This document shows positions 1-64,000 of a DNA stretch of 64,000 nt, piece after piece. Source of the DNA: Micromonospora sp. WMMD1102 (GTDB taxonomy: Bacteria; Actinomycetota; Actinomycetes; Mycobacteriales; Micromonosporaceae); assembly GCF_029626265.1 (NCBI RefSeq), contig NZ_JARUBN010000001.1, positions 1,178,001-1,242,000 of the forward strand, read 5' to 3'. Position numbers and translations under genes: made by a program. The notes below the pieces were generated by a model that had not been told where the DNA came from, searched no databases, and was given only the letters and a program-made list of their open reading frames with translations. The stretch's first letter is position 1, and each line of letters starts with the position of its first letter.

Positions 1-2
1 TC

Positions 3-986
3 TTCGCCCCGGCGGCGGCACTGATCGTGCTGGGCCAGACCCGGGGACAGCGGATGCGCCGGGCCGTCGAGGTGGTGCTCGGGGTCGCCGCCGGGGTACT
101 CGTCGCCGACCTCGTGGTGCAGGCTCTCGGCCGGACCACCTGGACGGTCCTCACCGTCGTACTGCTGACCGTCGGGCTCGCCACGGCGATCGGCGCGAGC
201 AACGTCTCGGTGGTGCAGGCCACGGTCTCCGCCCTCTATCTGGTGGTGGTGCCGCCGACGACCGACGCGCTGGTGCCGTTCCGGTTCGTCGACGCCCTGA
301 TCGGCGGGGTGGTGGCGCTGGCCGCGAGTCAGCTGGCCAGCGCCCGGCAGCCGCTCGCCCCGCTGCTGGCCGAGTCGAGGCAGACCTTCGCCGCGCTGGC
401 CGAGCTGCTCGTCGAGATCAGCGACGCGCTGGACCGGCGGGACGAACCGGCGGCGCTCGCCGCCCTCGGCCGGGCCCGCGGCCTGGACGCCGCGGTGGAC
501 CGGCTCCAGACGGCGGTACTGGCCGCCGGGGAGGCGCTGCGGCTGCACGTACGGCGGCAGCGGCACATCGGCCGGGTACACGCGCTGCACGCGTCCACCC
601 GGCAGGTCGACTATGCGGTCCGCAACCTGCGGGTGCTGGCCCGCGCCGGCGTGGCACTGACCCGGCTGCCGGTGGCCAGCCCGCCGGAACTGGCCGAGGC
701 GCTGCACTCGCTCGCCGAGGCGATGCGCTGTGCGGGCGAGGCGCTCGCCGCCGACCTGAGCGGGCAGGACGAGGCGGCCGACCGGTACGCCGAGCAGACC
801 GACGCAGCCGCCCTGGCAGCGGTACGCAGCGCCGGGCGGCTGCTCACCCGGACGCCCCCGCTGCCGATCATCATGATCGTGGGCCAGATCCGGGCGACCG
901 CGATCGACCTGCTCCGCGGGGTCGGCGCGGACGACGTCGCGGTGCTGAACCGGGTCGACGAGGCCCTCGGACTGCCGCCGCTCTAG
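3..986 (+). CDS. FUSC-family / aromatic acid exporter-like membrane protein (5' end outside window)
   Basis: The frame is open to the first base of the window, so the N-terminus is missing; 327 residues are visible. The first ~100 residues hold hydrophobic segments (around AVEVVLGVAAGVLVADLVV, then VLTVVLLTVGLATAIGAS and FVDALIGGVVALAASQLAS). The remainder is a soluble alpha-helical, Ala/Leu/Arg-rich domain. This TM-then-helical layout is that of the FUSC/ArAE family of putative effluxers; the substrate cannot be told. A GTG at 27 could be read as a start, but the preceding in-frame residues (FAPAAALIVLGQTRG) continue the usual membrane motif, so it is internal. Confidence 0.75.
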   Translation, partial: FAPAAALIVLGQTRGQRMRRAVEVVLGVAAGVLVADLVVQALGRTTWTVLTVVLLTVGLATAIGASNVSVVQATVSALYLVVVPPTTDALVPFRFVDALIGGVVALAASQLASARQPLAPLLAESRQTFAALAELLVEISDALDRRDEPAALAALGRARGLDAAVDRLQTAVLAAGEALRLHVRRQRHIGRVHALHASTRQVDYAVRNLRVLARAGVALTRLPVASPPELAEALHSLAEAMRCAGEALAADLSGQDEAADRYAEQTDAAALAAVRSAGRLLTRTPPLPIIMIVGQIRATAIDLLRGVGADDVAVLNRVDEALGLPPL

Positions 987-1024
987 CCCTGCCTGCCCGC
1001 GTCCGGGCCGGTGACGGTGGCTGA

Positions 1025-2251
1025 CTAATCGGCGGCGGCGGCGGCGGGGGCGCGGCGCAGGGCCAGCAGGGCCACGTCGTCGACCGGCTGCTCGACGCCG
1101 AGACTGGTCATGATCTTGCCGCAGACCGTCTCCGCCGGTCCGGGCCGGATCGCCGCGCGCAGCCGCTCCAGCCCGATGTCGATGAGCTCGTCCCGGCGCT
1201 CCACGAGACCGTCGGTGTAGCAGACCAGCAGGGCACCGGGCGGGAACTCGACGGTGGTGCTCCGGCGGGCCCTCGGACGCCCGGTGCCGAGCGGCAGGTC
1301 GATGGGGAGCGGCACGGTGTCGACCGGTTCGCCGGGCCGGGCGATCATCGGGGCCAGATGCCCGGCCAGCGAGATCCGCAGCTCCGTCCGGTCCGGGCTG
1401 ATCAGCGCATAGAGCACGGTGGCCAGCTTGCCCGCCTCGAAATGCTGGATCTTGCGGTCGAGCCGGGTGAGCGCGTCGGCGGGGTCGTCACACTCCAGGG
1501 CGTACGCCCGCAGCGCGCTACGGAGCCGGCCCATCACCACGGCTGCCGGCAGGCCGTGCCCGGAGACGTCGCCGACGACGATGCCGAGCCAGCCGGAGGG
1601 GAGGGTGAAGACGTCGTACCAGTCGCCACCGATTCCGGTGTGGTGCCCGGGGACGTACCGGGCGGCCATGTCGACGCCGACCGCCTCCGGTAGCCGGGTC
1701 GGCAGCAGGCTGCGTTGCAGGGCGAGGGCGGCGGTCCGGTCGATGTTGCCCGTCCGGGCCTGGCTGGCCAGGCTCGCCCGGTCGGCGACGAGTTGCAGCA
1801 GGCGGATGTCGTCGGCGCCGAACCGGCGTGGGGTGAGGGTGCCGACGTGCAGGACACCGACCAGCTCGGAGCCGGCGAACATGGGTACCCCGAGCATCGA
1901 CCGGATGCCCTTCTCGTGCAGCAGCGGGTTGACCACCTCGGCCGGGGTGACCCGTTCCAGCACGACCGGCTGCCGGTCCTGGGCGACCCGGCCGGCGAAC
2001 CCCCGGCCGACAGCGATCCGGAACCCCTGCCGGACCTCCTCCTCCAGCCCCTTCGCGGCGGTGGCCACGAGCTGCTGAGCGTGCTGGTCGAGCAGCAGGA
2101 TCACGGCGGTGTCGACCCCGAGCAGTCCGCAGATCCGGGCCAGCAGTTCGTCGAGCAGGTCGCCGACTTCCAGCTGGGACAGCGCGGAGTCGGTCACCGC
2201 CTCGATTCGGCGCAGCCGCTCGTCGGCTCCGGGGTTGTCCGCCTCGATCAC
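1025..2251 (-). CDS. GAF-domain PP2C (SpoIIE/RsbU-type) serine/threonine phosphatase
   Basis: 408 residues. An N-terminal GAF sensor (about 25-165; DTAVILLLD, GFAGRVAQDRQPVV, LGVPMFAGSELVGVLHVG) precedes a SpoIIE-type PP2C domain (about 180-400) with metal-binding motifs GGDWYD, VGDVSGHG and CYTDGLVERR, ending in the DDVALL segment. Such enzymes dephosphorylate anti-sigma-factor antagonists in partner-switching cascades. The open frame extends upstream to 2410, but the GTG at 2251 (VIEADNPGADERL) matches the usual beginning, and the extra 53 residues are low-complexity Arg/Pro-rich sequence over the intergenic region. No anti-sigma or antagonist gene is adjacent, so the target is unknown. It converges on the FUSC gene. 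Confidence 0.9.
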   Translation of the reverse strand: MIEADNPGADERLRRIEAVTDSALSQLEVGDLLDELLARICGLLGVDTAVILLLDQHAQQLVATAAKGLEEEVRQGFRIAVGRGFAGRVAQDRQPVVLERVTPAEVVNPLLHEKGIRSMLGVPMFAGSELVGVLHVGTLTPRRFGADDIRLLQLVADRASLASQARTGNIDRTAALALQRSLLPTRLPEAVGVDMAARYVPGHHTGIGGDWYDVFTLPSGWLGIVVGDVSGHGLPAAVVMGRLRSALRAYALECDDPADALTRLDRKIQHFEAGKLATVLYALISPDRTELRISLAGHLAPMIARPGEPVDTVPLPIDLPLGTGRPRARRSTTVEFPPGALLVCYTDGLVERRDELIDIGLERLRAAIRPGPAETVCGKIMTSLGVEQPVDDVALLALRRAPAAAAAD

Positions 2252-2454
2252 GCGGGCAAGCCTAGTCCCTGCCCTGTCGGGCGTGACGCTGGTCGGCGGG
2301 TGGTTCGGGGTGGGTCGGACACGGCCCGCCCGGGCGCCGGCCATAACCGGAAAAAGGCCGCGATCGGCCGTGCCCGGGGTACGGATTCGGGCACTAGGGT
2401 CGGCGGACACGACCCCTGTCGCCGGTAGCCGTCCCGTCGTACGAGGAGTTCCAG

Positions 2455-2787
2455 TTGATCTTTATCGCCGCGAAGTTCCGAGTGCTCCCCGAGTACGCCG
2501 AGCGGTGGCCCGAGATCGCCGCCGACTTCACCCGGGCGACCCGGGCCGAGCCCGGCTGCCTGTGGTTCGAGTGGTCGCGTAGCGTCGAGGAGCCGACGGA
2601 GTACGTGCTGGTCGAGGCGTTCCGGGACGGCGACGCGGGTGCCGCGCACGTGGGTTCGGAGCACTTCCGGCAGGCGCAGCGGAGCCTGCCGGAGTACCTC
2701 GCCGAGACGCCGCGGATCGTGAACGCCACGGTCCCGCAGGACGACTGGTCGATCCTCGGCGAGATGACGGTGCCCGAGCGGCGCTGA
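2455..2787 (+). CDS. Antibiotic biosynthesis monooxygenase (ABM) domain protein, putative quinol monooxygenase
   Basis: 110 residues forming one ABM ferredoxin-like fold: beta start MIFIAAKFRVLPEYAERW, then EPGCLWFEWSRSVEEPTEYVLVEAFRDGDAGAAHVGSEHF split by short loops, and a C-terminal EMTVPERR. The start is TTG, chosen because GAGGAG lies at 2442-2447 just upstream. Members act on quinols or polyketide-like aromatics without cofactor, or degrade heme; the exact substrate is not visible. It is transcribed alone. Confidence 0.8.
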   Translation: MIFIAAKFRVLPEYAERWPEIAADFTRATRAEPGCLWFEWSRSVEEPTEYVLVEAFRDGDAGAAHVGSEHFRQAQRSLPEYLAETPRIVNATVPQDDWSILGEMTVPERR

Positions 2788-2817
2788 GGCGTACCCGGGG
2801 CAACGCTCCCGGCCCAC

Positions 2818-2880
2818 CGGGGCGGCGCTGAGGCGTGCCGGGGCGGCGCTGAGGCGGCGCTGAGGCGTGCCGGGGCCGGG
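2818..2880. repeat. Short GC-rich tandem repeats after the ABM gene
   Basis: The block GGCGCTGAGGCGTGCCGGGG and shortened forms of it (GGCGCTGAGGC) recur between the convergent ABM and TetR genes. It starts from the same GGCGCTGAGGCGT string that spans the ABM stop codon, so it looks like local slippage duplication of a gene end. Confidence 0.6.
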
Positions 2881-2884
2881 CGGG

Positions 2885-3523
2885 TCAACCGCGCCCCGCT
2901 GTCCGCCGGCCGGGCGGTCCGATGCCGACGGCCGGCAGGATCGCCTGGTCGACGATGTCGGCGAGGACCTGCTCGTACGGCAGGTGGTCGTTGTCGGTGC
3001 TGTACTTGAGCACCAGCGCCTCGCCGATGTCCATCACCACCGGGGTGAGCAGCGCCGGATCGATCTCGCCCTGTGCGGCGTAGTGCCGCAGCACCGTACT
3101 GGTGAAGGTGCCGCCCCGAGGCTCGAAGACCCGGGTGTACAACGCCGCCACCAGGTCCGGGTGGCGCTGCCGTTCCATCAGGAGCGCCACCACGGCAGCG
3201 GCGGCCGGCGTGGTCATCCAGGCGACGAGTTGGGTCAGGGCCCGGATCAGGTCGCCGCGCAGGTCGTTCGCGCCCGGTGACGGCACCTCCTGCGGGTGCG
3301 CCTCGTGCAGCGCGTCGAGCAGCAGTTCGCGCGGGGACGACCAGCGCCGGTACAGCGACGTCTTGGCCGTTGCCGCCTCCTTGGCGATGCCCTCCATGGT
3401 GAGTCCGCCGATGCCGACCTCGGCGACCTGGCGGAGTACGGCGGCGTGGATCGCCCGGACCAGGTCGTCGCCGCGCCGCCGGGTACGCCGTTCCGGCCCC
3501 GGTCCGGGTTCCCTCTCCTGCAT
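2885..3523 (-). CDS. TetR/AcrR-family transcriptional regulator
   Basis: 212 residues. The N-terminal helix-turn-helix (about 22-68) reads VAEVGIGGLTMEGIAKEAA followed by TAKTSLYRRWSSPRELLLDAL, the TetR recognition-helix pattern; the C-terminal domain resembles TetR_C_11-type ligand-binding domains (PDLVAALYTRVFEPR). The ATG at 3523 is preceded by GGAGAGGCAGC; the open frame further upstream crosses the operator region and is not coding. It is divergent from the DUF418 gene and probably represses both itself and that gene through the palindrome at 3551-3577. The effector is unknown. Confidence 0.9.
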   Translation of the reverse strand: MQEREPGPGPERRTRRRGDDLVRAIHAAVLRQVAEVGIGGLTMEGIAKEAATAKTSLYRRWSSPRELLLDALHEAHPQEVPSPGANDLRGDLIRALTQLVAWMTTPAAAAVVALLMERQRHPDLVAALYTRVFEPRGGTFTSTVLRHYAAQGEIDPALLTPVVMDIGEALVLKYSTDNDHLPYEQVLADIVDQAILPAVGIGPPGRRTAGRG

Positions 3524-3550
3524 GCTGCCTCTCCAGTAGGAAACGCTTGC

Positions 3551-3577
3551 GTATCTTATCTGCGGCAGGTTAGATAC
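3551..3577. promoter_or_regulatory. Candidate TetR operator (12-bp imperfect inverted repeat)
   Basis: GTATCTTATCTG (3551-3562) and CAGGTTAGATAC (3566-3577) are inverted repeats with 10 of 12 positions complementary and a 3-bp centre. The site is AT-rich compared with its surroundings and sits 28 bp upstream of the regulator start, between divergent genes. That it is the TetR operator is inference from position and symmetry. Confidence 0.6.
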
Positions 3578-3687
3578 ACCTGCGTAGCTAATCGCGGCGG
3601 CCGATGTCGGCGATTCTGCTCGCCCGACGGCCGTCGCCGTTGCTGCCGACCTGCCCTGCCCACCCATGCCTTGATCACGGGGGAAGC

Positions 3688-4962
3688 ATGTCCGGACCAT
3701 CCAACCCGACCGACCTCACCATCGCACCGCGAGACGCCGGGGCGGCGCAGGCCCGGCCACCCGCCGCCGGAGTCCGGGCACTCGCCCCCGACCTGGCCCG
3801 GGGGACGATGCTGCTGCTCATCGCGCTGGCCCACGCCCACATGTACCTCTACGGCCACGAGACCCTCTTCCGCGGCTACCGTACCGACGGCGGCACCGTC
3901 GACCGGGTGGTCGCCGGACTCCAGGTGCTGCTGGTCGACGGCCGCGCACTGCCGATGTTCGCCGCGCTCCTCGGCTACGGGATGGTCCGGCTGGCCGACC
4001 GGCATGCCGCCACCGGCGCCGACTGGCCACAGGTACGCGGCCTGCTGCGTCGACGCAGCCGCTGGCTGATCGCGTTCGGCTTCGTACACGCGCTGCTGCT
4101 CTTCTTCGGCGACATCCTCGCCGCGTACGGGCTGCTCGGGCTGGTGCTGGTCGGGATGCTCCGCGCCCGGGACCGTACCCTGCTGCTGGTCGCCGGGCTC
4201 TGGACACTGGTCTTCGCCGCGATCTCCGTCCTGCCGCCGCTCGCGATGATCGAGAACGGCCCGGCGCCGCTGCCGACCGCCGTCGAGTCCCCGCTCGCCG
4301 CGATCCTTCCCCGGGTCGGAACCTGGGCGGGACTCACGCCGATGCTGGCACTGGACGTGGTCACCCCGATGCTGCTCGGCATCTGGGCCGCCCGGCGCCG
4401 GCTGCTCGACGAGCCCGGCCGGCACCGGCGGCTGCTGACCCGGGTCGCGGCGGGCGGGATCGGCATCGCGGTGCTCGGCGGTGCCCCGCTGGCGCTGATC
4501 GATGCACAGGTCTGGACGGACTGGAGCGCCGGCACCGCCGTACCGGCGTACGTCCTGCACAGCGTGACCGGGATCGGCGCCGGCATCGGCTACGCCGCAC
4601 TGGCCGGCCTGCTCGCGCACCGGCTCGGCAACGCACCAGGCCTCGGCAACGCACCGGGCCTCGGCGGTGCACCGGGTCCGGTGGTCAGCGCACTCGCCGC
4701 CTGCGGGCAGCGCTCGCTGACCTGCTACCTGCTCCAGTCCGTGGCGTTCGTGGCCGTCTTCTCGCCGTGGGCCGGCGGGCTCGGCGGGCGGCTCGGTGAC
4801 GCGGCCGCCTCGGCGGTGGCCCTCGGTGTCTGGCTCGGCACCGTGCTGCTCGCCGAGTCCATGCGCCGGGCGGGACGGCGGGGTCCGGCCGAGGTGTTGC
4901 TCCGCCGGCTCAGCTACCGGCAGACCCCGCTGGCCAGCGCCGGAGCACCGGCGCGGCGGTGA
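3688..4962 (+). CDS. DUF418 family multi-pass membrane protein
   Basis: 424 residues with about 8-10 hydrophobic segments (for example TMLLLIALAHAHMYLYG, MFAALLGYGMVRLA, FGFVHALLLFFGDILAAYG) and the C-terminal DUF418 pattern (LAACGQRSLTCYLLQS, then LLAESMRRAGRRGPAEVLLR and LSYR). The N-terminal HxxHMYL/LLGYG features recall acyltransferase_3/HGSNAT-like folds; function is not established. The ATG at 3688 is chosen for the GGGGGAAGC just upstream; the frame is open from 3604. A short in-frame repeat encodes LGNAPGLGNAPGLGGAPG near residue 315. It is likely controlled by the divergent TetR regulator. Confidence 0.8.
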   Translation: MSGPSNPTDLTIAPRDAGAAQARPPAAGVRALAPDLARGTMLLLIALAHAHMYLYGHETLFRGYRTDGGTVDRVVAGLQVLLVDGRALPMFAALLGYGMVRLADRHAATGADWPQVRGLLRRRSRWLIAFGFVHALLLFFGDILAAYGLLGLVLVGMLRARDRTLLLVAGLWTLVFAAISVLPPLAMIENGPAPLPTAVESPLAAILPRVGTWAGLTPMLALDVVTPMLLGIWAARRRLLDEPGRHRRLLTRVAAGGIGIAVLGGAPLALIDAQVWTDWSAGTAVPAYVLHSVTGIGAGIGYAALAGLLAHRLGNAPGLGNAPGLGGAPGPVVSALAACGQRSLTCYLLQSVAFVAVFSPWAGGLGGRLGDAAASAVALGVWLGTVLLAESMRRAGRRGPAEVLLRRLSYRQTPLASAGAPARR

Positions 4963-5184
4963 CCGGCCACCGCCAGCGCCCGCCCGCCCCGCCCGACCGG
5001 CCGACTGACCGGTCGGGCGGGGCCGGGGCACCGGGCCGGCGGTAGCGCAGAACCGACCGAACCGGGCCGACTACTATCGTGATCTCAGCGGCCTGTCGCT
5101 GGAGCGGGCACCCGGCGGCCAGGGACCGGGCTCGGCACGCGTCCAGCTCGTCGAGGCCCGACCGATGATCGAGGAGGCGCCACG

Positions 5185-5679
5185 GTGGCGGCCATAGAAC
5201 GTACTCTTGTCCTGCTCAAGCCGGACGCGGTGGCGCGCGGGCTGACCGGACGCCTGGTGCAGCGCTTCGAGGACGCCGGCCTGAAGATCGTCGGCATCAA
5301 GATGAAGCAGCTGGACCCGGACTTCACCCGCCGGCACTACTTCGACCTGGAGGAGCGGTTCGGCAAGGGCGTCTACGACGCCACCGCCACCTACATGCAG
5401 CAGGGGCCGGTGGTGGCACTGCTGCTGGAGGGCGTAGAGGCGGTCGCGAACGTCCGCCGCATGATCGGCCCGACCTTCCCGGGGCAGGCGGCACCCGGCA
5501 CCATCCGGGGCGACTTCGCGCACATGTCGAAGGCGTACGCCGAGACGACCGGCAAGGCCATCGCCAACCTGGTGCACGCCTCCGGCAGCGTCGACGAGGC
5601 GAAGTACGAGTCCGAGCTCTGGTTCGGTGCCGACGAGCAGTTCGACTACCCCGGCCTCGCCGAGCGGTACGTCTTCTGA
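5185..5679 (+). CDS. ndk: Nucleoside diphosphate kinase (long, divergent form)
   Basis: 164 residues. ERTLVLLKPDAVARGLTGR is the diagnostic N-terminus; FPGQAAPGTIRGDF and NLVHASGS follow, with His131 as the predicted phosphohistidine. Usual bacterial Ndk is about 137 residues with an NxxHxSDS active-site string; here there are about 15 extra residues just before the histidine (AHMSKAYAETTGKAI) and the string is HASGS. It therefore resembles long Ndk forms seen in archaea and some other bacteria, and may be a second copy. The GTG start has GAGGAGG at 5170-5176. It transfers the gamma phosphate between NTP and NDP. Confidence 0.88.
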   Translation: MAAIERTLVLLKPDAVARGLTGRLVQRFEDAGLKIVGIKMKQLDPDFTRRHYFDLEERFGKGVYDATATYMQQGPVVALLLEGVEAVANVRRMIGPTFPGQAAPGTIRGDFAHMSKAYAETTGKAIANLVHASGSVDEAKYESELWFGADEQFDYPGLAERYVF

Positions 5680-5711
5680 CCCGCACCACCCGGCGGGGAC
5701 CTGACTAGTCC

Positions 5712-5768
5712 GCGGCGTCCCGAGGAGTCCGCGGCGACGCTGCGGCGTCCCGAGGAGTCCGCGGCGAC
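5712..5768. repeat. 27-bp direct repeat, two tandem copies (30-bp period)
   Basis: The 27-bp unit at 5712-5738, which begins GCGGCGTCCCGAGGAG, is repeated at 5742-5768. It lies between the convergent ndk and cvnD genes. No function can be assigned. Confidence 0.75.
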
Positions 5769-5868
5769 CCGACGAACCCGGCTCCGCCGGTCCGTGAAGA
5801 CGGCGGTCCGGGCCCCGCACCCGGCGGCGGCCCGGACCGACCGGTTCCGGGGTTCCCGGCGTGGCGGC

Positions 5869-6489
5869 TCAGCCGGAGCTGGCCGGCGACATCGTCCGGT
5901 GACTGCGCATCGCGTGTTCGAGCACGGCGATCAGCACCTGCTTGCCCGACTCCCGCTTCCGGGCGTCGCAGAGCAGCACCGGTACGCCCGGGTCGAGGCT
6001 CAGCGCCTGGGTGACCTCTTCGAGCTGGTACTGCCGGGCACCCTCGAAGCAGTTGACCGCGACGATGAACGGCGTGCCGTGCTTCTCGAAGTAGTCGACC
6101 GACGGGAAACAGTCGGCCAGCCGGCGGGTGTCGGCGAGCACCACCGCGCCGAGTGCGCCGAGCGCCAGCTCGTCCCAGACGAACCAGAACCTGTCCTGCC
6201 CGGGTGTGCCGAAGAGATACAGCACCAGGTCGTCGCTGATGCTGATCCGGCCGAAGTCCATCGCCACCGTGGTGGTGGTCTTCGCCTCCACTCCGGAGAG
6301 GTCGTCGACGCTGACCCCCTCCTCGGTGAGGAGTTCCTCGGTCCGGAGTGGACGTGTCTCGCTGACCGCCCCGACCAGGGTGGTCTTGCCGACGCCGAAG
6401 CCTCCCGCGATCAGGATCTTGACGGCGGTCGGCAGCGGTTCGCCGGACGTCCCGGCGAGGTCGGCACCGTCAGAGTGCGCGTAGCCCAT
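5869..6489 (-). CDS. cvnD: Conservon GTP-binding protein CvnD
   Basis: 206 residues. A Walker A P-loop GGFGVGKTT lies near residues 29-37, a G3-like LFGTPGQDRFWFVWDEL near 92-108, and a G4-equivalent VAVNCFEG near 143-150. This is the CvnD small-GTPase-like fold of actinobacterial conservons, which form a membrane-associated switch resembling eukaryotic GPCR/G-protein modules. It is the last gene of cvnA-B-C-D and overlaps the end of cvnC by 20 bp, so translational coupling is likely. Confidence 0.93.
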   Translation of the reverse strand: MGYAHSDGADLAGTSGEPLPTAVKILIAGGFGVGKTTLVGAVSETRPLRTEELLTEEGVSVDDLSGVEAKTTTTVAMDFGRISISDDLVLYLFGTPGQDRFWFVWDELALGALGAVVLADTRRLADCFPSVDYFEKHGTPFIVAVNCFEGARQYQLEEVTQALSLDPGVPVLLCDARKRESGKQVLIAVLEHAMRSHRTMSPASSG

Positions 6490-6856
6490 TTATCACCTGT
6501 TCGAAGATGCTGTCATCGGTTAGGACCGGTGCCGGTCGTGGTTCGAAGACCCGGACGAGCTGTCGTTCGAGCAGATCGCCGAGCAGTACCCGGATCGTGC
6601 CGAGCGGCAGGTCCAGATGTGCCGCGACCTCGGCGACCGAGAGCCGCCGCCGGCAGAGCGCGACGATCGCCAGGTGCTCCGGCCCGAGCCCGAAGTCCCG
6701 GGAGGCGAGCGTCCGCACCGTGCTGACCTGTGAGATCAGGTCGAACTTGCCGGTCACCGGCCGGGCGCGACCCCGGGTCACCGCGTAGGGCCGGACCACC
6801 GGCCCGGCCTGTTCGTCGACCCAGTGGACCTCGGGAGGATCCTCGTACTCGGTCAT
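6470..6856 (-). CDS. cvnC: Conservon DUF742 protein CvnC
   Basis: 128 residues of a DUF742 protein: VVRPYAVTRGRARP near the N-terminus, then a winged-helix-like C-terminal half with CRRRLSVAEVAAHLDLPLGT and IRVLLGDLLERQLVRV. In conservons it works with the roadblock protein CvnB and GTPase CvnD downstream of the CvnA sensor. It starts 9 bp after the end of cvnB and overlaps cvnD. Confidence 0.92.
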   Translation of the reverse strand: MTEYEDPPEVHWVDEQAGPVVRPYAVTRGRARPVTGKFDLISQVSTVRTLASRDFGLGPEHLAIVALCRRRLSVAEVAAHLDLPLGTIRVLLGDLLERQLVRVFEPRPAPVLTDDSIFEQVINGLRAL

Positions 6857-6865
6857 GGTCCGGGC

Positions 6866-7285
6866 TCACTGCCGTCGGGCGGGAGCGTCGGGTGCCCTGG
6901 TGCTCGACGCGAGGTACTTGCCGGCCCGGGTCACCAGCATGGCCATCTCGTACGCGATCAGCCCGACGTCCGCGTCCTCCGAGGCGAGCACCGCGAGACA
7001 GGCGCCGTGCCCGGCCGCGGTGACGAACAGGAACGCCGAGCGCATCTCGATGATGGTCTGCTGCACCGGCCCACCGCCGAACCTCTTGCCGGCCCCCCGG
7101 GCCAGGCTCTGCACCCCGGAGGCGACCGCGGCCAGGTGCTCCGCGTCGTCCCGGTCGAGCTCCCGCGACGAGGCCATCAGCAGCCCGTCGACGGAGAGCA
7201 GGATGGCGTGCTGGGTCTGTTTCACGCGACTGACCAGGTCGTCGAGCAACCAGGTCAGGTCGAGGTTGGACGCTGTCTTCTGCAC
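6866..7285 (-). CDS. cvnB: Conservon roadblock/LC7 protein CvnB
   Basis: 139 residues: NLDLTWLLDDLVSRVKQTQHA, LLSVDGLLMASSREL, LAAVASGVQSLARGAG and LFVTAAGHGACLAVL make up a roadblock/LC7 domain. Such proteins act as GTPase-activating or scaffold partners for the cognate Ras-like GTPase (CvnD). The GTG start at 7285 follows GAGAGAGGGA. The gap to cvnA is 54 bp, consistent with one operon. Confidence 0.92.
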   Translation of the reverse strand: MQKTASNLDLTWLLDDLVSRVKQTQHAILLSVDGLLMASSRELDRDDAEHLAAVASGVQSLARGAGKRFGGGPVQQTIIEMRSAFLFVTAAGHGACLAVLASEDADVGLIAYEMAMLVTRAGKYLASSTRAPDAPARRQ

Positions 7286-7339
7286 GGGTTGGTCCCTCTC
7301 TCTACCGGTGATCTCGCCGTCTCGCCAGGCGGTGCGCGC

Positions 7340-9811
7340 TCAGGTCCCGGCCGGAGCCGGTCCGGTGCTGCCATCGTCGTCGGGCGGGCGCTCGGCGTCG
7401 GACCGTCCGCGCCGGGTGCCCGATTGATAGGCACTCATCATCCGGCGGATCTGTTCAGGGGTACGCGGCGTGGCTTCCTCCGCCGATTCCGGCTCGGGCC
7501 GGTCGGCGCCCTCGCGCAGCGGCTGGGCAAGGCTCGCCTGCCGGACCCGGACCGGCAGCCCGGACGGGGTGAGCGAGGCCGTGCCGCGCGCCGGACCCGA
7601 GCCGGCCCCGGCCGAGGGGGAGCCCGCCGGCGTGCCGGCCGCCCCCGACCCTGCGTTGTCCGGCCGGACCGGTGGGTAGTCCGGCGGCGGTGCCGGACGG
7701 CCGGGTGCTGACGAGCCGGGTGCTGACGAGCCGGGACTCGGCGTGGTGACGGTGGAGCCCTGTGCCGGCCGGAGGTCCTGCGGCGGCGGGAAGTCCCGAA
7801 GCGGCGGGAAGTCCCGGGGTGGCGGTGCGAGGTCCGGCTTCGGCGGTGCGCCCGGCGGACGACCGGTCGGGCCGGGCAGGGTACCGCCGCCGGAAGGCGC
7901 CGGGGGCATCCCCGGACCGGTGAACGGTTCACCGTCCGCGCTGCGGTCGGTGACCAGACTCGGCGGGATCAGTGCCACCGCCGTGGTGCCGCCGTACGGC
8001 GACTCCTTCAGCCGCACCCGTACGCCGTGCCGCTCGGCGAGCCGGCTTACCACGTAGAGGCCGAGCTGGGCGGCACCGCCGGTGAGGGCGAACTCGTGCT
8101 GGGTGGCGATCCGCTCGTTCGCGGCGGCCCGGTCCTCGGCGTTCATCCCGAGGCCCCGGTCCTCGATCTCCACGGCGTAGCCGTTCGCCACCAGTTGACC
8201 ACTGACCTGCACCGCGGTGTGCGGGGGCGAGAACGAGAGTGCGTTTTCCACCAGCTCGGCGATCAGGTGGATCACGTCGCCGACCGCCCGGCCGGCGAGG
8301 TCCACCTCACCGGCCGGCAGTACGGTGACCCGGGCGTAGTCCTCCACCTCGGCCACCGCGCCCCGGAGTACGTCGATCATCGGGACGTTCCGCCGCCACG
8401 CCCGGCCCGGTGTGGAACCGGAGAGCACGATCAGGTTCTCGGCGTTGCGCCGCATCCGGGTGGCGAGGTGGTCCACCCGGAACAGGTCCTCCAACTCCTC
8501 CGGATCGTTCTCCCGGCGCTCCATCGTGTCCAGCAGGGTGAGCTGCCGGTGGATCAGCGCCTGGGTGCGCCGGGCCAGGCTGAGGAAGATGTCCCGGACG
8601 CGGCGGCGCAGCTCGGCCTGTTCCACCGCGGTCCGTACGGCGGTCTCCTGGGCCACGTTGAAGGCCTGGGCGACCTGCCCGATCTCGTCCGGACCGGCCC
8701 GCAGCGGCGGTGCCTCCGCCCGGACGTCGACCGTCTCGCCCCGGCCGAGCCGGCCGACCAGTTCCGGCAGGCGCTCGTCGGCGAGCTTCAGGGCCGCCGT
8801 GCGCAGCTGTTCGAGCTGGCGCACCATCGACCGGGCGGTGTTCACCGAGATGACGACGGCGACCAGGCCGAGGATGGCCATGATCAGGACCCGCACGATG
8901 GTCCCGATGGCGCCGGGGGTGGCCGCCTTGACCACCTCGTCGCCGCCGGCGATCTGCAACCGGAGCAGTTCCTCTAGACCGGGGTCGACGGTGCCGCGCC
9001 ACTCCTCGGCCGAGACCGCCGGGCGGCCGTTCGGTCGTCCGTTCGCGACGATCCGGTCTTCCGCGGCACGCAGCCGGGCGAGCGGGCCCTGCTGGAGCGC
9101 CTGTCGGTAGCGGTCCTGGTCGGCCCGGGGGAGTTCGGCCATCGCCTCGTCCGCGACCAGCCGCTCGGTGCCGATCAGCTGGATCACCCGGGCGTGCTCG
9201 GCCGGGCTGATCCGGTTGGCGGCGTACGCGCCGGAGAGCAGCGCGTCGACCTGGGAGGCCAGTTCCCGTGACTTGGTGAACCGGATCAGGCTCTCGACCC
9301 GGCGGTCGATGTCACCGGCGTCCAGGTTGCCCAGCGAACCGTAGATCCGGAAGATCGTCTCGATCGTCTCGGTGAACGCCGCCGCGGCGGCCAGCCGGTC
9401 GATCCGGCGGTCGTCGACCGCCTCCCGCACGGCGGCGAGCCCGTCGAGCCGGGCGAGCGCCTCGGCGACCCGCCGCTCCAGCTCCGGCCGGGCCGCGAGT
9501 TCGGCGAACCAGTGCCGCGCGTCGGCCCGGAAGATCGCCACGTCCGCGAGTACCTTCCGGCGTTCGGTCTCCAGCTGCTCCCGGCTCGAGGGCTCCGGTG
9601 CGCCCAGGTAGCGCAGGGAGAGCCGCCGTTCGTTCTGTAGGTTGAGGACCAGCGGCTCGGTCGGGGCGTACACCTGGGCCTCCAGGGTCTGCACCCAGAC
9701 CAGGTTCAACCCGTCCCGCAGGGTGACCCACGCGCCGAACGCCCAGAGCAGGGTCAGGGTGACCAGCAGGGCGACAACCTTGGTACGCAGGCGCGAAGCA
9801 CGAAAGCCCAT
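7340..9811 (-). CDS. cvnA: Conservon sensor histidine-kinase-like protein CvnA (NIT-type sensor)
   Basis: 823 residues. A TM segment at about 7-28 (KVVALLVTLTLLWAFGAWV) is followed by an extracytoplasmic nitrate/nitrite-sensing-like helical domain (about 35-285), a second TM (about 297-320, VRVLIMAILGLVAVVISVN), a HAMP-like linker, a helical region around ALIHRQLTLLDTMERR, and a HATPase_c domain (about 510-625) with ELVENALSFSPP, EDRGLGM and GLYVVSRLA. The last 200 residues are Pro/Ser/Gly-rich with repeats such as FPPLRDFPPPQDL. ATG at 9811 is taken because the 29 residues encoded upstream are atypical and the TM follows directly. It heads the cvnABCD operon. Confidence 0.92.
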   Translation of the reverse strand: MGFRASRLRTKVVALLVTLTLLWAFGAWVTLRDGLNLVWVQTLEAQVYAPTEPLVLNLQNERRLSLRYLGAPEPSSREQLETERRKVLADVAIFRADARHWFAELAARPELERRVAEALARLDGLAAVREAVDDRRIDRLAAAAAFTETIETIFRIYGSLGNLDAGDIDRRVESLIRFTKSRELASQVDALLSGAYAANRISPAEHARVIQLIGTERLVADEAMAELPRADQDRYRQALQQGPLARLRAAEDRIVANGRPNGRPAVSAEEWRGTVDPGLEELLRLQIAGGDEVVKAATPGAIGTIVRVLIMAILGLVAVVISVNTARSMVRQLEQLRTAALKLADERLPELVGRLGRGETVDVRAEAPPLRAGPDEIGQVAQAFNVAQETAVRTAVEQAELRRRVRDIFLSLARRTQALIHRQLTLLDTMERRENDPEELEDLFRVDHLATRMRRNAENLIVLSGSTPGRAWRRNVPMIDVLRGAVAEVEDYARVTVLPAGEVDLAGRAVGDVIHLIAELVENALSFSPPHTAVQVSGQLVANGYAVEIEDRGLGMNAEDRAAANERIATQHEFALTGGAAQLGLYVVSRLAERHGVRVRLKESPYGGTTAVALIPPSLVTDRSADGEPFTGPGMPPAPSGGGTLPGPTGRPPGAPPKPDLAPPPRDFPPLRDFPPPQDLRPAQGSTVTTPSPGSSAPGSSAPGRPAPPPDYPPVRPDNAGSGAAGTPAGSPSAGAGSGPARGTASLTPSGLPVRVRQASLAQPLREGADRPEPESAEEATPRTPEQIRRMMSAYQSGTRRGRSDAERPPDDDGSTGPAPAGT

Positions 9812-9918
9812 TACACCGTCCCGTGCCGGTCGGAGGCCGATTGATTGATCGACTACTCGCCATGTTCTGGCGTCGCGGGCGCCCTTGGTCGCAGCCACGA
9901 TCTTCGAGTACCCGGCGC

Positions 9919-9948
9919 ACGCTAGCAGCGCCCGGTGTGATGCCTCAA
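9919..9948 (-). promoter_or_regulatory. Probable promoter of the cvnABCD operon
   Basis: On the minus strand TTGAGG (9948-9943) and TAGCGT (9924-9919) are separated by 18 bp, a sigma70/HrdB-like arrangement, about 108 bp upstream of the cvnA start. The rest of the 9812-10172 intergenic stretch shows no gene; it is a divergent promoter region for cvnA and the GNAT gene. Confidence 0.45.
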
Positions 9949-10172
9949 CCCCCGGTTTGAACGAAGATCACCTTTTTGGTCCCTCCCGGGCGGTTGGCCT
10001 GCTGATCAGAGCCGGGCGGCCCATCCACCCGCCCGGGTACGTCCACTGCGGCCGGTCCCGGCGCCGGGACGCCGGGAGCGCGGACGGGGCCGGTTGGCAT
10101 TGATAGCCTTCGTTGAGATTGGGTGGTCCGGACCGGCCTGTCGGGGCCGGAGGTTCGATCGGGGGCGGGTGG

Positions 10173-10853
10173 ATGCAAGACCAGCGGCTGCACCATCACC
10201 TGGTGACCTGGCTGGGCCAGTGGCCGGCGGGCGGGGCGCTGGACGTGGTCGGCTCCGAGCGCCGGGTCCAGCCGGGCTGGGACGGCGAGCCGCATCCGGT
10301 GGTCGCGGTGGGCAGCCCGCTCGGGGTGGTCCTCTCGGTGCCGCCGGACCGGGCCGCCGCGGTACGCGCGCTCGGCCCCCGGCCGATGGCGGCGCTGCTG
10401 GCCGAACTGCCCGCCGTCGTCGGTCTGCCCGGCTGGGTCGGCTACCGGGCGGTGTTCCGGCACACGCTCGCCCCGGCGCCGCTGCCGGACCACGGGGAGT
10501 GGCTCGACGCGGCGGATCCGGTGGTGCCGCGCTGGCTGCGCCCGTTCGGCGGCGAGGTGCTGGTGGCCCGGGACTCCGACGGCGGTTACCTCGCCGGGGC
10601 TGGCATCAAGCGGCATGACGGTTACGGGCACGAGATCGCCGTCGGCACCGAGCCGGCGGGCCGGGGCCGGGGGCTGGCCCGCCGGCTGGTGGCACAGGCG
10701 GCCCGGCGGGTGCTGGACGAGGGGGCCGTGCCGACGTACCTGCACGACCCCGGCAACGTCGCGTCGGCCCGGGTCGCCGAGGCCGCCGGCTTCGCCGACC
10801 GTGGCTGGTCGGCCTACGGGCTGGAGCGGGCGGACCAGCCGCCGGCCCCGTGA
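10173..10853 (+). CDS. GNAT-family N-acetyltransferase
   Basis: 226 residues. The GNAT signature is C-terminal: HEIAVGTEPAGRGRGLARRL is the motif A acetyl-CoA pyrophosphate loop (R/QxxGxG/A form), followed by NVASARVAEAAGFADRGW. The first ~130 residues are a less conserved N-terminal domain. ATG at 10173 follows a GGGGGCGGGTGG stretch; the frame is open from 10113. The acceptor substrate is unknown. It is divergent from the conservon and convergent with the GH3 gene. Confidence 0.82.
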   Translation: MQDQRLHHHLVTWLGQWPAGGALDVVGSERRVQPGWDGEPHPVVAVGSPLGVVLSVPPDRAAAVRALGPRPMAALLAELPAVVGLPGWVGYRAVFRHTLAPAPLPDHGEWLDAADPVVPRWLRPFGGEVLVARDSDGGYLAGAGIKRHDGYGHEIAVGTEPAGRGRGLARRLVAQAARRVLDEGAVPTYLHDPGNVASARVAEAAGFADRGWSAYGLERADQPPAP

Positions 10854-10890
10854 ACCAGGCTCCATGAACCAGGCCCCGTGAACCATGTCC
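10853..10890. repeat. Short tandem repeat beyond the acetyltransferase stop
   Basis: The string GTGAACCAGGCYCC/ATGAACCAGG recurs three times directly after the stop codon (GTGAACCAGG, ATGAACCAGG, GTGAACCATG). It looks like slippage duplication of the gene end. Confidence 0.55.
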
Positions 10891-10920
10891 GTCCGAAGGG
10901 GACGGTCGCGGTCTGCCGCA

Positions 10921-10955
10921 CGGACCGTGGACCCGCGCCCGGGGTCCACGGTCCG
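10921..10955. terminator. Bidirectional intrinsic terminator, perfect 14-bp stem
   Basis: CGGACCGTGGACCC (10921-10934) and GGGTCCACGGTCCG (10942-10955) are perfectly complementary with a 7-nt loop. No U-tract follows, as usual in actinomycetes. It separates the convergent acetyltransferase and GH3 genes. The rest of the 10854-11186 gap holds a weaker hairpin near 11005 (GACACC/GGTGTC) and a GTCGCC microsatellite at about 11162-11190 that runs into the GH3 gene end. Confidence 0.8.
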
Positions 10956-11186
10956 CGGCCTCTCCCAGGCCGAGGTCCCGTCCAGTGGGTGACACCGTCG
11001 GTGGTGTCGATAACGCTACGTAGCCGCGCCGATCGCGACAAGCCTTCGGTGGACCTGTCCGAAGTGCCCGTTCGGCGGATCCGCCCTGGTAGGGATCAAG
11101 ATATGTGCGGGTACGCAGCCGGCCGGCACCCCCGCCTGCCGGTGACGTTCGGTACAGACTGGTCGCCGTCGCCGTCGCCGTCGCCG

Positions 11187-12644
11187 TCAGGCGCTGGCGG
11201 TGAGCCGGAGGGCCTCGGCGGCGGCCCGGCCGTTGGCGTGGCTGGCGCCGTACGTGGTGACGAAGGCGCGTACGCCCGCCGGGCGCCAGTCGGAGGGCCA
11301 GCCCATCTCGACCACTGTCACCGGATGGCTGCCGGCCAGTGTCTCGACCAGTTCGGGGCCGCCCGGCAGCCGGTGCAGGTGTCGGCCGACCAGCACGATC
11401 GGCCGGCCGGCGGCCCGTTGCCGCAGCGTCTCCGGGTCGGCCTCGGTGGCGACGACCCGCAGCTGCTCGGCGCCGTCCAGGTGCGGCCCGAGCCCCCAGG
11501 GCACCCGGCCCTCCGCGATCGTGGCGGCGGAGAAGAGCTGCACCACGAGCGGTACGCCCAGCCCGTCGAGACTGCCCTCGACCCGGACGGCGCGGCGCGC
11601 GGCGACGTACCCGAGGTCTGTTCCGGCGGCCCGGACCGGGGCGGCGGCCCGGGTCCAGGCGGCGAGTGCGGCGGTCCGCCCGGCGGCCTGCTCGACCCGG
11701 GCGAGGTCGAGCCGGCCGTCGCGCAGCGCGGCGGTGATCTCGGCGACCACCAGCTCGACGAGTTCGGCGTCGACCTGTGCGCCGATGCAGAGCAGGTCGG
11801 CTCCGGCGGCGAGCGCCCGGACCGCACCCGGCCCGATGCCACCGGCGGCCACCGCCGCGCCCCGCATCTCCAGGGCGTCGGTGAGCACGGTGCCGGTGAA
11901 GCCGTACTCGCGGCGGAGCAGGCCGTCCAGCACAGCCGGGCTGAACGTGGCCGGGGCGTCGCCGGTGAGCGCGGGTACCCGGATGTGCGCGGTCATGATC
12001 GCCTTGACGCCCGCCTCGACCACGGCCGCGAAGGGCGGCAGGTCGCGCTCCCGGAGCAGCGCCACGGATACGTCCACAGTGGGCAGTTCGAGGTGCGAGT
12101 CGGCGACGGTGGCGCCGTGCCCGGGGAAGTGCTTGGCGCAGGCGGCCACCCCGGCGGACTGGAGCCCGGTGACCGCGGCGGCGGCGTGCCGGGCGACCCG
12201 GGTCGGGTCGGCGCCGAACGCCCGGGTGCCGATGATCGGGTTGTCGTCGGCGGTGTTGACGTCCACGGTCGGCGCGAGGTCGAGGTTGACCCCGACCGCC
12301 AGCAGGTCGTTGCCGATCGCGTGGTAGACCCGCTCGGTCAGCCCGACGTCGTGCACCGCGCCGAGTGCGGCGTTGCCCGGGTACGGGCTGCCGGTGGCGT
12401 GCGCCAGCCGGGTGACGTCGCCGCCCTCCTCGTCGATCGCGACCAGTACGTCCGGCCGGGCCGCCCGCAGTGTGGCGGTGGCCTCGGCGAGCTGGTCGGG
12501 ATGCTCGACGTTCCGGCCGAACAGGGTGTGCCCGGCCAGTCCCTCGGCGAGCAGCTCCAGTGCCCAGTCGGGCGGCCTGGTGCCGGGGAAGGCGGCGAGC
12601 AGCGTACCCAGCACCAGCCGGCGGACTCCTGGATCGGTCGGCAC
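11187..12644 (-). CDS. Glycoside hydrolase family 3, probable beta-N-acetylglucosaminidase
   Basis: 485 residues. The GH3 TIM-barrel features are GNDLLAVGVNLDLAPTVDV, the NagZ-type KHFPGHG (His of the catalytic dyad), ADSHLELP, and LTDALEMRGA whose Asp is the expected nucleophile. The presence of KHFPGHGxxxxDSH points to N-acetyl-hexosaminidases or phosphorylases rather than beta-glucosidases. There is no signal peptide, so it is probably cytoplasmic, acting on imported GlcNAc or muropeptide oligosaccharides. The GTG start at 12644 has GGGAGGA upstream. It is divergent from a ROK regulator, the common arrangement for amino-sugar recycling. Confidence 0.87.
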   Translation of the reverse strand: MPTDPGVRRLVLGTLLAAFPGTRPPDWALELLAEGLAGHTLFGRNVEHPDQLAEATATLRAARPDVLVAIDEEGGDVTRLAHATGSPYPGNAALGAVHDVGLTERVYHAIGNDLLAVGVNLDLAPTVDVNTADDNPIIGTRAFGADPTRVARHAAAAVTGLQSAGVAACAKHFPGHGATVADSHLELPTVDVSVALLRERDLPPFAAVVEAGVKAIMTAHIRVPALTGDAPATFSPAVLDGLLRREYGFTGTVLTDALEMRGAAVAAGGIGPGAVRALAAGADLLCIGAQVDAELVELVVAEITAALRDGRLDLARVEQAAGRTAALAAWTRAAAPVRAAGTDLGYVAARRAVRVEGSLDGLGVPLVVQLFSAATIAEGRVPWGLGPHLDGAEQLRVVATEADPETLRQRAAGRPIVLVGRHLHRLPGGPELVETLAGSHPVTVVEMGWPSDWRPAGVRAFVTTYGASHANGRAAAEALRLTASA

Positions 12645-12789
12645 GTTCCTCCCCCTTCGGCCCTTCCCCGGCTCCGAGTGTCGCACCGGGGTGGGCCGTC
12701 TCGTGGCCAAGCGGTACCGGATCGGCTCAACACCCGCGGCTCGCCGGCCCACTACGCTACGGCTACTTCCCCGAAAGTTAGCCTAGCTA

Positions 12790-12806
12790 TTAGGAAAGCT
12801 TCTTAA
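12790..12806. promoter_or_regulatory. Candidate ROK operator
   Basis: TTAGGAAAGCTTCTTAA has arms TTAGGAA and TTCTTAA (6 of 7 complementary) around a 3-bp centre. It lies 30 bp before the ROK start in an AT-rich patch of the divergent GH3/ROK intergenic region, and ROK repressors bind AT-rich dyads. A related half-site CGAAAGTTAGCC lies just upstream at about 12772-12783. Confidence 0.5.
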
Positions 12807-12835
12807 GCAAGAGGGCCACGACCAGAGGACGATGC

Positions 12836-14011
12836 ATGGCGAGCACCCGGCTACCTGGCACCCCCCGCCTGCTCCGCGCGCTCAACGACCGGGCGGCGCT
12901 GGAGCTGCTGCTCTCGCGCGGACCGCTCACCCGCGCGCAGCTCGGCGAGCTGACCGGGTTGTCCAAGGTCACCGCTTCCCAGCTGGTGGAACGCCTGGAG
13001 GAGCGGGGGCTGGTCAGCCGGGTCGGCGAGCAGGCCGGCGGGCGCGGCCCGAACGCGCAGCTCTACGGCGTACGGCCGGGGACCGCGCACGTGGTCGGCG
13101 TCGACGTCGGGCCGGACCGGGTGGTGGCCGCCTGCGCCGACATCACCGGCGAGGTGATCGGTCGGGTCGAGCAGTCCACCCGGGACACCGACGATCCGGT
13201 GGGCGTGGTGCACAACGCGGTGGTGCGGGCGGCCAGCGACGCCGGGGCGGAGCTGTCCAGCGTACGCCGGGTGGTGCTCGGCACGCCCGGCCTGGTCGAC
13301 CCGGCCACCGGCGACATCACCTTTGCCTTCAACCTGCCCCGTTGGCACCGGGGGCTGCTCGCCGCGCTCCGCGAGGACCTGGACACCCCGGTGCTCTTCG
13401 GCAACGACGTGAACCTGGCCGCGGTCGCCGAGGCGGAGTCCGGCGCGGCGCGCGGAGTCGACGACTTCGTGCTGGTCTGGCTCGGGGTCGGCGTCGGCCT
13501 GGCCATCGTGCTGGGCGGCCGGCTGCACCACGGCAGCACCGGCGCGGCCGGTGAGATCGGCTACCTGCCGGTGCCCGGCGCCGACATCCCCCGGGACGCC
13601 TCCCGGCGGGCGAAACCGGCGTTCGGCCAGCTCGCCGGCTCCGAGGCGCTCCGCGCGGTGGCCCGCGAGCACGGCTTCCGGGCCGGCTCGGCGCCGGACG
13701 CGATCCGGGCCGCCATCGCGGCCGGCACCGAGGGCGGTCCGGTGCTCGACGAGATCGCCCGGCGACTGGCGCTCGGGGTGGCCAGCAGCTGCGTCGTGCT
13801 CGACCCGCCCCTGGTGGTGCTGGCCGGCGAGGTCGGCCAGGCCGGCGGCACCGCGCTGGCCGAGCGGGTGCAGCACGAGGTTGCCGCGATCACCCTGGTC
13901 ACGCCCCGGGTGGTGCCGACCGGGCTGATTGAGGAGCCGGTGCTGCGCGGGGCGCTGCGGATGGCGCTGGACGCCGTCCGGGACGAGGTGTTCGGCTCCA
14001 CGCTCGGCTGA
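12836..14011 (+). CDS. ROK-family transcriptional regulator / sugar kinase homologue
   Basis: 391 residues. A winged HTH occupies about 10-75 (LELLLSRGPLTRAQLGELTG, LSKVTASQLVERLEERGLV). The ROK ASKHA fold follows with VGVDVGPDRVVAACADITG, VLGTPGLVDPATGDI, FGNDVNLAAVAEAESGAAR and GVGLAIVLGGRLHHGSTGAAGE split by loops. The zinc-binding GxGCxCGxxGCxE motif of the family is absent: the equivalent region after GAAGEIGYLPVPG has no cysteine cluster, as in a subset of actinobacterial ROK regulators. AGAGGA precedes the ATG. It likely controls the divergent GH3 gene. Confidence 0.88.
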   Translation: MASTRLPGTPRLLRALNDRAALELLLSRGPLTRAQLGELTGLSKVTASQLVERLEERGLVSRVGEQAGGRGPNAQLYGVRPGTAHVVGVDVGPDRVVAACADITGEVIGRVEQSTRDTDDPVGVVHNAVVRAASDAGAELSSVRRVVLGTPGLVDPATGDITFAFNLPRWHRGLLAALREDLDTPVLFGNDVNLAAVAEAESGAARGVDDFVLVWLGVGVGLAIVLGGRLHHGSTGAAGEIGYLPVPGADIPRDASRRAKPAFGQLAGSEALRAVAREHGFRAGSAPDAIRAAIAAGTEGGPVLDEIARRLALGVASSCVVLDPPLVVLAGEVGQAGGTALAERVQHEVAAITLVTPRVVPTGLIEEPVLRGALRMALDAVRDEVFGSTLG

Positions 14012-14098
14012 ACCGCCGCACCGTCCGGTGCCCACCCCGGAAACCTGTCGCGCTGGCATGAAGATATTTTTCGTTACCTGCCAGTCATATGCAAGGTC

Positions 14099-14126
14099 TC
14101 GACATAGACGATTGTGAGGCTATACC
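14099..14126 (+). promoter_or_regulatory. Possible promoter of the amidase gene
   Basis: TCGACA (14099-14104) and TATACC (14121-14126) are separated by 16 bp. A perfect 7-bp hairpin (GTCCCGA 14140-14146, loop CCC, TCGGGAC 14150-14156) would lie in the 5' leader before the GGGGAGG ribosome site. I do not recognise a known riboswitch in the leader. Confidence 0.35.
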
Positions 14127-14181
14127 GTACGGCCACCGCGTCCCGACCCTCGGGACGTCCCTGCTCCGGGGAGGAGTGACG

Positions 14182-15807
14182 GTGACCGTTCGGTACCCCC
14201 AACCGCGCCCGAGCCAGCTGCTCGGCGCCACCCTGATCGCGTCCCTCGCCATCGGCCTCACCGGTCAGCCCGCGCTGGCCGGCCGACCCGCTCCCGCCGA
14301 CCTGCCGGCCGCCACCGGCCCGGTCACGGCGACCGGAAAACCCGCCGCCCCCGACGCGGCCGCGACCGGAAAACTCGCCGCCGCCTTCCAGACGGCCGCG
14401 AACAGCTACGACGTGCCCCGCGACCTGCTGGTTGCGCTCGGCTACGCCGAGACGCACCTGGACGGGCACGCCGGAGCGCCCAGCGCCTCCGGCGGCTACG
14501 GCGTCATGCACCTGACCAGCAACCCGAGGCTGCACACCCTGGACGAGGCGGTGGCCCTGACCGGCCTCGGCCGGGACAGGCTGCGTACCGACCCGGCTGC
14601 CAACGTCACCGGCGCGGCGGCGGTGCTGCGCTCCTACGCCGACGCCGCCGGACTCACCCCGACCCAGCGCCGCGACATCGGCCACTGGTACGGCACCGTC
14701 GTCCGGTACGGCGGCGCCAGCACCCCGGCCGTCGCCCGGCTCTACGCCGACACCGTCTACGACCTGCTCGGCTCCGGCATCGACGCCGCCACCGCCGACG
14801 GGCCGGTACGGGTACCCGCCCGCGCCGTCGCCCCGGACCGGGGAGCCCTGCGCGACGTCGCCCCGCTCGGCAGCCCCGCCGGGATGGGCGTGATGAGCAC
14901 CGACTAGGGGCCGGCAGCCTGGGCGCCGGCACACTCGGCCAACTACACGGTCGCCAACCGCGAGTCGACGTACCCGATCAACTACGTCGTCATCCACGTC
15001 ACCCAGGGGTCGTACGCCGGCTCGATCAGCTGGTTCCAGAACCCTGCCTCGCAGGTCAGCGCCCACTACACGATCCGCTCCTCGGACGGCGCGCTCACCC
15101 AGTCGGTGCGGGAGAAGGACGTCGCCTGGCACGCCGGCAACTGGACCTACAACACCCAGTCGATCGGCATCGAACACGAGGGCTACGTCAGCCAGCCCTC
15201 CTGGTTCACCGACGCCATGTACCGCTCCTCGGCGGCGCTGACCCTGCACCTCTGCGACAGGTACGGCATCCCGAAGGACCGGTCCCGGATCATCGGGCAC
15301 AACCAGGTGCCCGGCGCCACCCACACCGACCCGGGGCCGCACTGGAACTGGACCTACTACATGCAGCTCGTCACCGGCTCGACCCCACCGCCGACCGGCT
15401 GGTCGCAGACCGTGGACAACTCCACCGCCGGCCGGTTCACCGCCGGCACCGGCTGGGGCACCTCGACATACTCGTCCCAGAAGCAGGGCGCGGACTACCG
15501 GTTCGCCGACCCGGTCGAGTCGAGCGACCCGGCCTGGTACAGGGTGGCCGTCCCGGAGACCGGCAGCTACCGGGTGGAGGCGTGGTATCCGGACGACCCC
15601 GGCTACAACAGCTCGGCGCCGTACATCATCGCCACCACCACCGGCAACCAGACCGTCTACGTCGACCAGCGCTCCGGCGGCGGCGCCTGGCGCAACCTCG
15701 GTACCTTCACCCTCGCCGCCGGTGACGCGAACAGGGTGGCGGTGAGCCGGTGGACCGGCGGCACCGGCCTGGTCATCGCCGACGCCATCCGGGTCAGCCG
15801 GGTCTGA
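14182..15807 (+). pseudogene. N-acetylmuramoyl-L-alanine amidase (Amidase_2) interrupted by one in-frame amber codon
   Basis: One reading frame of 542 codons is intact except for TAG at 14905-14907. The first part (GTG at 14182, GGGGAGG upstream) has a signal peptide (LGATLIASLAIGLTGQPALA) and a lysozyme-like helical domain (VPRDLLVALGYAETHLDGHA, GGYGVMHLTSNP). After the stop, the same frame gives GPAAWAPAHSANYTVANRES, the zinc amidase domain (NYVVIHVTQGSYAGSI; SAHYTIRSSDG; IIGHNQVPGATHTDPGPHW) and a C-terminal golvesin/Xly-CBD-like domain (about the last 130 residues). Homologues read Tyr or another residue at this place, so a single TAC-to-TAG change explains it. Translation may yield a secreted 241-residue product without the amidase domain; a restart at GTG 15106 would lack the first zinc ligand. 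Confidence 0.85.
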
Positions 15808-15808
15808 G

Positions 15809-15866
15809 GTGTAAGGAAGGGCCCCCGCTTATCGTTTTCTGTTGTAGCGGGGGCCCTTCCTTACAC
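15809..15866. terminator. Strong bidirectional terminator, perfect 21-bp stem
   Basis: Arms at 15809-15829 and 15846-15866 are perfectly complementary over 21 bp with a 16-nt AT-rich loop. It separates the convergent amidase and ABC permease genes. The core GTAAGGAAGGGCCCCCGC recurs at 59058-59075, so it is a dispersed element in this genome. Confidence 0.88.
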
Positions 15867-15872
15867 ACACAC

Positions 15873-16874
15873 CTAGGCGAGGTCGCGGCGGTGGAAGGCG
15901 GTGAACGCGGCGCCGACGGCCAGCACCGTCAGGCCGAGCAGCACCACGAGCCCGGCCGGCCAGAGGATCGAGTACGACGGGTCGCAGGAGCCCGACCCGA
16001 CCGATCCGGTGCAGTCACCGGCCAGCCCCCAGAGCCGGATCTCGCCACCGACCCAGGCGATCACGTAACTGCTCAGCATCAGCGTGTCCGGCCGGGCGAC
16101 GTCGACGATCCCCATCACGATCCGGCCGCCCGCCTCCCACAGCACCGCGTACCCGGCCGCCACGCCGAGCGCCGCCGAGGTGTGCCGACCCAGCGTGGCC
16201 GTGGCGAAGCCCAGCGCGGTCACCATCAGCACCAGCAGCAGTCCCCGGACGACGGTGACCGTCAGATCGGTCCAGAACGCGCTGTCCGGGCTGCCGGGCA
16301 GGCCGCGCACCTCCGCGATGAGCCGGAACGTGCCGAGGTAGAGCGCGACGGAAACCACCGACAGCCCCAGTACGCCGGCCAGCAGCGTGCCGAGCTTGGT
16401 GCCGAGTACGACCATCCGGCGCGGGCGCCAGAGCAGCAGGTTCGTCATCCCGCCGGAGGTGAGTTCCGCGCCGATGTAGGAGGCGCCGACCAGGAAGCCG
16501 AAGAGGCAGAGGAAGCCGACCAGGAAGTACGTCAGGTCGAGGATCTGCCGATCGAAGACGAAGACACCGGTGAGGAAGTCGGACGCGTCCACCCGGTCCG
16601 GAGCCAGCTCGGCGCAGCCGGCCTGGTACTTCAACTCCAGCTCGGGGTCGCCGCTGCGGCGCGCCGACAGGCAGTCGGCGTACCAGCGCACCGCCTCCGC
16701 CCGCTGCCGCTCCGCCCGCTCCTCGGCCACCCGGATCTCCACCGCGTTGGGCTGGTGCGACCCGGCCAGCGTGGTGGCGACGGTGACCCCGAACGCGGCG
16801 GCCAGCAGCACTACCATGAGTTGCACGAAGCGGCGCGCGGCGAGCCGGCCGAACTCGGCGCGTACCAGCCTCAC
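15873..16874 (-). CDS. ABC-2 type transporter permease
   Basis: 333 residues with six hydrophobic segments (QLMVVLLAAAFGVTVATTL; LTYFLVGFLCLFGFLVGASY; LGTLLAGVLGLSVVSVALYL; GLLLVLMVTALGFATATLG; plus two C-terminal). A large polar loop after TM1 contains two cysteines, and the GAELTSGGMTNLLLWRPRR segment is typical of ABC-2 membrane subunits. Its GTG start overlaps the TGA of the ATPase gene (GTGA at 16874-16871), so the two are translationally coupled. Substrate unknown. Confidence 0.85.
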   Translation of the reverse strand: MRLVRAEFGRLAARRFVQLMVVLLAAAFGVTVATTLAGSHQPNAVEIRVAEERAERQRAEAVRWYADCLSARRSGDPELELKYQAGCAELAPDRVDASDFLTGVFVFDRQILDLTYFLVGFLCLFGFLVGASYIGAELTSGGMTNLLLWRPRRMVVLGTKLGTLLAGVLGLSVVSVALYLGTFRLIAEVRGLPGSPDSAFWTDLTVTVVRGLLLVLMVTALGFATATLGRHTSAALGVAAGYAVLWEAGGRIVMGIVDVARPDTLMLSSYVIAWVGGEIRLWGLAGDCTGSVGSGSCDPSYSILWPAGLVVLLGLTVLAVGAAFTAFHRRDLA

Positions 16875-17896
16875 GACTCCGCCCTCCCGCCGTCGTCGCT
16901 GACGCTGATCTCCAACGGGTCGTCCGGCGGGTTGTCCGGCCGCACCGACTCGTCCACCTGGCGGGGCACCCCGGGCCGGGGGCGGGTGCCCGTCAATTCC
17001 AGGAAGACGCTCTCCAGATCGGGGGTGAGCGGGGTCAGCTCGCGCAGCCAGACCGCCTGCTCGCCGAGGAGCCGGCTGATCCGGGCCGGATCGTCCACCT
17101 CGGAGACCACCAGGTGGTCGGCGTGCACCGCCACCGGCAACCCGGCCGCCCGGACGAGTTCGGCCGCCCTGGGCCGGTCGTCGGCGGCGACCCGGACCCG
17201 GAACTCGCGCTGGTCGAAGCCGGCCAGCACCTCGCCGACCGGGCCGGCGGCGACCCGCCGGCCCCGGGAGATGATCGTCACGTGGTCGCAGACCTGCTGG
17301 ACCTCGCCGAGGATGTGGCTGGAGACCAGCACGGTGACCCCGGCGGCGGCGAGCTCGCGCATCAGGTCCCGCATCTCGCGGATGCCCGCCGGGTCCAGCC
17401 CGTTGGCCGGCTCGTCCAGGATCAGCAGCTCGGGCCGTTTCAGCAGCGCGGTGGCGACCGCCAGCCGCTGCTTCATGCCCAGCGAGTAGGACTTGACCCG
17501 CTCGTCGGCCCGGTCCCGGAGCCCGACCCGGGTCAGCACCTCGTCCACCCGGGCCGGTGCCACGCCACCGGCGATGGCGAGCAGCCGCAGCGCGCGCCGG
17601 CCGGTGAAGTTGCCGAAGAACTGCGGGCTCTCCACGATGGCCCCGAACCGGTCGACCACGGCGGGCAGCCGCTGCGGCGCAGGCTCGCCGAACAGGGCCA
17701 TCCGGCCGCTGTCCGCGCGGACCAGCCCGAGCAGCGTGCGCAGAGTGGTGGTCTTGCCGGACCCGTTCGGGCCGAGGAAGCCGTGCACCTGACCAGGCTC
17801 GACGAGCATGTCGAACCCGTCCAGCGCGGTCCGGCGGCCCCGGCGCACACTGCTGAACGTCTTGCGCAGGCGGTCGATCTCGATCACCGCAGGCAC
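16871..17896 (-). CDS. ABC transporter ATP-binding protein (exporter type)
   Basis: 341 residues. Walker A GPNGSGKTT, Q-loop region VESPQFFGNFTGRRAL, signature SLGMKQRLAVA (a variant of LSGGQ), Walker B LLILDEPANGLDP and H-loop SSHIL are all present in the first 220 residues; the C-terminal ~100 residues are the DUF4162-like extension common in exporters. GTG at 17896 follows GGGGAGG; the longer open frame upstream overlaps the divergent ABC gene. It forms a complete exporter with the permease at 15873. Confidence 0.9.
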   Translation of the reverse strand: MPAVIEIDRLRKTFSSVRRGRRTALDGFDMLVEPGQVHGFLGPNGSGKTTTLRTLLGLVRADSGRMALFGEPAPQRLPAVVDRFGAIVESPQFFGNFTGRRALRLLAIAGGVAPARVDEVLTRVGLRDRADERVKSYSLGMKQRLAVATALLKRPELLILDEPANGLDPAGIREMRDLMRELAAAGVTVLVSSHILGEVQQVCDHVTIISRGRRVAAGPVGEVLAGFDQREFRVRVAADDRPRAAELVRAAGLPVAVHADHLVVSEVDDPARISRLLGEQAVWLRELTPLTPDLESVFLELTGTRPRPGVPRQVDESVRPDNPPDDPLEISVSDDGGRAES

Positions 17897-17994
17897 GTCG
17901 TACCTCCCCGCCGAGTGACATCCGACACGGCGTCCCAGCCTAAGGCCCGGACGCTGCCCGCAGGGGGAGCGCCGCTGCGTGGTTGGATGGTCGG

Positions 17995-18834
17995 GTGCGT
18001 GATGATCCGGTTTCCGTCCCCGCCGACGCCGGCTCCCCGGCACCGGTACCCCCGGACGTGGTGATCGACTTCCACGGGGTCGCCGTACTCCGTTCCGGCA
18101 CCGCACTGCTGCGTGACGTGACGTGGCGGGTGTGGCCGGACGAACGCTGGGTGGTCCTCGGGCCGAACGGCGCGGGCAAGACGACACTGCTCAACCTGGC
18201 GGCCGGACGGTTGCACCCGACCAGTGGCCTGGTGCACGCGCTCGGCGAGCGGGTCGGGCGTACCGACCTCGCCGAGCTGCGTACCCGGATCGGGTTGACC
18301 ACGGCGGCGCTTGCCGAGCGGATCCCCGGCGAGGAGCGGGTCCGCGACGTGGTGCTGACCGCCGCCTGGTCGGTGGTGGGTCGCTGGCGTGAGCGGTACG
18401 ACACGATGGACGAGACGCGGGCCAACGCCCTGCTCGACCAGCTCGGTGTGCTGCCGCTGGCCGATCGCTCCTACGGGACCCTCTCCGAGGGCGAGCGGAA
18501 GCGGACCCAGATCGCCCGCGCGTTGATGACCGACCCGGAGCTGCTGCTGCTCGACGAGCCGGCGGCCGGGCTGGACCTCGGCGGCCGGGAGGACCTGGTG
18601 GCCCGGCTGGCCGGGCTGGCCCACGACCCGGACGCTCCCGCGATGGTGCTCGTCACGCACCACGTGGAGGAGATCCCGCCGGGCTTCACCCACGCCATGC
18701 TGCTGCGCGAGGGCGGCATCGTGGCGCAGGGCCCGCTCGCCGAGACCGTCACCGGCGAATACCTTTCCAAGACCTTCGGGGTGCCGCTGGTGGTGGAGCG
18801 CTCCGGCGACCGCTACACGGCCCGCGCCGCCTGA
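17995..18834 (+). CDS. ABC transporter ATP-binding protein (orphan)
   Basis: About 279 residues. Walker A GPNGAGKTT, signature LSEGERKRTQIARAL and Walker B LLLLDEPAAGLDLGG are intact; the H-loop is VTHHVEEIPPGFTHAML. The whole layout (HHVEEIPPGF, SEGERKR) resembles stand-alone ModF/YnjD-like ATPases rather than importers with adjacent permeases, and no permease is next to it. TTG 17983 and GTG 17995 are both possible starts; no clear ribosome site precedes either, so a leaderless mRNA is possible. Confidence 0.85.
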   Translation: MRDDPVSVPADAGSPAPVPPDVVIDFHGVAVLRSGTALLRDVTWRVWPDERWVVLGPNGAGKTTLLNLAAGRLHPTSGLVHALGERVGRTDLAELRTRIGLTTAALAERIPGEERVRDVVLTAAWSVVGRWRERYDTMDETRANALLDQLGVLPLADRSYGTLSEGERKRTQIARALMTDPELLLLDEPAAGLDLGGREDLVARLAGLAHDPDAPAMVLVTHHVEEIPPGFTHAMLLREGGIVAQGPLAETVTGEYLSKTFGVPLVVERSGDRYTARAA

Positions 18835-18909
18835 CCGGCACCGCCCGAGCCACCTGACCGGCGACCGCTGCACCGCCCGCGCCGCCTGACCGGCACCGCC
18901 CGAGCCACC
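18805..18909. repeat. 50-bp tandem duplication of the ABC gene end
   Basis: The segment 18805-18854, which contains the last codons and stop of the ABC gene, recurs at 18860-18909 with 48 of 50 positions identical (55-bp period). The second copy is therefore a non-coding echo of the 3' end of the gene. Confidence 0.85.
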
Positions 18910-18925
18910 CGCGTCGGAGCGAGGG

Positions 18926-19939
18926 TCAGCGGGTGGTGGCCGGTGCTGTCGCTGTCGCGCTGCGGATCATCGGGAGCAGGGTGTCGGCGGCCAGGGTGAT
19001 CTGGGCGACCGCCGACTGGGCGTCCCGGGGCGGGACGAAGACCACGGCGTCGGCGCTCGCCTCCCGGAGCCGGGCCACCGCCGTCGCGCACTGCTCGACG
19101 TCGCCGGCCGTGGTGAACCGGTCGAGATAGTGCTCGGGCAGCGCCGCCGCCAGCGCCTTGGCGCCGGACGAACCGGCCAGCATCGAGGTGATCTCGTCGG
19201 CCAGGTCGGCGTCGGCCGGCGGCAACGCCCAGCCGCCGGCGAGCTGGGCGGCGAACTCCCGGCGGGCGCTGCCCCGACCCTCGTCGAAGTCGAGGTGGGC
19301 GTAGACGGTCAGCCGGTGGTCGTCGGTACGGCCGGCTTCCCGCCGCCCCTCGTCGATCAGCCCCCGGGCCCACCGCACGTACGCCGGATTGGCGCCCTCG
19401 GCCAGGATGGTGCCGTCGGCCACCCGGCCCGACAGCCGCAGCGACTTCTCGGCACGCACCCCGGTGGAGATCGGGGGCGGCTGCTCCGGCGGGAACTCCA
19501 ACGCCACCTCGCGGAGCCGGGCGTGCCGGCCGGCGACGGTGACCCGTTCCCCGGCCAGCAGGGCGCGTACCGCCGCCACGGTCTCCGCCAGCACCGCCAG
19601 CGGCGACGGGTGGGCGGCGCCGACCTGTCGGACCCAGTCCGGCACGCCGTGACCGAAGCCGGGCAGGATCCGCCCCGGGAAGAGCCGGGCCAGGTTGGCC
19701 AGCTCCATCGCGGCCACGGCAGGATTGCGGAACGCCGCCGGCAGGATGCCGATGCCGATCCTGAGCCGGTCGGTCACCGCCGCGGCGACGGCGGCGCTGG
19801 AGACGCCGCCGCCGAAGAAGCAGTCCTCGACCACCCACAACTCGTCGTAACCGAGCCGCTCCACCAGCCGGGCGTACGCCGGAAGCTGCTCCGGGGCGTT
19901 GTCGCAGCGGTACATCACGCCGATCGGCATCTGACCCAT
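18926..19939 (-). CDS. LLM-class flavin-dependent oxidoreductase (luciferase-like)
   Basis: 337 residues with the bacterial-luciferase-like TIM barrel: MPIGVMYRCDNAPEQLPAYA, ERLGYDELWVVEDCFFGGGV, RLRIGIGILPAAFRNPAVAA, LFPGRILPGFGHGVPDWVRQ and FPPEQPPPISTGVRAEKS separated by loops. These resemble F420-dependent LLM enzymes common in actinomycetes, though FMN cannot be excluded. ATG at 19939 or 19930 can start the protein; a 19-bp palindrome sits immediately upstream. It is divergent from ribokinase. Confidence 0.87.
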   Translation of the reverse strand: MGQMPIGVMYRCDNAPEQLPAYARLVERLGYDELWVVEDCFFGGGVSSAAVAAAVTDRLRIGIGILPAAFRNPAVAAMELANLARLFPGRILPGFGHGVPDWVRQVGAAHPSPLAVLAETVAAVRALLAGERVTVAGRHARLREVALEFPPEQPPPISTGVRAEKSLRLSGRVADGTILAEGANPAYVRWARGLIDEGRREAGRTDDHRLTVYAHLDFDEGRGSARREFAAQLAGGWALPPADADLADEITSMLAGSSGAKALAAALPEHYLDRFTTAGDVEQCATAVARLREASADAVVFVPPRDAQSAVAQITLAADTLLPMIRSATATAPATTR

Positions 19940-19958
19940 GTCTGGCAGCCTGCCAGAC
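19940..19958. promoter_or_regulatory. 19-bp perfect palindrome between divergent genes
   Basis: GTCTGGCAG-C-CTGCCAGAC is a perfect inverted repeat with a single central base, abutting the LLM start codon and 59 bp before the ribokinase start. The position fits an operator; no regulator gene is adjacent. Confidence 0.5.
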
Positions 19959-20016
19959 GACACCGACAACGGCCGGTTCTAGACTCGACCCGTCGCCGAA
20001 TCGGGAGGTGCCGCCG

Positions 20017-20916
20017 GTGAGCCGGCCTCGGGTCGTAGTCATGGGCAGCGCGAACATGGACCTGGTGGTCACCACCGGTGCCCTGCCGAAGCCGGGCGAG
20101 ACGGTCTTCGGCACCGATTTCGTCATGGTGGCCGGCGGCAAGGGCGCCAACCAGGCGATCGCGGCCACCCGGGCCGGTGCCGACGGTGCCCTGCTCGGCG
20201 CGATCGGCTCGGACTCGTTCGGCGTGACGCTCAAGGCCCGGATTTCGGCCGCCGGGGTGGACACCGAACGGCTCCGGGTGGTCTACGGCTCCTCCGGGGT
20301 GGCGGTGATCACCGTCGACGCCGAGGGCGAGAACACCATCGTGGTCACCCCGGCCGCGAACTCGGCGTTCACCGGCCTGACCGAGAGCGAGCTGACCGCC
20401 GTACGCGAGGCTGACGTGCTGGTCGCCCAGCTGGAGATCCCGGTCGGCACGGTGACCGCGGCGGCTCGGGCGGCCCGCTCCGCCGGCGCCCGGGTGCTGC
20501 TGAACGCGGCGCCCGCCCAGCCGGTACCGGTCGAGCTGCTGGACTGCGTCGACCTGCTGGTGGTCAACGAGGCCGAGGCGCGGGCGATCACCGGACACGG
20601 TCAGGAGGACCCGGCGGCGCTGCTGGCCGTGGTGCCCCGGGTGGTGCTGACCTTGGGCCGGCACGGCGCCTGGTACGGCGACCGCGAGGGCACCGCCGTG
20701 CACGTACCCGCGGTCAAGGTGGACCTGGTCGACTCGACGGGTGCCGGTGACGCCTTCACCGGTGCGCTGGCGGTGGCCTGGGGTGAGGGCCGGGAGCCGC
20801 TCGACGCGGTGCGTTGGGCGAGCGCCGCCGGTGCCGCCTGTGCCCGCCGGCTCGGCGCCTCGGTCTCGCTGCCGCTCCGGTCCGAGATCGACTCCCTCTA
20901 CGCCCCCGGAGATTGA
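20017..20916 (+). CDS. rbsK: Ribokinase (PfkB family)
   Basis: 299 residues. N-terminal MGSANMDLVVTTGALPKPGE and VAGGKGANQAIAATRAGADG are the ribokinase substrate-binding signature; DLVDSTGAGDAFTGALAVAW carries the anion hole GAGD with the catalytic Asp, and NAAPAQPVP and VVNEAEA follow the family pattern. It phosphorylates ribose to ribose-5-phosphate. GTG at 20017 is preferred over 20008 because GGGAGG at 20003-20008 then lies at proper spacing. A second, truncated paralogue lies at 25778. Confidence 0.92.
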   Translation: MSRPRVVVMGSANMDLVVTTGALPKPGETVFGTDFVMVAGGKGANQAIAATRAGADGALLGAIGSDSFGVTLKARISAAGVDTERLRVVYGSSGVAVITVDAEGENTIVVTPAANSAFTGLTESELTAVREADVLVAQLEIPVGTVTAAARAARSAGARVLLNAAPAQPVPVELLDCVDLLVVNEAEARAITGHGQEDPAALLAVVPRVVLTLGRHGAWYGDREGTAVHVPAVKVDLVDSTGAGDAFTGALAVAWGEGREPLDAVRWASAAGAACARRLGASVSLPLRSEIDSLYAPGD

Positions 20917-20992
20917 GCCCGGCCGCGCACCCCGGGGCTGATGTCGGCTGCGCACCGCCCCGGGGGTTGATCGGAGGGCGCACGATGGAGGC

Positions 20993-21412
20993 ATGGTGCG
21001 ATTCGTGCTCAACCTGCTCTGGCTGATCTTCGGTAGCGGCATCGCCCTCGCCATCGGGTACGGGATCGCCGCCCTGATCTGCTTCGTGCTGGTCGTGACC
21101 ATCCCGTTCGGCGTCGCCGCGCTGCGACTGGCCTACTACTCGCTCTGGCCGTTCGGCCGGACCCTGGTGGCGAAGCCCGGCGCCGGGCTCGGCTCGGGGC
21201 TGGCGAACGTGCTCTGGGTGGTGCTGGCCGGCTGGTGGCTGGCACTCGCGCACATCGTCGCCGGGATCGCGCTCTGCGTCACGATCATCGGTATCCCGTT
21301 CGGCATCGCCAACTTCAAGCTGGTCCCGGCGGCGTTCTGGCCGCTCGGCCGCGAGGTGGTGGAGGTCGACGACCTCCGCCGGCCGGGCGTGGCGCCCACC
21401 CCGGCGAGCTGA
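20993..21412 (+). CDS. YccF-domain membrane protein
   Basis: 139 residues with two copies of the YccF unit: RFVLNLLWLIFGSGIALAIG, then VVTIPFGVAALRLAYYSLWP in the first half; LANVLWVVLAGWWLALAHIV, then ITIIGIPFGIANFKLVPAAFW-like sequence in the second. IPFG and WPFGR/WPLGR are diagnostic. Inner-membrane protein of unknown function. Confidence 0.88.
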   Translation: MVRFVLNLLWLIFGSGIALAIGYGIAALICFVLVVTIPFGVAALRLAYYSLWPFGRTLVAKPGAGLGSGLANVLWVVLAGWWLALAHIVAGIALCVTIIGIPFGIANFKLVPAAFWPLGREVVEVDDLRRPGVAPTPAS

Positions 21413-21443
21413 CGCCGACGGCCCCCGGGTGGCATCCGGGGGC

Positions 21444-22652
21444 TCACCGCCACTCCAGGAACACCATGTCGGACGTCAGGCCAGCACCGGGGATCGGGAT
21501 CGTCCTTCCGCCCGGCGCGGTCGACACCACCCGGAAGTCGGGCTGCTGCCCCGGCTCCCCGTACCGGTCGTTCGGGGGGTGCACAGCGACGACGAACCTC
21601 GTGCCGTCCGTGGAGACCAGCATCCCCTGGGCCACGGTCCAGCGATCCGGGCCGACCACGTCGATCGGAGCACCGACGGTACGACCGGATTGGGCGTCGA
21701 CGGCCTGGAAGGACCCGGACGAGGCGCGGCACAGCAGCAGACTGTCGTCGATCCAGCCGACGACGCCGAGACAGTCGCTGGCCAGGGTGGCGTTGCGGGC
21801 TGACGTCGCGGTGAGCGAGCCCGAGGAGTCCGGTACGTCGAAGACGTTTCCGAAGACCTTCGGCACGCTCGCCGTGAGGCGGCGGCTGTTCGGCGAGAAG
21901 CGGACCATGTCCGCCTGGACGGCGCGCGGGGGCTTCCCCGAGACGGTCAACGCGAGACCGTGCCCGGCGGCGGGCCCCTCGTCCGAGAGGCGGTGGTCTC
22001 CCTCGACGGCCCGGGAACCGATCCGCCGCTCCCCGGACCGGGTCGTGTAGGTGAACCACACGCTGCCCCCGTCGGGCGACATAACGGCGTTCTGCTCGTC
22101 GTCGCTCGTGGCGTCGTCCAGGCGCACGATCTCGTCCTGGCCGTCGTCGTGCTGCACGAAGCCGGCGTACGTGCCCTTGCCGCCGGGGTCCCGGAGCACC
22201 ACCGCCATCCGGGTGTATCCGAGGTCGAAGAGGGAGCGGATCCGGGGCACCAGATGCTCCAGGCTGTCCGCGCGGTAGGGAGACGAGGTTTCGGAGCCCT
22301 GTTGTCGGCAGAGATCCACGAGGGGGCTGCTGACCGCCTCGACGCCGGGAACGTTGCTGAAGGCGGCGTCGGTCGGGATGGCGAAGAGCCGCTCGTCGAA
22401 TCTCTTCCAGTTGTCGGGATCCCATGCCTCCACGGCAACCGCCGCGTACCGTCCCCCCAGCAGGCAGCTCGCGGTGATGACGCTGCCCTTGCGGGTGAAC
22501 GGGGTGTCGGGCATCGGGTAGGCGTCGTTGCCCTGGTAGGCCACCGGCGGCTCCGGATCTGGCTTCTTCCCGCCCGGCCCGGAGGTGCAGGCGCCCAGGC
22601 ACAGGACGGCCAGCAGGACGGTCGCGGTCCTCCTGGTTACGGCCCGCCGCAT
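21444..22652 (-). CDS. Predicted secreted lipoprotein of unknown function (beta-propeller-like)
   Basis: 402 residues. MRRAVTRRTATVLLAVLCLGAC is a lipoprotein signal with lipobox LGAC (split here as MRRAVTRRT and ATVLLAVLCLGAC). The mature part has repeated strand-rich segments with SPDG/SPNS motifs (AVMSPDGGSVWFTYTTRSGE; MVRFSPNSRRLTASVPKV; MLVSTDGTRFVVAVHPPND) as in TolB/WD40-type propellers. ATG at 22652 overlaps the end of the upstream membrane-protein gene by 16 bp, so the two are co-translated. Function not recognised. Confidence 0.75.
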   Translation of the reverse strand: MRRAVTRRTATVLLAVLCLGACTSGPGGKKPDPEPPVAYQGNDAYPMPDTPFTRKGSVITASCLLGGRYAAVAVEAWDPDNWKRFDERLFAIPTDAAFSNVPGVEAVSSPLVDLCRQQGSETSSPYRADSLEHLVPRIRSLFDLGYTRMAVVLRDPGGKGTYAGFVQHDDGQDEIVRLDDATSDDEQNAVMSPDGGSVWFTYTTRSGERRIGSRAVEGDHRLSDEGPAAGHGLALTVSGKPPRAVQADMVRFSPNSRRLTASVPKVFGNVFDVPDSSGSLTATSARNATLASDCLGVVGWIDDSLLLCRASSGSFQAVDAQSGRTVGAPIDVVGPDRWTVAQGMLVSTDGTRFVVAVHPPNDRYGEPGQQPDFRVVSTAPGGRTIPIPGAGLTSDMVFLEWR

Positions 22653-23731
22653 ACCGGATCCTGAGGCTGCTGGTGGCACGGCGTCCAGGGAACCGAGCCG
22701 AACAACCACTTCTGTCGAGGGTTCGCGGGGGCCGACTCGGTACGGATTCGGATGGGCTCACCCTCGCTGTCCTTCAGCGGGACGTACTCCTCCTTGTTGT
22801 GGGCGTCCACGTAGTGGACCTCGATCCCCCACTCGCACGACTGGCCCGGCGGTGCGATCGCCTCCACCCTGAGGCCGCCCGAGGGCTGACCTCCACCGAC
22901 CTCGATCATCCGGGTGCTGAAATAGGGCTTGCCCTGCCCCTCGGTCTGGTCGGTCAGGACCGGCTCTCCGGCGCGCGGCGGAATGTGTAGCTGGACGCCC
23001 TCGTAGGGCACGCCGCCTTCCGGCGGGTAGAAGACAGCGGCTCTCGCGGTGCTTTTCTCGCACCTGACGTCGACGACTCTCCAGTCGTCGACGAGCACGG
23101 GATATGCGCGGGTGCTCAGAAAACTGATCTTGAATATGTCGGCGAGCTCCATGTCGTCGGACGGCTGTCGTCCTGCGGACCCTGCCTTCGCGTGTTCCAG
23201 GACGGACTCGTACGCCAGCGGACGGCCGCCCAGACCCTGGAGGTACGCGAAGGCGTGCGAACCGTTCCTGGACGTCATCTCCCTCGTTTCCCCGGCGGTC
23301 AGTTCCCGGTCGAGGACCATGACCCAGTTGGCCGGCTCGCTTCGCTCCGGCTGCACGGACACCGCGAAGGGCGGTTGTTCCGCGTCGTACGCCTTCTGGG
23401 AATCGTTCTCCTTGTCGACAGTCCGCCCGATCTGGAGATATGTGAACCCTGCCGCGAGTATCGCGGAGAAGACGCTGGACGCGACCCACACCAGCACCCA
23501 CCGCCGCTTCCGGCGGGGGGAAGCCGTGGGCTCCACCCCGAGTTGCTCGAGGACAATGCCCCGATAACCGTCGCCGGTGTCGTTACCGCTGCCTGCGGGA
23601 CTCCGCTGCGGGGCGGGGTCGGGGGTCGAATCCCCGTCGGGGTTCCGTCGCGCCGTCGGTTCCGGCGGGCCGGCGCTGTGCCCGACAGGCTCCGGCTCCG
23701 GGGACCCGCCGAGTGGGGCGGACGCGGTCAT
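22637..23731 (-). CDS. Predicted single-pass membrane protein of unknown function
   Basis: 364 residues. A Pro/Ser/Gly-rich cytoplasmic N-terminus (about 1-75) precedes one TM (about 80-103, WVLVWVASSVFSAILAAGF), preceded by PRRKRRW (positive-inside). The rest is an extracytoplasmic domain with several cysteines (VDVRCEKST; GQSCEWGIEV; TPCHQQPQDPVC). ATG at 23731 follows GAGGAACAGGC. It forms a two-gene unit with the overlapping lipoprotein gene. No family recognised. Confidence 0.7.
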   Translation of the reverse strand: MTASAPLGGSPEPEPVGHSAGPPEPTARRNPDGDSTPDPAPQRSPAGSGNDTGDGYRGIVLEQLGVEPTASPRRKRRWVLVWVASSVFSAILAAGFTYLQIGRTVDKENDSQKAYDAEQPPFAVSVQPERSEPANWVMVLDRELTAGETREMTSRNGSHAFAYLQGLGGRPLAYESVLEHAKAGSAGRQPSDDMELADIFKISFLSTRAYPVLVDDWRVVDVRCEKSTARAAVFYPPEGGVPYEGVQLHIPPRAGEPVLTDQTEGQGKPYFSTRMIEVGGGQPSGGLRVEAIAPPGQSCEWGIEVHYVDAHNKEEYVPLKDSEGEPIRIRTESAPANPRQKWLFGSVPWTPCHQQPQDPVCGGP

Positions 23732-23912
23732 GCCTGTTCCTCGACAGAGTCGGTGAGAACGGCCGGACGGAGACGCGGGGCGGAGCCCATAACCGTCATG
23801 GTTGTCGACTCTATGGTTCGCCCGCAACGGACGGGAGATGACGAACCTCGATTTCCCGACGGCTTTCCGACACCGGATCCAGGATGCCGGGGGTACTGGC
23901 GGCGCGGCCGGG

Positions 23913-25175
23913 TCAGCTGGGTCCGGTCAGGGCCCGGCGGTTGCGGCGCAGGAAGTCCTGCTCGACCGTGTTGCCGGTCAGCGCGGCGGCCGCGTCGTAG
24001 GCGGCGGCTGCCTCGGCGGTACGGCCCAGCCGGCGCAACAGGTCGGCCCGGACGGCGTGGAAGACGTGGTAGGTGTCGAGGTCGAGGGCGTCGACCAGGT
24101 CCAGTGCCGGGGCCGGCCCGGCGACCTCGGCGAGCGCTACCGCGCGGTTCAGCGCCACGACCGGGCTCGGAGCCAGTGCCATCAGGTGATCGTAGAGCCG
24201 CAGAATCTGGCCCCAGTCCGTCTCGGCGGCGGTCGGCGCATCGCTGTGCACCGCGTTTATCGCCGCCTGGATCTGGTACGGCCCCGGCCGGTCCCGCCGT
24301 AGGCAACGCCGGACGAGGACCTGCCCTTCCGTGACAAGCCGCCGGTCCCAGCGGCTACGGTCCTGCTCTGCCAGGCGTACCAGGCCGCCGTCCGGACCGG
24401 TGCGGCTCGGCCGGCGCGACTCGACGAGCAGCATCAGGGCGAGCAGCCCCAGCACCTCCGGCTCGTCCGGCATCAGGTCGGCGAGCAGCCGGGCGAGCCG
24501 GATCGCCTCGACGGCGAGGTCCGGCCGGTCGAGCCGGTCGCCCGAACTGGCGGTGTACCCCTCGTTGAAGACCAGGTACAGCACGGCGAGTACCCCGGGG
24601 AGCCGGTCCGGCAGGTCAGCCTCGACCGGCACCCGGTACGGGATGCGGGCGGCCCGGATCTTGCCCTTCGCGCGTACCAGTCGCTGTGCCATCGTCGGTT
24701 CGGGCACCAGGAAGGCGTGCGCGATCTGCGCGGTGCTCAGCCCGCCCAGCAGGCGCAGGGTCAGCGCGACCCGGGCTGCGGGGGAGAGCGCCGGATGGCA
24801 GCAGGTGAAGATCAGCCGCAGCCGCTCGTCCGGCACGGGATCCTCCTCGTCGGGTGTGCTGCCGGCGTACGGTGCCGGCTCGTCCGGGGTGTGCAGCAGC
24901 GCGGCCTGGGCGTGCCGTTCCGCCCGGGTGGACTCCCGGCGCAGCCGGTCGACGGCCCGGTTCCGGGCGGTGGTGATGATCCAGCCGGCCGGGCTCGGCG
25001 GCACCCCGTCGACCGGCCAGCGGAGGATGGCGGTGGCGAAGGCGTCCTGTACCGCGTCCTCGGCGAGGTCGATGTCGCCGAAGACGCGGATCAGGACGGC
25101 GACCGATCGGCCGTATTCGGCGCGGAACGCCTGCTCGACCTCGGCGACGGTCGCCCCGGCGGGTGGTTCAGGCAC
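23913..25175 (-). CDS. ECF sigma factor of the ECF42 type (DUF6596, C-terminal TPR-like extension)
   Basis: 420 residues. Sigma region 2 (EQAFRAEYGRSVAVLIRVFG, DIDLAEDAVQDAFATAILRW) and region 4 (LLGGLSTAQIAHAFLVPEPT) occupy the first ~190 residues; the long C-terminal half (YLVFNEGYTASSGD; QIQAAINAVHSDAPTAAETD; ALNRAVALAEVAGPAPALDL) is the TPR-like extension that defines ECF42. No anti-sigma factor is present; this group is linked instead to DGPF proteins, and one overlaps directly upstream. GTG at 25175 overlaps the partner's stop codon at 25168. Confidence 0.88.
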   Translation of the reverse strand: MPEPPAGATVAEVEQAFRAEYGRSVAVLIRVFGDIDLAEDAVQDAFATAILRWPVDGVPPSPAGWIITTARNRAVDRLRRESTRAERHAQAALLHTPDEPAPYAGSTPDEEDPVPDERLRLIFTCCHPALSPAARVALTLRLLGGLSTAQIAHAFLVPEPTMAQRLVRAKGKIRAARIPYRVPVEADLPDRLPGVLAVLYLVFNEGYTASSGDRLDRPDLAVEAIRLARLLADLMPDEPEVLGLLALMLLVESRRPSRTGPDGGLVRLAEQDRSRWDRRLVTEGQVLVRRCLRRDRPGPYQIQAAINAVHSDAPTAAETDWGQILRLYDHLMALAPSPVVALNRAVALAEVAGPAPALDLVDALDLDTYHVFHAVRADLLRRLGRTAEAAAAYDAAAALTGNTVEQDFLRRNRRALTGPS

Positions 25176-25542
25176 CGGGTGGATCGCAACTGTCGGCCTC
25201 GTCGGCCAGTGGCCGTACCTCGATCGGCAGCAGCCCGATCGCGCGGGCGAGCTTCGCGCCCCACTCCAGCGCGGCGTCGAGGTCGGAGGCCTGGATGACG
25301 GTGAAGCCTCCGAGGTGCTCCTTGCCCTCGGTGTACGGCCCGTCGGTGACCAGCACCTCGCCGTCACGCGGCCGGAGCACCGTCGCGGTGCTCGCCGGGT
25401 GCAGACCGGCGGAGAAGACCCAGGCACCGGCGGCCTTCATCTCCTTGTTCAGGGCCGCCAGGTTCGCCATGATCGGGTCGAGGATCTCGGGGCCCGGCGG
25501 GTCGCCGTCGCCCTGGTAGATGCTGAGCAGGTACTGCTGCAT
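25168..25542 (-). CDS. YCII-related DGPF-domain protein, partner of the ECF42 sigma factor
   Basis: 124 residues: MQQYLLSIYQGDGDPPGPE, then GAWVFSAGLHPASTATVLRP, VTDGPYTEGKEHLGGFTVI (the DGPF motif appears as DGPY) and AIGLLPIEVRPL. Such proteins are regularly encoded next to ECF42 sigma genes; their role is unproven. ATG at 25542 follows GGGAGG. The gene overlaps the sigma gene by 8 bp. Confidence 0.88.
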   Translation of the reverse strand: MQQYLLSIYQGDGDPPGPEILDPIMANLAALNKEMKAAGAWVFSAGLHPASTATVLRPRDGEVLVTDGPYTEGKEHLGGFTVIQASDLDAALEWGAKLARAIGLLPIEVRPLADEADSCDPPGA

Positions 25543-25777
25543 GTCCGCGAACCTCCCGGTCGGCGCCGCCGGCACCCTGCCGGCGGCCTCTCCACCTCTA
25601 CACGTTCGGCACCCGGCAGAATCGACACACCGCCGCACGGATTTTCCGCGCCACCCGGCAGAGCGTTGAGCAGGGACGAAACGTTTTCGTAACGGGGTCT
25701 TGACGAGTCGCGGACAGCGGAGCAACGTTCCGCCTCGGCCCGGCGAGCCGGTAGCCGGGAGGGGAAGGTGGGTCAGC

Positions 25778-26389
25778 ATGAGGAGCGGATCGGGCCAGGT
25801 CCGGGTGGCGGTGGTCGGCAGCGCCAACCTGGATCTGGTGGTGTCGACTCCGACGTTGCCGCGGCCGGGCGAGACGGTGCTCGGCGGCGCGCTGCGGACC
25901 ATTCCGGGCGGCAAGGGCGCCAACCAGGCGGTGGCGGCGACCCGGGCCGGGGCGCGGTGCGACTTCCTCGGCGCGGTCGGGCGGGACGGCTTCGCCGACC
26001 AACTCCGCGCCAACCTGGCCGACGCCGGGGTGGACCTGCGGCGGCTGCGTACCGTGCCGGGGCCGTCCGGGGTGGCCCTGATCGCGGTGGACGCCGACGC
26101 GGAGAACCTGATTGTGGTGGCACCGGGCGCGAACGCCGAGCTGACCAGCCTGGACGCGGACGACCGGGCCGCCGTGGTGGCGGCGGACGTGCTGCTGTGC
26201 CAGCTGGAGGTGCCGCTGCCGGTCGTCACCCAGGCGGCCCGGTGGGGCCGGAGTGCCGGTACCACAGTGGTGTTGAACGCCGCACCGGCCCGGCGGCTGC
26301 CGGCGGAGCTGCTCGACGCGGTCGACGTGCTGGTGGTCAACCAGGTAGAGGCGGCGACGGTGGCCGGACTGGCCGCCGACACGGCGTGA
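25778..26389 (+). pseudogene. Ribokinase-like gene truncated at its 3' end
   Basis: 203 residues with intact N-terminal ribokinase signatures (VVGSANLDLVVSTPTLPRPG; IPGGKGANQAVAATRAGA) and middle region (VVLNAAPARRLPAELL; DVLVVNQVEA), but the frame ends at TGA 26387-26389 before the catalytic DTxGAGD segment and the last ~100 residues. The next bases are RHS coding sequence in another frame, so the gene was cut at a recombination junction near 26383-26389. GGGGAAGG precedes the ATG at 25778. The product is unlikely to be an active kinase. Confidence 0.85.
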
Positions 26390-26657
26390 ACGCGACGATC
26401 AGCCACGCGTACGACGCCGCCGGTCGCAAGACCGCCACCTACGAGGGAGCGGTCGGCACCGGAAAGCTGCTGAGCCAGTGGGACTACGACCAGGAACTAC
26501 TGGGTGCTCTCTCCGCCACCAGCCGGTTCGTCGAGGACGCGACCTTCACCACGTACTACACCGCCTACGACGAGTTCTACCGGGCACGGGCCACGTACTA
26601 CGAGGTGCCGGCGGCGGCGGGCGACGAACTGGCCCGCGTCTACGACTTCGGAGTGAT
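26386..26657 (+). pseudogene. RHS/YD-repeat toxin gene, upstream fragment (before the IS)
   Basis: The frame gives NATISHAYDAAGRKTATYEG, SQWDYDQELLGALSATSRFV-like YD repeats and a VYDFGVM end, typical of RHS/YD proteins. It begins abruptly at the ribokinase junction, so the large N-terminal part with secretion and most repeats is missing. Its reading frame continues at 27578 once the IS and one copy of the GAT duplication are removed (DFGVM joined to YNRDGTVQSTG). Confidence 0.85.
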
Positions 26658-27574
26658 GAGCCCTTTTCATCCTGCGTAGTGGTTGGCTTCGACGTGGTGC
26701 AGGACGAGGATGGCCTGCACGGTCGTGGTGGCGCGGCGTGGGCAGCAGCGCAGCTTGGCCAGGATCTTCCAGGTCTTGAGCGTGGCGATGGCTCGTTCGC
26801 CGCAAGCACGGATTCTCGTGTGCGCCCGGTTGACCGCCTTCTGCCGGTGTGACAGCTTCGGTCGGAAGCGGTGCCGCTTGAACGGCGTGCGCACGCTGCC
26901 TCGGGCGCCCTGGTAGCCCTTGTCGGCGAAGGTCATCACGTCCGCGCTGGTCAGCGCGTCGATGATGCCGTGGATGCGGGCGGCGGTGAGGTCGTGTGTC
27001 GAGCCCGGCAGTGCCGGTGAGGCCCACACGAGCCGACCGGCTGGATCGGCGATGACCTGCACGTTCACGCCGTGCCGCTTGTGTTTGCCGGCGAAGTACG
27101 GCTTCTGTTCGGCGATCCGGTCGATCGGAATCAGCGTGCCGTCCAGGATCGCGTACGCCAGGCGTCGGATGCGCCGCATCGCCGCGGCCAGGTCCCCAGC
27201 GACCGCGGTGAGCAGGGCGATCGCTTCTTGCACGTACCGCCAGGCGGTGGTGACACCGACGGCGAACCCGGCGGCGAGCCGGGTGTAGGTGTCACCGTTG
27301 CGCAGGTGGGCCAGAGCGAGCAGCGCCTGCCGGCCCGGCGCGAGACGCCGCCAGCGGGATCGATGCTGCTTACGGTGCGCTCGGATGAGGTCGGCGAGGT
27401 GGTTCAGCGTCCGGCTGGACAGCGGGATCGTGGAGGGGTAAGACAGCACAGGCGAGGCTCCCGGTCGGGGCATCGGGTCTTGGTCGACTGCTGTCTTACC
27501 TGGAGCCTCGCCCTCATCGATCTCCGGGTGCGCCGCACCCACCCTGAGCTGCAAGGTCAGGTTGGAAGGGGCTC
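26658..27574. mobile_element. IS5-like insertion sequence (917 bp) inside the RHS gene
   Basis: Terminal inverted repeats are GAGCCCTTTTCATCCTG at 26658-26674 and its imperfect complement at 27558-27574 (14 of 17 matching). GAT is repeated on both sides (26655-26657 and 27575-27577), a 3-bp target duplication. Size and single DDE transposase fit the IS5 family (ISL2/IS1031-like groups). Near the right end, TAAGACAG and GGCGAGGCTCC strings also occur as internal inverted repeats (27438-27514). Confidence 0.85.
26667..27473 (-). CDS. IS5-family DDE transposase
   Basis: 268 residues. An N-terminal HTH_Tnp_4-like region (RNGDTYTRLAAGFAVGVTTA, WRYVQEAIALL) precedes a DDE_Tnp_4 domain: LDGTLIPIDRI (first Asp), KHKRHGVNVQVIADPAGRLV, PGSTHDLTAARIHG, FADKGYQGARGSVRTPFK (second Asp) and NRAHTRIRACGERAIATLK with the terminal Glu. 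All catalytic acids are present, so the element may be active. Its stop codon (26667-26669) lies inside the left inverted repeat. Confidence 0.9.
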   Translation of the reverse strand: MPRPGASPVLSYPSTIPLSSRTLNHLADLIRAHRKQHRSRWRRLAPGRQALLALAHLRNGDTYTRLAAGFAVGVTTAWRYVQEAIALLTAVAGDLAAAMRRIRRLAYAILDGTLIPIDRIAEQKPYFAGKHKRHGVNVQVIADPAGRLVWASPALPGSTHDLTAARIHGIIDALTSADVMTFADKGYQGARGSVRTPFKRHRFRPKLSHRQKAVNRAHTRIRACGERAIATLKTWKILAKLRCCPRRATTTVQAILVLHHVEANHYAG

Positions 27575-29738
27575 GATGTACAACCGGGACGGGACGGTCC
27601 AGTCGACCGGTATGTCCGACGGCGGTGGGTTGCCGTTCGAAAGCATCGCCTACACCTACGACGACCTGCAACGGTTGACGTCCTTCACCAGCGACGACCC
27701 GTACCTGACCCACGTGGACTACTCGGGGACCGGCGACGTCCTGCAGTCCGAGGTGTCGTTCGGAACGAAGAGGGTCTGGTCGACGTATGAGTTCGAGCAG
27801 GGCACCAAGCGGCTGAGCCGGCAGCGGCTCGACCGGAGCGCGGCACCGATCGTCGACATCGATGCCCGCTATGACTACGACCCTGCCGGCAACATCAAGC
27901 GGATCGCGGACACGCCGAGCGGTTCTCGGGATGTCCAGTGCTTCAGCTACGACTACCTGCGCCGGATGGAGCGGGCCTGGACCTCGGCCAGCACCGCCAC
28001 CGACCCGTGTGCCGGCGGCCCGACCACCACCGGTGTCGGCGGGATCGCCCCCTACCACCACTCCTACACGTACGACCTTGTCGGCAACCGGAAGACCGAG
28101 ACACAGCATGCGGTGGCCGGCTCGGCGCAGCGGACGAGGAACTACGAGTACCCGCAGCCGGGGCAGCCGCAGCCGCACACGTTGACCCGGATGACGGAGA
28201 CGGATGCGACCGGAAGCCGGCTGCACGACTACGACGACTCCGGCAACACGACCAGGCGTAACGCGCCGGGCAGGGACCAGACGCTGGTCTGGGACGCCGA
28301 GGGCAATCTGGCCTCGGTGACCGAGGCGGGCAAGACGACCAGCTTCGTCTACGACGTCGACGGCTCCCGGATGCTCCGCAAGGAGCCCGGCGCGACCACG
28401 CTCTACCTGCCCGGCATGGAACTGCGGCTGGACCACACCACCCGGGTCGTCGACGGGACCCGCTACTACCAGGTCCCGGGTGGCGCCACGATCGTCCGCC
28501 GGATCAACGGGCTGTCGTACGTCGCTCCGGACCACAACGGCACCGGGCAGGCATCGGTCGACGCTGCCGGCGGCGTGGTGCACAGGCGGTCGACGCCGTT
28601 CGGTGAGGAACGTGGCGCTCAGCCCATCCCTGGGCAGTGGCCCTCGGAGAAGGGGTTCGTCGGCGGTAACCAGGACTCGACCACGGGCCTGGTCAACATC
28701 GGTGCCCGGGAGTACGACCCGGCCATCGGCCGGTTCGTCTCGGTCGACCCGATCATGGACCTCACCGACCCGCAGCAGATGCACGGCTACACCCACTCCA
28801 ACAACAACCCGGTCACCTTCAGCGACCCCACGGGGTTGAAGTTCGACTGTGGTGGTGGCACGGGCTGGACCAGCTGCACGAATCCCGATGGCAGCACTAG
28901 CATCGGCCCTGGCCCGGAGTTGACCGGTGAGCAGAAGAAGCAGTACGACAAGGCGCTCGACGGCATCCGTAAGAAAAACAAGTGTCAGGCGAGCTTCTGG
29001 TGCCGCAACGCCGGCAAGATCGGCGTCGCCGCAGGTATCGCCGCGGGCGTGATCGTCGGTGCCGCCTGCACCGCAGGCACATGGGGCGTCGGCACCGTCG
29101 GCTGCGCAGCCATCGGCGGCTTCGTCGGCGGCGCAGTCGGTTCCCTCGTCACGAACGCCCTCGACGCCGAAGACGAAAGCGGCTGGCAGATCGCAGGCGA
29201 AGCGCTCCTGAGTGGAGCCATCGGTGCTGCGGTTGGTGCCGGCATGGCAATCGTGGCACCGGCCGTCGGTGCTGGGTTGTCAACACTCGCTGGTGGAGCC
29301 GGAGTACAGGGAGCCATCGGCGCAGGCCGCGCCGCCGCCAGGCCACTGATGGCCGAAGCCATGGCGCCCATCAAGCAACTCGCCAGTTCCTTTACCAGGC
29401 CGCCCGGCGGGTACACAAATCTCCTTTCACCGTCAAACGCTAAGCATATTCTCAAGGGAGATTCACCAACGTCGGGTGGCCATGCTTGGCCAGGTAACCT
29501 AGGCAAAAGCACCTTCCCCTGGCATTGGTCTGACAGAAAGATCCTTCACGCCGTCTCGGACATCGTTAGCGACCCCGCCACTGCCCGGACAAATCAGACA
29601 GGTACACAGGGTGCCCTCTATACGAATGCGGGAAACCCTGCCAAGTGGCGTACGGAAGCTGTTCGCTTCGGTAAGAAGATCCGAGTAATCTATCAGCCTG
29701 CGAGTGGCAACGTGCCTACCGCCTTCCCGCCGAGGTGA
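27575..29738 (+). pseudogene. RHS/YD-repeat toxin gene, downstream fragment with C-terminal EndoU nuclease domain
   Basis: YD repeats (YDDLQRLTSFTS; YDYDPAGNIKRIADT; YTYDLVGNRKTE; LVWDAEGNLASVTEAGKTTS) lead to the RHS core end (ATGLVNIGAREYDPAIGRF-like TTGLVNIGAREYDPAIGRFV and SVDPIMDL...YTHSNNNPVTFSDPTGL). After this comes a Gly/Ala-rich hydrophobic stretch (IGVAAGIAAGVIVGAACTAG) and a C-terminal domain HILKGDSPTSGGHAWPGN, STFPWHWSDRKILHAVSDIV and VRFGKKIRVIYQPASGNV, the bacterial EndoU RNase fold with catalytic His candidates. Base composition falls after about 29400, so the toxin tip was exchanged. The gene is 5'-truncated and IS-split; ATG 27576 could start a partial product but has no clear ribosome site. 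Confidence 0.85.
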
Positions 29739-29745
29739 CGACAGC

Positions 29746-30033
29746 ATGGAGTACATTGAACTGCGACGTAGGGCCGATGACATCGCCCGTGAGGTTACAC
29801 ATCAACTAAGAAATGCGCCGAGCTCCAACGTCGCTCCCGTCGATCCAGCAGACTTCCGGGAGATGGTATGGGCTGGGGAAGCGAAGCTGGGCACTGAGAC
29901 ATTGTGCGAGCAACTCGAGGAGAACGATCTAGCTCTTCCGGGCGAGCTAATACGAAAAATCAAGGAATTTGGCAAGGATGTGGGTGCTGACAAATCTTAC
30001 CTCAACCGGATGCCCGTCAAATCCGTTGAATAG
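29746..30033 (+). CDS. MafI-like immunity protein for the EndoU toxin
   Basis: 95 residues, 7 bp after the toxin stop codon with GAGGTGACGACAGC before the ATG. The central string LGTETLCEQLEENDLALPGE and the LIRKIKEFGKDVGAD segment match the small helical MafI family, the usual immunity partner of EndoU-tipped MafB/RHS toxins. It is clearly lower in GC than its surroundings, like the toxin tip. It is predicted to bind and block the EndoU domain in the cytoplasm. Confidence 0.75.
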   Translation: MEYIELRRRADDIAREVTHQLRNAPSSNVAPVDPADFREMVWAGEAKLGTETLCEQLEENDLALPGELIRKIKEFGKDVGADKSYLNRMPVKSVE

Positions 30034-30290
30034 GAACAGCACGATCAGGGCGAGCCGCCACTGACCCCGGTCCCGGGCCGAGTACGCCAGCGACAGCACA
30101 CAGACCATCACCACCAGCGGCGGTATCAACAACAGGAAGAGCTGAGTACCGTCGGCCGGCGAGCCGTTCCCGGGTCACGGCGGTGCCGGCTCCGCAGGCG
30201 TGCCAGAGGTACGACACCTCGGCGACCGGCACGGTGCGCCCGTTCACGTGGATGCTCTCGGAGGTAACCCGTACCGTGTCGTCCGGTAAG
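30034..30290 (-). pseudogene. Broken DUF6232 gene (N-terminal half, frameshifted)
   Basis: DTVRVTSESIHVNGRTVPVA and EVSYLWHACGAGTAVTRERL match residues 7-45 of the intact DUF6232 protein at 33778-34260; the next part is in another frame (PPLVVMVCVLSLAYSARDRG), and the C-terminal half is missing. The homology stops at about 30034, exactly where the immunity gene ends. The nucleotide match to the intact copy is high over about 250 bp and runs on past the start codon to about 30360 (GTCGGATTCGGGTCA in both). No further gene is seen up to 30358. Confidence 0.8.
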
Positions 30291-30358
30291 AGAGCGTTAC
30301 CGTTCCGCGAAGCGCGGCGGCCGACGCCCGGCAACCCCGGGAGAGGGTCGGATTCGGG

Positions 30359-31291
30359 TCAACCCTTGTTGGCGCCGAGAGTCAACCCGGCGACGAACTG
30401 CCGTTGCAGTACGAAGAAGACGATCAGCGTCGGCAGCGCCACCAGGATCGACCCGGCCGCCAGCAGGTTGTAGTCGGTGAAGTAGACCGACCGCAGATTG
30501 TTGAGCGCGCTCGTCACCGGCAGCTTGTCGCCGGTCGACATCAGCACCACCGCCCAGAGGAAGTCGTTGTAGATCCAGGCGAATTCGAGGGTGCCGAGCG
30601 CGCCGAGGGCCGGCCGGACCAGCGGCAGCACCACCTGCCAGTACTGCCGCCACACCCCGGCCCCGTCGACCGTCGCCGCCTCGATCAGCTCGCGCGGAAC
30701 GGTGTCCATGTAGTTGCTCAGCACGAAGACGCAGAACCCGGTCTGGAAGGCGACGTGGATCGCGATGATCCCCCAGTACGAGTCGTAGACCAGTTCCGAC
30801 GGCCAGCTCATCCACCACGGCAGCGGCAGCTTGGTGTACATCAGGTAGAGCGGGGTCAGCACCACCTGCTGCGGCAGCAGGTTGCCGGCGGTGAACAGGA
30901 TCAGCAGCAGCCGGCCCCCCGGCAGCCGGCGCCGCGAGATCAGGAACGCCACGAACGAGGCGAAGAAGAGCGTCAACAGCACCGCCGGTACGGCCACCAG
31001 CAGCGTGTTCAGGAAGTGCCGGGGCAGGTTGCCGCCCTGCCACGCCTGCACGTAGTAGTCGAAGTTCAGCGTCTTCGGCAGCGAGAAGTATCCCTCTGCG
31101 GCGGTCTCGGCGTACGGCCGCAGTGACGCGTAGAGCGGCAGCAGCAGCGGGACGAGCCAGCCGAGCGCCACCACCCAGAGGAAGATCCGGATCGCCACCC
31201 GCCACGGCCCCACCGGCCGCCGACCGCGCCTGCCGGCAGCCGCAGCAGTCCTACCAGCGGTAGCACCGGTTGCGCCCCGGTCGACGTTCAC
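30359..31291 (-). CDS. Sugar ABC transporter permease, MalG type
   Basis: 310 residues, six TM segments (FLWVVALGWLVPLLLPLYAS first; ILVALPTLIVFFVLQRQFV last) and the EAA loop EAATVDGAGVWRQYWQVVLP, the CUT1 carbohydrate-importer pattern. The GTG start at 31291 overlaps the stop of the MalF-type gene (GTGA). Last gene of the three-gene importer operon; the ATPase is not encoded here, so a shared MsiK-like ATPase is probable. Confidence 0.92.
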   Translation of the reverse strand: MNVDRGATGATAGRTAAAAGRRGRRPVGPWRVAIRIFLWVVALGWLVPLLLPLYASLRPYAETAAEGYFSLPKTLNFDYYVQAWQGGNLPRHFLNTLLVAVPAVLLTLFFASFVAFLISRRRLPGGRLLLILFTAGNLLPQQVVLTPLYLMYTKLPLPWWMSWPSELVYDSYWGIIAIHVAFQTGFCVFVLSNYMDTVPRELIEAATVDGAGVWRQYWQVVLPLVRPALGALGTLEFAWIYNDFLWAVVLMSTGDKLPVTSALNNLRSVYFTDYNLLAAGSILVALPTLIVFFVLQRQFVAGLTLGANKG

Positions 31292-32268
31292 GCCTCGTCC
31301 CCCCGCCGGAAGACCTGCACCAGGTAGACCGCGATGAAGCCGGTCGAGATCAGCAGCAGGATCACCGCGATCGCCGACCCGTACCCGATCCGGCTGGCCT
31401 CACCGACGATGTTGTCGGTGACCAGCACCGAGAGCAGCTCAAGGCCATTTCGCCCCCGGTTGATCGCGTAGACGATGTCGAACGCCCGCAGCGCCTCGAT
31501 GACGGTGATCACCAGCACGATCACGTTGACGGGGCGGAGCGTCGGCAGGACCACCCGGAAGAAGGTCTGCGGCTCGTTCGCCCCGTCGATCGCGGCGGCC
31601 TCCTTCAGGGTCGGGTCGACGGCCTTCAGCCCGGCCAGGTAGAGCAGCATGACGTACCCGACGTGCCGCCAGCCGACCAGCAGCAGCACCGACCAGAGGT
31701 TTATCGACGGGTCGCCGAGCCAGTCGACCGGGTTGTCGGTCCGGCCGAGGATCGCGTTCGCCGCACCGTAGTCGCGGGAGAAGAGGAGCTGGGCGATGAA
31801 GCCGACCACTGCCAGCGAGAGCACCACCGGCAGGTAGAACGCGGTCTGGTAGAAGCGGGTGAACCGCATCTCCCGGTCCAGCAGCACTGCCAGGAAGAGC
31901 CCGAACGGGGTGGCGACCAGGCCGAGGAAGGCGAGCCAGAGCAGGTTGTGCCGGACCGCCGGCCAGAACGGCGGGTAGTTGCTGACGATGTTGACGTAGT
32001 TGTCCAGCCCGACCGGCCGGATCTCGCCGAGCCCGTCCCAGGAGGTGAAGGACAGCCCGATCGAGGCCAGCGTCGGACCCCAGATCAGCACCAGGTCCAG
32101 CAGCAGCGGCAGGCCGAGCAGCAGCCCGATCACCGCGATGTCGCGCGGGGTGAACCGGCCGATCCGGCGCCGTCGTCGCCGGCCGGCTGATCCGGGTACG
32201 TCTCCAGCCCGCCCCGCCTCGACCGGCGAGGCCGTCGGAATCGGCGTCGGGATCGGAGTCGGGGTCAC
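31288..32268 (-). CDS. Sugar ABC transporter permease, MalF type
   Basis: About 326 residues. TM1 is DIAVIGLLLGLPLLLDLVLI; the EAA loop is KEAAAIDGANEPQTFFRVVL. The first ~45 residues are Pro/Thr and Arg-rich. The frame is open to 32331 inside the binding-protein gene; GTG at 32268, 18 bp past that gene's stop, is the most likely start although the ribosome site is weak. Pairs with the MalG-type permease. Confidence 0.9.
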   Translation of the reverse strand: MTPTPIPTPIPTASPVEAGRAGDVPGSAGRRRRRRIGRFTPRDIAVIGLLLGLPLLLDLVLIWGPTLASIGLSFTSWDGLGEIRPVGLDNYVNIVSNYPPFWPAVRHNLLWLAFLGLVATPFGLFLAVLLDREMRFTRFYQTAFYLPVVLSLAVVGFIAQLLFSRDYGAANAILGRTDNPVDWLGDPSINLWSVLLLVGWRHVGYVMLLYLAGLKAVDPTLKEAAAIDGANEPQTFFRVVLPTLRPVNVIVLVITVIEALRAFDIVYAINRGRNGLELLSVLVTDNIVGEASRIGYGSAIAVILLLISTGFIAVYLVQVFRRGDEA

Positions 32269-32285
32269 CGGCGGAGCCAGCCGCT

Positions 32286-33605
32286 TCAGGAGGCGAAGAT
32301 GGTCTTCTTCTGCGCCTCGATCCGTCGACACAGCCCGTCGACGTCGTCAGGTGAGTTCAGGAAGCTCTGCAACGACGGGATCATCACGGTGCTGGCGAAG
32401 TCCGGCCGGGTGTCCCGGTCGAGGAACTGGGAGATCTGCTTCGCCCCGCCGACCAGCTCGACCGCCTTGCGCTGAAGGGCGCTGTAGCCGCCGGCATCGG
32501 CGCCGTTGTGCGTGCCGACGTTGTTCGGGTCGCTCTTCAGGTACGCGTCCTGCGCCTTGGCACTCGCAAGGTAGCGGAGCAGTTCCTTCGCCCCGTCGAC
32601 GTTCTTCGCCTTGCTGGAGATCATGAAGCCGTCGATCGGCGCCTCGACCGCGTCCTGTCCGTGCGCCTCGACGATCTGCGGGAACGGGAAGAAGTCCAGG
32701 TCCGCCGCGACCTCGCCCTGGAACTGCTGGCCGACGAACATGCCGAGCAGGTACATCCCGGTCTGCTTCTGGCCCAGCGACTGCGCCGCCTCCTGCCAGG
32801 TCCGCCCGTTCGCCCCCGGCTGGCAGTGCGGCAACAGCTCCCGCCACAGCGAGAAGACCTGCTTGACCCGACCGTCCTCCCAGGACTCCTTGCCGGCCAT
32901 CAGACTGACGTGGAAGTCGTACCCGTTGGCCCGCATGTTGATGTAGTCGAAGGTGCCCATCGCGGGCCAGCCGTCCTTGTCGGCCATGGCGATCGGGATC
33001 ATTCCGTCCGAGTGCATCCGAACGGCCAGCGCCTTGAAGTCGTCCCAGGTCTTCGGGACCTGGTAGCCCTTCTCCTGGAACACGCTCTTCCGATAGAAGA
33101 CCGCCCACGGGTAGTAGTAGAACGGCACGAAGTACTGCTTGCCGTCGCTGCCGGTGGAAGCCTGCTTCATCGCGGCCGAGAAGTCGCCGCCGATCGACTG
33201 CCAGAGGTCGGAGATGTCGGTGGCCAGCCCCTGCGCGGCGAAGTACTGCATCCGGAACCCGGAGAACCAGGTGAAGACGTCGTCCGGCGTCGCCTGGAGA
33301 TAGCGGGTGATGTTCTCCTGGAAGGTGTTGTGGTCGACGGTGTTGATCTTCACGTCGAGTCCGGCTCCGGCCAGCACCTCGGCGATCGCCTTCTTCGGCA
33401 CCTCGTCGGAGTAGTTCGAGCCGAAGGTCACCGTCCCGCCGCCGCCGCCCTCGGAAGGCTTCTCGCAGGCCGCCAGCCCGGCCGGCAGGGCCAGCGCGCC
33501 CGCCGCGGACCCGGCGGCACCGAGCAGGCGGCGTCGGCTGAGCGGACCCGGCGTGCGGAGGGAGGACATCGGGGGAACGGGTCGGCCGGGCTGTGTAGTC
33601 GCCAT
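32286..33605 (-). CDS. Extracellular sugar-binding lipoprotein of the ABC importer
   Basis: 439 residues. The export signal has a twin-arginine-like SRRRLLGAAGSAAGALALPA region with lipobox LAAC, so it is a lipoprotein, possibly Tat-exported. The mature part is a CUT1 solute-binding protein (SBP_bac_1/8): TVTFGSNYSDEVPKKAIAEV, DDVFTWFSGFRMQYFAAQGL, YYYPWAVFYRKSVFQEKGYQ, PIDGFMISSKAKNVDGAKEL. GAGGAG precedes the ATG at 33605. The ligand cannot be read from sequence; no hydrolase or regulator is adjacent. Confidence 0.92.
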   Translation of the reverse strand: MATTQPGRPVPPMSSLRTPGPLSRRRLLGAAGSAAGALALPAGLAACEKPSEGGGGGTVTFGSNYSDEVPKKAIAEVLAGAGLDVKINTVDHNTFQENITRYLQATPDDVFTWFSGFRMQYFAAQGLATDISDLWQSIGGDFSAAMKQASTGSDGKQYFVPFYYYPWAVFYRKSVFQEKGYQVPKTWDDFKALAVRMHSDGMIPIAMADKDGWPAMGTFDYINMRANGYDFHVSLMAGKESWEDGRVKQVFSLWRELLPHCQPGANGRTWQEAAQSLGQKQTGMYLLGMFVGQQFQGEVAADLDFFPFPQIVEAHGQDAVEAPIDGFMISSKAKNVDGAKELLRYLASAKAQDAYLKSDPNNVGTHNGADAGGYSALQRKAVELVGGAKQISQFLDRDTRPDFASTVMIPSLQSFLNSPDDVDGLCRRIEAQKKTIFAS

Positions 33606-33683
33606 CGTGTCTCCTCGCCGCCGCTGCGGAAGTGACCGACCACCGCTTCGCAACGGCCGATCCGCGCACGAAACCTGTCGGCA

Positions 33684-33713
33684 ACACTAGGAGGATCGGC
33701 GGAAGAGGGTCAA
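33684..33713 (-). promoter_or_regulatory. Promoter of the sugar importer operon
   Basis: Minus-strand TTGACC (33713-33708) and TAGTGT (33689-33684) are 18 bp apart, 78 bp before the binding-protein start. An inverted repeat GATGCC/GGCATC (33729-33734 and 33741-33746) lies just upstream and may be an operator. Confidence 0.55.
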
Positions 33714-33777
33714 GAACTTAGATCGATTGATGCCTGATCCGGCATCGAGGCTCACCCCTCCGGCTCAGCCCTCCGGC

Positions 33778-34260
33778 TCACCCCTCGGGGGCGTGCTGCT
33801 CGACGGCCCGCTGGACCGCCCGGTAGATCTGCCCGAACCGCAGCGCGTCCGAGCTGCGCAGCAGCATCACCTCGCCGCCCCGGTATTGCACCCACAGCTC
33901 TTGCACCTTGACGCCCCGCTCGTACGACCGGTCGAGCCAGTAGAGCGGCAGTTCCAGGAACGGGAGCAGCGCCAGCACCCCGACCACACAGGCCGCCAAC
34001 ACGATCGCGGCGAGCTGCCACTGCCCCCGGTCCTGGGCCGAGTACGCCAGCGACAGCACGCAGACCATCGCCACCAGCGGCGGGATCGACAGCAGGAGGA
34101 TGAGTACGCCCCGTCCAGCGAGCCGGCCCCGGGTCCGGGCCGTACCAGGCCCCCGGGCGTGCCAGACGTACGACACCTCGGCGACCGGCACCGTGCGCCC
34201 GTTCGCGTGGATCGTCTCGGAGGTTACCCGTACCGTGTCGTCCCGGTAATAGAGCGTCAC
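33778..34260 (-). CDS. DUF6232 family membrane protein
   Basis: 160 residues: TLYYRDDTVRVTSETIHANG, then GRTVPVAEVSYVWHARGPG, two adjacent TM segments (LILLLSIPPLVAMVCVLSLA; LAAIVLAACVVGVLALLPF) and a C-terminal LWVQYRGGEVMLLRSSDALR with FGQIYRAVQRAVE. Function unknown. Paralogues are at 42550 (intact) and 30034 (broken). It follows the GEAR-repeat gene on the same strand. Confidence 0.85.
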   Translation of the reverse strand: MTLYYRDDTVRVTSETIHANGRTVPVAEVSYVWHARGPGTARTRGRLAGRGVLILLLSIPPLVAMVCVLSLAYSAQDRGQWQLAAIVLAACVVGVLALLPFLELPLYWLDRSYERGVKVQELWVQYRGGEVMLLRSSDALRFGQIYRAVQRAVEQHAPEG

Positions 34261-34372
34261 CGTTCCAGCAAAGCGCGGCCTGTGGTCTGCCCGCCACAGT
34301 TACGCATGGTCGGATTCGGGTCACCCCGACACGGCGAACCACCGCCCCGGCCGGAGCAGGGGCGACGGCGAA

Positions 34373-35212
34373 CTATCCGCCGAGGACGTCGCCGATGGTC
34401 GTGGCGGTGACGGCGCGACGGAGCCAGGTGTCGAGCTGGGCCAGCTCGGTGCAGCCGAGGATCCGCTCACGGGCCTCGGCCGGCACGGCGACACCGCGCC
34501 CGTCGAGCACGGTCAGGATTGCCCGCGCCTCGCCCCGCGCCTCGCCCCGCGCCTCGCCCCGCGCCTCGCCCCGCGCCTCGCCCCGCGCCTCGCCCTGCTC
34601 TTCGTGACGGGCGGCAAGTTCACGCAGCAGTTCGCTGCGGTATTCGTAGTCCGCGGTGGTGGTCATGAAGGCCTCCCAGCGAGTCCGGGCCGCCGTCGGC
34701 AGTCCGGCCAGTACGACGTCATAATACAAGATCGCGGCCTTCGGGCCGACCGTGCGAAGTGCCTCCATCAACGCCGGGAAGGTGGCTTCCACCTGGGCGT
34801 CCTGGCCGTGGCAGATGGCCGAGAGCACGGCCAGGGCCGGGTTGCTGCGGGCCACTTCGACGTCCACGACCAGCGGCACGTCGTTCGGGGTGAAGATGAA
34901 CGGCCGCAGTGACAGGCTCAGCCCGCCGAACTCGAACAGTCCGCGGTAGCGGCGGGCGGTCCGGGAATCGGGGCAGAAGACCAGCAGCGCGGCGTCGACG
35001 TCCAGCTCGCTTTCGAGTTGGGCCACGTAGAGCTTCCAGGTGCGGCGCTTGGCGGAGTCCCAGCGACGCTGGATCTCCAGCACCACGGCGAGCAGTGGCC
35101 GGTCGGCCGAATCGCAGTAGAGCAGCATGCCGTCCGCGTGGTAGGCGCGCGGGACCAGCACCCGTACGTCGGTGGCGTGCGTGCGGGCGTGGTGGTAGTC
35201 GGGGACCTTCAC
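34373..35212 (-). pseudogene. GEAR-repeat conserved protein, displaced C-terminal part (N-terminus is at 42382-42468)
   Basis: 279 residues beginning GTG-AAG (VKVPDYHHARTHATDVRVLV). Conserved blocks are YHADGMLLYCDSADRPLLAV, VLEIQRRWDSAKRRTWKLYV, FTPNDVPLVVDVEVA and ILYYDVVLAGLPTAARTRWE; the D...ExQ spacing early in the protein recalls Rpn/PD-(D/E)XK-like nucleases. A tail of six GEAR repeats follows, then AILTVLDGRGVAVP and CTELAQLDTWLRRAV. As I recall this Micromonosporaceae family, full proteins carry about 29 residues more at the N-terminus; that piece is found 7.2 kb away, in frame. The part here might still be translated from the GTG, but without a clear ribosome site. Confidence 0.75.
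34525..34598. repeat. Six tandem copies of a 12-bp unit (GCGCCTCGCCCC)
   Basis: The perfect 12-bp repeats encode the GEAR GEAR peptide repeats of the minus-strand gene. Copy number of such units probably varies by slippage in steps of four residues, without changing the frame. Confidence 0.9.
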
Positions 35213-35213
35213 G

Positions 35214-35492
35214 CTGATGCAGGCGGCATTCCGCCCGCCGAAAGAACCCAGCGACCAAGCCGGACCGCTCTGGCGCGATGACCTTGACCCAGGCGAGTCG
35301 GTGGCTCAGATGGAGCTGTTCAAAGGTGCTATCGGGCTGTTCAAGAACCCATCGAGTCATCGCCGCGTGGACTACTCCGACCCCACCGAAGCCGCCGAGA
35401 CCGTCCTCCTGGCCGACCTACTTCTTAGGCTGCTGCGCAAGATCCCCGAGGGTCCCGTCGCTGGTGAAGGTGCGGACCTCGACGGGGACTGA
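35214..35492 (+). pseudogene. TIGR02391-like (Ymh) protein, C-terminal fragment
   Basis: From ATG 35217: MQAAFRPPKEPSDQAGPLWR, then AQMELFKGAIGLFKNPSSHR and RVDYSDPTEAAETVLLADLL. FKxAIGxFKNPSSHRxVDY is the C-terminal signature of TIGR02391 proteins, normally 250-300 residues. Similarity starts exactly at the rearrangement junction near 35213, and an in-frame TAG lies just upstream (35196-35198), so the 5' part was lost. Confidence 0.7.
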
Positions 35493-35527
35493 CGGCGGCA
35501 CCCTGGCCGATGACCAGGGTGCCGCCG
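35493..35527. terminator. Bidirectional terminator, 14-bp perfect stem
   Basis: CGGCGGCACCCTGG (35493-35506) pairs with CCAGGGTGCCGCCG (35514-35527), 7-nt loop, immediately after the TIGR02391 fragment and before the end of the convergent anti-sigma-like gene. Confidence 0.85.
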
Positions 35528-35595
35528 ACGCCCGGTTGCGGTCGGCGGCTACACCGCGCCCGCCGTGTTCGCCTCGTTGACCGGCACCGCCACTG

Positions 35596-36357
35596 TCAGC
35601 GGTCGATCCGGTCCAGGTCCGGTAGGGGCCGCTCGGCCATTACCCTTCCGGCCGCGTCGTAGCCGACGAGCGTCGGTGGGTCGACGCGCTCGTCAGCCAG
35701 GTACCAGAAGAAGAACTGGCCCTCGGCGGGCAGTGCCGGCCGGGTGGTCCCATCGGGCAGCCGCAGCTCGGCCCGGGCCGCGCCGCCGGCGGCGGCCCAC
35801 ATGGTGTGTATCCCGCGGTCATCCGCCGACCCGCCGGTGCTGTGGAAGGGCCCGCTGCCGCTGCCGCGGTTGCGGTCCGACGCCCGTTCACAGCTCCCGC
35901 CGGCCAGCCGGAAGTCCGCCGGGGCGGGCCGGTCGAGGGGACCGGGCGGCTCGAACATCGGCGCGATGCAGATGGTGCCGTTCTCGTTCCGGGCGGACCA
36001 GACCGACAGGACCATGCCGTCTGGCCCCGGTGCCTGAGCCACCCGCCGCGCCGTCTGGACGTCCACCGAGCCACCGGTCTCCTTGGCCCAGAACGAGAGC
36101 GGCCCGGTGAACGAGTCCGGCAGCAGCCCGCTCGCCGTTGCGATGCCTGCGCCCGACGCGAGCAGCCCGGTGGTGAGCGCGGCGGTGAGCAGCAACCGTC
36201 GACGGCGGGTTCGCACTCGGGCTGGCGGTGCCGAGTCGGTGGCGGTCCGCAGCAGGCGCTCCAGCGTCGCGTCCCGGGTGGTGGCGGGCCAGTGGTCGTC
36301 GACCGTGGTCGCCGGCCGCAGCTTTTCGAGGGTGGTGAGTTTGCTCTGCCTGGTCAT
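35596..36357 (-). CDS. Membrane protein partnered with ECF sigma factor (anti-sigma-like)
   Basis: 253 residues: cytoplasmic N-terminus of about 50 residues (TLEKLRPATTVDDHWPATTR), one TM near 52-72 (LLLTAALTTGLLASGAGIAT) and an extracytoplasmic domain with two cysteines (NGTICIAPMF; LAGGSCERA). No zinc-binding HxxxCxxC motif is present, so it is not a ZAS anti-sigma factor. ATG at 36357 overlaps the sigma stop (ATGA) and has GGAGGAGG upstream. It probably binds or controls the sigma factor; this is inferred from context. Confidence 0.75.
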   Translation of the reverse strand: MTRQSKLTTLEKLRPATTVDDHWPATTRDATLERLLRTATDSAPPARVRTRRRRLLLTAALTTGLLASGAGIATASGLLPDSFTGPLSFWAKETGGSVDVQTARRVAQAPGPDGMVLSVWSARNENGTICIAPMFEPPGPLDRPAPADFRLAGGSCERASDRNRGSGSGPFHSTGGSADDRGIHTMWAAAGGAARAELRLPDGTTRPALPAEGQFFFWYLADERVDPPTLVGYDAAGRVMAERPLPDLDRIDR

Positions 36358-36905
36358 GCGGTGCCTCCTCCAGAGAATGGCAGTGGTCTTGGGGTGGTGT
36401 CGGTGTACGGCGGCGTGTCCGCCTCGCAGTCGGCCTGTAACCGCCGTCGAGCGCGGAAGAGGCGTACGTGGAAGGCGGGCAGCGAGCAGCCGGCCACCTT
36501 CGCCGCCTGCCCGGGCGTCAGCCCGTCCCAGGCGACCAGCAGCAGCGCCTCCCGCTCCCGGGGTGTCAGTGCCGCCAGCCGGGCCAGTACGGCCGCGCGT
36601 TCGGTGGCGAGCACGTCGGCCGCGGCGGCCGGCTCCGCGACCTGACGGAACCGCTCCAACTCCTTGGCCAGCCGTGCCTGCCGGTGCCCGGACCGGCGCA
36701 GGTTGCCGATCGTGTTGCGGGCGACCACGAGCAACCACGGCAAGGGTTCGTCCGGAACGCTCGCCAGCCGGCGCCAGGCCACCAGGAACGTCTCCGACAC
36801 CACGTCCTGGGCGGCGTCGGAGTCGAGATGTCGCAACGCGTACGCCATGACGCGGGGGCCGTACTCGGTCCACATCGCCACGAACCGCTGTTCGTCTTCG
36901 CTCAC
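36354..36905 (-). CDS. ECF-family RNA polymerase sigma factor
   Basis: 183 residues. Region 2 is RVMAYALRHLDSDAAQDVVS with ETFLVAWRRLASVP; region 4 is LARLAALTPREREALLLVAW and DGLTPGQAAKVAGCSLPAFH, VRLFRARRRL. GTG start at 36905. It is the first gene of a two-gene unit with the TM protein. It lies inside the 7.2-kb segment that splits the GEAR-repeat gene. Confidence 0.9.
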   Translation of the reverse strand: MSEDEQRFVAMWTEYGPRVMAYALRHLDSDAAQDVVSETFLVAWRRLASVPDEPLPWLLVVARNTIGNLRRSGHRQARLAKELERFRQVAEPAAAADVLATERAAVLARLAALTPREREALLLVAWDGLTPGQAAKVAGCSLPAFHVRLFRARRRLQADCEADTPPYTDTTPRPLPFSGGGTA

Positions 36906-36954
36906 ACCACGTACTGTCCGGCCACTCCGGAAAACTTACGCGCGGTGCGCCCGC

Positions 36955-37390
36955 TCACCATCTCCTCGGCTGATGGAACCAGGCGTCGAAGAAGGTGCGA
37001 TAGCTGCCGGACGCTGCGTTTCTCGGCCAAGCGGACGAAGGTGACGGTCGTCACAATGCTCTCGCAGTTGCGGGCGCACCACCCCGGCAGGATGCGGAAG
37101 AACGTCCTGTCGCCGACCATGCCGCAGTGCCAAAAGCGCTGCGACGTCGCTGTCGTAGACGTACAACATCACGTCGAGCGCGGGCATGGTGGCGCACGAG
37201 GTGCCGAACGCTTTCGGCGACGCGGGGAGCCCTACTGTATGGCGCTCTTCGTCGTAGACCACTCGGAGAACCTGGCGAAGCCCTCGTCGAGCCAGATGGT
37301 CGGCCCTCGCACCCTCGCTCGTCCCACGCTGTCAGGTTCGGCAGCCGCTGAAACCGGTCCGGCGCACTGTGGCCGGCATGCTCAGCCAAC
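36955..37390 (-). pseudogene. M1-family aminopeptidase, decayed C-terminal remnant
   Basis: Pieces in different minus-strand frames match one M1 metallopeptidase: TIWLDEGFARFSEW (about 37305-37262), YVYDSDVAALLALRH (about 37165-37121), VGDRTFFRILPGWCARN and TVTFVRLAEKRS (37117 downward), and finally FFDAWFHQPRRW before TGA at 36955-36957. At least three frameshifts and a stop are needed to join them, and the zinc-binding HExxH part is not recognisable. The following stretch to 37627 has no gene; it holds a small perfect hairpin (CCGAGCCA 37504-37511, TGGCTCGG 37515-37522). Confidence 0.7.
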
Positions 37391-37627
37391 TGCCAGCAGC
37401 AGTGCTGGCGGTACGCGTTTTCCGCGCAGGGCTCATCGACACGCACAGGAAGGCCGACTCGTCCGGTCCGTCCAGACCACCGTACGACGCCGACAGCGGC
37501 CGACCGAGCCACGATGGCTCGGATGACCACTCCGACCCATCACCGTACGTAGCTGCCAGTGCTCGCGTCAGAGGAACTCGCCGCGATCGAATACGCGCGC
37601 CTAACCGGTCTCAAGCGCCGGTGAGCG

Positions 37628-38278
37628 TCATGACTGTCCCTCCACTCCGGTCGGGGCCGGCGTGGTGCGCGCCGGCTCGACGCCGCCGTCGGCCGCCTGC
37701 CGGCGCAACTCCCGGTGGATCGTGGTGATGTCCGTCGGCGCGGCGGGGATGACCAGGTCCCGGTGCCGGTCGCAGGGCAACGGCAGACTCTCCTCCGGCT
37801 CCCCGAGGTTCAGCCCGAGGCCGATCTCCACGCGGTACGCCCGGTGGCACCCGCAGGTCATGTGGTAGGTCGTGCCGGCGATGCCGTGGGAGGTGTGCTC
37901 GACGACCTGTTCGCCGGCGGCTTCCAGCGCCCGGAGGTACCGAACGGCGTTGGCGGCCACCCGACGGTGCCGCTCACGCTGCTCGGGCGAGGTCATGATG
38001 TGTCGGACCCGGTCCCTGCCGCCGGGCACCTGGTCGATGGCGGTACGGACCTGGCCAGCCGGCTGCTCCCAGTCCACGCCGAGCCGGGTCAGTTCGCGCA
38101 GCGCCGGGCCGAGGTCGGCCTTGCGCGGGAAACCGGCCGGGTGCAGCGGCAGGCGGCAGGCGGTGTGCGTGACGAACCACCCGTTCACCTGCTTCGAGGC
38201 GGACAAGCCAGCCGGAAGCTGAATGCCCCGCGACTCGGCACGCCAGGCGGCGGGGTCCTTGGCGGTGGTAGTGGCCAC
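37628..38278 (-). CDS. Hypothetical protein with a Cys/His cluster
   Basis: 216 residues from GTG 38278 (GAGAGGAG upstream). Not recognised. Visible are VTHTACRLPLHPAGFPRKAD, a helical basic region (SPEQRERHRRVAANAVRYL) and a C-terminal THMTC-like metal-site candidate: TTYHMTCGCHRAYRVEIGL followed by LPLPCDRHRDLV. It is divergent from the ribbon-helix-helix gene across the 15-bp inverted repeat at 38315-38364 and may be controlled by it. Confidence 0.65.
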   Translation of the reverse strand: MATTTAKDPAAWRAESRGIQLPAGLSASKQVNGWFVTHTACRLPLHPAGFPRKADLGPALRELTRLGVDWEQPAGQVRTAIDQVPGGRDRVRHIMTSPEQRERHRRVAANAVRYLRALEAAGEQVVEHTSHGIAGTTYHMTCGCHRAYRVEIGLGLNLGEPEESLPLPCDRHRDLVIPAAPTDITTIHRELRRQAADGGVEPARTTPAPTGVEGQS

Positions 38279-38314
38279 GGGGACTCCTCTCGAAGGGGAT
38301 CGAGCGGTGCAATT

Positions 38315-38364
38315 ATTGGCTTGCCATTTACGGTCCCACTCGCCGTAGGAAATGGCAAGCCAAT
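38315..38364. promoter_or_regulatory. 15-bp perfect inverted repeat, likely operator of a divergent promoter
   Basis: ATTGGCTTGCCATTT (38315-38329) and AAATGGCAAGCCAAT (38350-38364) are perfect inverted repeats 20 bp apart. A smaller repeat ATGCCA (38365-38370)/TGGCAT (38378-38383) overlaps the start of the ribbon-helix-helix gene. TGGCA half-sites therefore occur four times, fitting co-operative binding by a small RHH dimer. Confidence 0.7.
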
Positions 38365-38381
38365 ATGCCATGATTGTTGGC

Positions 38382-38624
38382 ATGACCCGATGGCCGACCA
38401 AGAACTTCCGCCCGAACCCGGTCTACGCCGAGGCGGGCGAGGACGCCGCCGACGAGGCCGGGGTGAGCTTCAACGTGCTGGTGCAGGCGATGCTGCGGGA
38501 ACTCAGGGCGGACCCGGCTGGCCGGCTCGCGGCGTTGGCGCCGCACATCCAGGCGGTCGCCGCCGAGACGCCGTCGCGAGGACGGCCGGCCAGGGAGAGC
38601 CCCGGCCGGAGTCCCGGGGGTTAA
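38382..38624 (+). CDS. Small ribbon-helix-helix-type DNA-binding protein
   Basis: 80 residues (ATG 38382; ATG 38370 or 38352 also in frame). The core NFRPNPVYAEAGEDAADEAG, then VSFNVLVQAMLRELRADPAG fits one RHH unit (short strand, two helices) with a Pro/Arg-rich tail. RHH proteins of this size regulate plasmid/ICE or toxin-antitoxin genes; no toxin is adjacent. Autoregulation through the inverted repeat at 38315-38364 is inferred. The upstream ATGs would lie inside that operator, favouring the later start. Confidence 0.6.
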   Translation: MTRWPTKNFRPNPVYAEAGEDAADEAGVSFNVLVQAMLRELRADPAGRLAALAPHIQAVAAETPSRGRPARESPGRSPGG

Positions 38625-38745
38625 GTCAGGCTTGACCCTTCCAGGCGGCTGGTCATCTACGTGGCGTTTTGTGCCCGTCAGGCAGGGCTCCTGCTACCCT
38701 GGGAAGCGCAGGACGCCCGGTTTCGGGGTTCCCGCACCCGCCTTG

Positions 38746-38767
38746 GGGCCCGCGCTTACGCGGGCCC
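38746..38767. terminator. Terminator hairpin, 9-bp stem, between convergent genes
   Basis: GGGCCCGCG (38746-38754) and CGCGGGCCC (38759-38767) around a CTTA loop, followed by TTCG. The DUF3800 stop codon (TAA, 38758-38756 on the minus strand) is in the loop. Confidence 0.8.
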
Positions 38768-39301
38768 TTCGTGCATCTGTCGAGCGGTCGGGGACCAGCA
38801 CCAGGAGTGGTAGACCTGCGGCTGCACCCAGGACCACAGCCGTTCGTTCGTCGCCGCTTCGCGCGGGTCGACCGGGCTCTGCATTCGGCGGAACAGGAAC
38901 ATCAGCAGGTCGGCGGCCTGGACCAGCCGGGACGCGTGGCTCGGCGCGAAGTGCAGCGTGTCGACGATCCGGGTGAGCCGGCGGGAGCGATAGCCGCCAG
39001 TGCCGTCGACCCGGTAGCGGGTCAGGTCGGCCCGGTGCCGCGCCGGGTGGTCGACCTCGTCCGCGATCACCAGGGCCAACTCCTCCTCGCGGGCGGCGTA
39101 GGCGTCGACGCGCTCCAGGACGTGCGACAGCACGACCTCGTGCGCGGGCTTGGGAGTCGGGTACCGCTCGGCGAGGCCGTGCCGGTCGACGCCGCGCAGG
39201 ATGACCGTGACGTCGTGGGCGCCGATGGCCTTGAGCGCCGCGTTGTAGACCGCGATCCGGAGCCGGGGCGGAACCTGTTCAGCGGCTGAGGCAACGACCA
39301 A
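38756..39301 (-). pseudogene. DUF3800 protein, 5'-truncated by an IS110-type element
   Basis: About 180 residues of the C-terminal two-thirds: RIAVYNAALKAIGAHDVTVI, LRGVDRHGLAERYPTPKPAH, LALVIADEVDHPARHRADLT, RIVDTLHFAPSHASRLVQAA (DTLHF...S..VQxAD is the conserved DUF3800 core). The N-terminal YxDESG motif is missing because the sequence changes to IS110 DNA at about 39301. DUF3800 proteins are RNase H-like and common on mobile elements. Confidence 0.8.
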
Positions 39302-39310
39302 TCTCGCGGC

Positions 39311-40108
39311 TCAGGCCGCTGCGGGCGCGCCTTGTGGTGGGAATGCCTTGTGCTCGGTGTAGGGCTGTCCGTTGGCCAGGCAGTGGTGCAGTTGGGATAG
39401 GAAGCGGTTGAACAGGTTACGCAGGGCGGCGGCGTGGCGGTCGCCGGAGTGGCGGCGGCGGTCGTAGTGGGCGCGTACGGCGTCGGACTTGGTGAGCGCG
39501 GCGAAGGTCCAGAGGTAGCCGGTCGCGGCGAGGCGTTGGGTTTTGACTCGGCGGTGCATGACGATGTGGCTCTTGCCGGAGGTGCGGGTGACCGGTGCGG
39601 AGCCGGCGTAGGCGCGCAGGGCTCGGGCGTCGGCGAACCGGGTTCGGTCATCGCCGATCTCGGCGAGGACACGGGCGGCGGTCAGCCCGCCGAGGCCGGG
39701 GAAGCTGGTCAGGATGGCGGCGTCGGGGTGGTCGACGAATGCCTGATCGGTGGCCTCGTTGAGCTGCTCGGCGGCCTTGCAGGCAGCATCGAGCTGAAGG
39801 AGCAGGGCGCGGGCCTGGTGGCCGAACGCGGTTTCGACCGTGGCCGGTTGGCGCAACTGTTCGGCGCCGAAGATGCCCAGGAGCCGTTCGGCCCATGCCT
39901 CGATCCCGCGTTGGCGACCTGCATCCTTGAGCAGGGCGCACAGCTCGGGCTTGGTTAGCGCGGCGGCCTGGCCTGGGGTGGGTGCGGCAGCGAGGACTGT
40001 GCGGGCCTCGATGCTGGTCAGTCCGATGTGCTTGCGGTGGAACGCCTCCAGCGCGGCGGGGAAGAACTCCCGCAGGGGCTGTCCGCCGGGGCGTGTCCAC
40101 GGCCGGGT
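39311..40108 (-). mobile_element. IS110-family transposase, N-terminally truncated
   Basis: The frame reads from about RPGGQPLREFFPAALEAF, SIEARTVLAAAPTPGQAAAL, GIEAWAERLLGIFGAEQLRQ to the Transposase_20 domain (LTSFPGLGGLTAARVLAEIG; FADARALRAYAGSAPVTRTS; VKTQRLAATGYLWTFAALT) and ends QGAPAAA. The N-terminal DEDD catalytic domain (about 150 residues) is absent, so it is inactive. No terminal repeats or target duplication are expected for this family; its 3' end touches the truncated DUF3800 gene. Confidence 0.8.
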
Positions 40109-40246
40109 TCTGTCCCTGGGAGATAGTCCACCGAGATCAGCTTGAGGAGAGTCCGGGGCCGGAGCGGTCGGGGTTCATGTGCCGAGCCGGTAACTCCCAG
40201 GTACCGGAAGCGGCGCGGCAGCACCTTCCCTGACCTGGCCCACTCC

Positions 40247-40981
40247 CTACCTGGCGGGTTCGGGCTCGGCGGCCGGCGCGGGCCCGCGAGTTGCCGCCGT
40301 GGCGGACGCCGCCGACGCTGGCGGTGGCGCGGCGGTGGTGGTGGAGGGGAACGCGGTGGCCGCCACTGCGGCGGCGGTCGCTGCGTCACTAGCCGGTGCG
40401 GGCTCGCGCGCCTTGGTGTAGACGTAGTGCTGGATGACGGCGCGGAGTTCGTCGACCAGGTCGTTACCGTCGACGGCCAGGGCGGCCAGCCGGGCCGGGG
40501 CGTTGACGAGTTGCGCTGTGATGGCCGGGCCGAAGACCTCCGCGAAGCTGGCAGGATTGCCGGCCTGCGCGGCGGCGCCGAGGTCGGAGTCTTCGCACAG
40601 GCGGGTGGTGGCCTGGTTGAGCCAGGCCCGCTCGTCGCGGGTGAGCGCTGCCGCGAGCGTCGGTACCCGGGCCTTGATCTCGTCGTCGGTGAGCACGACC
40701 GTCGGTGTCGCGGCCGGGTCCGGGTCGGACCGGTCAGCGCTGGCGGGGGCCGGCCCGGCGCCGGCCGCCGGCGGCGGGGTGGCTCGGATGGTGTCGTGGA
40801 CGGCGTGGCGGGCGGCGTTGAACATGCTCGCGCGCCAGTCGGCGTCGTCGCACTTGAGGAAGATCGCCACGGACAGGCTCGGCTGGTCCGGGTCGCCGAG
40901 CATGGCGGTGAGCGCCTTGTCGAAGGTGCCGGCGAACGCGGCGACGTCGTCGTGCTGGCGGGCGGCGGCTTGGGCTCGTTG
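40247..40981 (-). pseudogene. Integrative-element protein, C-terminal fragment
   Basis: The frame from about 40981 gives ARQHDDVAAFAGTFDKALTA, MLGDPDQPSLSVAIFLKCDD, ADWRASMFNAARHAVHDTIR, then DDEIKARVPTLAAALTRDER and an Ala/Pro-rich tail. I recall such sequences near replication/mobilisation genes of actinomycete integrative elements, function unknown. Its 5' part is replaced by the methylase-helicase fragment in another frame. GC-rich low-complexity sequence codes the last 50 residues. The stretch 40109-40246 has no recognisable gene. Confidence 0.55.
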
Positions 40982-40984
40982 ACG

Positions 40985-41893
40985 TGAACGGTGTCGACGC
41001 CGGGGACGTCGACCTCCTGGGTCTGCTCCCAGGCCATCCCCGCCTGCGGCTGGCCCGGCTCACGGCGGCGCAGGATCAGCAGGTCGGTGACGACCTTGGT
41101 GCCGGCCGCGTCCTCGTGCGCGCCGCTTGGCAGCCGCACCGCCGACACCAGGTCCGCCAGCGCGGCCATCTCCCGCCGGGCGGCCGGGTTCGCGGCGTCC
41201 ATCGTGTAGCGGGAGGTCAGCGCCACGACCAGCCCACCGGGCCTGGTCAGGTGCAAACTCTTGATCAGGAAGTGGTTGTGGATCGAGTGCTTGCCCGGGT
41301 TGTGCCGCCGGTCGGCCAGCGCGAAGCTGCCGAACGGCACGTTGCTGATCGTCAGGTCGAACGTGGCGGCCGGCGCGCGGGTGTCCGCGAAACGACTCGG
41401 TGCGGATGGTGGCGTGCGGGTAGAGCGCGGCGGCGATCCCGGCCGTGACCGGCTCCACCTCCACCCCGGTCAGCCGGGCGCCGTCGGGCGCCAGACCGAT
41501 GAACGTGCCCGACCCGCAGCCGGGTTCCAGCACGTCACCGCCGGCGAACCCGAGGCCGCGGACCGCGTCCCAGATGGCCCGGACGTACGCCGCGGCGGTG
41601 TAGTGCGCGTTCAACGTGTTGCGCTCGGCCGCCGCGTACTCCCGCTCGTCGAGCAACTGCCGGAGCTGCTCCCGGGCCGCCTCGAACCGGGCGTGGTCGC
41701 GGTGGTCGGCGCGGCCCTCGAACACCCCGGGCACCGCTCCCCAACCCGACCAGCGGGCCAGCACCGCCTGCTCCTCGACGGTCGCCGGCCGGTCCTCGGC
41801 CTGGAGCGTGCGCAGGGTACGCAGCGCCGCCAGGTTCGCATTGAGCCGGGCCACCTCACCCCGGGGCGCCAGGTCCTCCTGCCCCCGGGGCAC
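40985..41893 (-). pseudogene. N6-DNA methylase/helicase-type element protein, N-terminal fragment with frameshift
   Basis: GTG 41893 begins PRGQEDLAPRGEVARLNANL, LQAEDRPATVEEQAVLARWS, GWGAVPGVFEGR; SAM-binding motif I is VLEPGCGSGTFIGLAP and motif IV is ISNVPFGSFALADR, followed by HNHFLIKSLHLTRPGGLVV and TKVVTDLLILRRREPGQ. The two parts are in different frames: one extra base in AAA at 41390-41392 (plus strand) breaks TESF|ADTRAP. Homologues continue for more than 1,000 residues into a helicase; here the protein ends after VHVNE at about 40985. Start overlaps the Toprim stop. Confidence 0.7.
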
Positions 41894-42381
41894 GAACGAC
41901 GGCTGCCAACGGCTCGGCGATCTCGTCCGGCTGCCCGTGCAGCATGGCGCGGACCGACTGGGCGGCGACCTCCCGGCCCGCCGCCGTGGTGAAGGTGCCG
42001 GCGGCCCAGTCCACCCGGCCGGTGACCACGACCTCGACCAGCGGCCAGGTGTCCGCACCGTCCGGGGTGATGGCCAACACCGGCCCGGGACGGTCCGGGT
42101 GCCGGGTCACCGCCGGATCGAGCACATGGAAGGCCCGCGCCGCAGACCGCCGCCCGTCGGCGCTGCCGTCCTCGTCGACGACCACGGCGACGCCGGCCGC
42201 CGGATCCGCCTGCGCGGTGAGCGCCGCGACCTGCGGCCCGGTCAGGGCCGGCCCGCACGCGGCCACCGCCAGCGGCGCACCGTCGCCACGCTCGGCCAGC
42301 GCGATCGCCTCCACCGCAGACCGGGCTACCACCGACCGGCCGGCCCGGTCGGGCTGCTCGGCGAGCCCGAACAGCACCTCA
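41856..42381 (-). pseudogene. Toprim-domain element protein (primase/relaxase-like), C-terminal fragment
   Basis: About 173 residues: RSVVARSAVEAIALAERGDG, APLAVAACGPALTGPQVAAL, GVAVVVDEDGSADGRRSAAR (the Toprim DxD-like strand) and PVLAITPDGADTWPL. This matches the Toprim end of large proteins encoded beside methylase-helicase genes on actinomycete mobile elements. The frame begins at the junction with the GEAR-repeat N-terminal fragment (42381/42382), so its main N-terminal part is missing. Confidence 0.6.
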
Positions 42382-42468
42382 GTTGAACACGTGCGTGAGC
42401 AGCCAGGTCACCAGGCTCGGGTCGAGCTTGGCCAGGGCGACCGGGGACTCGTGCTCGGCACTCGGCAT
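42382..42468 (-). pseudogene. GEAR-repeat conserved protein, displaced N-terminal 29 codons
   Basis: ATG 42468 reads MPSAEHESPVALAKLDPSLV, TWLLTHVFN and then meets TGA (42381-42379) from the adjoining Toprim DNA. Joined to the GTG-AAG at 35212 it gives THVFN-VKVPDYHHART with no base lost or gained, restoring a protein of 308 residues. This is the missing N-terminus of the gene at 34373-35212. On its own it codes a 29-residue peptide. Confidence 0.75.
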
Positions 42469-42549
42469 GGCGGGCACGTTACGAGACGGGTACGACACTC
42501 CAGGTGATGTGCGCGGACGGCCCGGTCGGGTTCGGGTGCCGGCGGCCGT

Positions 42550-43035
42550 TCAGCGGTTGCGGCCGGCGGTGGCTCCGGCGGCGCTGGTCTGCTCGACGGC
42601 GCGTTCCAGCGCCCGGTAGACCTGACCGAACCGCAGCGCGTCGCCGGTGCTGAGCAGCCGGACCGGCCTGCCGCGCCACTGCGCCCAGATCTCCAGCCGG
42701 TGCGCGCCGCGGGTGTAGGTGCGGTCGACGTGCTCCAGCAGGAAATCGGCGACCGGGGCGGCGGCGAGCCCGACCAGGACGGAGGCGCCGACGATCGCGA
42801 TGGTGGCGGTGACCGAGGTGTGCAGGCGTACCGCGATCAGGATGCCGACCGCGGCGGCGAGCAGCGGGCCGGCGAGCCCGGCCAGCAGCGCGCCCCGGCC
42901 GGCGAGGGTGCCCCACGACCGGGCGCCCCGGACGTGCCAGACCCGGGCCACCTCGACCAGCGGGTAGGCCCGGCCGTCCACCCGGATCGCCTCCGAGGTG
43001 ATCCGGATCGTGCGGTCGTCGTAGTACGTGGTCAT
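42550..43035 (-). CDS. DUF6232 family membrane protein
   Basis: 161 residues: TTYYDDRTIRITSEAIRVDG, YPLVEVARVWHVRGARSWG, two TM segments (LLAGLAGPLLAAAVGILIAV; TATIAIVGASVLVGLAAAPV) and LEIWAQWRGRPVRLLSTGDA with FGQVYRALERAVE. GAGGTGGAACGGCG precedes the ATG. It is 81 bp upstream of the displaced N-terminus of the GEAR-repeat gene, just as the other intact copy follows that gene's C-terminus. Confidence 0.85.
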   Translation of the reverse strand: MTTYYDDRTIRITSEAIRVDGRAYPLVEVARVWHVRGARSWGTLAGRGALLAGLAGPLLAAAVGILIAVRLHTSVTATIAIVGASVLVGLAAAPVADFLLEHVDRTYTRGAHRLEIWAQWRGRPVRLLSTGDALRFGQVYRALERAVEQTSAAGATAGRNR

Positions 43036-43179
43036 CGCCGTTCCACCTCGGCCGGTCGGACCTGCTCAGGGTATCCGTAAACGTACCCCGCCGGGGTCGT
43101 CGGGAATCCACACCGACCTGCCGGGCCTGCACGAACGCCCGTTAGGGTGAGCCTCGCGACTTCGACGTGGAGGTGGGCT

Positions 43180-43953
43180 GTGGGCGACTTCGTCCGGGTG
43201 GAGACCAACGAGGGCATCGGCACGATTTGGCTGGAGCGACCGCCGATGAACGCCCTGAACACCCAGCTACAGGAGGAGTTGCGCGCCGCCGCCGCCGCGG
43301 TCTCCGCCGATCCCGGCGTCCGCGCGGTCATCCTGTACGGCGGGGAGAAGGTCTTCGCGGCCGGCGCGGACATCAAGGAGATGGCCGACATGTCGTACGT
43401 CGACATGGCGCAGCGGGCCGCCGACCTCTCCAGCGCGCTCGGCGCGCTCGCCCGGATCCCGAAGCCGGTGGTCGCGGCGATCACCGGATACGCCCTCGGC
43501 GGCGGCTGTGAACTCGCGCTGGCCTGTGACTGGCGGGTGGTCGCCGAGGACGCGAAACTCGGCCAGCCGGAGATCAAGCTCGGCATCATCCCCGGTGCCG
43601 GTGGCACCCAGCGGCTCGCCCGACTGGTCGGACCGGCCCGGGCCAAGGATCTGATCATGTCCGGGCGGATGGTCGACGCCGCCGAGGCGCTCCGGATCGG
43701 CCTCGCCGACCGGGTGGTCCCGGCCGGCCAGGTGTACGCCGAGGCGGTGGCCCTGGTCCGGCCGTACCTGACCGGGCCGGCCCAGGCGTTGCGGGCGGCG
43801 AAGCTGGCCGTCGACGGCGGGTCGGAGATGGACCTCGCCTCCGGACTGGCCTGGGAGAGCCAGCTCTTCGCCGCGCTCTTCGCCACCGACGACCGGCGGG
43901 AGGGGATGGCCGCCTTCGTCGAGAAGCGCCGTCCCGACTTCACCGGCCGGTGA
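43180..43953 (+). CDS. Enoyl-CoA hydratase/isomerase family protein
   Basis: 257 residues of a crotonase: RPPMNALNTQLQEELRAAAA, oxyanion-hole segment FAAGADIKEMADMSYVDMAQ, GYALGGGCELALACDWRVVA with second glycine loop, and the catalytic Glu region PEIKLGIIPGAGGTQRLARL; both glutamates of the two active-site positions are present, suggesting a true hydratase. GTG at 43180 follows GGAGGTGGGCT; a TAGGGT box lies at 43143-43148. Beta-oxidation of acyl-CoA; chain length not readable. Confidence 0.9.
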   Translation: MGDFVRVETNEGIGTIWLERPPMNALNTQLQEELRAAAAAVSADPGVRAVILYGGEKVFAAGADIKEMADMSYVDMAQRAADLSSALGALARIPKPVVAAITGYALGGGCELALACDWRVVAEDAKLGQPEIKLGIIPGAGGTQRLARLVGPARAKDLIMSGRMVDAAEALRIGLADRVVPAGQVYAEAVALVRPYLTGPAQALRAAKLAVDGGSEMDLASGLAWESQLFAALFATDDRREGMAAFVEKRRPDFTGR

Positions 43954-44049
43954 CGTCGTCCCGGGAAGGCTCGGCGCGACACCGTCCGGGACAGGTGAGT
44001 GTCACTCACGCTCTATCCGACTGGCCGGTAACCTCGCAGGGACCACGGC

Positions 44050-44145
44050 GGACGAGCGGCAGATTCGGCAGACCCGGCAGGCTGGCAGGTTCGGCAGACC
44101 GGGCAGATCCGGCAGGCTGGCAGACCCGGCAGACCGGCACACCTC
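44050..44145. repeat. Degenerate short repeats (GGCAGRYYYGGCAG) upstream of the ThDP enzyme
   Basis: About ten copies of GGCAGA/GGCAGG at 8-11-bp spacing (CGGCAGATTCGGCAGACC, GGCAGGCTGGCAGGTTC, and so on) fill the 95 bp before the ribosome site. They form no clear hairpin. Variable-number repeat; possible effect on promoter spacing is speculation. Confidence 0.7.
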
Positions 44146-44155
44146 AGGAGCGGCG

Positions 44156-45778
44156 ATGACGGAACGGATCGAAGGACACGGCGGCGACCTGGCCCTGGCG
44201 GCCCTGCGGGCGTACGGGGTGCGGGAGATGTTCACCCTCTCCGGCGGGCACGTCTTCCCGCTGTACGACGCGGCGCACCGTACCGACTTTCCGATCTACG
44301 ACGTCCGGCACGAGCAGTCGGCGGTCTTCGCCGCCGAGGCGGTCGCCAAGTTGCAGCGCCGGCCGGGGCTGGCCGTCCTCACCGCCGGGCCCGGGGTCAC
44401 CAACGGGATCTCCGGGCTGACCAGTGCGTATTTCAACGCCTCTCCGGTGCTGGTGCTCGGCGGTCGCGCCCCGGCCTTCCGGTGGGGGGCGGGCAGCCTC
44501 CAGGAGATCGACCACGTGCCGCTGGTCGCACCGGTCACCAAGCACGCCGGCACGGTCTGGTCGACCGACGACGTGCCGGGTGCGGTCGCCGGGGCGCTGA
44601 CCGCCGCGCTGACCCCGCACCGGGGCCCGGCCTTCCTGGACCTGCCGCTGGAGGTGATCTTCTCCACGGGTGACGTCGAGCCGCCGGCCGGGCCGGAGAT
44701 CACGCCGCTCGAACCGGACCCGGACGACGTGGCGAAGGCGGTCGGGCTGATCGCCGGAGCCGAACGCCCGGTGATCATCGCCGGTTCCGACGTGTACGCC
44801 GGAAACGCCGTCGAGGCGCTGCGGGCCGCCGCCGAGGCGCTCCGGGTACCCGTCTTCACCAACGGGATGGGCCGGGGCGCCCTGCCGCCCGGCCATCCGC
44901 TCGGCTTCGCCAAGGCCCGCCGGGCGGCGCTCGGCGGCGCCGACCTGGTCGTGGTGGTCGGCACCCCGCTGGACTTCCGGCTCGGGTTCGGCGACTTCGG
45001 CGACGCCACCGTGGTGCACGTGGTGGACGCGCCGAGCCAGCGGGCCGGGCACGTCGAGCCGGCCGTCAGCCCGGCCGGCGACCTGCGGCTGATCCTTACC
45101 GCCTTCGCCGACCACTCCGGCGAACGGGCCGACCACGAGTCGTGGATCGACGGGCTGCGTACCGCCGAGGAGGCCGCCCGGGCCAAGGACGCGGCGGCGA
45201 TGGCGGCGGAGAGCGACCCGATCAAGCCGGCCCGGGTCTACGGCGAGTTGCGCCGGGTCCTCGCCCCGGACGCGGTCACCATCGGCGACGGCGGCGACTT
45301 CGTCTCGTACGCCGGGCGCTACCTGGAACCCGCCCAGCCCGGCACCTGGCTCGACCCCGGCCCGTACGGCTGCCTCGGCACCGGCATGGGCTACGCGATG
45401 GGGGCCCGGGTCAGCTACCCGGACCGGCAGATCTGCGTGCTGATGGGCGACGGTGCGGCCGGCTTCTCGCTGATGGACGTCGAGTCGCTGGTCCGGCAGA
45501 AGCTGCCCGTGGTGATCGTGGTCGGCAACAACGGCATCTGGGGCCTGGAGAAGCACCCGATGCGCGGCATGTACGGCTACGACGTCGCCGCCGACCTCCA
45601 GCCCGAGCTGCGCTACGACCAGGTGGTGACCGCGCTCGGCGGTGCCGGTGAGACGGTGGCGAAGGCCGCCGACCTCGGGCCGGCCCTGGAACGGGCCTTC
45701 GACTCCGGCGTGCCGTACCTGGTCAACGTGCTGACCGACCCCGCCGACGCCTACCCGCGCTCGTCCAACCTCGCCTGA
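44156..45778 (+). CDS. Acetolactate-synthase-like thiamine-diphosphate enzyme
   Basis: 540 residues with three ThDP domains: PYR domain (SGGHVFPLYDAAHRTDFPIY; the activating Glu in DVRHEQSAVFAAEAVAK), central domain (RPVIIAGSDVYAGNAVEALR), and PP domain with the GDGAAGFSLMDVESLVRQKL metal/diphosphate motif (GDG-x25-NN: GDGAAG ... VGNNG). It resembles IlvB-like and oxalyl/benzoylformate-type enzymes. No small regulatory subunit (ilvH) is adjacent, so it is not the biosynthetic AHAS operon; a catabolic 2-oxoacid decarboxylase or carboligase is possible. AGGAG precedes the ATG. Confidence 0.85.
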   Translation: MTERIEGHGGDLALAALRAYGVREMFTLSGGHVFPLYDAAHRTDFPIYDVRHEQSAVFAAEAVAKLQRRPGLAVLTAGPGVTNGISGLTSAYFNASPVLVLGGRAPAFRWGAGSLQEIDHVPLVAPVTKHAGTVWSTDDVPGAVAGALTAALTPHRGPAFLDLPLEVIFSTGDVEPPAGPEITPLEPDPDDVAKAVGLIAGAERPVIIAGSDVYAGNAVEALRAAAEALRVPVFTNGMGRGALPPGHPLGFAKARRAALGGADLVVVVGTPLDFRLGFGDFGDATVVHVVDAPSQRAGHVEPAVSPAGDLRLILTAFADHSGERADHESWIDGLRTAEEAARAKDAAAMAAESDPIKPARVYGELRRVLAPDAVTIGDGGDFVSYAGRYLEPAQPGTWLDPGPYGCLGTGMGYAMGARVSYPDRQICVLMGDGAAGFSLMDVESLVRQKLPVVIVVGNNGIWGLEKHPMRGMYGYDVAADLQPELRYDQVVTALGGAGETVAKAADLGPALERAFDSGVPYLVNVLTDPADAYPRSSNLA

Positions 45779-45824
45779 CCCTGCGGGAACGGTCCGTGGA
45801 TACCGGCTGATCCGTGGGTACCGG

Positions 45825-47612
45825 CTAACCGGCGGTCCGCCGACGGTCGACAGGTCGCTGGCTGGGGTCGACCCACCAGTCGGCCGGCCCGAACGGTGGC
45901 GCGGGCGGCTCGGCCCCGTCTACTCGGCCCGCCAGGTCGGGCCGGCGGGCCGGGTCCGGTTGCGCGGACGGCCCGGCGACCGCGGGTCCGGCCACCACGG
46001 TCAGCTCGGTGACCTGCAACGGCGGATGCCCGCCCCGCTCCGCCCGGTCGTCGGATGCCCGGCCCGCGTTTCGGCCCGTTGCCACGCCGGGGCGGTCCGG
46101 GTCGCGGGCACCGAGCAGCGGCAGCAGCAGTACGCCGAGGACGTACGGGGCCGCCATGTAACGGGCGGCCTGCGCGTTGTTGACGGCAAGTACCGAGAGC
46201 TGGTTGCCGAGGCTGAGCGCGGCCAGCCCCAGCAGGGCCGGGTTGCGCCGACGCCAGGCCAGCAGCCCGACCGTCAGGTACGCCAGATAGGCCCAGGTGG
46301 CGCCCCGCCACAGCAACCACTCGGGCTGGCCGACCCGGCTGGCGAGCAGGTCCGCCACCTCAGCGGTCCGTTCGCCGAGTGGCCGGCTGTACGCGACGGC
46401 GAGCACCTCCGGCCGCTGGAATCTCGGATCACGTTCGAGGTAGATCGGCAGCGCCCAGGCGGTCGGGTTGGCCCGCAACCCGCCGGCCGGAGTGGGCCGC
46501 CAGGCGATCGAGCCCCGGCACAGCCGGGCGTCCAGCACGGTCTGCGGAGACCTGCGGACCAGCCGCCACCAGGCGGACAGCAGTTCGTCGGTGTGCGCGG
46601 CGGCCGCCGCACGGTCGAAGTCCGGGTGGTAGACGGTGGAGTCGACGGTGTAGCAGTCCGCCGACTGCCGCCAGTGGGCCGGTGGCGCCAGCCTCGTCAG
46701 CAGGGCCAGGTCGGCGGCGGAGAACTCGGCCGGGTGCTTGGCGTACCCGACCGCCAGGTCGGCGATCATCGCCTCGTAGGCCACGATGGACTCGCTGTCG
46801 CGTACCCCGAGGGCCGGTAGCAGGGCCCAGTTGGTCAGCAGGGCGACCGTGCCGGCCAGTACCCCGGCGAGCAGCAGCCGGATCACCGCCCCGCGCCGCA
46901 GCAGCAGGGCCAGCAGCACGGTGACGATCGCGACCACCACGAAGCCGTTCTGCCGGAACAGGCAGACCAGGGTCAGCTCGGCGACCAGGGCGGCGAGCAG
47001 GTCCCGGGGGAGCCGGCGTCGCCGGTCCGGCCGTACCTCGACGGGACCGTTCCTGGCCTCCCACCGGCCGCCGGCGGCGTGCGGGCGGCGGTGGGCCAGC
47101 AGCCGGGCCACCGTGCCGAGCAGCAGGACGTGGCAGACGACGAACGGCACGTCCTTCCAGACGCAGACCGCGAACGTGCCGACCGGGGGCAGCGCGACGA
47201 CCACCACCGCCGCGGTGGTCCAGCCCCAGGCCGGGCCGCCGAGCCGGAGCAGGCCGGTGACCGCGTACGCCAATCCGGCCGCCAGGGCGGTGGTCTGGGC
47301 CAGGGTCAGCGCACCGATCCCGCCGGTGAGCTCCACCGACAGCCAGACCAGGGCGGTGTAGCTGATCGGATGGTGGGTGTTCCAGTTGCCGGTGGTGGCC
47401 TGCCAGACGTGGTCGAGCGAGTCCGGGCTGAACAACCCGGGATAGCGGGCGGCCCACCAGAACAGCAGGACCGCCTGGGCCAGCCCGAAGGTCAGCACAC
47501 CGAGGCTCACCGATCGCCCCCGTGGCCAACCCCGCCCCCGGGGCCGGCGGCCGGCGGGTTCCGCCGACGCGTCCGCCGGGCATGCCGGTCCGGCCACCAC
47601 CCCGTGTGCCAT
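45825..47612 (-). CDS. Large multi-pass membrane protein (DUF6020/glycosyltransferase-like)
   Basis: About 595 residues with 10-12 TM segments (LGVLTFGLAQAVLLFWWAAR first) and a long lumenal loop between TM 8 and 9 (LTRLAPPAHWRQSADCYTVD; YHPDFDRAAAAAHTDELLSA). SPDSLDHVWQATTGNWNTHH, PISYTALVWLSVELTGG in the first extracytoplasmic loop follows the GT-C-like pattern of this family, where an acidic residue after TM1 is catalytic. The Pro-rich C-terminus is cytoplasmic. ATG 47612 has AAGGA 9 bases upstream; ATG 47687 is an alternative. Substrate unknown. Confidence 0.7.
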   Translation of the reverse strand: MAHGVVAGPACPADASAEPAGRRPRGRGWPRGRSVSLGVLTFGLAQAVLLFWWAARYPGLFSPDSLDHVWQATTGNWNTHHPISYTALVWLSVELTGGIGALTLAQTTALAAGLAYAVTGLLRLGGPAWGWTTAAVVVVALPPVGTFAVCVWKDVPFVVCHVLLLGTVARLLAHRRPHAAGGRWEARNGPVEVRPDRRRRLPRDLLAALVAELTLVCLFRQNGFVVVAIVTVLLALLLRRGAVIRLLLAGVLAGTVALLTNWALLPALGVRDSESIVAYEAMIADLAVGYAKHPAEFSAADLALLTRLAPPAHWRQSADCYTVDSTVYHPDFDRAAAAAHTDELLSAWWRLVRRSPQTVLDARLCRGSIAWRPTPAGGLRANPTAWALPIYLERDPRFQRPEVLAVAYSRPLGERTAEVADLLASRVGQPEWLLWRGATWAYLAYLTVGLLAWRRRNPALLGLAALSLGNQLSVLAVNNAQAARYMAAPYVLGVLLLPLLGARDPDRPGVATGRNAGRASDDRAERGGHPPLQVTELTVVAGPAVAGPSAQPDPARRPDLAGRVDGAEPPAPPFGPADWWVDPSQRPVDRRRTAG

Positions 47613-47901
47613 TCCTGTCGTCCTTCGCCCCGGGCGCGCGACCGCGCCGACCAGCGGTGCGAGGGTGGTGGCACCGGTTTCGGCCATGCTACGACCGCCG
47701 CCGCGCACAGGTCCCGGGAACAGCGGACTCCACACCGCCCCGCGCCGGCCGGTTGCCCTCCGCGCCGGCCCGTCGGTCGAGTGGAACGGTCGCGTCATCG
47801 GCCATGTCAGCGGGATGTCAGCGCGCGGCGGCCGGTGTCAGCCCCGGCTCAGCGCCGTTGGGCAGGGTGGGTGCACGACGAGAACCGACGGGAGAACATC
47901 C

Positions 47902-48873
47902 ATGGATTACGCCATCCGGGCCGACGGGCTGGTCAGACGCTTCGGCGAGACCACCGCGCTGGCCGGAGTGGATCTGGCGGTGCGGTCCGGCACCGTCTTC
48001 GGGCTGCTCGGCCCGAACGGGGCCGGCAAGACCACCGCGGTACGAATCCTCGCCACCCTGCTCCGACCCGACGCCGGTGCCGCCACCGTCGGCGGGTACG
48101 ACGTACTCGGTCAGGCGCACCAGGTGCGCCAGATGATCGGACTGACCGGTCAGTACGCGTCGGTCGACGAGACGCTCACCGGTGCCGAGAACCTGCTGCT
48201 GATCGGCCGGCTGCTCGGGCTTTCCCGGGCCGACGCCCGGCACCGCGCCCGGCGGCTGCTGGCCGAGTTCCACCTCTCCGACGCGGCGGACCGGGCGGCG
48301 AAGACGTACTCCGGCGGGATGCGGCGGCGGTTGGACCTGGCCGCGAGCCTGGTCGGCCGACCCCGGGTGCTCTTCCTCGACGAACCCACCACCGGGCTGG
48401 ACCCGCGCAGCCGTACCGAACTCTGGGGCATCGTCCGGGACCTGGTCGGTTCGGGGGTGACCGTGCTGCTCACCACGCAGTACCTGGAGGAGGCGGACCA
48501 ACTCGCCGACGAGATCGCGGTGATCGACCACGGCCGGGTGATCGCCCAGGGCTCGTCGGAGGAGTTGAAGGCGAAGGTCGGCGGGCAGGCGCTGGTGGTC
48601 CGCCCGGCCGAGCCCGCCGACCTGGCGGTGGTGGTCGGCGTGCTGCGGGAGGTGGCGGGTGCCGAGCCGGAGCGCAACCAGCAGACCGTGACCGTGCCGG
48701 TCAGCGACGGGGACGTGCTGCCCGTGGTGGTGCGCCGGCTCGACGAGGCCGGGGTCACCGTCGCCGAACTCGCGCTGCGCGGTGCGAGCCTGGACGAGGT
48801 GTTCCTGTCGCTGACCGGGCACCGGGCCGAGGACACCGAGGACGGGACCGAGCGGGCGGAGGTACCGGCGTGA
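47902..48873 (+). CDS. DrrA-type ABC exporter ATP-binding protein
   Basis: 323 residues: Walker A GPNGAGKTTAVRILATLLRP, QYASVDETLTGAENL, signature YSGGMRRRLDLAASLV, Walker B LFLDEPTTGLDPRSR and H-loop LLTTQYLEEADQLADEIAVI. The GQxxxVD and TTQYLEEAD motifs and the C-terminal extension place it with daunorubicin-resistance DrrA ATPases. GGGAGAA precedes the ATG. It is followed by its permease through a GTGA overlap; self-resistance or export of a hydrophobic compound is typical. Confidence 0.92.
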   Translation: MDYAIRADGLVRRFGETTALAGVDLAVRSGTVFGLLGPNGAGKTTAVRILATLLRPDAGAATVGGYDVLGQAHQVRQMIGLTGQYASVDETLTGAENLLLIGRLLGLSRADARHRARRLLAEFHLSDAADRAAKTYSGGMRRRLDLAASLVGRPRVLFLDEPTTGLDPRSRTELWGIVRDLVGSGVTVLLTTQYLEEADQLADEIAVIDHGRVIAQGSSEELKAKVGGQALVVRPAEPADLAVVVGVLREVAGAEPERNQQTVTVPVSDGDVLPVVVRRLDEAGVTVAELALRGASLDEVFLSLTGHRAEDTEDGTERAEVPA

Positions 48874-49676
48874 CGACGTTCGACGCCCCGCTGCCGGTGC
48901 CGACCGGGCGGGTCGGCCCGCTGGCGGGAATCCGGCACACCATGACCCTCGCCTGGCGCAGCCTGGTGCAGATCAAGCACAACCCGATGGAACTGCTCGA
49001 CCTGAGCATCCAGCCGCTGATGTTCGTACTGCTCTTCACCTACGTCTTCGGCGGCGCGATCGCCGACAGCCCGGTCGACTACCTGCGCTTCATGCTGCCC
49101 GGCATCATGGTGCAGAACGCGCTCTTCGCGACCATGACCACCGGGTTCGGGCTGAACACCGACCTGACCAAGGGTGTCTTCGACCGGCTGCGTTCGCTGC
49201 CGATCGCCCGTTGGGCGCCGCTGGCCGGCCGGATCGTCGCCGACACGGTCAAGCAGGCCTGGTCGATAGCGCTGCTGCTCGGCGTCGGGATGGTGCTCGG
49301 CTTCCGCATCGGCACCGGCCCGCTCGGGGTACTCGGCGCGTTCGCGCTGCTGCTGGCCTTCTCACTGGCCGCCGCCTGGATCTCGGTGCTGGTCGGGGTG
49401 TTGGCCAGTGAGCCGGACAAGGTGCAGATCTTCGGTTTCACGTTGCTCTTCCCGCTGACCTTCACCAGCAACGTCTTCGTGCCGACCGAGAGCATGCCCG
49501 GTTGGCTACAGGCCTGGGTGAAGGTGAACCCGGTCTCCACGCTGGCCGACGCGCTACGTGGGCTGCTGGTCTCCGGTCCGGAGTCGGGGCCGATCGTCAC
49601 CTCGCTGATCTGGGCGGTCGGTATCGCGGCGGTCTTCGCCCCGCTCGCCGTCCGGGCGGTCATCCGGCGGACCTGA
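48870..49676 (+). CDS. DrrB-type ABC-2 exporter permease
   Basis: 268 residues, six TM segments (LSIQPLMFVLLFTYVFGGAI; QNALFATMTTGFGLNTDLTK; ALLLAFSLAAAWISVLVGVL; FTLLFPLTFTSNVFVPTESM) and the ABC-2 signature GVFDRLRSLPIARWAPLAGR. NPxSTLADALRGLL at the end is characteristic of DrrB. GTG start overlaps the ATPase stop, GGAGG upstream. Its last 123 bp overlap the 3' end of the convergent AfsR-like gene. Confidence 0.92.
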   Translation: MTTFDAPLPVPTGRVGPLAGIRHTMTLAWRSLVQIKHNPMELLDLSIQPLMFVLLFTYVFGGAIADSPVDYLRFMLPGIMVQNALFATMTTGFGLNTDLTKGVFDRLRSLPIARWAPLAGRIVADTVKQAWSIALLLGVGMVLGFRIGTGPLGVLGAFALLLAFSLAAAWISVLVGVLASEPDKVQIFGFTLLFPLTFTSNVFVPTESMPGWLQAWVKVNPVSTLADALRGLLVSGPESGPIVTSLIWAVGIAAVFAPLAVRAVIRRT

Positions 49677-52600
49677 GCCGTGGCCGGGAACGGCCTGCCG
49701 GACCAGGTCGGGCAGGTCGGGCAGGGCGGTAGGCACGGTGACGGCCTGCCGGACCAGGTCGGGCAGGGCGGTAGGCACGGTGACCGCCTGCCGGCCCTGC
49801 CCGAACGCGGCCGCGAAGCCCGCCGCGCCGAGCGCGTCCCGGACGGCCGCCTCGAGCTGTCCCGCGCTCAGCAGCGAATGGTCCGGTCCGCCCCGTACCC
49901 GGTCCGCCGCGCCGAGCAGCCGGGCCGCCTCGACCGGGCTGCCGAGCCGCAGTGCCAGGTCGGCGAAGCCCGCCAGCACGCCGGCGAGCACCGGGGCATC
50001 CTGGAACTCCAGCGCGAAGCCGAGCGCCCGCTCGTGGTGGTGCCGGGCGCCGGGGAGGTCGCCGAGCGCGGCGGTCACCGCCCCGGACGAGGAGGCGAGC
50101 ATCGCCCGCCACTGCGGCGACATCGTCCGCGTGGTGACCAGTCCGGCGACCTGGTCGAGCCGCTGTCGGGCGCCGACCAGGTCGCCCCGGCTGCGCAGGA
50201 TCTCGGCGTACTCGTGGGCGACCGCCGCCCGGCACTCGTCCGCGCCGATCCGCTCGGCCTGCTGCTCGGCGTCGGCCAGCAGCTCGAGGGCCTGGTCCTG
50301 CCGGTCGAGCAGCCACAGCTCGCGGGCCAGCCGGACCTGCATCACCGGCAGGTCCTCGGCGGCGCCCACCAGGCGGATCAGCTCCAGCGCCGCCGACTGG
50401 AAGCCGGCGGCCCGGCCGTGCTCGCCGTCCTGACCGGCCAGCTCGGCGAGTGCCCAGAGCGCGTACGCGGCCCCCCACCGGTCGCCGACCGACCGGAACC
50501 CCTCCAACGCGGCCGTCATGCCGGCCTCGGCGGCACCGATCGATCCGCCGCTGTTGATTTCCGAGTAGGCGTGGAACATCCGGGCGGTCGCCCGCACCCA
50601 CGGGTCGGGGTCATCGAACCGGGTAGCCAGCACCTCGAACGCGGGCTTGGAGCGGTGCGACTCGAACATCACCGACATCGGTTCGACCAGCCGCAGCAGC
50701 GGTCGGGCAGCTTCGTGCCCCTGGGCGGTCCGGGCCGCCCTGGCCAGCCATTCGCCGCTCTCGGCGACGCTGCCGTCGACGGCGCGCAGGTTCATCCCGG
50801 TCAGCATCTCGGCGGTGGCCACCTCCGGCGGCGGCAGCCGGTCGATCCCGGGCAGGGACATCGCCAGCAGGGCCAGTTCGACACCTTCGACCCGCAGGCC
50901 GCGCATCCACCAGTACCAGCCGAGGGCGGCGACGAGTCCGACGGCGGTACCGGTGGATCGGGTGCCGATCGCCCAGCGCAGCGCGGCGTGCAGGTTGTCG
51001 TGCTCGGCGACCAGCCAGCCGAGCCAGCGGAGCTGGTCGGCACCGCGCAGTTCGGCGTCGGCGAGCCGGGCGACCGCGAGGAAGTCCTCGGCGTGCACCC
51101 GCCGCATCCGGTCCACCTCACCGGCCTCGGCCAGCCGGTGCAGCCCGTACTCCCGAATGGTCTCCAGCATCCGGTAGCGCGGCTCGCCGTCGCCGCTGAC
51201 CACTACCAGCGACTTGTCGACAAGCGCGGAGAGCCGGTCGAACACCTCGGCGCGGTCGAGCGCGCCAGCACGCCGCTCGCGGTGCCGCACCGCGCCGTCC
51301 GGAGCGCAGATCCGCTCGATCGCGTCCAAGGTCGCGCCGCCACTGAACACCGCCAACCGCCGCCAGAGTGTCCGCTCGGCGTCGTCGAGCAGCTCCCAAC
51401 TCCAGTCGAACACGGCGCGCAGGGTCTGGTGCCGGGGCAGCGCGGTACGACTGCCGTTCGTGAGCAGCCGGAACCGGTCGTCCAGCCGGGCAGCGACCTG
51501 GCCGGCGGTCATGTTGCGCAGCCGGGCGGCGGCCAGCTCGATGGCGAGCGGCATGCCGTCCAGCGACCGGCAGATCCGGGTCACCGCGGCGACGGTGTCG
51601 TCGTCCACGGAGAAGTCCGGGCGTACCGCGCCGGCCCGGTCGGCGAGCAGCCGGACCGCCGGGTAGCGGATCGCCTCCGCCGGTTCGGCGCCCGGGGGCG
51701 GCAGCGGCAGCGGTTCGACCGGGCAGAGCGTCTCGCCGGTGATGCCGAGCGGCTCCCGGCTGGTGGCCAGCACCCGCAGTTCCGGGCAGGCGCCGAGCAG
51801 CCGGTCGGCGACGCGGGCGGCCGCCTCGACGACGTGTTCGCAGTTGTCCAGCAGGAGCAGCATCCGCCGCGAGCCGATCGCCCCGGCCAGCCGGCTGACC
51901 GGGTCCGCCGTCCCGGCGTCGGGGTTCCGGTTGCGGGCGGCCAGCATGCCCTGTTCGCGCAGCCCGAGCACCTGGAGGATGGTCTGGGCCACCTCGGCGC
52001 CGTCGGTCACCGGGGCGAGTTCGACAAGCCATCCGGGGTAGCGGTCCCGGCTGGACAGGGTACGGGCCGACTCGACGGCCAGCCGGGTCTTGCCGGCGCC
52101 GCCGGGGCCGGTGAGGGTGACAAGCCGGCATCCGGAGAGCAGCTCGGTGACCCGGGTGATGTCCAGGCGCCGACCGACGAAACTGGTCAACGGGGTCGGC
52201 AGGTTGCCGGTCGGGCGGACCGTCGGCGTCCGGCCGTCGATCGAAGGCGGGCCGACCTTCGGCGTCCGGCCACCGGTCGACGGGTTCGCCGCCCCGGCGA
52301 CCAGCTCCGCTCCCCGGAGCAGATCGAGGTGCAGTGCGGCGAGTTCCGGGGCGGGCTCGGTGCCGAGGGTCTCCGCCAGGGTGCGCCGCAGTCGGGCGTA
52401 CGCGGCCAGCGCCTCGGCGGACCGGCCGGTGGCTCGGAGCGCCCGGATGAGTTGCCCGGTGAAGCGTTCCCGGAGCGGGTGGGCCTCGACCAGGGCTCGC
52501 AGTTCGGGTACCAGTGCGGCGGCCTCCCCGGCGGCGAGCCGGGCGTCGGTCCGTTCCTCGGCGGCGGTCAGCCGCAACTCGTCGAGCCGGGCCGCCGGTC

Positions 52601-53033
52601 CCCGGGCGAAGCCGGCCCGCGCCACGTCGGCCAGTGCGGGTCCGCGCCACAGGCCGAGGGCGTCGGCGAGTACCGCTGCCGCGCCGGACGGGTCGGAGTG
52701 GAGCAGGGCGCGTCCGGCGCAGACCAGTCGTTCGAATTCGCGTACGTCCACCGACGTCGGTGCGAGTGCCAGTCGGTAGCCGGTCGGGTGCGACTCGACC
52801 GGCAGGTCCGGTACGGCTCGCCGGAGCCGGGAGACCAGGGCCTGCAACGCGTTCGCGGTACCTGCCGGTGGCTCGCCCTCCCACAGCCCGTCGGTCAGTC
52901 GACCGGTGTCGACGACCCGGTCGGCGTCGAGGGCGAGCAGGATCAGCAGCCGGCGCAACCGGGCACCACTGACCGGTACCGGTGCCCCGGTGCCGCTGGT
53001 GACCTCCAGCGGCCCGAGCATGGCGATCCGCAC
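49554..53033 (-). CDS. AfsR/SARP-type regulator (BTAD, NB-ARC-like ATPase, TPR)
   Basis: 1,159 residues. Winged-helix DNA-binding domain about 1-85 (VRIAMLGPLEVTSGTG; RRLLILLALDADRVVDTGRL), BTAD about 90-235 (VDVREFERLVCAGRALLHSD), AAA/NB-ARC part with P-loop GPGGAGKTR near 306-314, Walker B LLLLDNCEHVVEAAARV, then TPR-like helices. Without a signal-kinase gene nearby its trigger is unknown. GTG 53033 gives the usual start VRIAMLGPLEV; the frame is open to 53054. The C-terminus has a duplicated RQAVTVPTALPDLV and runs 123 bp into the DrrB-type gene, so the natural end may have been extended. It could control the convergent exporter. Confidence 0.88.
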   Translation of the reverse strand: MRIAMLGPLEVTSGTGAPVPVSGARLRRLLILLALDADRVVDTGRLTDGLWEGEPPAGTANALQALVSRLRRAVPDLPVESHPTGYRLALAPTSVDVREFERLVCAGRALLHSDPSGAAAVLADALGLWRGPALADVARAGFARGPAARLDELRLTAAEERTDARLAAGEAAALVPELRALVEAHPLRERFTGQLIRALRATGRSAEALAAYARLRRTLAETLGTEPAPELAALHLDLLRGAELVAGAANPSTGGRTPKVGPPSIDGRTPTVRPTGNLPTPLTSFVGRRLDITRVTELLSGCRLVTLTGPGGAGKTRLAVESARTLSSRDRYPGWLVELAPVTDGAEVAQTILQVLGLREQGMLAARNRNPDAGTADPVSRLAGAIGSRRMLLLLDNCEHVVEAAARVADRLLGACPELRVLATSREPLGITGETLCPVEPLPLPPPGAEPAEAIRYPAVRLLADRAGAVRPDFSVDDDTVAAVTRICRSLDGMPLAIELAAARLRNMTAGQVAARLDDRFRLLTNGSRTALPRHQTLRAVFDWSWELLDDAERTLWRRLAVFSGGATLDAIERICAPDGAVRHRERRAGALDRAEVFDRLSALVDKSLVVVSGDGEPRYRMLETIREYGLHRLAEAGEVDRMRRVHAEDFLAVARLADAELRGADQLRWLGWLVAEHDNLHAALRWAIGTRSTGTAVGLVAALGWYWWMRGLRVEGVELALLAMSLPGIDRLPPPEVATAEMLTGMNLRAVDGSVAESGEWLARAARTAQGHEAARPLLRLVEPMSVMFESHRSKPAFEVLATRFDDPDPWVRATARMFHAYSEINSGGSIGAAEAGMTAALEGFRSVGDRWGAAYALWALAELAGQDGEHGRAAGFQSAALELIRLVGAAEDLPVMQVRLARELWLLDRQDQALELLADAEQQAERIGADECRAAVAHEYAEILRSRGDLVGARQRLDQVAGLVTTRTMSPQWRAMLASSSGAVTAALGDLPGARHHHERALGFALEFQDAPVLAGVLAGFADLALRLGSPVEAARLLGAADRVRGGPDHSLLSAGQLEAAVRDALGAAGFAAAFGQGRQAVTVPTALPDLVRQAVTVPTALPDLPDLVRQAVPGHGSGPPDDRPDGERGEDRRDTDRPDQRGDDRPRLRTGDQQPT
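49690..49795. repeat. 45-bp-scale tandem repeat at the end of the AfsR-like gene
   Basis: The unit CCTGCCGGACCAGGTCGGGC..GGGCGGTAGGCACGGTGAC occurs twice (about 49697-49743 and 49744-49785), and the start of a third follows. It encodes the duplicated RQAVTVPTALPDL peptide. It suggests 3' end slippage. Confidence 0.75.
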
Positions 53034-53148
53034 GCCGTCGATTGTGCCCGGCACGCTCCCGGCGGTCCGGCAGGGTCCCAGCGCGGTCCGGCACGGCCGT
53101 CTCCCCGGCGGGTCCGCCGGAACGGTGAGGCGACCGCCTCTCGGGACG

Positions 53149-53595
53149 TCAGGCCTCCGGCTTGTCCTCTTCGCGGGGCGGCTCGCCGTTGCCGCGGCGC
53201 AGGTCGTCCTCCCGGCGGCGGAGGTCCTGCTCCCAGCGGTCCAGCAGCTCGCGGTCCCGCTTCGACTGCTCGTCGTTCAGGGAGCGGAGGAACTCCGGGT
53301 CGTCGTCGGGGGCCAGCGGCTGTGGCCGGTCCCGACCGGCGCTCGGCCGACCGGCGGCGCTCGGCCGACCGGCGGCGCTCGGCCGACCGGCGGCGCCCGG
53401 CCGGTCGGGGCGGACCGGCCGTCCGGCCACGAACCAGGCGATCGAGCCGACCAGCGGGAAGAACAGGATGATCAGGACCCAGGCGAACCGGGGGAGGGCG
53501 CGGATCTCGTCTTCCTCGGCCGAGAGGCAGCTGATCAGCGCGACGGCGGCCAGGATGAGCTGTCCGATGGCGAGGAGCGCGTAGAGGCGGACCAT
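53149..53595 (-). CDS. PLDc_N-domain membrane protein
   Basis: 148 residues: two TM segments (LYALLAIGQLILAAVALISC and FAWVLIILFFPLVGSIAWFV), the PLD-nuclease N-terminal unit found alone in many actinomycetes, then a soluble tail with three AAGRPS repeats (copies of GGCGCTCGGCCGACC in the DNA) and a charged coiled-coil-like end. Function unknown. Confidence 0.85.
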   Translation of the reverse strand: MVRLYALLAIGQLILAAVALISCLSAEEDEIRALPRFAWVLIILFFPLVGSIAWFVAGRPVRPDRPGAAGRPSAAGRPSAAGRPSAGRDRPQPLAPDDDPEFLRSLNDEQSKRDRELLDRWEQDLRRREDDLRRGNGEPPREEDKPEA

Positions 53596-53623
53596 CCCGC
53601 CATGATGACGTACCCGATCCCGC

Positions 53624-53953
53624 TCAGCGCACCGGTGCCAGCAGCAGGAGCAGGCCGAGTCCGGCGAAACCGGCGGTGACCAGGGCGGTCACCGCGAGTG
53701 CCCGGCCGGACCGGTTCCGCCGGCCGGCGAGCCGGGGGAGGGTCGCCAGCAGTACGCCGAGCCAGCCCAGCCCGGCCAGCGCGGCTACCAGTGCCCCGAC
53801 GGTACCGCCGGAGAGGGCCAGCCGAACGGTGAGTACCGCGACCACGCCGGCCGCCAGTACGGTGCGCCGCCAGGCCAGCCGGGTCCGCTCGACGGCGAGC
53901 CCGGCGTCCCGTCCCGGCACCGGGTGTCCCGGCCCGGCCCGTCGTGGGCTCAC
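53624..53953 (-). CDS. DUF202 family small membrane protein
   Basis: 109 residues. GLAVERTRLAWRRTVLAAG is the DUF202 signature (ERTxLAWxRT), followed by TM segments (VVAVLTVRLALSGGTVGALV; ALVTAGFAGLGLLLLLAPV). GTG start overlaps the stop of the preceding DUF202 gene (GTGA). Confidence 0.85.
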   Translation of the reverse strand: MSPRRAGPGHPVPGRDAGLAVERTRLAWRRTVLAAGVVAVLTVRLALSGGTVGALVAALAGLGWLGVLLATLPRLAGRRNRSGRALAVTALVTAGFAGLGLLLLLAPVR

Positions 53954-54342
53954 GGGCTCCGGGCGGCCTGCACCAGCACCGCCACCACCAGGAGTACGAC
54001 GCCGAGCCCGACAAGCAGGGCGAGTACGGCGGGGAACCGTGAGGCGGGCAGTTCCTCGCCGAGCCGGATCGCCCGCTCGGTGCGCGCCCAGTGGTCCACC
54101 GCGCGGATCGCCACCGTCCCGCCGAGCAGCAGCAGGGCCACGGCGAGCGCCTCGCGCAGGTGCGGGACCGGCATCGGCGGCAGGAACTGCGCCACGGCGA
54201 GCCCACCGGCGACCAGCGCCAGCCCGGTACGCAGCCAGGCCAGGAAGGTCCGCTCGTTGGCCAGCGAGAAGCGGTAGTCCGGCGTCTCGCCGACCTCCCG
54301 CAGCTCGCGCGGGTCGAACCACCGCCGGACGGCCTGGTACAC
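53950..54342 (-). CDS. DUF202 family (YidH-like) membrane protein
   Basis: 130 residues: RFSLANERTFLAWLRTGLAL is the DUF202/YidH signature, with three TM segments (LVAGGLAVAQFLPP; LREALAVALLLLGGTVAIRA; AVLALLVGLGVVLLVVAVLV). A TAACCT box (54355-54350, minus strand) ends 7 bp before the GTG, so the mRNA is probably leaderless. It is co-transcribed with the second DUF202 gene. Confidence 0.87.
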   Translation of the reverse strand: MYQAVRRWFDPRELREVGETPDYRFSLANERTFLAWLRTGLALVAGGLAVAQFLPPMPVPHLREALAVALLLLGGTVAIRAVDHWARTERAIRLGEELPASRFPAVLALLVGLGVVLLVVAVLVQAARSP

Positions 54343-54385
54343 GTTCGCCAGGTTATCGGGTGGACCTGGCCCGTAGCCTGGGCGG

Positions 54386-55207
54386 GTGAGTGATCTCGAC
54401 GCCGATGTGCTGCGGTCCGCGTACGACAACCAGTTGCGGGCCCGCCCGCCGGAGCCGGTGCCGACCGGGGTGACGGTGGACCGGGACGGCCCGCTGCTGC
54501 GGATCCAGGGCCTGGACCGGGGCGGCTTCGTCACGTACCGGGATCTGGGCGGGCTGACCGGTGCGGCGCTGGACCAGCTGATCGTCCGGCAGCGGAACTT
54601 CTTCGCCGGGCTGGGCCAGCAGGTCGAGTGGAAGCTGCACGGCCACGACGAGCCGGCGGACCTGCCGGACCGGCTGCTGGCCGCCGGTTTCGTGCCGGAG
54701 GAGCGGGAGACCGTGGTGATCGGCCCGGTCGCGTCGCTGGCGGCCACCCTGCCGGTGCCGCCCGACGGGGTACGCCTGCGCGAGGTGACCGGCCGCCCGG
54801 ACCTGGACCGGATCGCGGAGCTGAAGGCCCGGGTCTGGGGCGGTGCCGACGACGGGCGCTGGCTGGCCGACGGGCTGGAGCGGGAGCTGGCGGCCGGCGC
54901 GGGGCTGGACCAGCCGCCGCTGACGATCGTGCTGGCCGAGACCGACGACGAGCTGGTCAGCGCCGCCTGGATCCGGTTCGTGCCCGGCACCCGGTTCGGC
55001 ACCCTGTGGGGCGGGGCGACCCTGCCGCACTGGCGCCGCCGGGGCATCTACCGGGCGCTGGTGGCCCACCGGGCCCGGCTGGCCGAGGCCCGGGGCTTCA
55101 CCCTGTTGCAGGTGGACGCCTCGGACGACAGCCGGCCGATCCTCCAGCGGCTCGGCTTCGTCCCGGTCACCACGACCACGCCGTACGTCTACACTCCGAC
55201 TCCGTGA
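54386..55207 (+). CDS. GNAT-family N-acetyltransferase
   Basis: 273 residues. The C-terminal GNAT core includes ELVSAAWIRFVPGTRFGTLW, GGATLPHWRRRGIYRALVAH (acetyl-CoA loop, RRRGIY) and QVDASDDSRPILQRLGFVPV. The N-terminal half carries LIVRQRNFFAGLGQQVEWKL seen in a common actinomycete subfamily. TAGCCT at 54374-54379 lies 6 bp before the GTG start, indicating a leaderless mRNA. Substrate unknown. The next gene overlaps it by GTGA. Confidence 0.85.
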   Translation: MSDLDADVLRSAYDNQLRARPPEPVPTGVTVDRDGPLLRIQGLDRGGFVTYRDLGGLTGAALDQLIVRQRNFFAGLGQQVEWKLHGHDEPADLPDRLLAAGFVPEERETVVIGPVASLAATLPVPPDGVRLREVTGRPDLDRIAELKARVWGGADDGRWLADGLERELAAGAGLDQPPLTIVLAETDDELVSAAWIRFVPGTRFGTLWGGATLPHWRRRGIYRALVAHRARLAEARGFTLLQVDASDDSRPILQRLGFVPVTTTTPYVYTPTP

Positions 55208-55611
55208 CGCAACCGCTGACCGAGGAGGAGCGGGCGACCCTGAAGGGTGCCGCCTTCGGCGCGGTCTTCCTGGTGTCGAACGCCGAGCCGGGCGCCCTCT
55301 CGATGATCAAGGAGAGTCTGGCCGCGTCGAACGCGTTCGCCGGCACCACCGGCCTGGTCCGGGAGTTGCTCACCACCGGTGCGCTGCCGCGCCTGCCGGG
55401 CGGGTCGCCGACCGAGGTGCCGGCGACGGTGCTGCCCGCGCTGCGCCGGTCGGTGGAGATCCTCCGTCGCAAGGCGCCCGGCGAGGTGGCCAGCTACCGG
55501 TCGGCGGTGCTGCGGGCCACCGAGGAGGTGGCCCGGGCGCACGCGGGGATCAGCCCGAGCGAGGCGGCGATGATGGCGACGGTACGGGAGGCGCTGGGCG
55601 CGGCCGACTGA
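55204..55611 (+). CDS. Conserved hypothetical protein, helical
   Basis: 135 residues with no clear family: TEEERATLKGAAFGAVFLVS, EPGALSMIKESLAASNAFAG and RSVEILRRKAPGEVASYRSA. The mostly alpha-helical composition with no TM and coupling to the GNAT gene (start overlaps its stop) suggests a cytoplasmic protein. The 279-bp gap after it (55612-55890) has only a short GGGCGTCGGGTGGGCTG duplication and the etf promoter region. Confidence 0.7.
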   Translation: MTQPLTEEERATLKGAAFGAVFLVSNAEPGALSMIKESLAASNAFAGTTGLVRELLTTGALPRLPGGSPTEVPATVLPALRRSVEILRRKAPGEVASYRSAVLRATEEVARAHAGISPSEAAMMATVREALGAAD

Positions 55612-55890
55612 GGCCGACCGCCGGTTGGCTGGCGGGCGTCGGGTGGGCTGCCGGGCGTCGGGGTGGGCTGGCGCGCGGGTCGGTGAGCCGGGTCACTCCG
55701 CCGGTGCCGGAAACACTAAGCTACTTGCGGGTAACCTTGACCGTAAGTAATGCCACACCCCGGCGCGTACCAGCGCTCCGGACTTCGGTTGACCGATCGT
55801 TAAGGAACGCGGGAGGCTGCTCCCGAGCAACCGGTGCCGATCGCCACGATCAGCGGGGATCGCCATTCACAGGAGGGTCGTCGAAGCGCG

Positions 55891-56670
55891 ATGAACATCG
55901 TCGTACTCGTCAAGCAGGTGCCCGACTCGGGCGCGGACCGTAGCCTGCGCAGTGACGACAACACCGTCGACCGGGGGTCGGCAAACAACGTCATAAACGA
56001 GATGGACGAGTACGCCATCGAGGAGGCGTTGCGGATCAAGGAGGCGCACGGCGGCGAGGTGACCGTGCTGACCATGGGTCCGGAGAAGGCCGCCGAGTCG
56101 ATCCGCAAGGCGCTGTCGATGGGCCCGGACAAGGCCGTGCACGTGCTCGACGACGCCCTGCACGGCTCCTGCGCCGTGGCCACCTCCAAGGTGCTCGCCG
56201 CCGCGCTCGGCCAGCTCGACGCCGACCTGGTGCTCTGCGGCGCCGAGTCGACCGACGGCCGGGTGCAGGTGATGCCGCACATGCTCGCCGAGCGGCTCGG
56301 CATCGCCGCGCTGACCGGCGCCCGCAAGCTGACCGTGGACGGCGGCAGCCTCACGGTGGAGCGGCAGACCGAGGAGGGTTACGAGGTGGTCACCGCCGCC
56401 ACCCCGGCCGTGGTCTCGGTCTGGGACACCATCAACGAGCCCCGCTACCCCTCCTTCAAGGGCATCATGGCGGCCAAGAAGAAGCCGGTGCGGACGCTCG
56501 CCCTGGCCGACCTGGGCGTCGCCGCCGACGAGGTCGGCCTCGCCGGAGCCACCAGCACGGTGGTCGAGCACAGCCGCCGCCCGGAGCGCTCCGGCGGCGA
56601 GCGGATCACCGACGACGGCACCGGCGGCGCGCGGCTTGTCGAGTTCCTCGCCACCGAGAAGTTCGTCTGA
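55891..56670 (+). CDS. etfB: Electron transfer flavoprotein beta subunit
   Basis: 259 residues. MNIVVLVKQVPDSGADRSLR start; EMDEYAIEEALRIKEAHGGE and VLTMGPEKAAESIRKALSMG; the ETF-beta signature region is VSVWDTINEPRYPSFKGIMA. It binds AMP and with EtfA forms the FAD heterodimer that passes electrons from acyl-CoA dehydrogenases. AGGAGG lies rather far upstream (55871-55876). The etfA gene follows after 32 bp. Confidence 0.95.
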   Translation: MNIVVLVKQVPDSGADRSLRSDDNTVDRGSANNVINEMDEYAIEEALRIKEAHGGEVTVLTMGPEKAAESIRKALSMGPDKAVHVLDDALHGSCAVATSKVLAAALGQLDADLVLCGAESTDGRVQVMPHMLAERLGIAALTGARKLTVDGGSLTVERQTEEGYEVVTAATPAVVSVWDTINEPRYPSFKGIMAAKKKPVRTLALADLGVAADEVGLAGATSTVVEHSRRPERSGGERITDDGTGGARLVEFLATEKFV

Positions 56671-56702
56671 GCGACGCGACAGGGAATCAGGAGGAGAAAG
56701 TC

Positions 56703-57662
56703 ATGACCGAGGTTCTCGTCGTCGTCGAGGCGACCCGCGAGTTCGGCGTCAAGAAGGTGACCCTGGAGCTGCTCACGCTCGCCCGCGAGCTGGGCACCCC
56801 GGCCGCGGTGGTGCTCGGCGGTCCCGGCGCCGCCGCCGCGCTCGGCGACAGGCTGGGCGAGTACGGCGCGGCCAAGATCTACGCGGCCGAGCACGAGGAG
56901 ATCGACGGCCATCTGGTGGCGCCGAAGGCGACAGTACTCGCCGAGCTGGTCCGCCGGGTGCAACCGGCCGCCGTACTGCTCGCATCCAGCCAGGAGGGCA
57001 AGGAGATCGCCGGTCGGCTGGCGGTCAAGCTGGACAACGGCCTGCTCACCGACGTGGTCGGACTGGCCGCCGACGGCACCGCCAGCCAGGTCGCCTTCGC
57101 CGGCTCGACGATCGTCACCTCGAAGGTGACCCGGGGCCTGCCGCTGGTGACCCTGCGCCCGAACTCGGTCACCCCGAGCCCCGCCCCTGCCACGCCCGCC
57201 GTCGAGCAGCTCGACGTGGCGCTCGGCGACGCCGACCGGCTGGCCCGGGTGGTCGACCGGGTGGCCGAGCAGAAGGGCAGCCGGCCGGAGCTGACCGAAG
57301 CCTCGGTGGTGGTCTCCGGCGGTCGCGGCGTCGGCAACGCCGACAACTTCAAGCTGGTCGAGGAGCTGGCCGACCTGCTCGGCGGTGCGGTCGGCGCCTC
57401 CCGGGCGGCCGTCGACTCGGGCTACTACCCGCACCAGTTCCAGGTGGGGCAGACCGGCAAGACCGTCTCGCCGCAGCTCTACGTGGCGCTCGGCATCTCC
57501 GGCGCGATCCAGCACCGGGCCGGGATGCAGACCTCGAAGACGATCGTCGCGGTGAACAAGGACGGCGAGGCGCCGATCTTCGAGCTGGCCGACTTCGGCG
57601 TGGTCGGTGACCTGTTCAAAATCGTGCCGCAGGCTGCCGAGGAGATCCGCAAGCGCCGTTAG
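56703..57662 (+). CDS. etfA: Electron transfer flavoprotein alpha subunit
   Basis: 319 residues. The C-terminal FAD-binding signature is [20 protein letters not shown] with [20 protein letters not shown]; the N-terminal domain includes [34 protein letters not shown] precedes the ATG. Forms ETF with EtfB. Confidence 0.96.
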
Positions 57663-57772
57663 CCGACCGGCAACGGCAGGTGTGACCTGCGATACCCGGC
57701 CGGGTCGCCTTCCGGGCGCCCGGCCGGGTTCCGTCGCTGGCCAGCGCCGGAATCGGCGGTAGCGGCGCCGGA

Positions 57773-57832
57773 GCCGGGCCGGCTCCGCCGGCCGACGGCC
57801 GGGCCGGCTCCGCCGGCCGACGGCCGGGCCGG
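57773..57832. repeat. 25-bp tandem repeat between etfA and the desulfurase gene
   Basis: The 25-bp unit at 57773-57797 (beginning GCCGGGCCGGCTCCGCC) recurs exactly at 57798-57822, with a partial third copy. Confidence 0.85.
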
Positions 57833-57865
57833 TGACGGCGAACCCTGGCACTAGGCTGGACGTTG

Positions 57866-59044
57866 ATGAACTACCTGGATCACGCGGCGACCACTCCGAT
57901 GCTCGACGCGGCGTTGGAGGCGTACCTCGCGACCGCTCGCGAGGTCGGCAACCCGTCCTCCCTGCACGCCGCCGGACGGCACGCCCGGCGCCGGGTGGAG
58001 GAGTCCCGGGAGCGGATCGCCGCCGCCCTGGGTGCCCGGCCCTCCGAGGTGGTCTTCACCGGGGGCGGCACCGAGAGCGACAACCTCGCGGTCAAGGGCA
58101 TCTTCTGGGCACGGCGGGCCGCCGCGCCGGGGCGGAACCGGGTGGTCGCCAGCGCCGTCGAGCACCACGCGGTGCTGGACTCGATCGAGTGGCTGGCCAC
58201 CCGCGAGGGGGCGACCGCCGACTGGCTGCCGGTCGACCGGTCGGGTCGGCTCGACCCGGACCGGCTGGCCGCCGTTCTCGACGAGTACGGCGACGAGGTC
58301 GCCCTGGTGACCGCGATGTGGGCGAACAACGAGGTCGGTACGGTGCAACCGGTCGCCGCGCTCGCCGAGGTGGCCGCGTCGTACGGGATTCCGTTCCACT
58401 CCGACGCCGTGCAGGCGGTCGGTCAGGTGCCTGTCGACTTCGCCGCCAGCGGGGTGGCCGCGCTGACCCTGACCGGGCACAAACTCGGCGGGCCGGTCGG
58501 GGTGGGCGCGCTGCTGCTCGGCCGGGACGTCGGCTGCACCCCGGTGCTGCACGGCGGCGGGCAGGAGCGGGACGTCCGTTCCGGCACCCTGGACGCCGCC
58601 GGGATCGTCGCCTTCGCCGTCGCGGTCGAGACCGCGGTGAAGACCCAGCAGGAGTACGCGACCCGGGTCGCCGCGCTCCGGGACGACCTGGTGGCCCGGA
58701 TCCGGCAGGCGGTGCCGGAGGCGCTCTACAACGGCGATCCGACCGACCGGCTGCCCGGCAACGCGCACTTCTCGTTCCCCGGCTGCGAGGGCGACGCCCT
58801 GCTGATGCTGCTGGACGCGCAGGGCATCGCCTGCTCGACCGGATCGGCCTGCTCGGCCGGGGTGGCCCAGCCCTCGCACGTGCTGCTGGCGATGGGCGCC
58901 GACGACGACCGGGCCCGGTCCTCGCTGCGGTTCTCGCTCGGGCACACCTCGACCGCCGCGGAGGTCGACGCGCTGGTCGCCGCGCTGCCCGCAGTGGTCG
59001 AGCGGGCCCGCCGGGCCGGCGCGGTCAAGTCCGCCCGGAGCTGA
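57866..59044 (+). CDS. Cysteine desulfurase (NifS/IscS class V aminotransferase)
   Basis: 392 residues. [72 protein letters not shown] and the PLP-lysine motif [20 protein letters not shown]; the catalytic cysteine loop is [12 protein letters not shown]. Releases sulfur from cysteine as a persulfide. A TAGGCT box at 57852-57857 is 8 bp before the ATG, so the mRNA appears leaderless. Located directly before mnmA, which uses the sulfur. Confidence 0.94.
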
Positions 59045-59057
59045 CCGGAGGTTAGTC

Positions 59058-59107
59058 GTAAGGAAGGGCCCCCGCATATGCAAAAGGCGATAAGAAGGGG
59101 CCCCTCC
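59058..59107 (+). terminator. Terminator-like hairpin between desulfurase and mnmA; shares an 18-bp element with 15811-15828
   Basis: GTAAGGAAGGGCCCCCGC at 59058-59075 is identical to part of the terminator at 15809-15866. GGAAGGGCCCC (59062-59072) pairs with GGGGCCCCTCC (59097-59107) over 11 positions with one mismatch. Confidence 0.65.
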
Positions 59108-59115
59108 TGACCGGC

Positions 59116-59121
59116 TACCCT
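59116..59121 (+). promoter_or_regulatory. -10 box of leaderless mnmA transcript
   Basis: TACCCT ends 7 bp before the GTG of mnmA, the spacing expected if transcription starts on the start codon. Confidence 0.5.
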
Positions 59122-59128
59122 CGTCAGG

Positions 59129-60211
59129 GTGAGGGTACTGGCAGCGATGTCCGGCGGGGTCGACTCTGCGGTCGCCGCCGCGCGGGCGGTGGAGGCGGGC
59201 CACGACGTCACCGGGGTGCATCTGGCGCTGGCGCGCAATCCGCAGACGTACCGGACCGGTGCCCGGGGCTGCTGCACCCTGGAGGACTCCCGGGACGCCC
59301 GGCGGGCGGCGGACGTACTCGGTATCCCGTTCTACGTGTGGGACCTGGCGGACCGGTTCCACGAAGACGTGGTGGAGACCTTTGTCGCCGAGTACGCGGC
59401 GGGGCGCACTCCGAATCCCTGCCTGCGGTGCAACGAGAAGATCAAGTTCGCTGCCGTACTGGACCGGGCGGTGGCGCTCGGCTTCGACGCGGTGGTCACC
59501 GGCCACCACGCCCGGCTCGGCCCGGACGGGCTGCTCCGGCGCAGTGTCGACCTGGCCAAGGACCAGTCGTACGTGCTCGGGGTGCTGACCCGGGAGCAGC
59601 TGGACCGGTCGATCTTCCCGCTCGGCGACTCGACCAAGGCGCAGGTGCGCGCCGAGGCGGCCCGGCGGGGGCTGGCGGTGGCCGACAAGCCCGACTCGCA
59701 CGACATCTGTTTCGTCGCCGACGGTGACACCCGGGGCTTCCTCGCCGACCGGTTGGGTGAGGCCCCCGGTGACATCGTCGACGCCCGCACCGGTGCCGTG
59801 GTCGGCGCGCACAGCGGCGCGTACGCCTACACGGTCGGGCAGCGCAAGGGGCTGGCGCTCGGGGTGCCGGCCCCGGACGGCCGGCCCCGGTACGTGCTCT
59901 CGATCACGCCGAAGACCAACACCGTGACGGTGGGCCCGGCCGAGGCGCTGGAGGTCCGCACGGTCACCGGTGAACGTCCGGTGTGGACGGCCGGCCCGCC
60001 GCCGGTCGGCGCGTTCGACTGCGAGGTGCAGCTGCGGGCGCACGGCCAGGTGGTGCCGGCCACGGTCCGGCTGGACGGGCACCCGGGGCTGCGCGCCGAG
60101 CTGCGCGAGCCGGTCCGGGGTGTCGCGGCGGGGCAGGCGATCGTTGCCTACCGCCCCGACCCGGACGGCGACGTCGTGCTCGGCTCCGCCACCATCAGCG
60201 CCGCCAGCTGA
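59129..60211 (+). CDS. mnmA: tRNA 2-thiouridine(34) synthase MnmA
   Basis: 360 residues. P-loop [12 protein letters not shown], catalytic cysteine pair in [12 protein letters not shown] and [43 protein letters not shown] and [20 protein letters not shown] are all MnmA features. It thiolates U34 of Lys, Glu and Gln tRNAs with ATP and a persulfide donated by the desulfurase encoded just upstream. GTG start, leaderless. Confidence 0.96.
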
Positions 60212-60325
60212 GCCGCGCGGGTCACCGCCGCCGGCCGAGGCTGGTGCGTCGACACTGTCGCCGGCTGAGGCTGGCCGATCGGCGTCGCCAGCTCAGCCGC
60301 CCGTCAGCAGCGCCGCCGAGAAACC

Positions 60326-61597
60326 GTGTTCCGTCGGAGGCGAAGGGCTGCGCCGTGGTACGAATACCAGGGCGAACCGGGCAAGGCGGAGGAATTGACG
60401 GGGGAGCAGCGGGCGGAGCGGTCGGGACCGGAACGGCTGCTCCGGCAGAGTGCGCACTCCCGTCAGGCGTCGTTCCTCGAACTCTTCTTCGACCTCGCCT
60501 TCATCGTCTCGTTCGCGCTGCTCTCGACCCGGCTGGCCGGCGACCTCGACTGGCGCAACGCCGGCCAGACGGCGGTCCTGCTCGCCGCGATGTGGTGGAT
60601 CTGGGTCGCCACCGCCTGGTCGACCGACTGGTACGACCCCAACCAGCCGCTGATCCGGGGGCTGGTGCTCGGCGTGATGTTCGTGGGTCTGCTGACCACC
60701 GCCGCCATCCCGGGGGCGTACGGCGAGCACGGGCTGATGTTCGCCGGGGCGTACGTCCTGGTGCACCTCGGTCGGGCCGCGCTGCTGCTGCCGGCGTTGC
60801 GCGGTCATCCGATCCAGCGGCGGAGCCTGCTGGTGGCGCTCTGGTTCATCGTCTCGGCGGTCCCCTGGATCGCCGGCGGCCTCGTCACCGGCACGGCTCG
60901 CCAGGTGCTCTGGCTGGTGGCGATCGGACTGGACTACTTCATCCCCTCGCTGGGCTGGCCGGTGCCCTGGCTCGGGCGGCTGCCACCGGCCCAGTTGCGG
61001 GTGGTCGGCGAGCACCTCTCCGAGCGCTACCGGCAGATCTTCATCATCGCGCTCGGCGAGATCATCCTGGTCACCGGCCTGACGTACGCGCGGGTGGGGA
61101 TGGGGCTGGCCCAGACCGGGGCGGTCGCCGTGATCTTCGTCGAGGCCGGCCTGATGCTCTGGATCTACTTCGTACCGCTCAGCGGCTCGCTCGGCGGGGC
61201 GATCGAGCGCAACCAGCCCCGGGGCGGGGTCTTCGCGGCGTACGGTCACGCACTGCTGGTCGCCGGGGCGGTACTCACCGGCGTGGGTGCCGAGGTGATG
61301 CTCACCCATCCGCTCGACCCGGCACGCCCTTCCTGGTCGCTGGCGATCGTCGGCGGTACCGTGCTGTTCCTTTCCGGGCGGGCCCTGCTGGGCCGGCTGG
61401 TCTACGGGCATCCGGTATGGCGCGCCAGCACCGCGCTGGTGCTGCTGCTCGCCGCCACGCCCGGCCTGGTCCGGCTGCCGCCACTGGCGGTGGGAATGGT
61501 GAGCGCCGCGATCCTGCTCGCCGTCATCCTCGGCTACGCCTTCATCCCCGGTGGGCGGCGGGACGGCGACCCGGGCCGGGATAACCTGCCGGGGTGA
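60326..61597 (+). CDS. Low temperature requirement protein A (LtrA) family membrane protein
   Basis: 423 residues. SFLELFFDLAFIVSFALLST is the LtrA signature (ELFFDLxFV), with about 10 TM segments, HLSERYRQIFIIALGEIILV in the middle. Function in actinomycetes unknown. GTG start at 60326; no strong ribosome site is visible, and the N-terminus may begin a few codons away. The stop overlaps the next gene (GTGA). Confidence 0.88.
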   Translation: MFRRRRRAAPWYEYQGEPGKAEELTGEQRAERSGPERLLRQSAHSRQASFLELFFDLAFIVSFALLSTRLAGDLDWRNAGQTAVLLAAMWWIWVATAWSTDWYDPNQPLIRGLVLGVMFVGLLTTAAIPGAYGEHGLMFAGAYVLVHLGRAALLLPALRGHPIQRRSLLVALWFIVSAVPWIAGGLVTGTARQVLWLVAIGLDYFIPSLGWPVPWLGRLPPAQLRVVGEHLSERYRQIFIIALGEIILVTGLTYARVGMGLAQTGAVAVIFVEAGLMLWIYFVPLSGSLGGAIERNQPRGGVFAAYGHALLVAGAVLTGVGAEVMLTHPLDPARPSWSLAIVGGTVLFLSGRALLGRLVYGHPVWRASTALVLLLAATPGLVRLPPLAVGMVSAAILLAVILGYAFIPGGRRDGDPGRDNLPG

Positions 61598-62655
61598 CCG
61601 ATCAACAGCAGCCGGCGCGGGCCGACGAAGAGCGGCCGGTGCCGGCGGAGCGGGACGGCGGGGCTCGATGGCCCTGGCCGCGCGGGGCGGCGTCCGGCAT
61701 CGGGTCGATGCCCGGCACCGACATCGCCGAAGCGCAGCGGATCGCGCTGGGCGAGCTGCCCGTGCCGTACCTGCCCGAACTGCCCGCCCGGGGTCCGGGC
61801 GCCGATCTGGTGGGCCGCGGCGCCGGACTGCTGGTCGACCTGCCGGTCGAGGTCTACGCCGCCCGGTGGCGGATCGCCGGCCGTCCGGGGCGGGACCTGC
61901 GCCGCGCCCGTGACCTGCTGGAACGTGACCTGGATCAGATGACCGAGCAGGCCGGCGAGTTCACCGGCACCTTCAAGGTCGCCGCGGCCGGTCCGCTCAC
62001 CCTGGCCGCCAACGTCGAGCTGCCGGTCGGCGGTTGGCTGCTCCGCGACCCCGGTGCGGTCCGGGATCTGACCGGGTCGCTCGCCGAGGGGCTGCGCGGG
62101 TACGTGGCACAGGTCCGCCGCCGGCTGCCCCGGGCCACGGTACTGCTGCAACTGGACGAGCCGGCGCTGCCCGCCGTACTGGCCGGGCGGATTCCGACCG
62201 AGAGCGGGCTGGGGACGTACCGGCCGGTCGAGTCGGCGACGGCGACGGGGCTGCTCGGCAGTGTGGTGTCGGCGGTCGACGTGCCGGTCGTGCTGCACTG
62301 CTGTGCCCCGGAGGTACCCCTGGAACTGGTCCGTTCCACCGGCGCGCTGGCGGTCGCGCTCGACCTGGCCCTGGTGGACCGCCTCGACCCGCTCGGCGAG
62401 GCGATCGACGCCGGGCTCGGCCTCTTCGGCGGGGTCGCACCGACGCTGCCGCCGCCCGGCGGGCGCCGGCCGTCGTCGGCCCAGCTCGCCGACCGGGTAC
62501 GCCAGCTCTGGGACCGGCTCGGCTTCCCGCGCGCCCGGCTGGCCGAGCAGGTGGTGGTGACCCCGGCCTGCGGGCTGGCCGGCGCCACCGACGAGTACGC
62601 CCGGACCGTCCTCACCGCCTGCCGGGACGCCGGCCGCCGACTCGCCGAGGAGTAG
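61594..62655 (+). CDS. MetE C-terminal-like protein (cobalamin-independent methionine synthase family)
   Basis: 353 residues, about half of MetE (only the C-terminal TIM barrel). GIGSMPGTDIAEAQRIALGE starts the domain; VLLQLDEPALPAVLAG matches the core strand; zinc ligands are candidate HCC in PVVLHCCAPE and Cys in VTPACGLAGA with an intervening Glu. Such short forms occur widely in actinomycetes as methyltransferases of unknown acceptor. Start overlaps the LtrA stop, so translation is coupled. Confidence 0.85.
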   Translation: MTDQQQPARADEERPVPAERDGGARWPWPRGAASGIGSMPGTDIAEAQRIALGELPVPYLPELPARGPGADLVGRGAGLLVDLPVEVYAARWRIAGRPGRDLRRARDLLERDLDQMTEQAGEFTGTFKVAAAGPLTLAANVELPVGGWLLRDPGAVRDLTGSLAEGLRGYVAQVRRRLPRATVLLQLDEPALPAVLAGRIPTESGLGTYRPVESATATGLLGSVVSAVDVPVVLHCCAPEVPLELVRSTGALAVALDLALVDRLDPLGEAIDAGLGLFGGVAPTLPPPGGRRPSSAQLADRVRQLWDRLGFPRARLAEQVVVTPACGLAGATDEYARTVLTACRDAGRRLAEE

Positions 62656-62690
62656 GTTTTCCTGTCACAGTCCCAGGGCAGGATGGGCGC

Positions 62691-63065
62691 ATGATCGGTC
62701 AACTGCGTTCCGTCGTCATCGACTGCCCGGACCCTCGGGCCCTGGCCACCTTCTATGCCGAGCTGCTCGGGTTGCCCGTCGACGACCGGAAGCTCGACGA
62801 CGAGGACAGCTGGGTGGTGCTCGGCGGCGAGCCCGGCCAACAGCCCCGGCTCGCCTTCCAGAAGGCGGTCAACCTGCGGGAGCCTCGCTGGCCCGACCCG
62901 AACCGGCCGCAGCAGTTCCATCTGGACGTCACCGTCGACGACGTCGAGGAGGCCGAGGCCAAGGCGCTGGCCCTGGGCGCCACCCGGCTGCCCGGCTCGG
63001 GCGAGGGCTTCCGGGTCTACGCCGATCCGGTCGGCCACCCGTTCTGCCTCTGCTGGGACGACTGA
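62691..63065 (+). CDS. VOC-family (glyoxalase/bleomycin-resistance-like) protein
   Basis: 124 residues: LRSVVIDCPDPRALATFYAE, LLGLPVDDR, QFHLDVTVDDVEEAEAKALA and VYADPVGHPFCLCWDD make two beta-alpha-beta-beta-beta units. It belongs to the Glyoxalase_6 group; substrate unknown. Confidence 0.85.
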   Translation: MIGQLRSVVIDCPDPRALATFYAELLGLPVDDRKLDDEDSWVVLGGEPGQQPRLAFQKAVNLREPRWPDPNRPQQFHLDVTVDDVEEAEAKALALGATRLPGSGEGFRVYADPVGHPFCLCWDD

Positions 63066-63074
63066 CCGGCGCCG

Positions 63075-63190
63075 ACCCGGCGCCACCCGAGGCTGGCCCG
63101 GCGCCGATCCGGCGCTGGTCGGAGGCTGGCCCGGCGCTGGCCCGGCGCTGGTCGGAGGCTGACCCGGCGCTGGTTCGGCGCTGGCCTGAC
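63075..63190. repeat. GC-rich tandem repeats (CCCGGCGCTGGTCGGAGGCTGG)
   Basis: Units CCGGCGCTGGYCGGAGGCTGR and CCCGGCGCTGG recur five to six times between the VOC stop and the next gene. No gene or clear hairpin is visible in this stretch. Confidence 0.7.
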
Positions 63191-63247
63191 CTAGCGGCTT
63201 CGGGGAGCGGGTGGCGATGCGGGGGCGGCTCGGGGAGGATGGCCGCC

Positions 63248-64000
63248 ATGCATGATCAGGGTGCCGCGGCGGTCGCCGACCGGGCCTCGGGCTCGCTCTT
63301 CGGGCTGGCCTACGGTGACGCGCTCGGGGCACCGACCGAGTTCCTGCCGGTCGCCGAGATCCACCGGCGGTACGGCCCGACCGGCCCCCGCGAGCTGGTC
63401 GGGGAGCCGGCCCGGGTCACCGACGACACCCAGATGGCGCTGGCCGTCGGCCATGCGCTGCGCGAGGCCGGGCCGGTGGCCACCCCCGAGGTGCTGGAGC
63501 CGCTGCTCCGGGCGCGTTTCGTGGCCTGGGCGCGGAGTCCGGAGAACAATCGCGCGCCCGGGATGACCTGCCTGCGCGCCTGCGGCGGGCTGGCCGAGGG
63601 GCTGCGCTGGCAGGCGGCGACGATCGCCGGCTCGAAGGGATGCGGCGCCAACATGCGGGTCACCCCGGTCGGCCTGGTTCCCGGCTACGACCTGGACACG
63701 CTCGCCGGGATCGCCCAGTTGCAGGCCGGGCTGACCCACGGGCATCCGACCGGGCTGGCCGCGAGCGAGCTGACCGCGTACGCCGTCCGGGTGCTCCGGG
63801 ACGGCGCCGCGCTCGCCGAGCTGCCCGGCCTGCTCCGGGACCGGGCGCTGCGGCAGCGCACCGTCTACCGGGCGGACTGGCTCGGCGACCTGTGGCAGCG
63901 GCCGGGCGTCACCGACCCGGTCACCTTCGTCGCCCGGGGCTGGGACGAGTGCCTCGGCGCACTCGACGCGCTGGACGCGGCGCTGGCGGTCCCCGACCAC
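63248..64000 (+). CDS. ADP-ribosylglycohydrolase family protein (3' end outside window)
   Basis: 251 residues visible; the frame runs off the window. MHDQGAAAVADRASGSLFGL and AYGDALGAPTEFLP give the family G(D)ALGxPxE motif, and TDDTQMALAVGHAL is the metal-binding DDT motif of DraG-like enzymes; AGLTHGHPTGLAAS is a further conserved block. Removes ADP-ribose from proteins or acts on small ADP-ribosyl molecules. GGGGAGGA precedes ATG 63248. An overlapping start at 63252 is in another frame. Confidence 0.88.
   Translation, partial: MHDQGAAAVADRASGSLFGLAYGDALGAPTEFLPVAEIHRRYGPTGPRELVGEPARVTDDTQMALAVGHALREAGPVATPEVLEPLLRARFVAWARSPENNRAPGMTCLRACGGLAEGLRWQAATIAGSKGCGANMRVTPVGLVPGYDLDTLAGIAQLQAGLTHGHPTGLAASELTAYAVRVLRDGAALAELPGLLRDRALRQRTVYRADWLGDLWQRPGVTDPVTFVARGWDECLGALDALDAALAVPDH

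Follow-up and report, generated by a model that had tools for sequence, protein, structure and literature searches.

A conserved gene of the soil bacterium Micromonospora sp. WMMD1102 is divided flush by a 7.2-kb insert in the stretch of 64,000 nucleotides analysed here (the window; Table 1). From sequence and a structure model, the gene appears to encode a PD-(D/E)XK-type nuclease and resembles the Rpn (YhgA-like) phage-defence toxin-antitoxin genes, which are built as a gene within a gene, while the insert, judged by its sequence, is a patchwork of mostly broken genes and not one element. We favour capture of this patchwork by non-homologous end joining (NHEJ) as the probable origin of the split, with a probability of about 0.6.

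Table 1. Positions of the split gene, its internal features and the pieces of the insert within the window.
Feature	Position	Strand	Remark
7169-bp insert	35213..42381		left junction 35212/35213, right junction 42381/42382
N-terminal 29 codons of split Rpn-like gene	42382..42468	-	two N-terminal helices (model of orthologue)
C-terminal 279 codons of split Rpn-like gene	34373..35212	-	counterparts of orthologue D56, E75, Q77, then C-terminal domain
Putative RpnS-like internal ORF, 97 codons	34373..34666	-	start ATG 34664-34666
GGGAGG, ribosome-binding-site-like	34672..34677	-	just upstream of internal ATG
12-bp tandem repeat, 6.2 copies	34522..34595	-	6 GEAR units
TIGR02391 (Hypoth_Ymh) C-terminal fragment	35214..35492	+	similarity to intact gene in G025 from 35214
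Terminator-like hairpin	35493..35527		between TIGR02391 fragment and probable anti-sigma gene; by eye; also in G005 remnant
Probable anti-sigma gene	35596..36357	-	no Pfam match; named by place after sigma gene
ECF sigma-70 factor, intact	36354..36905	-	
Degenerate remnant	36967..37305		two blocks, 75-91% identity to G062, G037, G094
Rare hypothetical gene	37628..38278	-	3 proteins found including own; one plasmid relative (Amycolatopsis)
Small divergent ORF, 80 codons	38382..38624	+	no Pfam, NCBIfam or PADLOC family
DUF3800 C-terminal fragment	38689..39275	-	N-terminal side cut at 39275
IS110 transposase C-terminal fragment	39311..40066	-	profile positions 172-343 of 343
Micromonospora plasmid helicase remnant	40247..42380	-	four blocks, three frames

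The gene is split flush between codons 29 and 30

The preliminary description of this DNA had recognised a conserved gene cut flush by the insert, its two parts together forming the usual start of the protein, and both points are borne out, coordinates and frame included. In Plantactinospora relatives and in paralogues the halves adjoin with zero bases between them. When compared with intact copies by BLASTN, all five loci holding both pieces (L002, L004, L005, L006 and L007) are uninterrupted and in register with 0 bases between, the N-piece alignment of L007 ending 3 bases before the cut with the register kept. Among 19 loci, one is the window and one (L003) is a C-terminal-only copy, while the N-terminal part is joined across residue 29/30 in the other 17; of these, L097 aligns only from residue 12 and contains a stop, and L093 and L094 shift frame elsewhere.

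The description had also named homologues starting at VKVPDYHH, at the cut, as one observation that would speak against a split. None of the 120 listed homologues, drawn from 349 above threshold among 8000 scored candidates, starts there; all 120 reach upstream by at least 11 residues, and exactly 29 residues precede the cut in 101 of them. A comparison with syntenic genomes, likewise proposed at that stage, agrees: the flanks are colinear with genome G005 and with the examined part of G002 (P. endophytica), with gaps elsewhere, and the 7.2 kb are absent from the site in both. Neither half of the gene contains a stop or a frameshift. The changes unique to the window lineage comprise 17 nonsynonymous and 20 synonymous ones, against a neutral expectation of 78% nonsynonymous; on these counts, the window-lineage copy shows purifying selection.

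At the insertion site, no target bases are lost or duplicated. The two junctions have one base in common, in that base 35213 (G) can be assigned to either side, an ambiguity of 1 nt. Neither a target duplication nor an inverted repeat above chance is present at the insert ends when these are compared with 400 random pairs, which confirms the earlier impression; a direct repeat of the same length occurs in 397 of the 400 pairs, and an inverted repeat of the same length in 105. One candidate reading, in which GCTGA/GTTGA would be an imperfect target duplication of 5 bp and the insert would end in TG..CA, was rejected because CTGATGCAG is part of the TIGR02391 reading frame in G025. The left edge of the insert is indeed a truncated TIGR02391 gene, similarity to the intact G025 gene beginning at 35214. 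The right edge, previously read as a truncated Toprim gene, is a cut gene, but the Toprim reading is not supported, since the edge ORF has no Pfam match at E<=0.01; the edge consists of cut plasmid-helicase DNA.

The insert is assembled from pieces with different relatives

At least six pieces of the insert have differing best relatives. The DNA from 35591 to 36941 is 91% identical to genome G062. At E<=1e-30, the sigma protein is matched in one of six other genomes of the genus (G004, 48%), and the view that its gene is a displaced core gene of the genus was rejected, given that G005 has just a 456-bp remnant. The IS110 fragment lies inside the insert, at the point of truncation of the DUF3800 gene. 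Apart from this N-terminally truncated transposase, Pfam recognises no recombinase in the scanned insert ORFs.

Compared with the helicase genes of pVMKU and NBC_00821, the window copy is a pseudogene with three large parts missing: it has two deletions relative to the pVMKU DNA as well as a frameshift, and at the right junction residues 1-186 of the NBC_00821 protein are missing from it. The nucleotide identity of its largest block is approximately 91% to pVMKU (40975-41907) and 77% to NBC_00821 (41019-41889). Integration of a whole pVMKU-like plasmid was discarded, since the left end is not seen on any plasmid-helicase relative; the 20 of 336 helicase-type records and 20 of 23 TIGR02391 records that were listed have none in common. 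Among 300 family genomes, the TIGR02391 piece is matched only in the window's own and in G025 (E<=1e-25), and G025 is outside the 34 genomes that match the right part of the insert (E<=1e-60). A phage origin was dismissed as well, given that only short helicase matches were found, in 5 phage records.

With PADLOC, no defence-system match was obtained for the orthologue of the host gene, for DUF6232 or for the four insert ORFs given. The idea of DUF6232 as a constant neighbour was rejected, since in none of the other loci searched did it turn up close to the gene.

Origin of the insertion

The genome carries Ku and LigD genes (LigD by its LigD_N domain only). In the end-joining account that we favour, NHEJ would have sealed a double-strand break that fell between codon 29 and codon 30, closing in 7.2 kb of largely pre-decayed DNA while target bases were neither lost nor duplicated; the captured DNA would be the pieces of plasmid helicase, IS110, DUF3800, sigma/anti-sigma and TIGR02391. 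Much of this debris was probably broken before arrival, because the host halves are undecayed and under purifying selection, yet the helicase is badly broken. The same observations run counter to the earlier proposal of recombination "followed by decay" in place.

A precedent comes from Streptomyces ambofaciens, in which, according to the part of Hoff et al. 2018 consulted (PMC5869714), five NHEJ-associated insertions, between 30 bp and 18.8 kb long, were found at healed induced breaks, some of the scars with microhomology, the inserted DNA being the strain's own. Like S. ambofaciens as described there, the present organism is an actinobacterium with Ku/LigD; unlike in those insertions, the DNA here is partly plasmid-like, the event is natural and the target bases are all kept. 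The insert would be a natural case, its ends clear and the site empty in sister species, of the kind of end-joining capture of foreign DNA that had been put forward on the basis of induced breaks in Streptomyces.

The preliminary description had pointed to site-specific or replicative recombination. In a site-specific reading, a plasmid or integrative element would have entered and most of its genes later been lost in place. The insert does contain plasmid-type DNA and the target duplication is absent, as this would have it, but we regard such an entry as unlikely. The junctions share 1 nt, short of a common core of at least 2 bp; the scanned insert ORFs hold no integrase; and the insert ends form no sensible circle because both are gene interiors without 5' parts. 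The undecayed state of the host gene halves also speaks against it.

The differing best relatives of the pieces would suit template switching, or another replication-based illegitimate recombination that stitches fragments without Ku/LigD, and primer-template switching is mentioned by Kingston et al., in the portion of that paper used here (PMC5350276), as joining Rpn-made ends. A replicative route had been allowed for from the beginning. We nevertheless consider it improbable: the homology at the outer junctions is minimal, and NHEJ genes are present. In microhomology-primed switching, the homology is usually longer than 1 nt.

Placement of the DNA by IS110 (bridge-RNA) or other transposition is highly improbable: IS110 insertions often lack a target duplication and a transposase fragment does lie within the insert, but this fragment is internal, sits at the DUF3800 cut and lacks profile positions 1-171, whereas the insert is bounded by TIGR02391 sequence on one side and helicase sequence on the other, not by IS ends. 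An assembly chimera can be given hardly any credence, for although the insertion is known from a single genome assembly, the contig spans 8.67 Mb, the flanks on both sides are colinear with relatives, and the junction repeats do not exceed chance.

Rpn-like features of the host gene

The model of an orthologue predicts a PD-(D/E)XK-like protein with two N-terminal helices and a C-terminal helical domain. Of the 120 listed homologues, 40 were aligned, and residues D56, E75 and Q77 are invariant in every one of these; their D-(18)-E-x-Q spacing equals that of D63, E82 and Q84 in RpnA as stated in the consulted part of PMC5350276. The named sources seen among the 349 nuclease-like proteins are actinobacterial.

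Further likenesses to E. coli RpnA-E, as far as the consulted parts of PMC5350276 and PMC10327210 describe these, are 4-aa repeats of variable number at the C-terminus, an internal ribosome-binding site and ATG ahead of the repeats (predicted here), separate C-terminal copies downstream, and the C-terminal helical domain (here a model). Unlike in E. coli Rpn as presented there, the downstream C-terminal copy here includes some residues ahead of the internal Met; in the copies inspected by eye, the repeats here begin at residue 21-25 counted from that Met, whereas the Rpn paper places them 8-20 residues behind it. The family also differs from RpnA/B in that the sequence/profile link is not significant (hhalign probability 0.12%) and PF04754 is not matched, nor is any Pfam family up to E=5 in the two full-length members scanned.

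The Rpn-like nature of the gene and its internal start did not figure in the preliminary description. All 19 distinct readable ORFs carry the signature of an internal ribosome-binding site and ATG; of the 23 loci, 4 are unreadable at this place. When the GEAR units are left out, the E codon is GAG in all 17 rows (16 distinct), compared with 171 of 250 elsewhere.

An intact locus would yield a full-length, RpnL-like nuclease and, from the internal start, the C-terminal domain alone, which would be RpnS-like. The insertion takes away the two N-terminal helices of the orthologue model and leaves the putative antitoxin ORF untouched. Parting the start and these helices from the nuclease core would mean that no full-length nuclease is made, although the antitoxin-like domain and its internal start are both kept; as far as sequence can tell, the toxin would be lost and the antitoxin retained. 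A wider reading is tentative and, taken whole, rather doubtful: that end-joining capture of foreign debris, at a break perhaps made by the nuclease itself, turned a toxin-antitoxin gene-within-a-gene into an antitoxin-only locus with an internal start and an expanded six-unit repeat, and that the Micromonosporaceae hold a diverged Rpn L/S defence family. If true, the nested antitoxin start of this unrecognised family would be visible as a conserved ribosome-binding site. The nuclease-like family was missed by the domain libraries tried, yet traits of the nested toxin-antitoxin design of Rpn genes are present in it, and these make the design testable beyond the bacteria where it has been shown. 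As for the repeat itself, the window copy has 6 GEAR units, compared with 2-4 in the intact Plantactinospora copies seen.

A putative nuclease gene interrupted between codons 29 and 30

The Rpn-like, putative nuclease gene on the minus strand is interrupted where the preliminary description had placed the cut, its 29-codon N-terminal piece lying at 42382-42468 and its 279-codon C-terminal piece at 34373-35212. When compared with same-genus intact copies and paralogues, the two pieces are in register, with no base gained or lost, in all five loci holding both. Nineteen loci were examined, the window and a C-terminal-only copy among them; in each of the remaining 17 the N-terminal part is joined on across residue 29/30, with one of these starting only at residue 12. 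Had homologues normally begun at the cut, the gene would not be split; among the homologues listed, however, all 120 reach upstream of it by at least 11 residues, and exactly 29 residues precede it in 101. A further observation is a C-terminal-only copy at 4073-4480 of fetched locus L045, 3' of the rpn-like paralogue in the window's own genome, with its own GGGAGG-ATG.

Alignment with syntenic genomes bears out the proposed insertion: other gaps aside, the window is colinear with related genome G005 and with the retrieved stretch of Plantactinospora endophytica (G002), and the 7.2 kb is absent here in both. In P. mayteni (G003), the counterpart of the split gene is intact, but the ABC operon and the DUF6232 gene next to it have another arrangement.

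The insert is a patchwork

Features of the insert and DUF6232 copies around it
Feature	Window position	Remark
DUF6232 copy	30037-30321	
DUF6232 copy	33778-34327	
TIGR02391 C-terminal fragment	35214-35492	NCBIfam E=1.2e-8, below curated cut-off
Hairpin		between TIGR02391 fragment and sigma/anti-sigma genes
ECF sigma gene and probable anti-sigma gene		right of hairpin; 91% to related genome G062
Degenerate remnant	36967-37305	
Rare gene		right of degenerate remnant; one plasmid relative
Small divergent ORF	38382	beside rare gene
DUF3800 fragment		between small divergent ORF and IS110 fragment
IS110 transposase fragment		first half missing; between DUF3800 fragment and helicase remnant
Plasmid helicase remnant	40247-42380	right end of insert
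DUF6232 copy	42550-43035	

The TIGR02391 fragment also matches Pfam PF09509 (E=8.5e-10, above cut-off) and shares 74% identity with an intact gene of related genome G025. In G005 a 456-bp remnant matches the sigma/anti-sigma DNA at 94%; similarity to a G005 remnant (L041:3822) begins at 35493, the first base past the stop codon that closes the window's TIGR02391 fragment, which is either a shared cassette boundary or a coincidence. The small divergent ORF has no relatives in the libraries searched. An inverted repeat (38316-38363; TTGGCTTGCCATTT at 38316, AAATGGCAAGCCAA at 38350) in the gap that separates the divergent genes at 38278 and 38382 is possibly an operator.

A Toprim gene had been proposed at the right edge, a reading not supported by the edge ORF, which has no Pfam match at E<=0.01. 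The helicase remnant instead falls into three blocks of 79 to 91% identity when aligned with the M. maris plasmid pVMKU, in which some 4.15 and 0.74 kb of DNA absent from the window separate them; with the open 2502-residue NBC_00821 protein it aligns in four blocks and three frames, the first 186 residues of that protein being missing at the right junction. Given that the annotated pVMKU gene does not extend over the rightmost block, the helicase gene may also have an altered form on plasmids. In an annotated, shorter version of this helicase on a Verrucosispora plasmid (L039 7977-9572), the gaps encompass the ones in the window's copy; shortened forms therefore exist on plasmids as well.

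Junctions and a possible route of entry

The junctions are ambiguous by a single G (35213) and nothing else. This is at chance level: of 2000 pairs drawn at random with equal spacing, 988 have no base in common and 585 have one. Direct and inverted repeats at the insert ends are both ordinary, in agreement with the preliminary description. In pVMKU, NBC_00821 and related genome G236, plasmid-type DNA runs on beyond the right-junction point; the junction base is A in the window, G in the first two and C in G236, and the A may have arisen by substitution or as an extra base. No integrase came up when ORFs of the insert, covering part of the frames, were scanned with Pfam.

Flush, almost homology-free junctions joining unrelated coding sequences fit end joining, and genes for Ku and for a LigD_N domain are present in the genome. 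A study on S. ambofaciens describes five insertions at healed breaks, ranging from 30 bp to 18.8 kb, and its authors speculate that the same route could import foreign DNA (PMC5869714). By such a route, a break at the boundary of codons 29 and 30 would have been healed with captured DNA sealed in; the full-length nuclease would thereby have been lost, while a putative internal antitoxin-like product may persist.

Timing of the insertion

On the window branch, the split gene has 17 nonsynonymous and 20 synonymous unique changes, where neutrality would give a nonsynonymous share of 0.78 (binomial p=2.2e-5, taking changes as independent), so that, judged from these substitutions, it was under purifying selection over most of the branch. 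The corresponding counts are 21/25 in G003, 13/13 in G005 and 4/22 in G002. Two readings fit, which the test does not tell apart: a late insertion, or continuing constraint on the part that remains. Because the helicase inside the insert is broken and the split gene was under selection, the data suggest that the inserted DNA had already decayed on arrival.

A putative internal start

Just 5' of the GEAR repeats lies TGGGAGGCNTTYATG or a near form. TGGGAGG is found in 17/17 ORF rows (16 distinct, one copy counted twice) from 16 of 23 loci, and the E codon at the site is GAG in all 17, versus 171/250 elsewhere in the same ORFs with GEAR units left out; as the sequences are related, these counts are not independent. 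Among the seven loci lacking the pattern, three (L092, L096, L103) keep GGAGG before ATG with changed residues, and four have no usable match at the site. Retention of the ribosome-binding site where the protein changes argues, at the level of sequence, for an internal start. In the window the site is intact (34664-34678), with a predicted product of 97 residues.

Neighbouring rearrangements

The DUF6232 copy at 33778-34327, which separates the split gene from the ABC operon, is full, and none is present there in G005 or G002; on the operon's left side, the copy is cut off at 30037. At this cut copy ends a block (26394-30036) without counterpart in G005 or G002, partly of ~61% GC, whose ORFs we take to resemble a transposase overlapping an RHS/YD-repeat protein. 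A stretch of ~2.5 kb (21387-23912) likewise has no counterpart at this place in either genome, and 47731-53148 is mostly matched in G002 and absent from G005.
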